Below, one piece after another: positions 1-64,000 of a DNA stretch of 64,000 nt; positions within the stretch are counted from its first letter, which is position 1, and the number at the start of each line of letters is the position of its first letter. The translations under genes were made by a program, and so were the position numbers. Origin of the DNA: Caenorhabditis elegans (lineage: Eukaryota > Nematoda > Chromadorea > Rhabditida > Rhabditidae); assembly GCF_000002985.6 (NCBI RefSeq), contig NC_003280.10, forward strand, positions 10,350,501-10,414,500. The letters run 5' to 3'. The notes beneath the pieces were generated by a model that was given only the letters and a program-made list of their open reading frames with translations, had not been told where the DNA came from and ran no database searches.

Positions 1-261
1 TCAATTTTGTATTTATTTTATCAGTATTAATAAGTTCTAACATTTAAATAAGAAAAATCAATATACCTAGCCTTTTTTAAGACAAAAAACGAAATTAAAT
101 GTAGAGAAAATCGAAATTCGAAATAAAATTAAAGACTACGATGCTCCGTTATTTTGGCTGCATGTTGTTTAGTGGCATGCGACTTTTGGAGCGAAATTCA
201 AATCTTGATATTTTTCACTTCATCAAACGGGAGTTTTTCATCGATATTTTTGAATTTTCAG

Positions 262-983
262 ATGAACTTCATACTTCTAGTGTTTCTAGCCGCTCTTTCA
301 ACGACTTGCTATTGCACCAATCCGAGACTGAAGGCTCTCTGGAACCTGGAGGAGGTCGCTGAATGCGAACTTCACTACAATGCATTGGTAAGTTCCTTTG
401 AATAAAGTTTTTTTGATGCGAAATAACTATTAAAGCACTACAATAATTATGGATGCTGGTGTGGAATCGGTGGATCTCATGAGCCTGTCGATGGAATCGA
501 TGAGTGTTGTATGCACCATGACAAGTGCTATGATGCTGCTGTCGATAATAAGGTGACTTTTTTAAAAAGAAACTTAATATCTAACACACTTGGGTCTCGC
601 CCCGCTGACAACGAAGTACTGTAACTGCACATCGTGGCGAGACCGATGCACGTAAATCCGTGCGCCTTGAAGTATGAATTCCAGGAAGTAACGATACACT
701 ATTCAATGTGTTTTTTTAGGTTTGTATGGATGTCGAAATCGAATACGTTGATGATTATTCCTGGTCATGCATGAATTCCACTGCAATTTGTTCTGGTATA
801 TAAGCTCTTTTGAGCCCGAATAATTTAAAAAGCTTTCCAGATAAAAACATGGGATGCAAAGCGGCACTTTGTGATTGTGATAAGATTGTTGTTGAGTGTT
901 GGAAAAAATTCCCGAAGCCGGAGAAAAAAGCAAAATGCAACAGAACTCTTTGGGCTCCCATCACGAAACATTTCCAACATTGA
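262..983 (+). CDS. secreted phospholipase A2
   Basis: Exons 262-387, 436-552, 720-795 and 841-983 join in frame to a protein of about 153 residues. It starts with a hydrophobic signal peptide ([18 protein letters not shown]). The secreted PLA2 calcium loop and active site are plain: YGCWCG, then [12 protein letters not shown], which contains the catalytic His and the metal-binding Asp. Further cysteines ([19 protein letters not shown]) fit the disulfide pattern of the family. Members hydrolyse the sn-2 ester of phospholipids outside the cell. The start follows a TTTTCAG acceptor by zero bases, so the mRNA is probably trans-spliced directly before the ATG. An AATAAA lies near 1097. Intron 2 carries a piece of a dispersed foldback repeat (about 590-662). 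From memory this may be C07E3.9; the family assignment is firm, the physiological role is unknown. Confidence 0.9.
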
Positions 984-1438
984 ATAATATCTAAATTCAC
1001 TTGAAAGTACTTTAAAAACTTCATGTTTTGAACTTTTCCAAAAAGTTGGTTTTTTAGAATATTGAATTGATTTTTATAAATATGGGAACATTGGAATAAA
1101 TTGGATTAATATTAATTTCTATAATACATACTTTAATCCTTTAATACTTGAAGTTGACATAAGAGTTCATATATATGTAATACTGAAAAAGAGTCTTAAT
1201 GAGTAAATTACAATTATATACCATTTCTTGTCTTTTCTCAATAAATTTTTTTTTGGTGTGTTCAAGTAGCTCCAATGTTACGTCAGGTTGTTGTTAGTCA
1301 AGTGTCACCTTCTGTTTCTCAATGACATAAATCAATGACAGGACTACCTGCAAAGAGAATAATCCTACGACATTTATTGACTGTCTTTTGTACCTTCCAC
1401 CTTCATTTCTGTTTTTTTTTCTTTTAAGACCGAAAGAA

Positions 1439-3085
1439 TGTCCCAACTTGAAAAAGTTAACAATTACGTGAGTTTCACAGCTTTATAGATTTTCCTTTTA
1501 ATTTGAAAATTTCAAGGAATATTTGAGAATAGGATAATTCTCGAAAGAATTTTGGAAAGTCTTAACGAAAATTCGATGAATTTACTGGAGTTGAGAGTGA
1601 GTTGTGTTATATGATTCTATCCAGAGGCTACTTTTTGGAAATTGCCAAAAATTGTTTTGTAGAAAACACTTTTGAATATGATAATTCTGAGATCAAATCT
1701 TCAAACTTTACAATTTCTTCAACACTGCAGTGCTTTATTGAATCCGCAACGAACATTCCAAAATGATATTTCACGATGTAGTGGAAAGCGATTTGCATGA
1801 CTGGGAATGTGACGATGATTATGTGTGTAAGTTCTGCACAGTTCGAGTGAACAATTGGAAGATAGAGATTTACCAACTTTGGCATTATTTTTTGTAAGTT
1901 TATAGTAACTACTGGTTTCCAATGCTAATTCATTTTCCAGTTTTCTCAAAGATGTGGTTGGTGTTATTGTCCGAAAGTTGAATATAGCTATCGATAGAGA
2001 TTATACTTGCGAGGGACTTCATGTTGCTGGTCTAATTGGATATGATTGTGAGTTTGACTATTATAAAATTTCAATTTTGAATACATATCTTTGTGCTCAA
2101 AACAACAATTATCAGAAACATGCAAGCTTATCGGAACTTTTTGAAACTGTTTGACTCTATAGGAACAAGTTAAAGATGTTGATGCTGCTTTTCAGACGAT
2201 AAAGTTGAAGAATACACTGGAATGTGTACTATTTGTAAACTTGGAGATTGTGGAGGGATGTGTAGACGTGTTGTAGAACATTGCAAGAAGTGTGGTCCAA
2301 TACAAGAAGGTGTATTCGAGACCCCATTTGAAAAACCTCATCATTTTGAATCACTGGAAATAACCAGCTTGTAAGTTTTTGGAAAATGCTACACAAGTTG
2401 GAACTTCCTAATCTTGGCAGTTTGCGGAAAACTGTCGATAACTGAATAAGTTGAACATTTACAGCACGATCGATTGTTTATTGTATGGAAACCGATTCCG
2501 TCCAACTTTGGTAAACTTCAAAAACGCGCCCATCACAGTTGATTCGCTCTCAATTAATGCCCCTTCTTCCGGAATCCCAAAAGTATTTCTCAGTGCTATG
2601 ATGATTTCCAAGTGGAAGGTGAAGACTCTGCATTTGGTTGTTGTTGGAAAAAACATATTAAACGAGGTTACAGTTATTGATTCTAAAAACCTGCGAGGAT
2701 TCCCCGTATGCAATGGAGGAGCTTCAGTTAAGTTTGACTGGAAAAATGCTTGAAGAAATGAGCAACAATGATTATAAAGTTAAACATTTTCGAAAGTGTT
2801 TCCCAACGAAGAAAATGAGTATAAAAATACTCTCCCAAATTGAGAATATTCAAGATATTCGAAAGCTTTGTATTCAGGAAAAGAATCTTGATCTAGCAAT
2901 CGATATAATTTGTGATAAATCATTGTTACTGAAATTTTGGGTCTCGCAAAAGAATACCCGTGGGAGCTTCTGGAAAATGAAGATGCTGTGAAGAATGACT
3001 TGGATGAGTTAAACAAACTAAGGATTACCATGAATAATGACAAGTATCAGAGCAAGATTCGGTTCCAGATTTTGTTGAATCAGTG
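1439..3085 (+). pseudogene. probable F-box-like pseudogene
   Basis: Coding-like blocks run on the plus strand but cannot be joined into one frame. Pieces seen: MSQLEKVNNY at 1439; an F-box-like helix pair (ILERILESLNENSMNLLELR) near 1530-1600; an open block at about 1627-1770 that meets TGA where a one-base shift would continue it; a Cys-rich block at about 2197-2365 (CTICKLGDCGGMC...CKKCG); a block at 2464-2690; then a frame change to 2690-2935 and another to 2935-3085, ending in FQILLNQ and a stop. Several splice sites remain good (donors near 1599, 1890, 2048 and 2368; acceptors near 1940, 2196 and 2463). At least three frame changes without splice signals argue for a pseudogene. The F-box link is weak and rests on the first helices only. 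Confidence 0.5.
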
Positions 3086-3257
3086 AAGTTTCATAATTTT
3101 GATTTCCAATCATGCATTCTTTAATCCCAAAAAAGGTTAAAAAATTTATTTGCATTTTAAAATTAATTATTGACAATTAATGAATAAATTACATTAATGC
3201 TTATCCCCATTCTTTTTTTTTGGATTTTTCAAAATTTCAGAAAAATATTCAATGCAG

Positions 3258-6200
3258 TTAATGAAGCTTGTCATAAAAGCTGACAACAGGACGTTGTCTC
3301 AATGAAAGCGTTGGCATGTACGAATCGTAGTGGAGTCTCTGGAAATTAAAAAGAGTTTTAGTTATTAGCAAGGAATCTCTGGTTACCTCTTCAAAGCACT
3401 TTTTCGAGACATTTTGATAATTTGTACCCTCTCCGACGTTTTCCGTGTCGTCCTCGTTGATGGGAATTGTTAGGCGGTTTTCCTAAAGAATATCTTTATT
3501 TAACTGAAGATAATAATACTATTCACCTTATCTCTGATGGAATCTTGACTGGCTCTTTTTCTTATCACTACAGGACTTCCATCATTAACCGCCACGTGTG
3601 TACAGTGCTCCACTGTGCAGTTCTGTGGCGGCAACACATTCTTTGCCTCGTCATCAGACGATCTTCTTTTGGCAGAAGCTCCGTAGCTTGTTTGAGCTGG
3701 AAGCACGTAGACTGGATGTCTTCCAACTTCTGGATGACGATGAAGTAGTTCATTATCGATTGCAGCAGTAGCTACAGTTACGTATGTCACGTTGTTCTTC
3801 TCTGGCTGCAACTCGTCATCGATTCCAACGATCATTCGCTTCTCGGCGTGTAGTTCGGAGACATGTGTTGGTGGAACATCATCGATGGGGTTACTGTAGA
3901 TAGAAATTATGGTGGAGGATTTGGACTCTGCGGGGACATGTATACTCAATGGTCTACGACGACGGTAACTGATTTCTGGGTAGAGATGAGTTTTTGGTTG
4001 TGGGAGAACTACCATTTGGTCAAGAGTTTGAGTGGATTTAGATTTGCTGACTGTTACCGGATGTTCTGGTGGGGAAATTATTTTTGGTGGTCTTTCTGGC
4101 ATGATTCTGGTGTAAGTTTTTGGGTAGGTACCCAAATAACTTTTCGGCTTCTCTTCATATGGAGAATCGTCATTCATAATCACACTAGACGGAGTTGGCG
4201 ATGGTTGAGGATAGTCAGACAATGGTATACTGTAGGTTGATGTTGATCTAGATCTATAGATATAATGCTGAAGGGGAGTTCCCGGGATGTCTTGATCAAG
4301 ACTAATCTGGTGGAGCTTTTGAGGGGGAGTGCGTCTAGACGGGGTAACAAGAGTACGGGAAATAGGTTTTTCGAGAGGAGGGGTACTGTATATTGGAGTT
4401 GACCTAGGCCTAGACACCTTAAACGGGGTCCACGGAACGTCCTGTTGAAGACGAGTCAAATGGAGCTTGGGAGGCATACGAACAGAAGATGGAGACACCA
4501 GGCTACGCGTTGAAGTACTATCTACTGATGGGGTATTATAGACGGATGAAGCGCGGGATCTAGAAATATAATGCTGCAATGGAGTACTAGGAACTTCAGG
4601 TTGGAGTGGGGTTAGATGAAGTTTTGCAGCCATTGTTACCGATGGTGGAGGGGTATATCTAGATGGGGAGACTACATTCCTATCCTCTGGTGGAGTACTA
4701 TAGATCGGGGTAGATCTAGGTCTGGAGATGTAGTGGTTGAGTGGTGTTCCAGGAACTTCACGCTCCAGATGAGTTAGGTGCATTTTTGGAGATGAAGAAG
4801 GAGGGGGAGTGTATCTAGATGGGGAAGCTACTGTTCGGGTCGAAGCCTCCTCGACTGGCGGAACGCTATAGGTGGATGAAGAGCGAGATCTATAAATGTA
4901 GTGCTGTAGTGGAGTTCCAGGAACTTCTGGTTCAAGTCGAGTCAAATATATTGTTGAAGACACAGGTGGATTAACTGCACGAGGAATCACAATAGGCTCT
5001 TCTGGAGGTGTACTGTAAACTGGTCTTGGTCTTGCCACGCATGAGTACAGCGGAACATGTGGTACCTCCTTCTGAAGTCTAGTTAAATAGATTTTTGGTT
5101 GTGGAGAACGAGGAGCACTGGCGGTTGATGGTGGTCTACTGTAAAGTGGTCGCCTGGACAATGGAGCCCGCTGAACTTCCTGCTCAAGAGGAGTTAAATA
5201 AAGCTCTGATGGGGGAGAACGAGGTGGACTAATCGTAGATGGAGGTCTATCGTATAGTGGTCTTCTAGGTACCGGAGCACGAGGGATATATTCAACCGAT
5301 GAAGCAGTACTAATAGTTGACGGTGGTCGACTGTAGAGGGGTCTTCTAGGTAGGGGAGACGTTGGAACATCTCTTTGAAGATTGGTATGATAAATTGGAG
5401 TACTGCTTCTTGATGGAGGGGGTGAATATTTTTTGTTCTGATTTGAGAATGGTATGACTATGATTCTAGAGTCTCCGGGATCACTGTACTCAGGCTGTCG
5501 GATCACAGATCGTTCAAGAGGGACTGGCGGAATTTCTTTTTGAAGCGGAGTTTTTGAATAACGATAGGTAGGTCTAGGAATGACTATGGGCTCTTGTTTC
5601 AGATTATTTGTAGCAGTAGTACGATAGACTGAGGTCATCGTAATTTTGTCCATCGAATGATACGACTGACTTAAAGGGATGCTAGAAACGCGAGAGTTGG
5701 TTGGCTTAGTCTGGCTGGGTTTAGATATTCTACGATAGATTGGTGTTTCTTGGGGAACCTTGTCGAGAGCTGTAGTTGAGTTTGATGAGAATGGGATTAT
5801 GACTGTTCGAGGACTGTCGGATCTACGATCCACTTTAACAGGAATCACATAGGTACTATTAGATGATGGTGGGATTGGAGGAGATGTTTGAATACGGACA
5901 CGGTGGCTCATTGGCGTTGGAGTTATGGAACGTGGACTTTTTTGGACTGGGACTTCATCATAGGTTGGGATACGACAATACAGACTATGGACACTAGGGC
6001 TACGAGGAATCTGATCATATTTTGGAAGTTTCGAGGCTCGAGAACATGTTGAAGCTAAGGAAGTTCGAGAAGAGGTTTTTGAAGCTTCAGAAGCTCGGGA
6101 GTACATTGTATTCCTGGGAACTTCGTCATACTTTGGGAGTTTAGTACCTCTTGAGTAGGTGGCGTATGGTTTTACCGATGTTTCTTTCAGCTTTGAAGCT

Positions 6201-7002
6201 TTCGAGTAAGTTGTACTTCTAGGTGGTTCAGGGGTATCTCCATAAGTGGTATAGGTAGTGACAGTGGTAGTTTTACAGTATTGGGCTTTGGGGGTTCGTT
6301 CATACCTTGGACTCATCGGTGGAATGTAGCGTGGCATTGGATGTGGATCGACTTCCGATTGACGTGGCAACGGGGATACTCTGCCACCAAACACTGAAGA
6401 TCGCTTCGGATAGTTTGGTGGAGACTGCTTGCTGGGAACTTCACGGCGTTGAAGTTCAGGGGATGGATCGATTGGAACTTGGTCGTAGCGGCGAGTGGAA
6501 GAAGTTGGAATTGAGAATTGTCGGCCTTCATTAACTTCGGTCATTGGTTTCAGTGCGAAATAAGTGGCTGGATCAGATGGAGAAGCATGTTTCATCGAAT
6601 CGTAATGATTGAACTCATTGTACAAGTTTCCTTGTGGTGCAGGTTGGTTTTGGCGGTACGCATCGATGATTGGCTGGAAATTGGGTTTTAAAATCATTCA
6701 GTCATCAAATAAAATACCTCTCGACTCTCGTGTTGTCTGATTCTCAACGTTTCCAACTCGACCTCTCTCTTCCTCAACTGCTCTCTTCGGATCCGGTCAC
6801 GAAGCTCATCCTCTCGAAAATCAAACGGCTCAGCGGTTTCTGTGGACTGAAAAGTGAAAGTTAGTCTTGATTTATCCTTAGGTAAGTTTCTCACAAATTG
6901 TGCATCAGTCTGATGTTCTCTGCTCACTCTTCGTACTCCTCTAACTGGCGTCTTCTCGCCTCCTTCCGGGTTCCGAAGATCGTAGGATTGACTATGTCCC
7001 AT
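3258..7002 (-). CDS. 1202-residue Pro/Ser/Arg/Tyr-rich repeat protein
   Basis: Four exons on the minus strand (7002-6718, 6673-3527, 3482-3387, 3338-3258) join in frame to 1202 residues. The start MGHSQSYD fits the N-myristoylation pattern MGxxxS and follows a TTTTTCAG acceptor at 7019, probably a trans-splice site. Residues about 60-95 are charged and helical (EDELRDRIRREQLRKREVE). The giant second exon is low complexity: Pro, Ser, Thr, Arg and Tyr with phrases such as RSTPIYSTPP, PKYDEVPR and IVIPFS. Residues about 466-914 hold roughly nine degenerate copies of a 40-50 residue unit built around LTxLxxEVPxTPLxHYIxRxRS, followed by YSxPP. No enzyme motif or membrane helix is seen. It could be a scaffold or cytoskeletal linker; this is a guess from composition. 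From memory possibly C07E3.3. Confidence 0.82.
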
Positions 7003-7018
7003 TGTTTCTGCTAGCGGT

Positions 7019-10000
7019 CTGAAAAATAAAAATGAATTTGCAAACATTAGGAAAACTCTGAAAGTGTAGCAAAGAAGTATATTTAAAACACCGAATTGGA
7101 AGCTGTTGCTTCTGTTCTGTATATATAAAAAATGACGAATATGAGCTATAAAAAGAAAATCAGAAGGAATTGTGGAAAATATTATTCCTCAAGAAACTGA
7201 ATGATCATCGAGTAAGCGGAGTTTAGGTGTATTGATGTCTCTTAAAAAGTACGAACGAAGACGAGTCAGATGACAAACTCCCTCCCACCGCAACCATTAA
7301 ACAACCATCATAAGCAACCTAAAACAAACAGGGAGAAATGGAGAAAAAACATTTTGAGTCACTCTCTTCTACCATTTTATGGAAAAATATATGGAGAAAG
7401 AAAGAAATAGAGAGTTTTGTGAGTGAGAAAATAAACAAGAATCATTTTATGAGCAGAGTTTGGAAAAAAAATTATTCGCATTTTTTCCTCTAAAATCTTA
7501 CACAAGAAATAATATACAAAAAGTTTTAAGATAGAGCGTGAGAAAAAGGCTCAAAAGTAGGCTTCAATTGTAGGCCGATATTTAGAAAAATTACACAATT
7601 TTCATACCTCGGAAAGACATTTTTTAATGTGTTGTAAATTTACTCATAATGATCAAATGTTTTGATAAAACACTTCAAATAAACATTTCGATCTTCTTTT
7701 TCATTAAAAGTTTTGAAAAATTACCAAAATTTCCAAAACTTTCGTTTGGAAATTTGGACAGACCTCAAAATGGTGTTAATTAACACGATTAAGAAATGAA
7801 AATACGGAAATTAGCGAGAAAGTGAGTGACAGGCGGAATAACAACGACACACATAAAAAGTAAATTATCTGATTGACATATACACATATATTTTCACGCA
7901 CTTTGCTTGATCCACCGACATGATTTCAATCCCTGGAGACAAATTCTAATTAGAGACCGTAGGAGACTAAGTGATTTAGAGAGATTGTCAAGCGGAAACC
8001 GTACAAAAAGCGGTGCGCAACATCGAATTGTTGCTGGGGGTTGCAAAAAAGTTTTTCTATTCCTAGATATCTGATTTATTAAGTTTTTACAAGATAAGGA
8101 GATATTTTGGATAGTAGGGTTTGAATAATTTAACTTGGGGTAATGTCTAATAGTAAGTTTCGAATTCAAGTTCAATTTAAAGTAGACAGAGCATTCATAG
8201 TTTTGAGCATTTTTAAAAATATATTCAACGCGTTTTAAATTTAGTCTTCGCAGAAACTTATGAATAGCAAGAACTGAGTAATTACCTATCTAGTTTTAAA
8301 TGTTCTAATATCAAAAAGTTCAAAGAATGCTAAAAATCATACGTCACACTTCCTATGTTCAAATGACATATGAAATGAGTCAAAAAGTGAGCACAGGGGG
8401 AAGTGCACACAAGAACTCGGTGTTTTGTCAGTTCTTCGGATTATTATTATTGTTAGTGAGTTTGACGAAAGAAGAGTCGAGTGACCGATTGGAACGATCA
8501 TCAGGGAAGTTTCAAGCAGATTTGGGAATTTTAAAACTTGCTTTTAAAGTATTGAACATTTCGAGTTAATTTAATGTTTGCCGTGGCGCTGTTTTGGCAA
8601 GAGTACAAGACTGCTTATTTCAGTATGATGATACAACTTTTTGATTCAAAACTTGATATGGAAGTGTAGAAAAATATATGTTTAATCTGATAATAATATT
8701 TATTTTTGTTTAAAAAATTGAAAAATAATTGAAATTGTGCCAAAAACTTTTAACGGTAGGTTTTTTAAATATTTTTTAAACAAAAACCAATATTATTTCA
8801 AATGAAAACTTATATTCTCTTACATTTCTATGTATATTAATTTTTGAATCGAAACGTTGGACTATCATACTGAAATAAAAAGGTTGTGTTCGTTTGCCAA
8901 GAATGACCCTGGTTTAAGACGTTATTCAGGATTTTTTTATTCTGAAATTCAAAACTATAATAAAAATAATAACTGGGGAATGACACAGTGTTGGAAGAAA
9001 ATCAAACTGAAAGGTGTTCTGAGTCACAACACAAAAATGGTGGAAAAATAGTGAAAACGGGGCAAAAAGACACCGATGGAGGGAGTGGCGTTGTGTTGAC
9101 TCAGAAGAATAAGAAGAGTGGCGGTGAATTGTTGAGTGATGAAAGAGAGAAAAAGTAGAAGCATTAAAGAGTTATAGTTCGTTTGTTATTCTTATCAGTT
9201 GCATTTTGACCATGTTTATTCAAAACATGTTTGGACAATTGGGTGGGGAACGCGGTGATAACATACTTTGGCAAGAATGTAGGTAGGCAGTTGGCTGACA
9301 AAGCTGACAAAAGTTTTACAGTAAAACCGGGATCAAATTATAATTTCATTAAACTTCAGATTTTGGTTTTCATAGAGCCCAATTGTGCACAATCATGACT
9401 GGCACTTTCTCAAAGCTACGAATTACTTTAGATTTAAAAAAATTAAATTTTTATTTTAAAACAACCCTAGACATATCTGTAGAAAACTGCGATAATTTTT
9501 TAATCCTGTTCGTTTATTTTTGGTTTCGGAAAAACGAGCGCTCTTTTTCTGCCTGTAATAAATGAAAAATCTAATTTTAAGGTAATCTGAACGATTTTTT
9601 AGCACTTAAATCCGAAACTCACAATAATTCCAAATGTATGTATATATTCACGATTGCCTTAGAAACCACAAAAAACGTATGTAAATAGTGGGAAAAACGT
9701 ATTATTCATAAAACTGTGTGTGTATATTTTATTCATATATTTATTTGGCAAAAGAGAGGAGTGAGACCATAAAAATTGAAGTTTATACGCACTTTATGTC
9801 ATTCAAAAGAAAATCATTCAACGGAATGGCAAAATATTGAAATTTGAAAAATGAACAATAAATGAGGGAAATGTTTCAAAAGGAAGGCACGACGGACTGG
9901 AGATGATGGAGCAGACGCAGTCAAGGAGAGTACCGTACGGTAGGGACGAATGACATCCTGGATTTGAGATGGAGTCAGAGGATCCTTGGGGTGGTCGCTG

Positions 10001-10370
10001 GGAAGGCAGCTGTGAGATGAGAAGACGCTGAAATAGAAGGAATTTATTTAAAAATCAGTTATTCAATTACCTTGTTTTACTAGTTTTTAACTTTCCTTTG
10101 ATCGGCGTAGAAACTGTGTGCATATGGAATATCTTTTGATCAATTTTTCACCAAAAAAAATTCAAAAAGTAAATTCGATTAAAATCGACGTGAACTTTTC
10201 CAACATTTATTTTTTGTTTTCTCCCCCTTTATTCCACGTCGATTCCATCACACACAACTTTTCCAAAGTTTGTTATTTCTCAATCTCCCACTATTATTGG
10301 GAAACGTAAAGAATCTCAAAAAGGTTTGGATTACAAAGTCAATTTTGATTTGAGAAGAAAGTAACAAAGG
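7019..10370. other. divergent intergenic region
   Basis: This 3.35 kb AT-rich stretch lies between two divergently transcribed genes and must hold both promoters. No coding exon is convincing; the short open frames here have poor composition and no splice partners. A foldback repeat sits at about 8594-8907. A purine-rich strip (about 9890-10020) reads like transcribed or regulatory sequence but shows no open frame. Confidence 0.5.
8594..8907. repeat. imperfect inverted repeat, MITE-like
   Basis: The left end (TTGGCAAGAGTACAAGACTG, then TTATTTCAGTATGAT) returns inverted at the right end (ATCATACTGAAATAAAAAGG, then TTTGCCAAGAATG). The interior is also roughly self-complementary around 8700-8790 (TTTTTGTTTAAAAAATTG against TTTTTTAAACAAAAACC). 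No transposase reading frame is present. It fits a non-autonomous foldback element. Confidence 0.6.
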
Positions 10371-12415
10371 ATGGAAAAGAAGGAGAAGAAGTCAGTGATT
10401 CAAAGAGTGAAAAAGACGCTTCGGCAGAGGAGCAAAAGTACGGACGCTAGCAGTGAACAGAAGAAAGGGACGAAGACTGTTGAGTGAGTTGAGAACTTTC
10501 AGGAGTTTTATCATCTTTCTAGCGTGGTCTCTAACTTGTAAAAGGGATATAGTGAGAAGAACTGCACTACAAAATTAGAGATCTGCGCTAAAAAGGATAG
10601 GGTGTTTGCCGATAATGTTTGCAAAAAAAAATTTTTCAGCGACGCTGAAGCTCCCTCGAAAATTACCAGAGTGAAGGCGGCAATCACGAATCGTACAAGA
10701 TCCATAGGAATCAAGATCTCAATTTCGGTAGACTTTCGGTTTCCTGTTGCTCCATGATAATTGTTCCATATTTTCAGAAAGAGTGCAATACGACAACCAG
10801 TAGAAGTCATTCTCGGGAGTCGAATCAAAAGACGAAAAACTCCGTTCTGAGTTCAGTAGACATGGAAGAGGACCCAGAAGCACCTGTGCAGACCCTGGAT
10901 TTGATGATGATTGAGATCAAGAAGGAAGAGCTGAAAGAGAAGAAAGAGAAGGAGAAGACAGATGAAGAGAAACGGGAGAGAAAGGAGGATAAGAGAGAAG
11001 ATAAGAAAGAAGAAAAGAAAGAAGATAAGAAAGAAGAAAAGAAAGAAGTGAGGAAGGACTGCCGGGAAAATTCGATGTATTCCATGGAAAGGTCGGATGA
11101 GAAGGCGGTGAAGAAGAAGCACTCGAAGAAGCACTCGAAGCAGAAAACAAAGATGTGGCTGGGAATGCCTTCTGCGCTCAACTTCTGCAACAAGAACAAT
11201 GGTGAGAGCTTTTGGAGGAGTCTACCGATCATCTATAAACTTTGCTTTCAGACATCCAAAAGATTCGAGAAGAATTTGGGTTCCTCGACTCGCTTGTCTG
11301 CAACAAGACCACTGAAGATTTTGAAGCAAACAAAGTTCGAAATCGTGAAGGGGTAAGCTGATTGGAGACAAGGTTTTCCTGAATATAAAAATTTCAGTGT
11401 CCGAAGATCTACGATGAAAATCGGGTTCAACTGAATCGTCCAGGACACGAGGATGTCAACTACATCAACGCCAGTGTCATCACCTTGAAAGATGTAAGTA
11501 GAAGGATGGCTTGCGTGCCTGCCTACGTGCATCTTGTTGTCCTATATTTTGTCATTTTCCAGTTCGAGCACAAGCTAATCGTCGCCCAACTTCCCCAGAT
11601 GGAAAACGAAAGTTTCGTGGAAGACTTTTGGTACATGATCTACCAGGAACAGATAAATCTTGTCTACTTGATGGTCCCGGATGACAAGCTGAAGAACACC
11701 ACGACTTCTTTGTTCAACGACGAGAATGGTGGCTATCAATACACTGGAAAGATGTTTATCAACAATCGGCGTGCCGACGTTTCTGGAGATCCAAAGGAAT
11801 ATACGATTGAAGTATTGCCCGAAGGAAATTCAGATTCTGTCATATGCCAGGTATGGTCTCAAGAACATAACATAAACAGGAAAAATCAAATTTAGGTTCA
11901 TCATCATGCTCCATGGAAGCATCTACAGCAACCACCAAAAACTCTTCCGATCATCAAAATGATTCACCAATTTCTTTCGGAGAAGCAGGTGCAAAACGCT
12001 GGAGTCTGCGTGGTCAGCTTGTTCGGATGCGGTCGTGCGTGCAGCTTCATTGGTGCTCTCTATGCAATCAACCAGCTCAATAATGGAATTGAGCCCAATG
12101 TAACTAAGAACCTAGTTGAATGCTTTACAATAATTTTATTTCAGATTTGCGAGATCATGAAGAATATCAAACAGCAGCGTCCAGGAGGAGTCGAATCTTT
12201 TGCTCAATGCGCTAGTATCTATGCAATTGTGTTTGACTACATTGCGGTAACTTACTATTTTGGAGATAAACTATAACTATTTCAATTTTCAGCGCAAACG
12301 TGGCGGAAAGAAGGCTCCCGTAAACAAGGACATCAATCGATTCATTGATGAGCTCGCCGAGATCTCCCCAGCATGCTCCCCGACAAAAGGGATGCCTTTG
12401 AGCACTGAGCTATAA
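10371..12415 (+). CDS. protein tyrosine phosphatase-like, catalytically dead
   Basis: Nine exons (10371-10483, 10640-10727, 10778-11201, 11252-11352, 11398-11493, 11563-11850, 11896-12099, 12145-12246, 12293-12415) join to 512 residues. Residues 1-110 are basic and Ser-rich. About 114-162 is an extreme Lys/Glu run (KEDKREDKKEEKKEDK), likely a charged helix. A PTP domain follows: KVRNREGCPKIYDENRVQL, then NYINASVI, the substrate Tyr-Ile-Asn motif. Where active PTPs have HCxxGxGR, this protein reads VVSLFGCGRACSFIG (about 409-423): the nucleophilic Cys is Leu412, the His is Ser411, and the loop is one residue short. No WPD acid loop is seen either (HHHAPWKHLQQPP). It is therefore expected to bind rather than hydrolyse phosphotyrosine. 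AATAAA near 12477. From memory possibly C07E3.4. Confidence 0.9.
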
Positions 12416-13205
12416 CTTGATAGACCTGATTACTCGACAAGTTTGTTCGCTTGAATACTATTCTTTAAATACTATGAATAAATACTTGAATTGCTCTTGT
12501 TGTGGTTTAAAATTTTGATTTTGGTTAAGAGAAGGCGTAAAATCACATACAATATTGTAATATGTGGAAATATATTTATCGACTGCAAGTGGTGGGAGAT
12601 GTGAATTTGTTAAAATCCGATGACTATTGCAGGTATTTAGGACTCAAGATATATAACGGCCATTAAATGAGGCTGGGAATATGAATTTTTCGGTACTTAT
12701 GGGTTTCGCGTAACCCCCGGGGGGACATTTTGGCCGAAATTTTGTAGTTTTCTAAATTCCAAGTATTTAGCAACATTGTTGGTACGTCTACAATTTTGCT
12801 ATCATCTCCATTCTTTATGACGTTTTCGTCGGACGGCACTTCGATGTGAACTAAAGTAGCGGTATTTGAGAACATTTTGAAATTTTGAATAAATTTTGTA
12901 GGTTTTAGAATTTTTTTTTGAAAGTGTGATAATGTGTTCTGAACTGTGCTATAGCTACAATTTCTTGATAAGAATTTAATTTGAAAGGTGAAAAATGAAA
13001 TTTTAGAAAATTAAAACATTTTGGGGACGAAACCCATAAGTACCGAATTTTTTATAAAATTTTTAAATTTTGAGATAGTTATCTTTTTTGGCTATTAAAT
13101 TGAGGTATGTATTTAATATATGTAAATAAATCGAGGTGAGCACATATATAAGAAATGAACACCAGTCGTCGAAATAATCAATTGTAGATCTTCTACTTCG
13201 GCTCT
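12416..13205. other. convergent intergenic region with inverted repeat
   Basis: This region separates the phosphatase-like gene (+) from the homeobox gene (-), so it contains both 3' ends. A 20-base sequence at 12689-12708 (TTCGGTACTTATGGGTTTCG) is repeated inverted at 13028-13047, bounding about 360 bp. No gene is seen. Confidence 0.55.
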
Positions 13206-16200
13206 TCAGTGCAGTTGTAAGCGTTTCTGGAAAAAAGATAATAAAATTCTTTGCTCTTAACCAAGTTTTATATTCCGAAAAACTCCAAACTCACATTTTT
13301 GTCTCGGATGTACTTCTTCCGATTATTTTTGAACCAGTTGTTCACCTGAAAAATTAGATTATTATATCTGTAATGCTAAAAATTTGTTTTTTTTTAATCT
13401 TACAGTCATCTCAAACAAAAATAACTTACCCTTGTCTTGTCGAGATTCATTGATTCAGCAACCTCCTCAGCGTCTTTTTTCGGAACACTCCCGTGGAATC
13501 GCTCTTGTACAATCCTCAGCTCGTTCTTAAATTATTCATTAAAACTGAGGACCACCGATTCAAAATCTTGTTTTTTTTTCTAAAATTTTAACGCTGTTTC
13601 GCAAAGGAAAAATTACACTCCAATCTAAAAAAAAACACCACTTTTTTAAGAACTGATTTAAAAAAAAAAAACATGTAAATTGACTTTTTTTTCTGAATCT
13701 ACGATAAAGAAATCATAATACGACAATTCACCTAATATATTTTAAAGCTTTTACCTAACTTTTTACGTTTATATTTTAATAATCCCTACCGAGATTGTAT
13801 TGGAAAAATTCTGCCGGGGTCGTCGTTTTTGTTGCTGAACTGGAACCACTTCTGGAGAATCTTCAGAATCGGCCCTGTAAAAGAAAAGTGAGGGTTTTGG
13901 AACTGAATTTTTAAGGAAAACGAGGCAGCTTTGGTTTTGGAAGTTGATTTCGTTTTATGATATTTATGTAGTTTAAAAATAAATAAAATAGAGGGGCCGA
14001 ATTTGAATTACCGCATTAATGGATGTCCGCGGGAACTCAAATTTGTTTACTGTCGAAAAAAGTTTTAAACAAAATTTTTAACTGAATAATAATTGCTTCT
14101 AATACTTTGATAAACCACCGAAATCAAAACATACTCTGAAGAATAATTATTTTCGGCTTCTTTACTCTTAACGTTTTTCTCATGAGGATACATTCTTTGA
14201 CGATTGAAGTATTCTAAAAAATATATGTACATTAAAATTATTTAAAACTCCCACAATATATTTCCTCAAACCTTCTCTAACTTGATCATCTGTCAATCGA
14301 ATGTTTTTTCGATGAATAATTGGGAATGGTTCCAACGGATCATTGAAATTTCTTGTATGCTCAGCCTCTGCAATTTCATCGGAATTTCTTTTCATATTCC
14401 GAGTTGTGAGTTCTTTTTGTGCAGATGGCAAGGCTGCTATCCTCGAAATTTGCACCACATCGTCTCTGTGATCAGAAGAACGAGGAAGGTGTTGAAGTTT
14501 GTGATTCGATTTCAACGTGTTTCTCGAATTTTCGAGTACACTAGCAAATGAGGACTTTTTGCTATTTGTGGCTCTTTGAGCACCCAATGGGTTTATACCG
14601 GGATGTTTCACACCTAAAAATTGGGCCTGTCCAGGAGACACCTGATTCCTTATGTCATCCAAAGTCATGCAAGGTATCGATTTGGCATCTGGTGGTAATG
14701 AAGATGAAACAGAAATTGAAACTACTTTTCCCGAATCACCAAAATGAAAACTTATAGCGTCTCCTTTACATGGGACCATTTTTCCTGTTGCTTGTCCGTA
14801 ATTGGAGACACTCAATGACTCCCCGATTGAGAAAATCTGATATTAATTTTGTGTATTATATTTAATGAGTAAAACTAAATACCTCCTCTGGTAATTCTTC
14901 ACCCATCTGAAGTCTCGATATGGCTTGTTGGATCAAACTTCCTGAAATAAATATTTTAGATCATTGATTAATATTCAAAACCATTTTTTAAGTTACCAGG
15001 ATACTCTTCAGATTGTAGCTGGATTCTGTGCAGCCTGAAATTTAGACAAATGATATATATATATATATATTGAAATATTTCAGACCCACCTCTCTTGTCT
15101 AAGCGCATACTCTTCAAGTGTATCCATTTTTTTCTGGTTAAGCGTGTTCGAGTATTTTTCTTGGATATATTCAATCAAAAGTTGTAGTGCGTTTGCCTTG
15201 ACGTTGTCACTGAATTGTAAAAAATGGATTACGACATCTTATCGTTTAGTTTTAGTTTGTAGTTTTCAGTTCTAAATGTGTTCGAAGAAACTTTTTAAAA
15301 AATGCTTTCAGCCAGATTAATAGATTTGTCGATATTTCTGATTAGAGACTTTAAAGAATATGAATGAATTTCGGAATCCTCTCGGATTCATGATACTCTG
15401 AAAAATCATATTTATTGGGTAACGAGAGAAATCATTATCAAAGATCATATATATACTTGATGGTCAGTTTTTTTGATTGAACTGGAAGCTTCTGACACCT
15501 AGAAAAATTTTGTAATTAAATTCTCAAAGCGCTTAAAATTTGAAACAAACCCTCGAAGAAACTTTTTCAAAAAACTTCATTTTAATTCAGATATTAATTT
15601 TTAAAATTATGAAAACTAAAAAAAATCTTCCAATAAAAAAAGATCATATATATGCTTGATGGTCAGTTTTTTCGATTGAACTGGAAGCTTCTGACACCTA
15701 GAAAAATTTTGTAATTAAATTCTGAGAGCGCTTAAAATTTGAAACAAATCCCCGAGAAAACTTTTTCAAAAAACTTCATTTTAATTCAGATATTAATTTT
15801 TAAAATATGAAAACTAAAAAAATCTTCCAATAAAAAAACGTTATATATGCGTTATGGTCAGTTTTTTCGATTGAACTGGAAGCTTCTGGCACCTAGAAAA
15901 ATGTTGTAATTAAATTCTGAAAGCGCTTAAAATTTGAAACAAGTCCCCAAAGTCAAAATGTTGGAAAAAAACTAATTTCAAGAGTAATTAGTCAAAGTTT
16001 GACAGGAAGGGTTTTTTTAATCTCGAGTAGGTGATAAAGGATTGGCAATGTTTTGCAGGAAATTGGCCATGTACTGCAGAAAGTTAAGAATGTTCAGCAA
16101 AAAATTTGCAAGTTCTCAATGTGCAAACAATTATAACCGGATGCATTCTTCTGTATGGTATTATCCCACACATGACATGACCGCAACGCATGAAATCAGG

Positions 16201-16856
16201 AGAACTGGCAGAACTTTATTTTTCCAAATATTCCCATGTTTCTTGTGGTCATGAGAAGAAAATTGTATGTGCGGGGATCTACTCGTGATCGCAAGCAGAA
16301 GTTTGTTGAAGGAAAATGTTGTAGCCACAAGGATATGACGTTTGTAGAATAGAGAATATTAAAAGAGAGAGAGAGAGAGAGCTGCAAATTTAGTATTCTC
16401 AAAAATTAAGAACAAAACACCTAAAAATTGGTCAACCAACTGAAGCTAAAAAATTTTCTGAAATTTTTTATAAAAATCTTTTTTTTTAGACAAGGACGAT
16501 TGTGTAATCCTTCTGTTGACAGATGAACTAAAGAGACTGAAATAACATTGTTCGAAAAACTGGCAAATAAGAATAATCAGAAAATTGTGAATTAAATTTG
16601 TTCAATTAAAAGTGAATTAGTTATCGAAATCAATGCGTCATTATTGGAAAATGCCAGTTTATAGTTCTAATTACGTCACATCTCACTTATTTCAAATACA
16701 ATCAATGCAAAACACTCACCGTTTCCAATAATTTAGTCACTGATCCTTCAATCCCAGTCCGACAAAACCACGGATAACAATAGTTTCAAAATGAAAACGC
16801 ACAAAAACTGGCCTAAAATTTTGCGAGTAATCTCACCCATCTGCTTTCGTTGCCAT
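13206..16856 (-). CDS. ceh-79: homeodomain transcription factor
   Basis: Ten exons on the minus strand: 16856-16837, 15209-15090, 15034-14997, 14941-14883, 14836-14272, 14213-14135, 13874-13790, 13525-13430, 13345-13295, 13226-13206. They join in frame to 377 residues. The homeodomain is at about 311-370, near the C terminus: it starts RRPRQNFSNTIS, has helix 2 at DAEEVAESMNLDK, and ends in recognition helix VNNWFKNNRKKYIRDK with W48, F49, N51 and R53 in place. Only KRLQLH follows. The N-terminal 60 residues are helical (ALQLLIEYIQEKY, LEEYALRQERLHR). The first exon encodes only MATKADG and joins exon 2 in phase across a 1.6 kb intron that holds a threefold tandem repeat; a start at 15127 is the alternative. 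The symbol is from memory of the C07E3.5 locus. Confidence 0.82.
15440..15952. repeat. three tandem copies of a ~198 bp unit
   Basis: Copies begin near 15440, 15639 and 15836. Each contains TTGAACTGGAAGCTTCTG, CACCTAGAAAAAT, GTAATTAAATTCT and AGCGCTTAAAATTTGAAAC in the same order. The third copy is cut short after about 116 bp. Divergence between copies is a few percent. The array lies inside the first intron of the homeobox gene. Confidence 0.85.
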
Positions 16857-16864
16857 GGAAGCAT

Positions 16865-16885
16865 CAACGCAAGTATGATGCGTTG
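16865..16885. promoter_or_regulatory. dyad upstream of the homeobox start codon
   Basis: CAACGCA and TGCGTTG form a perfect 7-base inverted repeat around AGTATGA, 9-29 bases upstream of the proposed minus-strand ATG at 16856. It could be a binding site for a dimeric factor or a hairpin in the 5' leader. Function is inferred only from symmetry and position. Confidence 0.3.
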
Positions 16886-17411
16886 CTCTAATTGTTAGAT
16901 ACACGGTGAAATGAAAATAACAAACCTGAGATTCCCATGATTTGATGAAATGTGATCTTATAAGTAAGATTCATTAGTGGTTATGAAAAAGCGCGAGAAA
17001 GCTTAATTAATAAAAACATATATTGATATGTTGTCATAATCAAAAAAGCTTAACAATAGGAGATCTTTTCAAAAAACTATTTCAGGCGGTCGCAAAATTC
17101 AATGGTCGCAATTTTTGAAATAATGTTTGATAGTTTTGCAATAAGTTCCTTCAGAACGATTTGGAACCCAAAAATTCATTACTTCTGGAATTATCATGAA
17201 TATGCACAGCTTAAAACAGCTTGTAAATTTTTTCCCTAACTTTATGTTGAAACATATTTTATTAAAACGATAAACTTGGGAACATGAGCAAGAATGAACA
17301 ATTTGTGGGGGGAGAGTTGAGATGGGATGAGAATCTTGAAATTAAAGAGAGGGTTTGTGAATAATAATATTAATGCTTACATTCATAAAAACACACAAAA
17401 TAAATCACATT

Positions 17412-19082
17412 TTAAGAATCTTCGGAATAATCTAATCCATTAAAGGTTGTGGCAGCTTCTTCTTGCGATCGAACCTTGTCCTTTCGTCGTCGATTTTGGA
17501 ACCATACTTTAAGCTGGAAAGCAGAACATTTTAGAAGTTTGACTAGAAATAATTTTTTTGGGACGTACTCTATGATAATCAATCGATAAAGTCTTGCACA
17601 TTGTCTCACGTTTCCTAGGATCCGCACACGCATTCGGGTCCTCCTCATAATATTTTTCGAGTATATTCAACTCCTGCGTCGAGTACACAATTCGTCCACG
17701 CCTCGTTTTTCCGTTTACGGTTACTGAAGTTATAGATTTTTAAATGAAAGCCTATTAAATTTACGAAGACTTACACATTGGCGGAACTTGGCGCTTGCCA
17801 TTCGGCGTTTGGCCTGCGTTTTTTGAAGGGGAGGATTTCTGAAATTTTAAGAACAATTAGAAATGTTCTATTTTTTAAATAGTTATCTATCGAACAATAA
17901 CTCACTATATTCTGACCAGTTACGCTGAAAATATTCGGTTGAGAAGTGATGAAGTTGGTTAAAAAATCTGGATTCCATTGAGAAGTTCCCTGGAAAATAA
18001 TTACAATTTTTTAAAAAATTACACGAGGTCTAGGTTAAACCCAAAATATATAAGATTTCAGTAATTAATATACGATAAAACGTACATAATCCTCATCATC
18101 GACATCATAAATATTGCTAGAATTGGATGCTCCATCATCACTACTTCCTCCTGATCCAGTAAACTGCATTTCATGGTTTCTGAAAAAGAAACATTAGTTT
18201 TTGTATCCATATTTTCCAGCGGACGTCCAAAACGCTTGGTTTCGAAATTGCATTCAACATTTTTTAAAGTAGTCTTTCATGTCTACTACTAGGAAAAATA
18301 CTGTATTTTGATAACATTTTGCAAATTTTTACCATGAAAGCTTCATGATTTTTTCACTGAACAATATCCAAAAAACGAACCCATTTTGTAATGCAGCTAG
18401 AACCGTGTCCAACACATTCCCATCGTCATCATCAAGTATAATCGTTTCAGTTTTCACTTTCACTGGCTCCACAACTCGGCTCTTTTTGATCTCCGGCGTG
18501 TCAATTTCTTCTGCGATCGATTGTTTTCGTTTCACAACCACCGGATGAATTCCATTTGAGACAATAGACTCTCGTTGTGGAAGAAGTGGCTTTAGAACTG
18601 GAGTCGCAATTGGAGCAGGTGCTATCGTTTTTGGAGTCGGGGGTTCTTCTTGATGCTCATCGGAACTTGTTGTAGTTGGAACTGATGAGCTGTCCGGATT
18701 GGCATGTGGGGTACACGAGCATTTCGGACAGATTTTTTGAATATTATCCACAATTGAGACGGGAGTCCCGTAGTCGGCTACCTGAAGGTAATTATTACAT
18801 CAAAATGTATTGGGTTTATAACTTCAAACATTAAAAAAATTGCTTCTAAAATTACACTTTTTAAAATATTTACTCTCTGGGTTCAATAATAAATTTACCC
18901 GTTTTTCAGCTAATTTTTTAATTTATAATAGATTTTAAGTTTAGTTTCAATATTTTGTTCCAAATTGGAAATTTTTATAGGCTGATTAAAAAGCTCACCA
19001 ATTGATTAATTATTGGCCCGATCAGGTCTCGATGTTGGTCAACGTTTACCAAGACAAACATGTTGCCTTGAAAGGCGGACAT
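17412..19082 (-). CDS. ceh-58: atypical homeodomain factor with CPxC N-terminal module
   Basis: Seven exons (19082-18999, 18781-18381, 18179-18086, 17989-17906, 17838-17775, 17723-17569, 17513-17412) join to 327 residues. Residues 8-50 form a compact module beginning MFVLVNV and ending SIVDNIQKICPKCSC; the same module opens the zinc-finger protein at 34.9 kb. Then come a Ser/Thr/Pro-rich linker (about 50-100), a basic patch (VVVKRKQ), a KKSRVVEPVKVKTE segment with possible SUMO sites, and an acidic stretch (LDDDDGN, VDDEDY). The homeodomain is at about 248-311 (KTRRGRIVYSTQELNILE ... LKVWFQNRRRKDK), with Gln50 and Asn51. The loop between helices 1 and 2 seems about two residues longer than usual. 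It lies about 550 bp downstream of and in the same orientation as the other homeobox gene's start. The symbol is from memory of the C07E3.6 locus. Confidence 0.85.
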
Positions 19083-19950
19083 TTTTGAGGTAGTATCCTG
19101 AAAAAATTAATTAAAATATGTTTTTAAAAACAATACAAAATCAATTTAAAAATTAGAACGTTTCGAAATTACAGAAGAGGACGTTTCAATCAAATAAGAA
19201 AAATTAGGCTGAAAGAAAGAAAAGCTAAGAAATTTCTGTTCAACCAATCAATACGTGGATGGAAGGACATGGGGAGAGACCGAGGCACTTAATTAGTTGG
19301 AATAATTGATTTAATTATCTCATCTCTTGCCTCTCCGTAGAATTATAAAAGAGACGGAGAGTAGAAGTGCCAACAATTGGAGAACATTTTAATCTCAAAT
19401 CACAAAGAATGCTCTCTGGCATACACCAAAAGGTCCAATAAAACCAAACGCCTCACTCTCACCAATTTGCCCGCTTGGAGAAGGTTCGTTCTTTTCAATT
19501 GAACATTTTGGAGTCATAGACAGTGAGAGGAAGAGGCAAGAAAGAGGAAAGAAAAACGGAAGAAAAAGTGGAAGACTGTGGAGAAGATTATGAGGAGGAT
19601 AATTGAAATGGGGGAGAAGGTGGAGAAAAGTATATGTGATTTGGAGTGAAAAGTCTCTTGATTTCGTGAAAAATCAAAAAAGGAAAGTTTATAATTGGAG
19701 AGCTATTTTCTAAAGAAAAAGGAGATCAAGTTCAGTTTACCGGGTAGATCAAAAATGAATTTCTAGAAAATGTTGCTATAGATTTTTTCTAGCACTGAAA
19801 CCTTTATTTGATTTCCATGATAAGTATACTAAGTTAAGGGTGGAATATCGTCTAAATACCAAATTTTCCAAAAAATGTGAACCCCTTGAATTTTTGAATA
19901 CAAACAGTTGAAATGCAATTACAATAAAATTAATGTTGGAAAATAATTAT

Positions 19951-20040
19951 GACCAACTTCCAAAATTAATTTTAGAAGTTGACCGACTTCCAAAATTAAT
20001 TTTAGAAGTTGGCCGACTTCCAAAATTAATTTTGGAGTTT
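19951..20040. repeat. tandem repeat of a 30-base palindrome
   Basis: About three copies of a unit close to GACCGACTTCCAAAATTAAT-TTTAGAAGTT are arranged head to tail. Each unit is itself nearly palindromic (ACTTCCAAAATTAATTTTAGAAGT). Small differences (GACC, GGCC, TTTTGGAG) separate the copies. Confidence 0.75.
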
Positions 20041-23000
20041 TGAAAAGGTTTTACTACGATATTTAGACATTTTAGCACTTTAAGTGTTCAATGAATGGTA
20101 TTTTTTAATGAAAATGCATAACTCGATAGGTAATCACAGGCCTAGAATAACTTGCGGCACGATCACTACAAAAGATTCAAACTTAGGTTTTACCAGGATA
20201 ATAATAGATGATACGGCAAAAATGGATAACTTGTAGAACTTGTCTTCTTGAACAATTAGCTAGACATTGATTAGACTATAGTCTTGCAGTAATTTATTTT
20301 TAAAAAAATCTGAAATTTGGGCAAAAAAAAATCAAATATCACTAAAGTTTTTCCAAAAAAAAGTGCCTTCACAGTTTCTCTACAACATACTACGAAACCC
20401 TACCAAAAGTTCTCAGCGATTAGTTAATTGCCGCTGTGTGTTTAGAAAGATGTGGTTGGTTGGTGGTTAAGTGGTGGTAGACGAGAGATACGAGAGGATC
20501 AGACGACGAGAGAAAGGAGAAAAGGGTCCTTTAGTCGTCGTTCACTCTCTATGTTTATTTGAAGAAAATCGGAGGATTTCTCGTCTCTCTCGCACATCTA
20601 TCCTACTGCTTTTGAATGTGAATGAATTTAGATGGAATGCCTGAAGACATTGATGGACGCTTTCGGATGGATGCTGATGAAGGAGCAGCTTTGAATGGGG
20701 TGGTGCTGGTCGTGCTTGTGGGAAAGTTTTAGAAGATTCAATGTGAATAATAACGGGCATTGAATGGTCCATAAGGATTTGGAATTTGATTTAGAGGGTT
20801 TTGGAGGAGTGAGTTGCAACATTCAAATATGATAGCTAACATAGCAAAAACTGGTAAAAATTGCTATACTTTCAATTTAATACACCAGAATAATTTAGAA
20901 TCTAGATTTTACATGAATTTTTGTTCAGCTTCTGATATTCTCACACACTTTGCAAATATAGAAACATTCGTGGAATACAGATTCCAAGTTTTGGATTTAA
21001 AAAATTGCAAAAAATGTTGTTTTGCTCGGCTCCCATAATTAATTATAAATGTAAATGGTTTCTTTTGCAAAGAATTTTTTAATGTTTTGCAAACCTCTTT
21101 GATAAGTTTCTAATGGAAAAATCACTGCGAGAACTGTTTTAAAACTCTCTGAAATTGCTCATTTGGCATGAGTTTTCAAGAAATCATATGATTAGCTCAT
21201 AACGAAAGGTTGCTTCACTGAGCAATTATCAACAGCATTCTGTTTTCCAGTTGTGCATCTGAGCAAACAAGCTGAAAAAATTATAGAACTAATCATCAAA
21301 TCTAGATGTGATTATCAGGATTCTGATAAGACTACAAATAAAGTTTATTCATGGTAACAAAAATTAGCCAATGCAATTATAGTATTAGGAAATAAAAAAA
21401 ATTGCTTTGAGACGGCCGAGGCATTGCTCACTGTCAAAGTACAGCTCAAGATTTTTTGCTGAACTTTCAAAAAAATTAATTAAAATGTGAACATGAAAAG
21501 TGCATAAATCTATACTATCAATCATGTGAATTCAAGAAAAAATTCAGGCAGGAAAGAGGTATGCCTGAAGAAATGCCTGATATAATTTGAATAGCGCATT
21601 CTGATAGAAAAGATTAACTAGATAAATAGAACAAGTTTAAAAAAACGGGTTTAATTGGGGAAAAATCATTAAAAAATATACCGAATTTTTTTCTATAAGG
21701 TTTACGACCCCTATTGCCTTAATTTCACGGTCATTTGGTTTTATCAAAAAAAAATTTGCAGAAACAAAATACGTGCCAAAAATTTTCCTATATCAATAGT
21801 TGAACATACTTTTGTAAAATCGAAGTTAACTTAGATATGAGCTGTCAAAATAGAGCATAGAGTAAGACTAATTGAAAAAAAACACTATTTTTAATGCTTT
21901 TCAATGTTGCTAATTAGTATCTTTAGAATATAGAAAAGTGGTAATTTCTTTCGAAACCCTAAATGTAATATCGTATCTTCCTAGAATATATGTGTGCTAA
22001 CTAAAAAATCGATGTCCTTTATGCTAAATTGTGTGACCGAAATTGGCAGAAACGCGCTCCATTCCCCTTCCCCTCCAAATTGGTCGATAATTATGTCTTT
22101 TGAAAAGACGAAAACCCCGGTGTGAGAGAGTTAACAGACGTAGACAAGAATATTGTATAAATACATATTTTGTTTTGGAAACAAACGAACGAATAAGACA
22201 GAGAAGGAGGGAAAGAACAAAATAATAGAATTTCGAGAAATGCTTCCCCGGTGTCTGCCCGTTTCTATTGAAATTTGAGACGTTTTTTGGTGGTTTGACT
22301 GCTTTTGTTGGAAACTGGAAAAATGTTTTTTAGAGGAATAATGGATCATTTTTAGAGACTAAATATTAAAAAGTTGTTTGCTAAAATTAATTATGTACAT
22401 TAGAATTTGGTAGATCTATGCCGCCATGAAAAACTAGTCTGTGCAGAGAACATTGGCTCCGCAAAACCTTCTCAGACAATTACATATAAGGAATTTTCAG
22501 AGATTCTCCACTTTTATTGCAGCTATATTTTTAGACTTTATTTAAAAGTTTAAATACTGTTTTTTTTCTTAAAAAATATTTGAACTTTGTAATTATTACC
22601 AAAAAGTGTGAAAAAATATAATTTATAATTAGTTTCGCAATAATCAAAGTATGTTTAATTACCAACGCACGCCCAGACAAAATTGTGTGTGTTTACAGGT
22701 GATAATCAAAACTTGCTGATATATTTATTCAACGCTCAATTATCATTCATTATCAGTGATTGTCATTTTCCTCAAATTTATTTTTGATGAAATTTAATAT
22801 TTACCAAAATATTATACTGGTACAGGATAGCACTAGTGGTCAACAATCTTTTGGCGGCGTCTATTTTTGAGTTTTTATAGCGATTTTTATAAGTAATTAA
22901 GATATAAAAATATTTTTATTGGTGTTTAGTGTTCAAGGTATTCAAACATTTTGTTGAATTAAATTTTTAAGTAAAACAATAAATTTCAAAAAAATGTTGT

Positions 23001-24538
23001 AATTTTCCCTTATAAAACTAATTTTTCGAATTAATTAGAGTCCACACTGTAACAAAGCAATAGAATACTTTAAAACAGTCAAAATACACGGAACTACGTA
23101 AAAAGAAAGAATGAGAAAAGCGAGGCGACGAGGCCATCTGCCCGATAATTGGGTGCGGTTTAGCACGAAGAGAAGGGTGGCAATTTATGATAATTAGGGC
23201 TAACGCGCCCTGCGTACACACACATACACATGAATCGATGGAAAATGCAATTTTCTGTGAGAGAGTGGGACGAGAGACATAAATTGTGCCTGCAAATTGC
23301 ATGTTTGGATGGGAAAATATAGCAGACGTATAATTGGGTTAAGTGAAACTGAATTAATTGGTGTTTAAAAAATTAAAATTAGTACGCCTCAACAATTAAT
23401 TTATTCAGAAATTAGAGTTTTACTGTAAAACTGAATGTGTAGTTTTTACAATTATCTTAAACCTATAGTCAATTATCGATCGATAATTAATTAGTGAGCA
23501 TCTGAAATAAGAACGCAACCAAGTGGAAATAAAATAAGACTATTCAGCTGGTATAATGGAATAGGCGTGGGGAGAAAAGGAAACTAGCCTCCTAATTAGC
23601 TTTGATAATGAGGACAAGCTCCTATGGTTGAATGGCTCTTCTTCAGCGTAAACGGGTGAGCAAAGGCAGAAAGGCATTCTCTTAGAGAACTCGCTATTTT
23701 TTACTTGTAATGAATGAGTCACGGGAGCTTTTGAAAGTTCAAAACAATGGTATTAGGATTTTCGAAATAAAATATGTAGATAGTTTTTGGAGGAAAATTT
23801 CTTCAAAAATTTATATAAAAAATTGACAAATTTGCGATTGAATGAGGCTCTTGATTTTGTGATAAGAGTGTGGCAAGAGTTGGGTCAAAATTGGGTTAAG
23901 CTTTAGCTCATCTTAAAACCAAGTTTTGCCAAAGTCTTTTGCCAAACTTTTGCACAGCTTTTGCCCAAGTTTAGCCAACTTCTGATGAGTTGATATTTCT
24001 TGGACCAAATTCTGCACATTCCTAACATTATGATTAACATAAGTTGGAATATTGTATGGTTACATTATAGACGAGTATAGATAAGCGGTAGAAAAATTAT
24101 TCAACACACTGGATCATTTTAAGAAAATGTAGTTGTCCTAAAGACTTAGAAAAAATTGAGCCAATAATCCCAAAAGTGATAGGCCACTTTAGATACGTTC
24201 CCTTATGGCCCCTTACGGAAAATTATTTGCTGTGACTCACTTTTAGCAGCAAACTTACTAATCCCAATATGTCTAAGTAACACAAGACATTTTATATTAT
24301 GGGTCACTCATAAAAGGAAAAGAGCCGAAATGATGATGATGGTGGTGGTGGTGGTCTGTGGGGCCCCTTGGACAAATACACACATAAATGAGTAAGATGT
24401 GTGAGAGGTAAAGCCAGGTGGAGGTAGTAGATGAAGACAAGCAAAACAAGAGACGGGCGGCACCAATGGCTACTTACGTGGAATTTGGTTTAAGTGTAAT
24501 TAGGAGGACAGAGACGAAGAAGAAGGGATTAGACGGAC

Positions 24539-24560
24539 GGGGGGGGGGGGGGGGGGGGGG
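24539..24560 (+). repeat. 22-base guanine tract
   Basis: An uninterrupted run of 22 G on the plus strand, preceded by AGACGGAC and followed by CACACC. Runs of 18 or more G can form G-quadruplexes and in C. elegans are known deletion hotspots when the FANCJ-like helicase DOG-1 is missing. The exact length should be treated as uncertain because homopolymers are hard to sequence. Confidence 0.9.
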
Positions 24561-25460
24561 CACACCTTGAAGGAGCTATCAAATGTTTAAGATGGAGAAA
24601 GAGGGATAGAAATTGTATACATTAAGAGGATAATTAGTTTTTGGATTATATTTCAGAAATTAGGGATTTATTATGAAAGAGTTATTCTAATTAGCTAGTT
24701 TTCCAAATTTACTTGAAATTTGAGATTAGCAAATGCACTTCTAGAAAATTAATTTAAAATTAACAATTTATTCAAAATAATAAAATTTCTTTTTTCAGCA
24801 ACCATAGGCGAATGTGGATTTGAGAATCTTGAAAAAAAATTGGGAAGTAGACTGCCTGATTGTGCTCCCAGCGGGCTCTTATTCCTGACCAAAGAGAAGC
24901 CATAGCTAACTACTGTAGAAGCTTAATATTAGTATTGGTAGCCTTACGAGCAACTTGAAAATTAGTTTCGCAGCATTTATGTTTGTTTCCTATGTTCTTT
25001 AAAAAAATTTATATAACTTCCAAAATAGAACAGTAAAATTTCTATGCTAATAGGGAACACGGCTTAGAACAAGCTTGTTTAGCAAAATTTTACCAACTGA
25101 TGAATTTCTCCAACAGGAAATCAAAAATGCTTTTCAGAAAACTAAGCGTAATGGTTAATCAAATTTAGATCAGTTACAGTAAATTGTTATACTCAGAGCT
25201 TGCTCAGCTTTTAGCATATGAAATGCTCAATATTGATGCAGCGCGGAAAAACAAGTTTTCCTTCGCCAAGACTTCCGATTAATATTAGTATCTTCTGGCT
25301 CTATATCCAAGGAATTATCTTCTTCTTCGGCTGCTACTGCTGTCGTTGATGCCCACCACTTTCAATAACGTGTTAATAACACTAATAATCATACTAATCA
25401 TAAATATAATATCATAATATACATGCCGCGAATAGACGATTAGAGACGCTCAGAGACCAT

Positions 25461-25848
25461 ATGAGAATTGAGAGATTTTCAGCGGATTATATCCCGTCAC
25501 TGGATTTTGTACCTGCAGTTATGGAGCACCACAATAATTTTTATGGAATTGGAGAAGAAGAAGATTATGAAAGCAGAACTAAGAAGCACTCAAGGATTCG
25601 AAGAAGATTGCTCAAAATAGAAAGCTGGTACCACCCTTTTAAAGTAATTGGGAAAGCGTGTTCGTAACGAGGTCCTGGATAAAATTGAGTCCGTTGGATT
25701 CTTACAGGGCCTGTACGAATTTTTTAGTGATAACTCACAAAACAAATTCTCAACTTCAGGTGTACCAAGTATTGTGGAGCAGTATCCTAATGCGTTTTCA
25801 TTTGCACTTTTTGTTCCGAGAAAGCCGGGTATACCTCAAACTGTGTAA
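25461..25848 (+). pseudogene. coding-like fragment with a frame change
   Basis: A frame from 25461 reads a plausible soluble protein (DYIPSLDFVPAVMEHHNNFY, then GIGEEEDYESRTKKHSRIRR, ending KIESWYHPFKVIGK). At about 25655 the coding-like character moves to another frame (RVRNEVLDKIESVGFLQGLY, ending PRKPGIPQTV and a stop at 25848). No good intron explains the shift. I do not recognise the family. It may be a decayed gene or a transposon remnant, or chance. Confidence 0.25.
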
Positions 25849-28800
25849 ATTGGTTATATTGGCTATGAAGTTCAAAAATATGTATTTAGTTATCGCCAGT
25901 TGGCTTGGAACTTGGAAATTTCATTTTAACAATAATTTACTCAAAGGATATCATATATGTACCTTAAAATTATCAAAATTTGCAACATAAATAGAGATAG
26001 AAACAAGGATTTTTGAAAGATCATTTTTGCCAATTTTTCAGTTCAAATAATCATGAAATTGGAAATTTCCACACATTCCAGCTAAAAGCAAGTTATCTCT
26101 TCGTAGAATAGATTCACTACTATAAAAATTGAACACACCGAATTAAATATAAAAATTTAAGCTCTTCAAGTATTAAAGAGCTACTTAGTATTTTTGTCAG
26201 AAGAGTGGGAAAAAGAAGCTGCTGCACATTTTCAGTCAATAGAGATAAATAAGTGGTTAATAACATAATATCGTTGAATAGACTTGTCATAGATTGGTGG
26301 TAGTCACAAGATGGGCGGAGAGTGGTTGAGTGTGGAGATAAAGATAATTTGAAGACTGAGATTGATGTCAAAAGAGAGCTCTTCTGTGTACATATGATGT
26401 CAATTGGAATATGGAAAATTACTTCTATGGAGCTACAGATTTTGAGTCATGAAACCATCTGCAATATGAACTCTCCAAACCCAGGGTTGCGTTGTAATCG
26501 GCAACTGTAGAATTCGCGAAAAATGAAAATACAATTCAATTAACGGAATAATTTTGGAAATTTTCAATCCTGACAATATCTAAAATTCAATAAACTTTAG
26601 TGTCCCGACATGTTCTGAGTTAAAAACTGTGCTCACTGATATTTAAGACACTTCCAGTGTAGAAATTAACTTTTTTTTTCAGGTCTAACATAAATTTGCA
26701 TAATTTTGAAATCTATGATATATTTTTGTCAGGTCTGACATACGGCACTTTTAGAAATTATTGGTAATTTAAAATGTTTTCCAAATTCAAAAAATCGTCT
26801 CCTGACAAAGTTTTCCAAAATTTGCAAACCTACCAAAAATCCTTTTCTGTAAAATTTTATGTGGAATTAAAATGTTTTCAAAATTTTCATTATTTCGGCA
26901 ATCGGAGGTAACTTCTTGTATACAGTTGGCAATTCGTTTAAAAAATTTAATATGCACCATAGGCTTATGAGTTGCTGATAGATTGTATCCACTTTGTTGA
27001 ATCCTCTGAAATTTTATGCTTTTAAAATGGCTTGAAACATTCTCTTCTCGGCTGCTAAAATTAAAAACGGCAGTTTAAATATTGTTACAACTCGTTAAAA
27101 AGAACTAACCTAGTAAGATTATTTTCATAGATTATCTATTTTTATACTCCATCTCATTTTCCAAACCAATGATAAATAAGGACTAATTGTAAATTGAGTG
27201 TCCAGTTTTAATTGCCAAATCTATGTGCATATTTCTAAATATCCGAAACTGTAATGTTGTATGCTTCAATTCAATTAAGTATGTTTTCCAAGTTTCGACA
27301 GGTTTTCCATTTTTGTTTTCCAGTGCCACCAAACGAATATTGTACGTTTTCTTGCTCCTGCAGGATCCTCAAATTCCCAAGCATAAATTTTTTGAAATGC
27401 TATCAATAAATTGAAACAGAAACCGTTAAAAATACGAAAGTGCCGAATTTCCAAAAACCCCCGGTGAAACCGTCAAAATTACGAACAAAATGTGTAAAAA
27501 TTGGCGGAGCGGCGCCTCTGGCGGCAGCGCTCGTCTTACAAATTGATGGCATCAGGTAGACGACGAAAAGTGTGTGTGAGATGAAGAGACACAGACAATC
27601 GAAATGCCTGGTGCCACCACTTCTCTTTCTTCTTTCTTTTTTTCATTTTTCTTTCTTTTTTGTGTCATGTCCTTGATGAAGGCGATGGGTTATTGAATAC
27701 GTCGGTAATACTTGTGCCGTAGAAGATTCTGTAGAAGTTTTGAGCATTTCCAGAAAAATAAATCGGAGAATGAGGAACTGGAAAAGAAGTCTGAAAAATA
27801 TTTTTTCTAATTTTTTGAGCCTCGATTTAGATCAAAATATATGTCAAGAGTCCCAAGGACTACTCCAGGTTAGAAGATTTCTCGGCAAGAACACCTGAAA
27901 ATCCAAATAAATGTTGATCGACCATCGAATGATGCTCTCTGAAAAGTCACCGAATGATATTTTTTATGTTCTATGTTGTACACATCTAAAATTGAGCATG
28001 TCAGACGCACAACTTTTAATCATACATTGGAATTTTGCATAAAAAATACTCGAAATTTGTATTTTCAAAAATAGGCTGATCTCCCTGTTCGAATCCCCTC
28101 TAAAATTAGAACTGCAAGACTAATCAGCGATTTGCTCCGTTCCTTTTTGAACCAATCAGATCAGGTGTGCCTCATTTTCCAAAACCCACTTTTAATGAAA
28201 AACCCTTCGTTAAACGGCAAATTTAGATCTAACTTTCCACCAGTCAAAATTAATTTTCATTTAGAAATCTTTCCATGTAAAACGAGAGGACAAATTACGT
28301 TGCTGTGAGACTTTCCAATCCGACAAGACAGAAAGGTATGAAAAATGAGAAATTGAACCTCACTAGCATTTTTCGAAAATTGAAATGTGTCAGAGAGGAG
28401 ATGTTTGGCGCAATTGTAACAATGTTTGTCCCCTTTTTAGTATTCTCGTGTGCCTCATATCGCTCCACAAAAAGTTTTTTTTTTGTCGCGGCCTCCCCCC
28501 GGTGTCCACCTTCATGGACACCAACGGATAGATATTATGAATCGAAAGGGGAGTGTGAGCATCAAAACATGAAGGCGTCGGGAAGGCTCCGTTATTTCAT
28601 AATGTTGCTTATTGTGAGTCTGCCAAACCGGACTAAACCACACTTCGTCGATAAAATGAATTCCAGAAGTATGTACAGTATAAAACTTGAATTGTTTGAA
28701 ATATGCACATTTCAAATAATTATAATTTTTGTACTACAAAAGGTAACATATATTTCATAAAACAAAGCTATTGTAAAAAGTTCACATTTATAAAAATGTA

Positions 28801-29591
28801 GCAAAAAATTTCGAGTCGAGAAAAACTTGAAATTGTTTCACCGCAAATTAACAGTAGTACCACAAATCTATATATTTTCTTAAGGTAAAGCATGGCTTTT
28901 TACAATGCTTAACGTCTAGATGACAAAAGTTTTCAGTTCATGTCTCAAATTCAAGACTTCTCATTCAGTTATAATATTTAATTAGGTTTTAATTATTCGC
29001 GTTTGAACATTCTAGAGATTGGAACTTGCAGATGGCTATGTTTGAAAACTGCTTGAAATTTTCAGAAAATCTAGAAACTTTCAGTATGAACTTATAATAT
29101 CCCGACAGATGATGTTTCACTAATTGAACACCTCCCCCTCATCATCTCCCTTATCCACCATTCTTCGAAAAGGGTTTTGGCGTCGTCGAGAGCACACGTA
29201 GAGCTCTCCTCCTCTTCTTCCTGCTTCTTCTCTTCTTTTTCTTTTTTCATCGCGCGTCCCCGGCTCCGTGTGCTCGGCGCCGTGGCTCACCACACACCAA
29301 CACACGCATGTGCAGAGACACCCAATACAACGCCAAAGAGAGACAGCCTCACTCACCTCTTCTTTTTCTATTTTTTCTTCTCTTTTCCCAGTGACGACGA
29401 CCACGTCTTCTACTTCAAACTTCCACCCACACAAGCCCACCCCAGTCACCGCACTTCATCATTATACTTGAGTTTTGAAGTTTGACATCTGAAATTTTCC
29501 ATATAAGGTAGGCAATTTGAAATTCTCAGAATGAGAATTTAGTCATGATCTTGAAATTTCAGAATTCATGAGATGGCACTAACAAATTTGC

Positions 29592-29814
29592 TCACCGTTC
29601 CCTATTAGACTTGTACCCTCACTACTTTACTTTGACGGTATATATCTCTGTTGTCTTAAGTTTTATAAAAAACTTTCAACAATGAAAATATAGAGAAATA
29701 CTTTACACGTATTTTGTCAGTTTAATTTTTTTTAAAATAAAATTTAAGACGGCCAAGATATAAACTGTCAAAGTAAAAAAAGGAGGATGCAATTCTAATA
29801 GGAAAAATACGGTA
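29592..29814. mobile_element. small foldback MITE
   Basis: The left arm (CCCTATTAGACTTG ... CTTTGACGGTATATATCT ... GTCTTAA) is matched inverted by the right arm (TTAAGACGGCCAAGATATAAAC ... CTAATAGGAAAAATACGGTA, shown in parts). There is no open frame. The end ATACGGTA is shared with other foldback elements in the window (58917-59314 and near 51567). Confidence 0.65.
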
Positions 29815-30090
29815 TTATTTTATACACCTAGGCTTCTTATCTCATGAAATCATTAGGACTAGAAATTGGACTAACCTTACTAGGGAATGGTGTTACCCCT
29901 GCAATCGCTAGGAGGACAAAACAAAGTGAAAATGGAAGATCAGATCTATGGCTACAAGAATCAGTTTTTGGAATCTGCTTAACTCGGTCCCAAAGCTGAA
30001 ATTTTTGGCCTTAAAAATTAGTGCTTTTTTTGCTCAAAATGCCGTTTTTCGTGTGTAGAAGTGGCTACATAAAAGTTTGGCACTGCAGCC

Positions 30091-30163
30091 GCCGTTCGAA
30101 TGGCCGATTGGTGAACTCTCGTGCTCATTAATCTAAAGGTCACGGGTTCGTTCCCCACTAGGT
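30091..30163 (+). repeat. tRNA-like sequence, left arm
   Basis: An A-box (TGGCCGATTGG, 30101-30111) and a B-box-like sequence (GGTTCGTTCCC, 30145-30155) are spaced as in a tRNA, with TTAATCTAAAGGTCACGGG between, reminiscent of the anticodon-variable-T region of tRNAs such as tRNA-Asn. The acceptor and T stems do not pair well, so this is not a functional tRNA. It may still act as a pol III promoter. Confidence 0.5.
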
Positions 30164-31167
30164 ATTAATTTTTTTTTTGAATTTTTCCTCTAGCATGAAA
30201 TATGCACAAAAACACGGTTTCTTCCGTTTTTGGGTAACTTCGGAATAAATTTTTTGGTTCCTGGGAATCATAAAAGTAATTTGGAAACTTTTTGGAAGTT
30301 TTCTTTTTTTGATAAATTTTCACTTTTCTCCCACCTGTCCCACCCTTTTCTCCCACCTGATGTATGCACATTTTTTTCTTCAAAAATAATTTTTCAAAAT
30401 TTTTTCAAAAAGTGTTTGGTTTGAAAGAGCAGCATTAGTTTGGATATTTCTACGATTTTGGAGGATCAAATGTCATTTTTAGGAGAAAACCACTGTTGTT
30501 TTATCTAGAGTTTTTCACGACAAGGACCTACTTTCAAAGACTTCCAGCTCCGTTGACGAGTAAAATAAAAAAAAGTTGTCAACTGCAAAGTTATTTTAAA
30601 AGTACCAATAAACAAATTCTGCTAAATTTTATGGGTAGACGGAAATAGCTAATCGAAGTGAAGCTTTAACTTACTTAATTACTAATGTCCATATCTCTCT
30701 ACCCATAAAATTTAGCAGAGTAACTTCAACTGACAATTTGTTTATTGGTACTTTTAAAATAACTTTGCAGTTGACAACTTTTTTTTATTTTACTCTTCAA
30801 CGGAGCTGGAAGTCTTTGAAAGTAGGTCCTTTTCGTGAAAAACTCTAGATAAAACAACAGTGGTTTTCTCCTAAAAATGACATTTGATCCTCCAAAATCG
30901 TAGAAATATCCAAACTAATGCTGCTCTTTCAAACCAAACACTTTTTGAAAAAACTTTGAAAAATTATTTTTGAAGAAAAAAATGTGCATACATCAGGTGG
31001 GAGAAAAGTGAAAATTTATCAAAAAAAGAAAACTTCCAAAAAGTTTCCAAATTACTTTTATGATTCCCAGGAACCAAAAAATTTATTCCGAAGTTACCCA
31101 AAAACGGAAGAAACCGTGTTTTTGTGCATATTTCATGCTAGAGGAAAAATTCAAAAAAAAAATTAAT

Positions 31168-31240
31168 ACCTAGTGGGGAACGAACCCGTGACCTTTAGAT
31201 TAATGAGCACGAGAGTTCACCAATCGGCCATTCGAACGGC
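31168..31240 (-). repeat. tRNA-like sequence, right arm
   Basis: Inverted copy of the left-arm tRNA-like segment. The complement of the A-box is CCAATCGGCCA at 31220-31230 and that of the B-box region is GGGAACGAACC near 31176-31186. The two copies point toward the centre of the element, so both putative pol III promoters would transcribe inward. Confidence 0.5.
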
Positions 31241-31451
31241 GGCGGCAGTGCCAAACTTTTATGTAGCCACTTCTACACACGAAAAACGGCATTTTGAGCA
31301 AAAAAAGCACTAATTTTTAAGGCCAAAAATTTCAGCTTTGGGACCGAGTTAAGCAGATTCCAAAAACTGATTCTTGTAGCCATAGATCTGATCTTCCATT
31401 TTCACTTTGTTTTGTCCTCCTAGCGATTGCAGGGGTAACACCATTCCCTAG

Positions 31452-34400
31452 TTAGCTAATTGTAAGTATTGAGCACCGAGTTATATATGTCTGAATCCGG
31501 GCTCTTCCAGCATATGTTTGGTACGATGTTATGCTCTTAATTTCTACTGAGTGCCAAGTTCTAGATTTTCCAGTTTAAAATCCCTAGACTTTTCATATTT
31601 TGTTGTTTGTTGCTTTTTTAAAGAACTTAGCTCTGAAGGGCCCTGTCTTTCTGTTCTCCTGAAATTTTCATTAAATTTAATATATTTTTCCATTGGTTTC
31701 CATCTCGTCCACATAGTGTTGTGGGTTGTTGGGTGTCGCCAAAAAGATTTCCTACGGCGGCGGTGACGAGGTCTTCGTCCACTGTGTCTCCCTGTGTGAA
31801 AGAGTGTGCGGGAAAGGCTCCCGCACACACACAAAAGTTCAATAAGATAGTACATCGATCATGGAGAGCGTAGAGATATAGGGGGACACCCGCGCCCTCT
31901 TTCCCCCACACTACCCGTCGCCACTCTTCTTTTCCATTCCCCCACTTCCCCACCGCCCTATTGCATTGTCACTGTCTGGATGAATCTCTTTGATTTGTAC
32001 ACTATTTCGTCTATTTCGTTCGCCAGGAGGTTCTTGTCTTTTTCTACTTCTCTTTCTCTGTCTGTCTAACCATGGGGGCACTGTTGTGTCATAACACAAA
32101 CACAGAGACAGTATGGTGTCGGGTCGGGCGCGTCCCCCCGTTTTCCCCCCATGTCCCTCCACTTTTCTCCATTCCTTTCGTTATATTGTTCGATTTTTCA
32201 TATTTTATGAGTTTCTTATTGAACGATTGCAACGTTCTCTTTTAGCTACAGTAACCCCTCGGGACCTTTTTTCCAAATTTCCTTTCAATGTCAGTGGATT
32301 ATGTTCCAAATATAATTTTATGTTAGTTATATCCATAGTGCCTCAAAAAATATCAGAGCTTCAGAAAACCCTCTCCTCTCATCCAATCTATCCATTCTAA
32401 CCAATTATTCCCCCTTCCAATTCTTATAAGACCATACAAACCTTTCAAGAAGCTTCAATGTGTATGTTTGTCTATAATCGTATAAGCTTCATCTTGTGCT
32501 CCATGTCCTCTCATTCCTCCTTATCTACTCATTGGCAATGAATCTATTTAGTTTTATTTGAGTGTGTGTGTCTCGGACCAAAAAATGAGTGAGCCCTCTA
32601 TGAAGAAGACGTGAAACAAAAATATGTGAAGGGTAAGGAGCGGCGGGTGGTGGGTAAAGTGTGGGAATATGGGAGGTGGAGAGGATTTGAGACAAATTTT
32701 GAGCTAATATGGTAAAGTGGGAACGTGTGTTGGATAAACTTTTTTTCAAATTGAAAATGGTTTGTAGATCTAGAAGCCAGGAAGCCACTGTCGGTAGGGC
32801 GTACAGGCCGGTGAGAGGTGCCTGCTAACGCCTAGGCGGGTTAGAGTCTGAGATCTTTTGGCAAGTCTAGAAATCTGTTTATTTGATTCAAAAATTTATA
32901 TAGAAATCCAAATAGGAAAGTTCACAAAAATCCTTTCAGCTAGTTTATTATCGTACCAAATTGAACCGTTTTTCGACCTAAAAGTTGCTGAAAAAGGATC
33001 TCGGTAACTTTAGCCCTACATACCTTCAAATCCCTCATACCATCCCACTCGAAAATACGGAAAGAACTTACAAATTCTCCCTTTTCTTCCCCCACATTTC
33101 GCTCTCCAGTAGGTTTAATCGAATCACACCTGCGACAGCGCATGGCGCCGAATACACGACACCACGCTCCCCGCATAGTCCTACAAAAAAATTGTTGTAG
33201 ATGCTGTCTCTTTGTGGGGGATTTTTTTGTATTCTTTTTCTCTCCCTCTCTCCCTCTTCGAGATTCGCCAAATTGATTCTCGCGCCACTGGGGCAATAGC
33301 GGCGGCGGCAGCGGTAACAGCAATACAGACGGTCCTAACGCAATTTGTCATGTCTCTCATTTTTTGTGAGGAGAGTAACTGTAGTAGTAGTAGGTGGGTA
33401 ATTGGGCAATAGAAAACAGCAGCAAACTGAATGTTACAAAAACAGTTATTTGGTGGATTTTGTGACATGTAGGTGTGAGGACTGCTGCTGGAATTCAGAT
33501 ATATTCCAGGAGCTGACGTTTGCTCACTGACATGGAAGAAGTACTGGAGGATGGCAATATAATTAAAATTTGGAAATTCTGGAAATTCAAAAGAAAAACG
33601 TAGCAAATTTGATACTTTGGAATGTACATCTCAAAGCTAACCTAGGTAATAACTAGGTACCTAGGAAGATGTCATTTTCAGGACTCCTCAAAACTCCTGG
33701 AAGTGGAATCTACGAAAAACTTGTATTAAAACACTCATAATAGTGCAAAACACTCGAATATTGAAATTAAACACTTTCCAAAAATTGTCACATTTCTCAA
33801 TTTTTCAGTCAGTTTTGGTAAATTGCAAAAGTTTTTTGAGGCTTTAATTGGGTATTTGGCTACTTTATCATAAGAGTGATTTTGAATAAGTTCCCAACTG
33901 TCCCTACTTCAGTTTTGAGTTAATAAACATTTGCTGTAACTTGATAGCAGAAGCATTATTGAGCAAAACCATTAGACTTATGAAACGATAGTTTTTTTTT
34001 GTCGAATTTTCAAACATTTTAATTTGAAGAGCACTGTTTATTTTTTAATCTACAAAATGAAAGCCAACTCTTGAATCAGTTACCAAAAGCCTATATATAT
34101 ACATCCAGCTACAGGCTACAATTAGCCCCTATTGTTGCATTCAACCTCTAAAACACATAAAGTTCAGTTGTTTCACCACCCGAATTTCAGAATTCTTGGC
34201 CATAAAACTCTCGCCTCCACACCTTTCATGTGTCTCCCTAAAACGATGTTTACTTCCATTCTCCCCCCACCTCCATTTCGTTTCGCCTCTTCTTCCCATT
34301 TTCCCTTTGGCCTTCTACCTACTCCCGACGGGCGAAACTTCTCTGCATCTTCCCTATCTCTTCTCTCTTTCTCTCTCTGTTTCTATTTCTTTCTCTTTTT

Positions 34401-34852
34401 CTCCATTCACAACGTGGCGCGGATGGGTGTACAGGCCGGTGTATCAGATAGCGGCAAAAGATCGGAGGGCACTAGACACCACCACACGATATTTGCAAAG
34501 TGATGATGAAGATGATGAAGTCAATTCTCTCACTGGGTCTCGCGACGAAAAGACACCAAGTGGGCGTACGGGTCATAGTTACGTTATTATTGCAATTTGC
34601 AACAATTCGATTTCATTCAGCATACACCAAAATCACAATCTTTCTCTCATTTCTCGGTTTCCTCTATGTGATTTCTCTTGTCTCCCATGGTGTGGAGGTG
34701 TATAGACTTCTATATTGATTTCCCTATTACTCTTATCATTCCCCTTCTTCCCACCACGGGAACTTCAAATTGATTTCTCCTGTATTTTACTTCTTTTCAA
34801 ATTTTTTGGGTTTTGAAGATTGCATTTTGCAGAACCTGACACACACTCAAAA
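31452..34852. other. pyrimidine-rich upstream region of the zinc-finger gene
   Basis: About 3.4 kb with no convincing exon. The plus strand has many C/T-rich tracts (for example 31900-32160, 33225-33265, 34255-34400) and a GCGGCGGCGG patch near 33299. Frames of 100-140 codons exist on both strands but are low complexity and overlap each other. This is probably promoter and outron sequence for the gene beginning at 34853. Confidence 0.5.
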
Positions 34853-37264
34853 ATGTATGTCTTGCTCAACTTGAAGGATGACAAAATGCTGCAGAACGTG
34901 GTGCAGTTATTGGTGAGTTTTTAATATCTATTCGTTGCACCATGACTTTTTTGTTCAAAAAAAGTCTGACTTTCGAGTGAAAACTGTAATATATTGATGT
35001 TTCAACTAGAAAAATCCAAAAACATTTAATAGCATTTGGGTCTGCTAAATATTTAGCAAACTCAAATTTGATGTTTTTTTTTAAATTTTTTGATGAAAAA
35101 ATCTTGAGAAAACCAAATCAAAAACCTTTTTTCCTAAAATGTACCTAGAACTGTCAGTTATGTACAGATTTCTAAATTCCCAAACTTTTCAGTTCGCCCA
35201 CGGTCACCGACAGCTCTCTATTGGTGAAACGATCGAAAATCTGTGTCCAACGTGTGAAAAGACATCATCAAATCAACCAATGTCTACCGTGACGTCATCG
35301 ACAACATCACCCATAACCCCATCGACACCACCACGAGCTTCCTCCTCCTCATCAATGTTTGCTGCTTCATCACCGTCCGCCGCCGCAACATACAGTACGG
35401 TAACGACGGCTGCTCTTGTTGTTCCAACGACACTGCAATCGCCGAAACGAGAATTCGTATGTTCGACGCCGATTAAGAATGGAACTTCGGACGCGAAGGT
35501 ATGATGTGCTAGATTTGAACTTGGCAAAGCTTTTTTTATATTTTGAGAAGCCTTCATTTGAAAACGAGATAGCTACAAAAATACTGTGTAGCATTTCAAT
35601 ACAGTCTTGTTTAGAAGAAAATATCGTCAATTGGAAAGATGTTTAAAGCCACTCGCTAAAATGGCCAAAAAAAACATTTTGAATTAAAAAAAAAAATCAG
35701 AAAGTGGCAATTTAGACTCACTATTCACATATCATAAATAATTTTGGAAATTGCCAAAAAAATATTATACGGGTTTTATGATGGGAAATCGGTGATTCGG
35801 CAAAATTCCGGAATTGAAAATTTCCGGCAAATCGACAAACCGGCATTTTGCCTTTTTGCCGAATTTGTCGACAAAAAAACAACCTTATTCAGCCGAATTT
35901 TTTATTCTGGTAACTTATGAAATTTAAATATTTTAAATTATGTAGAGCAATAATTTTTCATATTTACACGTCGTTTTTCTTCTATAAATTTAATATTTCA
36001 GTCTCATCTCAAACGACCATTCGTGCCAATCTCCCCAATCCTACCTCATCGTGCTCCACAAGAAATCCAAAAATATGAAGAAGTGAGTGTAAAAGAAGAA
36101 CCGAGTGATGAAGGTAATGAGGATCCTGATATGTCTGTAGACGTTGATGAAGACCTAGAAGATCTCACTCTCAGTCAAGCACTTGAACTTTTTGATAGGG
36201 TAAGTGTGCTTTCAGAATCACGTGGATGCTATTTTGAATTTAGACAAACTTTCAGGAACCACGTACCAAGAAAGCAAAAGCTGATGAGCCATTTGGAGAG
36301 CTTTATCAGTGTCAGTTATGTAAGAAGAGCATCTCAAGGCATGGACAATACGCCAATCTTTTGAATCATTTGTCAAGGCATGCAAGGTTACATGCATCGA
36401 AGAAACAATATTGGTTAGTCTTTTTATTTATAAAATGTAATCCTTGATGCCGAAACATTTCATTTGATGATCTTTTTTCAGTTGTCCAAAATGTGGAGCC
36501 AGCTTCACAAGGAGGTACCTAGCATCTACTCACATTAAGGAAGTTCATGGAGAGCCGAAGCTTCAGCCTCATGATTTTGCGTAAGTTTTTCTCACGGCAA
36601 CTGTATGGTTTTCAAGCTAAAAATACGGTACCAGGTCTTGGCACGACAATTTTTTGTAAAATGCGGGTAGGTGTGCACCATTGAAGAGTACTGTAATTTA
36701 AACTTTCATTTCTGCGCAATTTTTATCGATTTTTAACAGTTTTCCTAGCGGTTTGGCAAAATTCAACTGTTTTCATTGCTATATTCGGGGTTTCAAGAAA
36801 TAAATATATATTTTATCGAAAATCTTTTAAAAATCTATGAAAATTGTGCAAAATAAAAGTTTAAAACTACAGTACCCTTTAAAGGCGCACACATACTCGC
36901 AATTAATAAAAACTGTCGTGTCGAGACCGGGTACCGTATATATTATACTTTTGGCGTAAAAACCGCAACATTTTGCGTCTGGGTCAAAAAAATCTTCAAT
37001 ATTTCTCCACAAACGCAACAATTTTACAGAGCCGAACTCCGCGAGGAATACCGTCGGCTTCTTGAAATGTGCTTCCCTGGAGCTGATAATCGCCGGAAAC
37101 AGCAACAAGCAGTCACACAGGCAACAAAAGATTCCATTCTCAATATTCTTTCCGATGATAGTGGAGTTTCCGTCAACGATTCTTCTGATTTGAATATTTC
37201 TGTGGGAAATGAAAAAATCGAAGTACATGTTGGAACGGCTGATGGTGATGAAGATTCTTCATGA
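34853..37264 (+). CDS. C2H2 zinc-finger protein with CPxC N-terminal module
   Basis: Six exons (34853-34912, 35193-35498, 36002-36199, 36256-36413, 36482-36580, 37030-37264) join to 351 residues. Residues 1-41 begin MYVLLNLKDD and end LSIGETIENLCPTC, matching the N terminus of the ceh-58 protein. A Ser/Thr/Pro/Ala-rich linker follows (about 50-100). Next come SVKEEPSDEG, a possible SUMO site, and an acidic stretch (VDVDEDLEDLTLSQALELF). Two zinc fingers follow: YQCQLCKKSISRHGQYANLL with two His after it (unusual spacing), then CPKCGASFTRRYLASTHIKE with VH after it (classical). The C terminus is Gln-rich then acidic (DGDEDSS). It is likely a nuclear DNA-binding regulator. The start follows a TTTTGCAG acceptor. 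Intron 5 contains a foldback repeat. From memory possibly T09F3.1. Confidence 0.88.
36620..36942. repeat. foldback repeat in intron 5
   Basis: The left end (ATACGGTACCAGGTCTTGGC) is mirrored at the right end (GTCGTGTCGAGACCGGGTAC, then CG). Inside, GAGTACTGTAATTTAAACTTT is matched inverted by GTTTAAAACTACAGTACCCT. It belongs to a family with shorter copies elsewhere in the window. Confidence 0.7.
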
Positions 37265-40200
37265 TATTCTTGGGATTTTCCTTATTTTTATTCAATTGTT
37301 CATTTCTCAGGGTTGGCGTTTTCTCCCCTTTCCCCCTTCTCAACAAAATCTCGTTGTCGTCTTTTTTTTCAATTTATTTAATTTTCAAACCTGTGATATT
37401 CTACGATTCTTAGTCATTTTTCTTACCAGGTTTTTCTCTTTCATTTTTCTTCATAATTATTATTGTTAGACTAGAGAATTTTCACTGTGAAGAGCGGGTG
37501 TTTCTTTTTGTTTTCACAATTATTCTTCAGAATTTATATTTTAAAACTCTCGTAACAGCTGGTCTCTGTGCCGTGCCTTGCTTTTGGTGTGATAATTTTT
37601 TGTTGGTCTGTTGAATAAATTTTTACAATTTTTTCTATGATAAACATTATTTCCGGAAAATAAAAGAAAGTTTCTGCAAAAAAATAAGATGGTAAAATGT
37701 GTGAAAAAAGTGCGCGGCGCAATTGCAATCTCCGTAAATCGACACACTCCACCCATTTTTCCGCGCCGCCAAATATTTTTGCCCGATTTTTCAAATAAAA
37801 AACTTCATTTCACTGCGATTTTCATAGTTTTTAAACATTTTTTGCTTGAATTTTGAATATTTTATATTAATTTAATCTAAATTCTTCATTTCCCATGCTT
37901 GTAATTCATTCACATGACCAGTTTCTTCACTAATCGGCTTGCTTCCTGGCTTCTCCGATAGAACAAAGTTCGTTAAAAGAAAAACACGTGTAAACCACGT
38001 GACTGTTGGAAAAGTTGCGGAAAAACTAGGAGAAAAAGATAGAAATCATCATTCCGACCGCGTTTTTGTTGTCTTGTATACTGAACTTGAATCAATTTTA
38101 AAATTCTAGCATTCCGTAATTAGAATAGTAGTGCGCTCGTGTATTCTGGTGAAAAATCAAACTTTTCCAAAAAAATTGATTTATTTTTGTTTATTGCAAA
38201 GATCACTTTTTCTTCTTCTTCCGAGCGTGCATTGTGTACTGGAGAGCAGTTTTGAAGTGGCGAACGGATTTTCCGGTGAATTTTCTTTCTACTTTTCTTT
38301 TCTAATTCGGTAACCATTATAAAGTTTTTTTGGAAGAAACTTCAGAGTTATATTGCTAAATTAGTACTTAAATGTCACATTACTGCGGGAAAAACAGATT
38401 TCATCACTCTAAATCTCCGCCCCTTACAGATCACATGTTGAGACTATTTATAGACCAGCTGCAACTGTGTGAGCCTGTTTTTGATAGAAAATTCGACGTC
38501 ATTTTTCCCATAAAGTTTCTCAAGATATTCTCTAGACATTGTAGAAATTGATAAACTTGAGACAAAAACCCTCGGAATTCCAATGATCAATCACTGGACA
38601 AACGAAATGATAAACTGTTGCCAATTTTGCGCCCTCGCTTATCATTTGCAGTTCGTTTTCATCACTCTGTATCTCTGCTCCTCTCCAACTCTACGGCACC
38701 CACTGATCTTCGTCGACATTGTCGCCATTCTCTTCAGTTAGTCAGTTCCACACAGTCACATGTCCTGTCTCTCTCTCTTTTAGTTTTTACCTCGCAGACG
38801 TTCTTTTTTTTTCACTTATTGTCGCTATTCTCGATTGGTGTGGAGAAACACAAGAACACACATAGACACGTGCCGTTGGGGTTCACCTAGTGGAGGATTA
38901 TAGATTGAGAGGAACACTCTTTTGTATGCTGCTGGTTTCAGTTTGAAAATTTCAAAGTTGTTGACATGTATCGCATTTTGAAAAAAAATAGTGCACTACT
39001 TGCTATGCCGAATTTCAGAAACCATATCTGTGTTGCTCTCTTCACAGATTTAATAAAATAATTATAAACTATTTCCTCTGTGAAAGGTTTAGCGTTTACT
39101 TTTTTTGTTCAGTTCTTTTAAATTCTTCGAAAGAATATTGTTCCATCTTCAAGTTTTAATTTGATCCTATTGAAATAAAGTAGCTTCGATCAGAAAAACA
39201 GATTCCTGGCATTCGGCAACATTTTTTTTGTTTCTTGAAACGTTCTCTCATCTCAATCAGAGCATTCCGACCACTTATCCTCACACATTTTCGACTCAGG
39301 TGCCCTTCGTTGCTCTCTGGAGAATCCGTTGTCATTTTTGAAACGAGTGTTTAGTTTAGTAGAACTTGCTAACCCACCCGACCACGTTGCCTGCCTCCTC
39401 CTTCCCATCCTCTCAGTCACATACACTTGACGTGTTTCCCTTGCCGATTGAACGTTCTTTGCACGATCGTACTTCCACACGAAGGAGGAAAAAGCAGCGG
39501 CAATATATGCTTACACGGGCGGTCATTTTTATTGGCTGCCGAAGTCTACCCTTATCAGTTTTCAGCGGTTTCCTGTTACAGGAAAAGCTGAAAGTCACGA
39601 GTTCAGCATATTTTTTTATTTGCGAGAAAAATATCGAAATGAAGAAAAAAATTGTTGATTTTTCAAATCACATGAGGAGAGATTGGATAAGTATAAGCCC
39701 GGAAGTGACCAGAAGATTAGTTTTCAAAGTTGTCCAGCAATTATACTGTTTTCCGCGGATTAAAAACAAAAATGTCTGAAAAAAAAAATTCCTTTCAATT
39801 CGGTAGTTCCTTCAGGTCATGATGCAAATTTTTTCATTTCGAATCCCCGTACTGTGATGCAATTCGGCCAAAATTTCAACCTTTTTTGTGTTTTTTCACG
39901 ATCAAAGTAAGAGTTTGATCTATTCCTCTTCCTCGATTGTTTTTGTTCCTCTCTCGGTCACCAACACTGTCACCACCACATAACAATCACCACGATCTCG
40001 TTATCATCACATGAGTACAACATACTCTGTCAGTCCTCCTCTTCTTCTGCAACAAGGGGGGCCGTTTGGCTTGCTTCTTCACACTCATTCACACACAAAA
40101 ACACAGTGTTGTGTTCTTCTCTTTTTTTCGATTTAGGTATCTCTATTCCTCTCTCAATCGTTCCACGTGATTGTTGTGTGATTGTTGAGGGGGGAGGGCA

Positions 40201-40860
40201 GTGATAAAGAAAATGACTTTTGCAAAGATTGAAATAGAGGATTCAGATTGTCTTCTTTTGATCTCTTGTTTTGCTATACTTTTACATACCGATTTTTCCT
40301 ATTATCGAGACTTGAAAATTTTCGATTTTTTGCACCAACCATACTGAACCCGGTCTCGGCACGAAGGCGTGCGCCTTTAAAACAATGAATAGTATCGTAA
40401 TTTCCAACTTTTATTGCTGTGGAATTTTTTTAAATCGATTTTATTAGCTTTTTTCGAATTCAAAATTTTTAAAAAATTAACATGAAGAAAACTCCGCTAC
40501 AACTAAAGTTTGGAAGTACAGTAATTTTTAAAGGTGCGCACTTTTTTATAAATAACAAATACTTGTCGTGGCGAGACCGAATATCCTCATTGCACCTTTT
40601 TTCGCAATATTTCGCTCGATTGCCTTTATTTCTAATTTAATTTAATTTTTCAGCACAATCATTCGAGCTGCTCCGCACACGTTCAACACCGTTCTCACCG
40701 CCATCAATCGACGGCAAAATTAGGTTCATCGGCGAATCGTCTGAATTATTATCGACGACTTCAGTCATCCTGTCGCCGTGGCCTCGAGTTGGAATCGGAC
40801 GCAGTTCACAAACGACTTAAAAGTGGAGGAACCAACAAGAAACGACGCGATTCTTGAAAG
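37265..40860. other. intergenic region before the SLC25 gene
   Basis: About 3.6 kb. The 3' end of the zinc-finger gene has an AATAAA near 37614. Pyrimidine-rich tracts occur at 38600-38830 and 39900-40160. A foldback repeat is at about 40340-40590. A TTTTTCAG at about 40646-40653 is a likely acceptor for the 5' leader of the carrier gene, giving a leader of about 207 bases. No other coding exon is convincing. Confidence 0.5.
40340..40590. repeat. foldback repeat, second copy
   Basis: The left end reads CCCGGTCTCGGCACGAAGGC then GTGCGCCTTTAAAA; the right end mirrors it with AGTACAGTAATTTTTAAAGG, TGCGCAC and GTCGTGGCGAGACCG. It is the same family as the intron copy at 36620-36942. Confidence 0.65.
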
Positions 40861-42595
40861 ATGTTCGTGGATCGAGAAGCAGCGATTCACTTTATCGGCG
40901 GTGCCGTTGGAGGTACTACAGGTACTGCCATCACGTGTCCTCTGGAGGTTGTGAAAACTCGAATGCAATCGTCGCGAGGACTTGATGCTCAATCCGGACC
41001 GAGTACTTCTTCTGGAAGTAATTCCTCAAAATCATCGACGTCTTCTTCATCAACAAAGTCTAATGGGATTTTCAAATCAGTTGTTTCCCAGAGAAATGGT
41101 TTTGGTTAGTTTTTATTTTAAGTGCCAAAAATGTTGAAAAAATCTGTTTTAGGTTCAAATTTCCGTGGCGGCCAATTAGCATTGGAAAGGATTTTCAACA
41201 ACGGAAGCCTTGCAGCGCTTTCCAAAGCCAATCTCTTCAACCAATGTATGATATTTATTTATTTATTTATTCAAAATCCGTCCGATTGATTTATTATAAC
41301 TTCGGCTTATAAAAAAGGCCGCGAATTTAAAAAAATTGTAACCTATGATTTTTTAAAAACAATTTTCTCTAATTTTCAGTTCAAAATCCATCAACCACAT
41401 CACTAGTTCAGTATTGTGTAAGGAACTTGTCAACCAGCTCGACACCGCCGCAGCCTCCAACAGCAGCCAGGCGTGGAACTATTGTCATCAAATATATAAC
41501 GTAACGAACGATTTCTTGCGAAAAGTTAATGAATTTAAATTTTTGAAGTCAGGTTATCAAGACGGAAGGGATCGGTGCACTTTACAAAGGTCTAATACCG
41601 AATTTGGTTGGCGTGGCACCGTCAAAGTAAGTTTTTTTTTGAAAAAGTCTCGAAATGTGCATAAGGAACGAGATTTCTCACAAAAATTTTTATGGCGTTT
41701 CAAAAATTAAAAAAAACAACTAATTTTTGATAAACTTGGGTCTGCTAGACTAAAAACTACAAAATTAGATAAGATAAAAAGCATTGCTTCTAATGTGGCT
41801 GAATACTAGAAAATTTTTAAAAAATTGAAATTTTTATAATAGATCTTAACTTAAAAAAAAACGTTTTCAGGGCCGTCTATTTCTACACATACTCTACATC
41901 AAAACGATTTTGGAATGAGTCGGAAGTTCTAATTCCAAATTCTGCGATTGTGCACATGGTGTCTGCTGGTTCGGCTGGATTCGTGGCGGCATCGGCTGTT
42001 AATCCTATATGGCTCGTGAAAACACGCCTTCAGCTTCACCAAGGACACATTGGAATATGGCAAATGATTAAGAGAGTTTATCATCGAGAAGGATTCAAAG
42101 GATTCTACAAGGTAGGAATTTATTTGTAGAAATTTCTAAAAAAAAATCTTAATCTTCGCCTTTTTCAGGGTGTGACAGCTTCCTACGCGGGTGTCTCCGA
42201 AACGATGATTCAGTTTTGTATATACGAGTATTTCCGTGGTGTGTTGCTCAGTGATGCCAACGAAATGGACAAGAGAAAAATGGACTTCCTAAACTTTATG
42301 GTTGCCGGTGGTTCTGCAAAGTTTATTGCTTGTGTTGTCGCTTATCCGCATGAAGTGGTCCGTACACGTCTTCGTGAAGAAACAGGAAAGTCACGTGGAT
42401 TCTTCAAGACACTTTATCAGCTGTACAAAGAAGGATATCCGGCAATGTATCGTGGTTTGTCAGTGCAGGTGAGCGATTCTTGATTTTTAAATTAATTATG
42501 AATTTAATTCATTCCAGCTGATGCGTACTGTACCAAACACTGCTATCACAATGGGAACCTACGAGTTTGTCGTCTACATGCTTCATCATCTATAG
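40861..42595 (+). CDS. mitochondrial pyrimidine nucleotide carrier (SLC25A33/36 type)
   Basis: Seven exons (40861-41104, 41153-41245, 41380-41500, 41549-41626, 41871-42111, 42169-42468, 42518-42595) join to 384 residues. The three mitochondrial carrier signatures are present: [20 protein letters not shown] and [10 protein letters not shown]. The phrases [40 protein letters not shown] and [19 protein letters not shown] match the SLC25A33/SLC25A36 (PNC1/PNC2) branch, which moves pyrimidine nucleotides across the inner mitochondrial membrane. A Ser-rich insert (about residues 45-75) and a Ser/Thr/Pro linker lie between carrier helices 1 and 2, longer than in the human proteins. An in-frame TGA precedes the ATG, fixing the start. 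Exon 4's acceptor is TTTTGAAG; a TCAG four bases later would need another exon 3 donor (GTAAGG near 41422). AATAAA near 43095. From memory possibly T09F3.2. Confidence 0.93.
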
Positions 42596-44762
<2,167 letters not shown>

Positions 44763-45237
44763 TTCTATCAGGATCTTTTATGTACAATCCATGTATTTCA
44801 TAGCCATTTTTTATTACAGTCATCATTGAATGAACCTATTTTTCTGGTGAAATCTAGTACTTTTGTCATGATTTCAGAAAAGAGCTTGAAGTGACCTCTA
44901 AAGTCAATGTCTATTGAAATTTAATTGAAAAGGTACGGAGGCGGAAGCCATACTTTCCGTACTTCACATATAAAAAATGATGTCTGTGGTGTTGGTGAGA
45001 TTAGAAATAGGTCTACTAGAATACAAACTACAATTTTCCTACCAACAAAAGTGCGGAAGAGAAAAACTTCGGCCGTGTAGTCCTCTCGGAGTTTTTCCTT
45101 TTCCTGCCTTTTGTATACAAATTTGTATGTATTTGCTTCGATTTTGTTTCTTGTTTACTATTTTATCAACTTTTTCAAGCATTATATTTTTTATAATTTT
45201 TAAAAGCATTTCCAGAATTGGCGATTTTCATATCTTC

Positions 45238-46238
45238 ATGAATCGAGTACTCGCACGTTTTTGCTCTTCGATTCCTTCTTGCTCTCAACGGTTTACGGAA
45301 GAAGAGTAAGTTTTTAAAAGTTTTTGAAACCCACGAAGCAATACTTTTTCAGGTTACAAGCAATAATCGAACTGAAACGAAGATCCGAGCGAATTCTAGA
45401 CAAAGCTGCTCAAAATGTTTTGAAAGGCAGAAGCTGGGCGAAGTTTGATTCGCTAGAATAGTTCAAAAAATTCATTTTGAATTTATCTGACAGAGCTCCC
45501 GTGCTTGAAGTGAGTGGAAGAAAACCACCGGCGAGTTGGCAACGATCCAGCAAAAAAGGCCAACGATTCTTCGATCAAAATGAACAGATTCAGCAGTCTG
45601 TGGTGAAACTGAGATGGGCTGATTTTGCGGAAAGGTACTTCTTTTCGATTTCTGGATTTATTCAGTTTTTTGAAATCTCAGTCGTTCTCTCTAAAATACA
45701 ATAAATAACGCACTTTCTTCTTTTTTTCATCACTACAAAATTATTATTAGTTTCTTATCGCTTTCAGACGATTAAATATTGTTCTTTTTGCTTAAAAACA
45801 GTCTAATTGTTTTATTTTCAGAGATGTCGACGTTCTTCTCACATCACAAGACGAAACTTTGTACACAGTGGAGGTTAAAGCAGTTTTATATGGAATAATT
45901 CAAGCAATTCACTTAAACGAGACCAAAATTCGAATGAAAAGTGCAAACGAAGTCGTTGTTAGAGTGGCTAACAAACGATACACTGCGAGTAAAGGTATGA
46001 TAAACATTTTAGAGTCTTTTAAAATTATTTGATTTCAGAGGCCGCCAGTTTTCATCTCATCACTCGTGTTGTGAACGGAAACGACACAAAAAGCCGAGAA
46101 AATCAGCTGAAAGCAAAACTGGAAACGATCAACGAACCTGAGAAACCGATTAAACGAATTGCAAAAACGACGATATCCGAAAACGATTTTTTCCAAAAAT
46201 ATAGAAATAGCATTGAATTGTTGAAAAAGTACTCTTGA
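45238..46238 (+). CDS. small putative mitochondrial protein, first gene of a likely operon
   Basis: Five exons (45238-45305, 45353-45442, 45494-45634, 45822-45994, 46039-46238) join in frame to 223 residues. The N terminus MNRVLARFCSSIPSCSQRF is basic and lacks acidic residues, like a mitochondrial presequence. The rest is charged and helical in part (LQAIIELKRRSERILDKAAQ), with a central YTVEVKAVLYGIIQA and a basic C terminus. I recognise no family. Exon 2 uses a GTTTGA donor at 45443; without this intron the frame would hit TAG, and with it the frame continues cleanly. A TTTCCAG acceptor at about 45214 precedes the ATG. AATAAA at 46271. From memory possibly T09F3.4. Confidence 0.75.
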
Positions 46239-46270
46239 TTTATTTTATTCATTTGGAAAAAAAAAAACTG

Positions 46271-46377
46271 AATAAAACTTACTTTCAAAGCATTTCGTTT
46301 TTTTTTGGTTTATCCAGTTGAATCACTAATTTTACTTTCACAATATTTAAATTTAAAAAAAATACACTAATGATCAG
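46271..46377 (+). promoter_or_regulatory. SL2-type intercistronic region
   Basis: An AATAAA poly(A) signal at 46271 is followed by a U-rich stretch (CGTTTTTTTTTTGGTTT) and a TTATCCAG acceptor ending near 46317. The next start codon is 60 bases later at 46378. About 100 bases between poly(A) signal and downstream ATG, with a U-rich element, is the typical C. elegans operon layout. Confidence 0.6.
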
Positions 46378-48720
46378 ATGTTCATCTTCCGGAAAGTATC
46401 ACTACTTCAATTACCCTCAACATCAACCCGATCCTCATTTCAATTAGATATACGATGGCTCGGGCCGCGACGGGAGAGCTTCAGAGAATTCACGAGCAAT
46501 ATGGAGCAGAATGAAGCAAATTTAGGGTTTGTAGTGTTATTCGGACCCGAAGTTTTGCAACTTTTGCACCTAAAATAAGGTGCCGCGTCTCGACACGAAA
46601 ATCGATAAAAATTAGGCGGCAACAAAGATTTTAAACTACAGTACTCTTTAAAGGCGCATACCCTTTGCATTTAACAAAAAAAACGTTTCATGTTGAGACT
46701 GGGTATCGTTTTTTGGCGCTAAATCACAACATTTAGCGTCCGGGAAAATCATACATGTTTAAAAAATCACGAAAATTAAATAAAAATTACAGAAAATTCG
46801 TGCGCGTCGACACAACGGGCTACTCATTCACCGATTCCACAGGAAAACGTATCGCCAAATATGGAATCTACTGGGGAAAAGATGATACACGCAACGGAAT
46901 TCGAACACTTCCCGATGGCGCCAGTAACGTGGCAGCGATGTTGACTGCAATTCTGGAAGCGATCAACGTGGCACGAGAAGAAGATCCACCACCATCACTA
47001 TTGATCTACTCTGATCTATTGACATCTGATACATTATTACGCGACCTGTCAGGATGGGCGAAACGAGATTTTTATTTGAGGAATCAAGAAGCGAAAATGA
47101 AGAATTCGGAAATTCTCCACGATCTCTTTCTTGCAGTTCAAGGGCTTCATTTGAAAATTGTGCACAAGCCTTCAATAACTCCTGAGGATCCCAAAAATCG
47201 TGTAACTATAGCCATCATGGAGGGCATCGTGAAAAAGGTTCAAGATCACAAAGTGGAGAAGCTGGAAACGAAGAGAGAAGGTAAACAGATGTACTGTAGT
47301 ACGATCAATCCAGTGGATTCTGTATCCAAAATTGGTTAGTAGGGGCCAAAATAAGATATTTTATTGACACTAAATGCGAAATTTGGCGGTTTTTGCGCCT
47401 AAAAACGGAAGAGACTACAAAATACAAGATTTGATTTAGCAGACCCAACCAGTTCTATAAATTTTAAAGCTACAGTACTCTTTAAAGACGCACAATATTT
47501 TTGCAATTAATAAAACATTTGCCGTGCCGAGACCAGGTACCGTATTTTTGAACAAAACTCTCTAAATTTCGCGTCTGAGTAATGAAATTGAAACCGAATT
47601 CGCTCAACCCCGTTTTTTTTAGAAATTGAAATCGGCACAACTTTGGACAAAAATGGAAACATAGTGAGACAAGCATCAAAAAGTTGGCCCATCGTTTATG
47701 TGTCAGCTAGATGTAAGCAAAATAAGGGTAGGTTCATATTTGTCCCCACAATCTCTATGATCTTGTATCCATTTTTCAGAATTTGTTTCCGCCGGTTACT
47801 GCACACATTGGCCTGATGGTCCCGCTGGAGGAAAATCATTTCGATATGCTCCATTCCCAGTCACTCTATTTCGAGCCGAGTTAGCTGCCATTGAAGAAGC
47901 TTTGAAACAGGTCTCACAGCGAAAATCAGTAGAAAATTTTCAATTTAAAATTTTAGACAGTTGATGCTGAGCTGAAAAATGTAACAATCATCACATCATC
48001 CGCTCATTTCATGACAGGATGGCAACGTCGTTGGATAAGAACTACAGAAGAACACCGACCGTATACCGGAAAATTCTATTTCGATCGAATATGTGATTTA
48101 TGCGCAAGAATCGATAATGTCAATTTTCGATATGAACTTGAAAGTGCTGAATCTGAAATTGGAATGGAGTTGGAGAAGAAGTGTACGCAGGGATTATCAT
48201 ATGCTCTAGTAGGAAAAGACAAATCAGAGTATGAGCTAGAGTTGGAGGATTTGGTCAGAGATAAGGAGTTTCGACAGGAAGGGTAAATTCTGTGTAAAAT
48301 GGAAATCAGAATTATAATAGAAATTATTTCAGAGTTCCAATTGTTCGCCTTTACAAAACTGGAACCGATTTCAATGCAGGCTATGTATGGGAAGAATCCG
48401 ATGGAATTCAATGTTGTGGGACACCATCAGTTTTAATTCGGATCCTTGAAGAAGCTGTTGCCAGGAATGAATCAACTATTCTGATTCGCGCCGATTCGGA
48501 AAAGCTAATCAAAAGCTTCGAGGCGCTTTTGGAGGTCTGGCGTCGAACCGGATGGCGTAACTCTCAACACAAACGAATCGCCAAATCAGCAGAATGGGAG
48601 AAGGCGTGGAACCTGAAACAGAAAATCCACGTGTGCTGGGAGATCATGCAGCCTGTGGACGAGGATGACCGGCGGCAAAATCAAAGAATTCCAGCCTATA
48701 TCAAGCCTTCAAAATCTTAA
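46378..48720 (+). CDS. protein with three degenerate RNase H-like domains
   Basis: Six exons (46378-46526, 46793-47334, 47623-47727, 47780-47910, 47957-48282, 48333-48720) join to 546 residues. Domain 1 (about 52-190) reads FVRVDTTGYSFTDS, KYGIYWGKDDTRNG, SLLIYSDLLTSDTL, like the RNase H1 fold, with Asp56 and Asp124 but Met99 where the catalytic Glu belongs. Domain 2 (about 253-400) has PIVYVSARC, SAGYCTHWPDG, LFRAELAAIEEAL and VTIITSSAHF: it keeps Glu299 but has Ser258 and Ser323 at the Asp positions. Domain 3 (about 419-535) has PIVRLYKTG, NAGYVWEE, LIRILEEAV and ILIRADSEKL, with only the later Asp. No single domain has a full DED(D) set. The start could instead be the in-frame ATG at 46501. 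It probably shares an operon with the gene upstream. From memory possibly T09F3.5. Confidence 0.82.
46578..46712. repeat. half copy of the foldback repeat in intron 1
   Basis: GTGCCGCGTCTCGACACGAA, then AACTACAGTACTCTTTAAAG, GCGCATACC and TTGAGACTGGGTATCG. It matches the elements at 36620 and 40340. Confidence 0.6.
47440..47550. repeat. half copy of the foldback repeat in intron 2
   Basis: AGCTACAGTACTCTTTAAAG, ACGCACAATA, TGCCGTGCCGAGACCAGGTA and CCGTATTTTTG. It is the same family, in the same gene as the copy in intron 1. Confidence 0.6.
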
Positions 48721-51700
48721 AATCTAATTCAATTTTGTGATTTTTGTTTTCTCGTTTTTCTCATTAGGTTGTAAAATTGCTCAAGTTTTCTGTTTCATTA
48801 ATACATTTTTTTGACCTTTGAACGAGAACATCAGACCCCTACATTCCTGCAACATTGAAAATTCTATTTTTTTTGCTTCCTGCGACTTCCAACAAATGAC
48901 GTCAAAAAAGTAGGCGTTGTACTAAAAGCACACAAGCATTCGACTAATTAGATTTCTTACCTCTTTCATAGGTTAAAGATCCGGAATTCAGATTATTGTC
49001 GCGAACTCATTCGTTTAATTCTTTGTCACTGAAAACCCGATGTTTGATTTGTTTTTTGTCGTGGTTTTCGGGGGGTTCAAGGATTTTTGAATTTTTTTTC
49101 TCAAAGTCCAAAGTGGAGGCACGCGCATTTCAAGTCATTCTAGCGTGGAATATTGGAATATTATTCAAAAAAGAAATGTGGTATTTAACAGAGCAAAATC
49201 TTATAATTATCTCCCTTACAGTAATCTATCGTAATTCTTATAGCGATCACTTCGAATTATCAAGTCTGTAATTGACATTACTCGGATGCAAAAATACGGT
49301 ACCCGGTCTCGACACGATCGAGACATTTAAAAAAAAGAGAAAATGGCCTAACAACATGGCATGGAAACTATTGTACTTGTTAAAGGCACACACGTGTTTT
49401 CATTTGAAATCTCTCGATCGTCTCGAAATCGGATGCCGTATTCCCGAATCATACGTTGCAAAATTGTGCATCTGGGTTAATACGCCTATAATACGTACTT
49501 TGTTCTCAGAATTAATTGGCTTCGCTCGACATATAAATAGAATTTCAACCTAATTTAAAAATCTAATATATTGATATATCTGTTGCAGAATGGGTGGTAT
49601 TTTCTTGGTCCAATTGATAAAATATTTATGAATACTTAGTAGAATAAGGCGTCACAAAAAATTACGGGAATCTAATTATCTTCCGGGTGGCTAAAAAGCT
49701 GGTCCCATGAGATCAGTATGTAGATTTTTCTAAAATTCAATTATCAGGAAGCTTACAAAAACTGAACACCAAAAAAAAATCAAATTTGCCCTAAGCTTCT
49801 CCCCTAGACTGTTCTATTTTGGACACTCTGTAAACTTCTCCTTTAATTTCATAGCTTCTCCCACTCAGGCTTGAACTTGCAGTAAATACTTCCTCCCGCA
49901 AATAAAAAACACCTAAAGCGTTTTGGAAATAGCTTGTAGAAAGATAGAGACGACATACTCATTCACTCGAATTTAAGTTTCTTAAAGTTCGAAATTGAGG
50001 GGGAAAATGAGCAAAGTGAATGTCATCTTTAAAGGTTGTCAAATGTATAATCAAGATGTTCCGGGAAAATAAGTCCATGGCATTTGTGATCAGAAACTTT
50101 TTGTATTTCGGAGATCAGAATTTTTGTGATCACCAAGAGCTATTTTTCAATGGAGAGAAATGGTGTCTAACCGAAGTTTATTGTAAGATATCAATAAAAA
50201 ACCGACGAACATCATAGTGATCTCAACAGATCAGTATTAATCCGTGCTTGTCTGATATTTATTTTCGATTTGATCATGATCATGTGGTTATTGTAGGTGT
50301 ACGTAGGTACATAGGTACAATGCTAAAAATGCTATAAATGATATAAGTGCTATATAAAAATATTGTATAAAATTTCAAACGTCTTCTTACAGATAAAACA
50401 TCTAAAAACTATCATTGATATTGTAAAACAGAAGACTAAAAATCTAACAAGAAACTTTCCTTGATTGGATCGGTGTTGTCTGAAAATATCTAAAAATACG
50501 AAATTTCATTTCGTAATGGAATCAATTCAGTTTCTAACACTAAATTTCCACTTGACGTGATTCCTCAAACTAACTTGTTTTCCAGAAACCCAAAAATGCA
50601 TTTCAGCTGAAAAGTGTATAAAGTAAGCAGGAAATATATATTTTTTGGTATTTTCAGCCATAATTGTACATTATAAAATAATGCCTGCAATTTCAATTTG
50701 TACACATTTTGGCTGACTCAGTTATAAAATTTTATAGCCTGGAGCTTTGTACTAAATACATTTGTGTAATTTTGATTAAGTTAATATTTTCTTGGAAATT
50801 GTTTTTCTTAATCGAAAAGTTTCGCAATAAATACTAATACATAATTTTTAAAAACTTATTTTCAATATCATATAAATTTAGAACCATGGTACGACTACAG
50901 TTTGCATTTTACGTTCTTTGAACAATTCAGTAATAGTTCTGCAGAAAATTTTTATTAATTTGTACGAATTTTTTGAATCAAAAAAATTGTTCAAAAAATA
51001 GAATACTAAAATCACAGTTTTTCACTGAATTTCACCGAAAACTGTGTTGTTTTTTTTTTCAATAATTAAGAACTATACCAATTTCAGATTTCCAATTGTA
51101 TAGGTCAATTTTTCATTCACCACTTTTCCCTCAAAAAATTTCAATTAATAGCTTCAAAAGTTGCTCAACCTCCTTAATATCTACTGACACCATAAATCAC
51201 TATCTAATTTTTCATATTTTGAAATGCAGCCTTTGTTGGTGTTTACAAGTTTACCAGAGTTTTCAAAGGTGGTCTTTAAGGATACGCGAATGAAAAAGAA
51301 ACATGTTGCATTGCGTACACTACACACACTTCAACGACCAATCAGTTGCCTATAGTTCATAAATCTAGGAAAATATCATGACAAACACAAAAGCTTCTTG
51401 ATGTTTGAGAATATTCGGTCTTATTAAAATTTGTGTAGGTTGGTGCATTCTTGTTTGTTGATTTTTGAAGAAGAAACAACACATCACAACTGGTGCAACC
51501 ATTAATGAAAGTTAATGAGATCTGCAAAAATTGTGGAGCTACAAAAGTCACAGTTTCGATTCAAAGTACCGTATCTTCTCTTATAGTGTGACAATTTTTA
51601 ATTGGAAAAACGACAACTGATAGTGAGATATAATCTGTCAAAGTTGAAGAATGATGTGCAACGGTAATATACAGTAACTGTCAAGATAGATCCCGCTTGT

Positions 51701-54700
51701 TGCAATCTAAAAGTGGAAATTGCAAAACAATTTCAAGAAACTAGTGTATTTTTCAAGCGAAAAAACCTGTAATCAAAGCTCAATAGTAGGACACTTTTTT
51801 CAAAGAACAATTTTCTTGCCGCTTCCTTTCCGTCTCATTTCCATCTAAAAATACTTGGCTCAGGTTTCAAGCAACTACGTCGTCATTAGATTTACGACAT
51901 TTTTTGAAAACTTTGTACCAATGACATCTGCCATATTCTTTCTATTTATGCTTCCAAAATGTAACATGAAAAAGTCAGATCTGAAAATAGATGTTGAATA
52001 TCTTTTCCCCAATTTCTCCAAAAAAAGATGCAACATTTCCGAAATGCCGGCCATTTTCAAAAGTGATGTTCAATTATCTCCAGCATAGAAGCAAAACTTG
52101 CACCAATAGTTTGAAATGATGATAGAAATGATGACGGGATGAACGGACAAAATGCAGTTTGGAAGGATTTTTAGTTGTACTATTGTCAAAATTATTAATT
52201 CATAGAAGCTTAGGCTTTGTTCCAGTATTGTTTAACTTCGTGGCTATGGGTCGTCCAAGTAGTTCTCTAGAAACATCTAAGTTATAAGTGAGTTCAGCAT
52301 GCCAAATAACCTGCGATACTCGAATTACCGAACAGGCTCGGAATTAAAAAAGGGCCAATACAAAATTTTTGCGCACATAGTCTTAAACGTTTCATGTGAA
52401 GTTTCAAATGCCCACATCAAATTTTTAAAACATTTTGAGCTTATATAACAAATTCCCCTAAAACATTATTCCATTTTTCCATGCAATTTGAATCCCTATC
52501 AAATTTCCAAAACTTTCCTGTTTTCTCTGATACTGCAACGCATTTATTTCCTAATTCTCAATCCAACCATCTCGTATTCCGAAATAACTACAGTCTGATA
52601 TCATTTCCCATCGCCCTTTTCTTTTATCAACCATCATCATTAAACTTTCCCTGTCAGTGAGCACGCAATTTTTCAAGTTTGATCATTTGTTGTTTGATTT
52701 GATTCCCTTGTTTTTTGTTGAAACCACCTCCGTGATTGGATTCTTATCAGCATCGCCTTATCTCTGAAACTCTGTGACGCTGTTCTTTGCTATGAAATGA
52801 TCTATTATTTCTCTGAAAAAAATGTGCTAGGATGTACATGTTTTGCGCTGTCACGGCCGGTTTTCAATCTATGCTCCGTTCTCCATCCCATTCATTCCTT
52901 TTAAATCAGGATTAGTGACATCTAAAGTTCTGATTCTTGTTCTAAAGTGATATATACCTCCCATGTGTCATTTAATCCCAGATGTTTGTTTCAGGTATTT
53001 CGAGATTTGTGTAAAAGTTCGTTAGATCTGAAATGACATCCAATTCAATAAGTTTAGTGTTTCCAAGGCATCAATTAAAAGGATTTATTTCCATATGGAT
53101 TATCCAAGATTTAGAAACATGTTTTTAGTTTGCGCGAGGTCTGACGTATACAGTACGTAAAAATGGTATTGAATATTTTTACGGAAAAATTGGCCAGCTT
53201 CATAGTTGCCGAAGTTGTCAAATCCCAAAATTTTAGGCAACCAATTACAAAAAATATATGATTTCCTTACTATTAGGCATCCTACGGTGTCTTATTTTCA
53301 TTTTCTCAAGCTTTGGCCTCACTTGAAAATTCATAGACACAGATTTTCCGGCCTCGTTCTGGAACTCATTATCAAAGCCCTAACGACTCCTGTTATTTGT
53401 CTGAACATATTTCCTTATAGCCTGATGAAAATATCCTACCGACATTCAAAAAGTCATACGAAGAAAATAATTGAAAACTAATTCGATTTTTGTTTTTCAA
53501 AATATGGAAAGTAATGCAATTCCTAGCTGTAATCAGAGTAGTGCGCTTTTCGGATGTAGTTCTAAAATCAAAGTTTTTCTTGACAACCTGAAACATAAAT
53601 TTTCAATGATTTATTTAATAGAAATAATTTAGAACAATTAATACATGTCCTTAGGCATTATGAGGCACAATTTCTTGACAACCATCAAAATTAAAATATT
53701 ACTCTACAAAGTCTTTATTTGGCATCCGCTACGAATCATTTGCCATACTATCATTTTTATTTCACTTTATATTTTAGGTGCAGGTGGTTTAGATCCTTCA
53801 GTGTGGTTTGGTACGAGTGTTGCTACCTGCAAAAATAATCATGTCCAACTATTTATTTCATAGGATTCGGCCATTTCAAAAGTTTTCCTTAATTATAAAG
53901 TTTTCATGGTTGGTACGTACGTCTTCAGTTAAACGCGCCAGACCGACTACTCGCCTACCTACCGCCTTTTCCTCTGCAATTTAACGTTAAATTATGTTCA
54001 GACGAACTATTTTCCATCAACTTTCTAGACATGCCGATTGTTTACTTGAAATTTCAGATAAAATACAAATAAAACATTTTTGTATCTGCAGACATACTTC
54101 TCCTCCAATGATGCTTTAAGCGTTTTCAGCTTCAAAATTAAGCATAAACTACACAATATTAGAAGCCCAGCTGAAAAACTTGAAATAATTATTTCTGTTT
54201 CAACCGATTTCAGGTTGAATATTTGAAATTCAAAATCATAATTCAAATTCACCTGCCCTCTTCAAATTTGTTTCAATATTGAACCCACTTTCGCAGCATT
54301 GACGCAAAACTTGATTTCATTTATTTACTTTTCTGAATATAAGATTGGAAATCAAATCCCACTTTACTATGAATATTCATATATTTGATCTTTTGAATTC
54401 AAATTTGTTTGTAAAATACAATTACGACTATAACTAGCACAAACAACTACTGTTTATCGGAGCAAGTTTCTGGTTTTTCTGATCTTGTACTTTTTAGAAT
54501 GTGCGACCGCAATCAAGTACCCGTGCCCCAAAATAGGATCCGCCCAAATTTTGGTTGCTTCCCGTTTTTCAACCCAATTTCTATTCTCTTAAGGAAAAGT
54601 GGTGGGGGATTTTCTAAAAATTTATTTCTCTCACTTTAAATTCATAAACTAAATTTCCGAAACTACAATTTAAACAATTTGTAAAACAAACAAACGCTAG

Positions 54701-57700
54701 AGAATATAAGAATTCAAGTAATTTTACCGGAAAAAAATCGCTAGGGAAAATTATATTGTCTAGGCTGATACGAATACTAAAGTTTTTTTTTGGAATTTTG
54801 AGTGGGATGCTTCAGTTATTTAGTAGTCAACCTTAGACGTCTCTGTAGACCAATTATGTATATTTATCAAAACAATTGTGACATCACTGATCAACGTAAT
54901 AGGACTAATATTCTGTAGGCGTGCTTATATGTACTAGAAACAACTTGAACAGCATTACTTTTGCTCATTGTGCAATAATTTTGTCATCTCCTTTGGTTGT
55001 TGAGGTGTAATCTCGTAAACCTAGATCTTGTAAGTTCATAGCCTACAAAAATTTAACGTCACAAGAACCTTTATGGATATTGATCAACTCTTGTTCAGAA
55101 ATCAGTCTACCAAGATAATGGAAATGATTCGTGGTGTATGTTTGCACAAACTCCAGATTAATTTACATGTAGGCTATAGCTTCATAATTCTTTGAAATAC
55201 CGTATTTGGTATTATTTTCATTTTTACATTACCGCAGTCATATCAGGAAAATGGTGGTTGGTACAAAGTATGATTTGAATCATGAGCTTTAAACACAGTT
55301 TATGTGGTCATTTTTGATAAAACAGAGAACTATTCATAGTTTATTGCCTCCTGTCGTTTTTCTTACATCATGTGTTGCTGAATTAGTATTGTCCACCATG
55401 TTAGTGTCAACTTCTTAAACAGGATTTCCGAAGTTTCGCCCAAATTCTAAAGCCCTCGACACTCGCTCATGAAAGTCTTTAAAAAAATCTTGTTGACTTT
55501 TTATAAACGTTTTTTTTTCTGGGTAGAACTTTTATATTAAGTGTTTGTTTGTATCTAAAAGATACAAAGTCTTGCAAAAAATAGAAATCAGAGACGTTTC
55601 TAAATCGAAAGATTTCCACACACCACACACGCATACGGCACAAAACACACCACTCGCATAGTATTCGATTCCATTTCTGCTAACTTCTGACTTCTGAACG
55701 AAAGAATGTACAAATCAGAAACAATCAATCAAAAAAGTAGTTTGATCAATTTGACGACCTTCAGAAATGTTTCTATAGTTTTCCGATTGATAAATACAGA
55801 AAAGAGTAAATATCAATATTATCAGCTTGCCACTTTTTTGGTGTATCCCCCTAGATCTTCGTTATACTATCTTTTCCCAGCATCTTATTCCAAACCAATC
55901 AAATAAAGAAAGCGTAGGAGCAGTATAATGAACACCCACAAAGGAGGTTCAGTCATTATTTTCAAAACATTATCATCATGTCGTTTGACTACAAATTGAC
56001 AACGGACGCCATCCTTTTGAAAAGAGTGAGCAGTCACTACTCTTTTCACCATTGAGAAACTAATCCATTTGCATGCAAATGAGACCGCGAACGAGGGGAA
56101 CGCGTAAAGTGGAAAATCGTACTAGTCGGGCTAAAAACTTTTTTTTAAAATGTTTTGACAAGTGACCCTTTAGTTAGTTATTTTGTCTTGTGAGAGCATG
56201 GCGTCACATGTGACCCTGGAACTTGGTGACTCCCTCTAATAGTAGTGCACCATTTTCTCATTTGATATCTGAGTTTTTTGAATTCATAACTTCACTCATA
56301 GTTTGCAGCATCCAAGATTTATGTACAATTTACTTCTTAAATCTCAATTTTTGCAAATGTAAATACATCCCATTTCGTGCAGTGAACTATGATCAAGAGT
56401 GCACTATGGTCGTCAATTTTGCAAACATAATCTTTTAAAAGTTGTCTGTTTTTCTTGAATCTAATAATAGTCTACTAGCTAGTCTAGCAATTTCTGCTGA
56501 TTCACTTAAAATTGTAACAAAAAAATGACTGAAACGTCTGCTGGCTTTAACGTCATCTTGACTAGACGTTTTAGGGGAAAACCGGCAATTTAAAGTGACA
56601 TAGAAGACGATTCAGATTAATATTTGAGAGTTGTAGGATTCAGATTGTTGACTTGGTTACAAATATAATCTTTGTGCTATTTTTAACAGAGAGAAGATAC
56701 AAAAAAAATGAATGTAAAAAATACAAAATTAATTATATTGAGAGCTACAAAAATGTGCATTTTTGACAATGGTGCAATAGAGAGGGAGGTTTTTTTTTAA
56801 CTTTTCGAATTTATTTTTTAATCAGAAAACTATATATTTTAAATGATTGTTAGAAACCTTGTTGTGAAGGTGTAAAGTAAACTTTGAACATTTTTCAGGA
56901 CAACAATGAAGCTCGTGAAAAATTTGTGAATGCCGCGCTGGACATGACGTAAAACGCGAAACAACTTACTAATAAATTTATGCGCCTTTAAAAGGAAGTC
57001 CAAATTTTTCCGAAGGCACTGTCTGCGGCAACCTACCCGGATTTGTGAAATTATTTCCAGTACGCCGGTATTATCTAGATATTATCTAGATATTCTCTAG
57101 ATTTGAATTTTTAATGAGTGGATAATAACATGATACATAATAATTGAAGCACTCTCTACTTTCTTCAATTCTTCCTTAACCGTACATATCAGAAGATTAC
57201 TTCATATCCCCAGTGATTTGCACTCCTTCACAAGACAGTTGTATTTTATACCGTCATTCTACGTTTACAAAATCATATTATTTTGTATGATTATGATAAT
57301 ATATTTGAGATAGCATCACGCATCCTCCTTCTAATCAAAATAGACAAGTCCTAAATTTATCCTCAAAATCCGATGTTTCCAGGTGGTCGGCGCAACGGGC
57401 TTATCTCTTGTTGTTCCCTGTTCAAAATTCTTCTAATCATGATTCTCGCAGTGTTTTCTTCCGGTTTTCTTTTTGTTAAAATTGAGAGTCGAAACTACAA
57501 ATTTAAACTTTCATTCATCAATTTTCTTCGGTGAGCAAACTTTACGACTTTTTGAAAATATACAACCAGACTCCAAATATCATGAAAAGTTTCAAACAAC
57601 ATTTTAAGACTGGCAGGTGAAAATGTTGAAATGACCTACCTAGGAGAAAATGTTCCAGGAGTTTGTTTTTCATTCCTTTGTACAAAGTACGGGCGGTTTC

Positions 57701-58916
57701 TATCAAATATTTTCAAACTTTTCCAATATTTTTGGTACATCTACTTTTGATCATTCTGTTTAATGTCATCATTTCATTTTTTTTTGATGACTAAATGTCT
57801 CATGGGTGGTCAAAGAGCAAGCTTTTAAGAATTTTACTCTTAGGAATTTGTATTTTGGGAAAAGACGAATATTTAAATTTAAAAAAAGATCTACGCGTAC
57901 TCTAGCAGGCACGGCAGGCATATCAATGCCTACCTAGATGGCTTACAGTCAAGCGCAGTTATTGCCTTCCTTGCACTGTGTGATGTGCGTATTACAAAAA
58001 AAGATATTATTAAAGGTGCTTCAATTAAAATTTTAAGACTGAAATATTTCCTTATCAGCCTAATCCAAAGCCTGTAAAAATTTTAAAAATCCTTTTGCTT
58101 CCCTAGCAACCTGCATTTTTTTCTAAATTTCAAAACCTTATTTTCAAGTGGACATGTTTTTGAATAATGTAACTATACAACTTTGATTTATTCATTTTCA
58201 ACATTTGGTCCTTGTCTCAAGTGGTGTTGAAATGGGTGTTGAGATCTTCTCCTGACGTGTCTCATGATTTACAAGCTCAGGTGACCCAATTCAAGTGCTT
58301 CTAATAATAGGGTTTGGAGGTATGATTTTACTCGGAATCGTTATCAAAACGACGTGGCGGAACACGAAAGTGGTTGTTGTTTTGGTGGAGATGTTTGTGT
58401 CACGACATCAGTTTAATTGGAAACTTGTATGATATGTAAGTAGGTACGTAATCCTGTTCCATGCCTGCCTATATGTGCTAATGATAAATTGTGAAATTAA
58501 ATACCTAGGAATTAGGCTCCAATGAAGGCAAAGAAACTGAGATTTTTTCCGCATGGGACCTCAAGTTTCAAGTTTAAAAGTGTGTGATAAACATAGGATA
58601 CAATTAAACTGCACAGATTATTTGTGCTCGGAGGATTTAGACTTGATCGTACAAGCGGAAATAAACTTTAGGTTAAATCATTTTCGAGTTCAGAAGAAGA
58701 TCAGTCAAAACATGCAATTGATAATTTCTGATCACTTTCTTATAACTGATGTACATTGAAGTAAACAACTTCGAAATGCTCTCGAAAAGAGGCTCTTGAT
58801 ACATTGATGGTACTGATTAGATTAGTCGCATCCCAGCTTCGATGTAGGCATAAAATGGTTTAAATTTGTGGTTAATATCTGTACCTACCCCCCTCTATCT
58901 GAAATGTTAAAGTACA
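48721..58916. other. AT-rich region without convincing genes
   Basis: About 10 kb. The 3' end of the RNase H-like gene lies near 48721-48810. A foldback repeat copy is at about 49294-49446 and a partial one near 51567-51700. Short open frames throughout have no splice partners and AT-driven composition. Three copies of an 11-base unit (ATTATCTAGAT) lie at about 57070-57102. I see no RNA gene. Confidence 0.45.
49294..49446. repeat. foldback repeat copy
   Basis: It begins ATACGGTACCCGGTCTCGAC and ends with GTCTCGAAATCGGATGCCGT, with TTGTTAAAGGCACACACGTG between. It belongs to the same family as the copies at 36620, 40340, 46578 and 47440. Confidence 0.6.
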
Positions 58917-59314
58917 TACCGTATTTCTTCTATTAATATGGCTGCAATACTATTTTTCGATGGTCTTCCCGCTGGCAATACTAATAGGGAGTGCAAGACT
59001 AATAGGGAGTGCAATATTAATTTTCCGAACATTTTTCTGACTTTGAGCTTACTATTTTTTCTGAAAAAACTAGTTTCTTACGTAAAAATTCAGAAAATTT
59101 GATTGTAATTGCAACAAAAAGGTACAATAACTTCAATTTCATAGAAATTTTACCAATAATTGTTGCAAAATAGGCGAAAAATGTTGTTAAAATCTCAAAA
59201 TTAGTGAGGTGGGTTTGTACCAAAAAAAAGTAGACGCAAAACTATTAGGGAGTGCAACACTAATAGGGAGTGCAAGTCTAATAGGGAGGCCATACTAATA
59301 GAAGAAATATGGTA
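58917..59314. mobile_element. foldback MITE with internal TAATAGGGAGTGCAA repeats
   Basis: The ends are inverted: TACCGTATTTCTTCTATTAA at the left and TTAATAG-type sequence ATAGAAGAAATATGGTA at the right, flanked by TA. CTAATAGGGAGTGCAA occurs twice near the left end and three times near the right end, in head-to-tail arrays. No transposase frame is present. Tc/mariner-type TA targeting is plausible. Confidence 0.75.
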
Positions 59315-61094
59315 TTCTGAAACATTTTTCCACCTGCCCGTCGCCCAATTGTCCAATTTTCTAACCGACACATTATATCAAAAAGACCAAAATTTCAATT
59401 TCACACTTGATCGGTCTATATTCCCTGAAAAACCAATTTGTGTCTCACACATACACACAATCAACTATCCAATCACGTCAAAAGCCGAACCCCCTAATTT
59501 TTTGTTTAGTAACTTGTCCTTTTAAAGCGTAGAAACAAGGTTGTACTTTCAACTGAGAGCGGTTCAATAATTGATGTCTTTGTTAGGAGAAAAATTATAA
59601 TATCTATCAGGAAAGATCTAAGAGGTTAAAGAAATGTTCGCTCTTTTTGAATACTGCAAAAGTTCAAAGTAGTTTAAATTATTTGAAAATTTAGACAAAG
59701 ATCTAAGTTGCACACCTGTGCTCCTGCAAGAAATCTGCCAAAAACACAATGCGATCTTTGTAATTTTCAAAAATTTCTAGATCACTGCATAGTAAATGTT
59801 TCACCTGTCACATAACATATCCAGTTGCTCAATTCAGCTGTAAATGTTTAAACTTCCAGAAATATTTGAAATCAAATCAAATTAATTTTATAGTAATATA
59901 ATACAAATGACGACATTCACAAGTCAATTACTCCAAGTTCAGACTGAAACTGCATCATTTTTTTGTTGTTTTTCGTTGGCGATGTCGATGACAAATTGGC
60001 AGATTGTAGGGTAGTTCTGAGCTATTACATCAGAAGAGAATACATGACCTGGTCAGAATAATTCTTTGATTGTTTACTAGAGTTGACTCGATTTTGATTA
60101 GTAAATCTTTTGATCTTGAGAATTTGACATTTGAAATTTGGAATCCAAATTCACAAGGGTAATCTTATAAGATCCTTGTTGTTTTTAAAAACGTGATCCA
60201 ACGAAATTCATAAAGGTTGATCCAGGATTAAACAATTCTGTGTGTTATGGTTTGTCAAAAATCACACCATATATTCCAGACAAATTTTGAAAAAAGTAAA
60301 TTGTCTTTAAAATTCCAAAAATGTTGAACTAAAATTTATCCAAGTCTGAGCCAAAATTTAGGAAAATCCTGTCTACAGTGAAATTTCCAAGAAAGTGCAT
60401 ACAATGGAAAATTTTAAATCAAACTGGGTACCTCAGAAGAGTTTGGTAACACTTTCAGCTTTCTGGGATTAAATTGGCCTAGGGTTCAAAACGGCTGCCT
60501 GTCTGACCTTAAGGCGAACTCCGCCTGCCTCGTGCTTCTAACCACACTTTCTGACAACTTTTGAAATTTTTGAACTCATGTCAAAATTCAGAACAGAAGC
60601 AAGAATCCGGCGGGAGGCAGGGAGGATTTAGGCAGGCGTCAAGGTTACCTGAACCTTCTAATATATGTATTGTGTAAGTGAGAAACTCTTCGACCAGGAC
60701 TAAACTTGCAAAGTATCCTGAATGGATAATCTCGCCTATCCCCTTAAATTTGGTACATCTCAACTACGTAGAGAACTTAAGCGAGCTCTGATTTTTTTAA
60801 AGTATTAGATGTAGTTACTTCGAGGAAATCCGTTTCAAAATAAGTTCTAAAATCTCTTCATCCTGCTTCTCCTTCCATCTGCTCATTAAATCCTTTTCCT
60901 GTACGGAGCAACATTCTCTATTCATTCATTGTCCCTCCACCCTTCTTCCTTCGTCGAGAAGTAGGAGGCGGAGTCGGGCTCGAAATTAGCCCCGCCCCTC
61001 TTCACCTCACTCAAGAGAGTCGTGTGTGTATATATGCCTGCCTATAAAACAAGTTGATTCAGGCACGCCTTCACAACTATTCCCCTTTCATAAA
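59315..61094. other. intergenic region before the peptide gene
   Basis: About 1.8 kb, AT-rich, no coding exon seen. Near 60930-61010 it becomes GC-richer (GGAGGCGGAGTCGGGCTCG, CCCCGCCCCTC), a likely promoter-proximal element of the peptide gene. A TATAAAA is at 61043-61049. Confidence 0.5.
61043..61049 (+). promoter_or_regulatory. TATA box of the peptide gene
   Basis: TATAAAA lies 46 bases before the start codon at 61095 in a locally GC-richer setting. This would place the cap site at about 61073 and give a leader of about 20 bases. Clear TATA boxes suit strongly or cell-specifically expressed small genes. Confidence 0.5.
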
Positions 61095-61818
61095 ATGCTC
61101 AGTTCAACAGTGGTACTTGCTGCTCTTCTGATTTTGGCAATTGTTGGACTAATTCAGAGTCAACCTATACAAGGTGAGTCTTCTTTTTTTTTGTTTTACA
61201 AGCTTTGAGACCTATAGAAGTTTCGAGCTACAATTCAGTTTTCTGAAAATTCTGAGAAATAGTGCTGAGGCTTAAATTTCTAAACATCTAAATAGTCTTA
61301 CTTTAAGCCTAAAGCTTTTTTCGAATATTGTAAGAACTTACTATACATATTTATAGGACTATACATATTTTATAATTTTTGCTCAACTTGGTAGTTGAAC
61401 AAAAATTTTGTAGTTTCTTAAAAACTATTGTACCTTTCTGCTTTGAATTCCCTTTACTTTGTGTCTATCCATTTGATCTCCAAATACGTGGAAATTTGAT
61501 TATCGAGGTTTGTGATGAGATACGTTTTTTTTTCTGAATCTGGTCGCACTGTAAAAGCGGTGTGAGGTCACACAAATTATTTTTCCAGGCTATGTGGAGA
61601 TCAAACAAACTTAATCTTATGATATCATGCTCTAAGTCAGTTAAACTGTACATTTTTCACTAAATTTTTTTCCAGATAATAACCTATATGGCTTCAATGA
61701 GCTAGAAGACGCCGAGGCTCCATACCTGATGAATCTTTTAAAACGAACAGCCGTCTTCTTCCCAAATGGTAACCACGACAAAATGATCAAGGCGATTCTG
61801 AAGTCTCGACGATACTGA
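61095..61818 (+). CDS. small secreted peptide precursor, putative neuropeptide
   Basis: Exons 61095-61173 and 61676-61818 join in frame to 73 residues. Residues 1-22 are a strong signal peptide (MLSSTVVLAALLILAIVGLI, then QS). A short acidic spacer (NELEDAEAPYL) leads to a dibasic Lys-Arg at 49-50. The last 23 residues, TAVFFPNGNHDKMIKAILKS plus RRY, could be a released peptide; Arg-Arg at 71-72 offers another cut. There is no cysteine and no C-terminal Gly, so neither disulfides nor amidation are expected. I cannot assign it to a named nlp, flp or ins gene. The exon structure (signal peptide exon, then peptide exon) is typical of nematode neuropeptide genes. Confidence 0.75.
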
Positions 61819-64000
61819 TTCAACTTACCACTTTATCAATTAATTTATATTTTTTATTTTCTTAAAACAAGCCACGACATTCACTTCTCATCCCTTACAA
61901 TATTTGTTTGTTTAACTATATCTGCCCATTTGCCTTATATGTATTTTTAATGTATTTTAAGCATGTTCCTAAAAAAATCAAAACCCTTTGAAAAAAAAAA
62001 CAAAAAATCTCCTACCAACCAACGCTGACTGACACTTTGATACTCGAGGACCATAGGATGTTCACTCATTTGTTTTTTCCCTTAATTTTCAACTATATAA
62101 TAGTTGCATTCAGTTTCCATTTTTATTTTGTTTTCTTCTTCATCAATCAAATGAAACAAATAACATTTTACTTTCTTTTCAACAAATATTCTTACGGGAT
62201 CTTAACCGGAAATTGCTCGAATTTCCGATTCGGGGACATAATACGAGCATTCGTTAACATTTTTGAAATTTTCCCTACTACTACCACCTCTTCATCCTCC
62301 GTCACGTCATCTCATCCCCCGGTCACACCAATTGATCATTCTGGAGAAGAAGAAGAAGGCGAATTCTTCGGAATTGGCTTGGTGAAATAAGAACAAATTG
62401 TTGTCTACTATGAACAAGATGAGATGAAAATTAAGAGTTGTCACACTATTGAAACAAGTACTCGTTGCAAATTCTGAGGAGACCGGGGTCCCGTGTTGTG
62501 TCTAGGAAGACTTGTCAGTCAACAAATTAGTTTGGAATGATCTATATTGGTCTTGAATAATCTTGGCCCAAAATTATTAATTGTTAACAATTGGGAAATT
62601 TTCTAAATAGTTTTGGAGAGACAAATGCAACCTTGCCTAGGTTTTATAAAGTTTCTTACCCAATTTGAAAACAGTTTCTACGAGAAGGGTTTGAAAAACC
62701 TAAATCTACGCAGAACGATAGAAAAGGAGGAGTTGCTTTGAAACTTTTCCACTTCTGAGACAAAAAAAAGGGGCGCTAGATTAATTGAAAACTAACAAAC
62801 TTCTAGCTAAAAAAGGAGTAGCAACAAATAAGTTCAAATCTCTGAATTTTTTTAAAATATTTGATTTAAAATTATTTAAATATTTGTAACATCGTTCAAC
62901 ACTAGAAGAACAAATAGTTCCCTAACAAACATTTAACAATATTCGTGCGTACAAGGTAGTATTGAGGCATCTTTTGACAACCAGTTTGGTTTTATTAATA
63001 CAACTTCTTAAAAAACAAACTCGACTTCAAAATTTAAGAGCAACGATTTCTGGACAACATAATATATTTGTGTTGTGCTTGTAGTTGTTTTTGGTAATGG
63101 AATTGAATACTGCACTACTTACCCTTCTCTTTTTATATCTTGAAAATATTTTCTCAAAATACGAAAACGAAACTCAAAAACCGACTCAAAAAAGCGGGGC
63201 CATGAATTTTCATTTTGGATCACAAAAACAAACTGTTTCAATTATTAATATTCAAACATTGTAAAGCTCTAAACACTAAACAATTCGTTAAGTCTCTTAA
63301 AAAGTTCAAATTTTCGAAAATTTGCTAATTTTCCCAAATCTTGTCTGAAATTCTCTAAAAATTTAAAACAATTTAGACATTTTTTTGCCAATTTAGATTT
63401 TATTTTGGCATTTTCCAATCTAGTTTTTGACGGTTTGAAATATTTATGAGGGAAAAATAGTTTTTTTGTAATTATTTTTTGGTAACAATTGCTTTTGCCA
63501 TTGAAATCTAGCAAACAAAGTGTTCTCGGAAGTTCCGAGATGTTGATCAGACTTCTACCAAACTGTGGCTGACTCATGTGAAAAAACTAAAATTTCCTGC
63601 AAACCTACGCAAATGCCAACTATAACAATAGCCATTGTTTTTTGTGATTCTCATTGGCAGAGGTGCACAACATCCGGTAACAGTTTTTCTGCAATATCCG
63701 CTTTTATTCAAAATGATGATAACTAAACTTGAGCACAAAGTTCAAAATGTTTCATTGAATAGATCAGAACATTTGAGTTGGCGTAAATAAAAATTGTGAA
63801 ACTGCCAAAAAATGAAGACTGAAATTTGGCATTTGGGTGATAGAAAAGTTGATTTTCTTCAAATTCCGTCTAAAGTTTCTAGAATTGCCGTATTATTAAT
63901 ATGGGACAGGTAGTGAACCGGTATGTGCACGGAATCACTCATTAAAAATTCATTATATATTTAGACATTGAAACCGGATAAACCGGACTGATAGTAATTT
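61819..64000. other. region downstream of the peptide gene
   Basis: It is mostly AT-rich with no firm gene. A plus-strand open frame ends at 62390 and its last 45 codons are unlike the background: Thr/Ser/Pro-rich, then HSGEEEEGEFFGIGLVK. This could be a terminal coding exon of a gene I cannot assemble. ATTGCCGTATTATTAATATG near 63884-63903 resembles a MITE end. Confidence 0.35.

What the first reader, a model, noticed from the sequence alone, without database searches (positions are those of the whole stretch)
18700..35260. A homeodomain protein and a zinc-finger protein share an undescribed N-terminal module with a conserved intron
Seen: the minus-strand homeobox gene (exons 19082-18999 and 18781-18381) and the plus-strand C2H2 gene (exons 34853-34912 and 35193-35498) start alike. 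First halves: M-[FY]-V-L-[VL]-N-[VL], then 13-14 residues to a terminal Leu. Then a phase-0 intron at the same point in both. Second halves are both 21 residues: VADYGTPVSIVDNIQKICPK plus C, against FAHGHRQLSIGETIENLCPT plus C, sharing A, SI, I and CPxC at fixed spacing. Both then enter a Ser/Thr/Pro linker and acidic patches. Inference: exon shuffling or duplication of a two-exon module between two unrelated transcription factors 16 kb apart, giving a common partner-binding or zinc-binding (CPxC) domain. I know no named domain like this.
Basis: partly seen in the sequence, partly recalled or inferred. Interest (0 to 1): 0.82.

Follow-up and report, generated by a model that had tools for sequence, protein, structure and literature searches.

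The report
Shared start of two worm regulators
Two C. elegans gene regulators 16 kb apart, with unrelated DNA-binding parts, begin with the same small, unnamed protein module, split by an intron at the same point, which suggests that the front end of one gene was copied to the other.

Summary
Confirmed as an observation. The window is C. elegans chromosome II (my identification). The minus-strand gene is ceh-58 (homeodomain, 327 aa). The plus-strand gene is a two-finger C2H2 protein (351 aa; T09F3.1 by recall only). They are divergent, start codons 15.8 kb apart. Their N-terminal 42 and 41 residues align with one gap (12 identities), and a phase-0 intron sits at the same aligned codon boundary. 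Among 1,744 other candidate two-exon starts in 264 kb, none came near the pair's score of 55 (best 25 and 34); nor did 20,000 shuffles (best 37). Similarity stops at CPxC: linker, acidic region and DNA-binding halves are at chance level. Pfam and PDB sequence searches gave no relative.

Common ancestry of the 5' ends is likely. Classical exon shuffling is not shown: the intron lies inside the module, whose 3' end is in mid-exon. Zinc binding is unproven: only two ligands are shared, and the insect ZAD domain was tested and rejected. Orthologs, other copies and structure could not be tested. Best reading: a small lineage-specific docking or dimerisation module, as in the published CEH-86/UCM case. 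Real, modestly novel.

The parts
18999..19082 (-). ceh-58 exon 1: MSAFQGN + first half of the module (MFVLVNVDQHRDLIGPIINQL)
   Evidence: open frame, donor GTGAGCTT, phase 0
18782..18998 (-). ceh-58 intron 1, phase 0, inside the module
   Evidence: GT...CAG; same aligned codon boundary as in the ZF gene
18719..18781 (-). ceh-58 second half of the module (VADYGTPVSIVDNIQKICPKC), start of exon 2 (exon 18381-18781)
17412..18718 (-). rest of ceh-58: S/T/P linker, basic/VKTE/acidic stretch, homeodomain in exons 17569-17723 and 17412-17513
   Evidence: spliced model of 327 aa, Pfam Homeodomain E 3e-11 at residues 250-307
34853..34912 (+). ZF gene (T09F3.1 by recall) exon 1: first half of the module (MYVLLNLKDDKMLQNVVQLL)
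   Evidence: donor GTGAGTTT, phase 0
34913..35192 (+). ZF gene intron 1, phase 0, inside the module
   Evidence: GT...CAG
35193..35255 (+). ZF gene second half of the module (FAHGHRQLSIGETIENLCPTC), start of exon 2 (exon 35193-35498)
35256..37264 (+). rest of ZF gene: S/T/P linker, VKEE/acidic stretch, two C2H2-like fingers, stop at 37264
   Evidence: six-exon model of 351 aa; finger matches below Pfam cut-offs, best E 8.2e-5

Best explanation
SHOWN: ceh-58 and the divergently transcribed C2H2 gene 15.8 kb away share a 41-42 residue N-terminal module, interrupted in both by a phase-0 intron at the same aligned position; downstream parts are not similar beyond chance. INFERRED: the two 5' gene ends have one origin. 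The start of one gene (exon 1, intron 1, beginning of exon 2, perhaps the leader) was copied locally in inverted orientation and joined to another coding region, or a duplicated gene had its DNA-binding end replaced; neither needs exon shuffling. INFERRED mechanism: the module is a small docking or dimerisation domain. It reads as a short hydrophobic strand (M[FY]VL[VL]N[VL]), an amphipathic helix, and a second helix that opens with an S-I-x-[DE] capping box and runs into CPxC. It would tether the two transcription factors to the same partner, or to each other, while their homeodomain and zinc fingers pick different DNA sites. Whether CPxC binds zinc, perhaps shared between two chains, is open.
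For: Exon structure and phases. Reciprocal best match with a wide margin in 264 kb; nothing close in a further 50 kb. Shuffle tests. The second halves alone are each other's best ungapped match over six frames of 264 kb, though narrowly (35 against 31 and 28). With the junction fixed, 1 of 1,747 other donors has a first exon scoring 20 or more, for each query. Leader CTCAAAAATG precedes 4 of 8,909 ATGs in 264 kb, both genes among them. Intron start GTGAG(N)TTTTTAAT occurs at 2 of 398 GTGAG sites, and these two introns carry it (pattern chosen after seeing them). No similarity in linker, acidic or C-terminal parts. CEH-58 is reported to bind the PDZ protein TXT-1 in yeast two-hybrid (passages of PMC9956597), so it has at least one reported protein partner; the passages do not say which region binds.
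Against: Twelve identities in 42 columns is little, and a third sequence that would prove a family is missing. The Gumbel fit would expect about one score of 55 in 264 kb; I discount it because the observed maxima (25, 34) lie far below it. Exon-2 similarity alone would not stand out genome-wide, and the first exons are not each other's best ungapped match. The module alignment pairs the ZF start Met with CEH-58 Met 8, whereas the leader match pairs the two start codons, so a 7-residue difference must be assumed. The only inverted matches joining the two gene neighbourhoods are 25-32 nt and AT-rich. The leader and donor matches may be general worm signals; the GAPDH gene has the same leader. 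Simple propensities do not single out the helices clearly. Folding, docking and zinc binding are untested.
Confidence: 0.6

Rival explanations
1. Chance: two short hydrophobic N-termini with a CPxC look alike, and a phase-0 intron happens to fall at the same place.
For: Full-length BLASTP E is only 4e-4 with filters; second halves alone beat the next best six-frame match by just 4 to 7 points, and first halves are not each other's best; Gumbel fit expects about one such score in 264 kb; the pair was picked after reading the window.
Against: Joint splice-anchored score reached by 0 of 1,744 donors and 0 of 20,000 shuffles; with the junction fixed, 1 of 1,747 other first exons scores as well, for each query; same intron boundary and phase.
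Confidence: 0.06
2. Whole-gene common ancestry: one ancestral factor with this N-terminus duplicated, and one copy later replaced its DNA-binding domain, so the whole N-terminal half (linker, SUMO-like VKxE, acidic helix) is homologous too.
For: By eye, the same order of S/T/P linker, basic patch, VKTE/VKEE, acidic stretch and short hydrophobic helix before the DNA-binding domain in both models.
Against: Linker-to-domain segments score at shuffle level (37 against mean 39.2; 31 against mean 26.9); no further intron position appears shared.
Confidence: 0.2
3. True exon shuffling of a two-exon module between unrelated factors.
For: The module spans two exons in both genes.
Against: The module's 3' end is in mid-exon in both genes, so recombination in introns would not cut it out there; only its 5' side could be bounded, by a leader intron or trans-splice site.
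Confidence: 0.08
4. The module is a degenerate half of a ZAD (zf-AD) zinc-binding dimerisation domain.
For: The solved ZADs printed end in a stretch with IC..C or similar, as here; that they are N-terminal dimerisation domains of C2H2 factors is recalled.
Against: First CxxC pair absent; PF07776 does not ring at either gene (exon by exon, two candidates scored); profile comparison with three solved ZADs aligns only six columns, probability 0.2% (on a crude ZAD alignment).
Confidence: 0.05

Closest known systems
CEH-86 / UCM (uncharacterised cysteine motif) of C. elegans, Hench et al. 2015, PMC4448998
   Same: A worm homeodomain protein shares its N-terminal Cys-bearing region with non-homeodomain genes of the same genome; the authors suggest duplication with translocation of one part to the other (passages and section 22).
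   Different: UCM runs from the N-terminus to the homeodomain with several Cys, and its relatives lie on cosmid C35E7; the passages seen do not call ceh-58 a UCM gene. UCM sequences were not seen, so no alignment was made.
ZAD (zf-AD, PF07776)
   Same: N-terminal module of transcription factors ending in a helix with [IL]CxxC.
   Different: Has four Cys; here only the last pair exists, and the profile does not match.
Rad50 zinc hook (CPxC shared by two chains)
   Same: CPxC could in principle form a two-chain Cys4 zinc site (recalled analogy).
   Different: No coiled coil, different protein context, no Pfam zinc-hook match at the module.
HOCHOB double homeodomain (ceh-91, -92, -93), PMC4448998
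   Same: Fast-evolving worm homeobox genes with an extra Cys-bearing region (passages).
   Different: HOCHOB is two divergent homeodomains with a Cys linker; this module is 42 residues and Pfam finds no homeodomain there.

Membership tests
ZAD (zf-AD, PF07776) | profile match over the domain | tested here: not met
   Own-genome search at E up to 10 gave 2 weak places, neither at ceh-58 nor at the ZF gene (it reads exon by exon); Pfam scans of module pieces and full proteins list no zf-AD
ZAD (zf-AD, PF07776) | two CxxC pairs (four Cys zinc site) | tested here: not met
   One shared CxxC (CPxC); no Cys in alignment columns 1-38
UCM (CEH-86 type) | several conserved Cys in a long N-terminal region | tested here: inconclusive
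   Module has one shared CxxC; UCM letters not available, only its description
Rad50 zinc hook | CxxC at the apex of a coiled coil | tested here: not met
   Module is 42 residues and an S/T/P-rich linker follows CPxC; the only Pfam zinc-hook listing is at the ZF gene's finger, E 3
Homeodomain (CEH-58) | homeodomain profile | tested here: met
   E 3e-11, 43.4 bits against a cut-off of 22.9; the own-genome scan lists no place in the window, the domain being split by an intron
C2H2 zinc finger (ZF gene) | C2H2 profile | tested here: inconclusive
   Matches below curated cut-offs (zf-H2C2_2 E 8.2e-5, zf-C2H2 E 0.0061); Cys/His spacing of two fingers is visible in the model
Exon-shuffled module | introns of matching phase on both sides of the unit | tested here: not met
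   Shared phase-0 intron is internal; module ends in mid-exon in both genes

The most novel reading that the evidence does not exclude
An undescribed nematode N-terminal domain lets factors with different DNA-binding domains pair through a zinc ion held by one CPxC from each chain, so that CEH-58 and its divergent C2H2 neighbour form a heterodimer reading a composite homeodomain-plus-zinc-finger site, and more worm factors carry it.
Probability: 0.1. Interest if true: 0.65.

Novelty: new variant of a known kind. Interest (0 to 1): 0.42.

Why it matters
If it holds, two factors of unrelated classes inherited the same docking piece, an instance of a transcription factor's partner surface being passed on apart from its DNA reader. 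CEH-58 is reported to act against HSF-1 in stress signalling between gut and muscle (PMC9956597, passages), so the neighbour gene would become a testable partner or competitor in that pathway.

Tried and rejected
Profile families: no Pfam match of weight at the module. The weak listings Plavaka (CEH-58 piece, E 0.095), FAM199X and AHD (ZF piece, E 0.017 and 0.074) are each below cut-off, touch one protein only and are not listed with full-length input. PDB sequence searches: best E 1.4 and 1.6 by single sequence and 0.14 by two-row profile, an aspartate carbamoyltransferase regulatory chain, residues 88-115 of the chain; rejected as noise.

ZAD: rejected. A weak zf-AD place at C2:11897501 (L026, E 0.108) is another gene with a different sequence.

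F33H1.4 as the name of the ZF gene: considered from memory and searched, then rejected, because the RFX place that I take as daf-19 (F33H1.1) lies about 190 kb left of the window and the chromosome has a second GAPDH there. T09F3.1 is recall, leaning on T09F3.3 being listed as a GAPDH gene (that table labels it gpd-2, I recall gpd-1). No paper in the library holds T09F3.1.

Other bearers of the module: own-genome searches by single protein returned only the query's own place. One candidate each was scored, even for the zinc fingers, so this is not evidence of absence. The search for related loci in bacterial and archaeal genomes: 43 stretches matched a pattern, none confirmed, as expected. ceh-57, proposed by Hench et al. 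to be a diverged copy of ceh-58, is not among the seven best listed for any half.

Paper searches that gave nothing on the point: (general listings or unrelated papers; all 10 searches used).
Full report
WHERE IT IS. The window is G000:C2:10350501-10414500 of a 100.3 Mb genome in 7 contigs, with a 15.28 Mb second contig. Genome size and gene content are those of C. elegans; no output names the species, so this is my identification. The minus-strand homeobox gene with a second, divergent homeobox gene next to it corresponds to ceh-58 and ceh-57 (C07E3.5), which Hench et al. 2015 (PMC4448998; passages and section 22 read) place side by side; C07E3.6 for ceh-58 is recall. The plus-strand C2H2 gene ends 6 kb upstream of a GAPDH gene, one of two on this contig; the other is 12 kb from the RFX place that I take as daf-19/F33H1.1. 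T09F3.3 is listed as a GAPDH gene in PMC3439400 (passage), so the C2H2 gene is probably on cosmid T09F3; T09F3.1 is recall.

CHECK OF THE OBSERVATION. Full models: ceh-58, 7 exons, 327 aa, homeodomain at 250-307 (E 3e-11); C2H2 gene, 6 exons, 351 aa, finger matches below Pfam cut-offs. The models rest on open frames and splice consensus only; no transcript data were seen. The modules align over 42 and 41 residues with one gap and 12 identities (M, V, L, N, L, A, S, I, I, C, P, C; counted from the invariant columns up to CPxC). The ZF start Met aligns with Met 8 of CEH-58.

IS IT MORE THAN CHANCE? Four tests. (a) Pairwise BLASTP: 1e-7 for the cut-out pieces, 4e-4 for the whole proteins with filters and 2e-6 without; 4e-4 is the fair figure, before allowing for the number of gene pairs a reader compares. 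(b) Shuffles: 0 of 3,000 (best 40) and 0 of 20,000 with exon-wise shuffling (best 37 against 55). (c) Real sequence: I built ATG-exons of 18-36 codons with a phase-0 GT donor (third base A, G or T) and a loose acceptor motif 38-900 nt on, over both strands of 264 kb of the chromosome (7,027 combinations). With rows using exons of the two genes set aside, 1,744 donors remained; best scores 25 (CEH-58 query) and 34 (ZF query) against 55. A further 50 kb gave 302 donors with best scores 14 and 24. A Gumbel fit to the 264 kb scores gave a far weaker figure: 0.77 and 0.99 expected at 55 or more. I think it overstates the tail, because the observed maxima are far below it, but it is a result against me. 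(d) The halves apart: the second exons are each other's best ungapped match in six frames of 264 kb, but only by 35 to 31 and 35 to 28; the first exons are not each other's best ungapped match and need the one-residue gap. With the junction fixed, 1 of 1,747 other donors has a first exon scoring 20 or more, for each query. So it is the combination, both halves at one shared splice junction, that carries the case.

WHERE THE SIMILARITY STOPS. Linker plus acidic region: score 37, shuffle mean 39.2, 1,831 of 3,000 shuffles as good. Basic/VKxE/acidic/helix segment: 31 against 26.9, 586 of 3,000. C-terminal halves: 27 against 27.6, 1,596 of 3,000. The common order of features (S/T/P linker, basic patch, VKTE or VKEE, acidic stretch, hydrophobic helix) is seen by eye only. 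Upstream, both start codons sit in CTCAAAAATG, found at 4 of 8,909 ATGs in 264 kb, one of the other two being the GAPDH start. Both introns begin GTGAG(N)TTTTTAAT, found at 2 of 398 GTGAG sites. Both patterns were chosen after seeing the genes and overlap general worm signals, so they are weak support.

HOW IT AROSE. The genes are divergent, with start codons 15,771 nt apart. In between, a codon-usage scan found no strong coding signal except a low-complexity stretch at 29205-29468, and Pfam nothing of weight in the six open frames that I chose out of 28 of at least 80 codons. The scan also missed known small exons, so genes there are not excluded. A foldback transposon sits in the gap, with no demonstrated link. 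The module's 3' border is inside exon 2 of both genes, so intron-mediated shuffling of a closed unit is not shown. An inverted copy of a 5' gene end joined to another coding region, or replacement of a DNA-binding domain after duplication, would leave what is seen. Hench et al. suggested the same kind of event for CEH-86 and the UCM motif.

HOW IT MIGHT WORK. The hydrophobic start M[FY]VL[VL]N[VL] has high strand propensity in both; S-I-x-[DE] before I..[IL]C fits a helix capping box (my reading; the simple propensities do not single out helices clearly). CPxC is half of a Cys4 site. CEH-58 has a third Cys and a His close by (CPKCSCTPH) and the ZF protein has two His before its second helix, but these are not shared. 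I commit to a docking or dimerisation module; zinc shared between chains is the bold version. CEH-58 is reported to interact with TXT-1 by yeast two-hybrid (PMC9956597, passages); the region is not stated in them.

WHAT COULD NOT BE TESTED. No nematode genome other than the window's own was available to me; the own-genome search takes no profile; structure prediction was off. So orthologs, further bearers and fold remain open. Literature: searches for ceh-58/C07E3 names (7 papers listed, 2 of them opened at passages), for worm homeodomain with CPXC and N-terminal domain (none), for shared N-termini and exon shuffling (two reviews seen in the listing only) and for T09F3.1 (none) showed no description of this shared module in that library, which lacks most subscription journals.

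VERDICT. A real, small, unnamed shared module; interpretation partly right; interest moderate.

Noticed in passing
window 29876-31455: Foldback element: arms of 462 nt (100% complementary) and 274 nt (99%), about 1.58 kb in all. The 462-nt arm has at least 45 matching places (40 of 54 candidates scored) at 83-100% identity on six contigs, mostly in inverted pairs: a DNA transposon family, one copy lying between the two genes.
   Followed up: partly
window 15440-15948: Tandem array of 2.6 copies of a 199-bp unit, 93% matches, just upstream of ceh-57.
   Followed up: no
window 13200-15250, minus strand: ceh-57 has a degenerate homeodomain end (KTRVNNWFKNNRKK across an intron) and an N-terminal stretch that looks LisH-like by eye; the module is not among the best six-frame matches there.
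   Followed up: partly
window 3500-6697, minus strand: Single open frame of 1,065 aa, Pro/Ser-rich, with repeated units such as VPGTPLQHYI(S/Y)RSRS.
   Followed up: no
window 46737-48720, plus strand: Two open frames downstream of the GAPDH gene that look RNase H-like by eye.
   Followed up: no
L026 1453-1707 minus (G000:C2:11897501): Weak zf-AD match (E 0.108, below cut-off) in an open frame with CRICL...CQSC...CPMC: a possible divergent ZAD-like protein in the worm.
   Followed up: no
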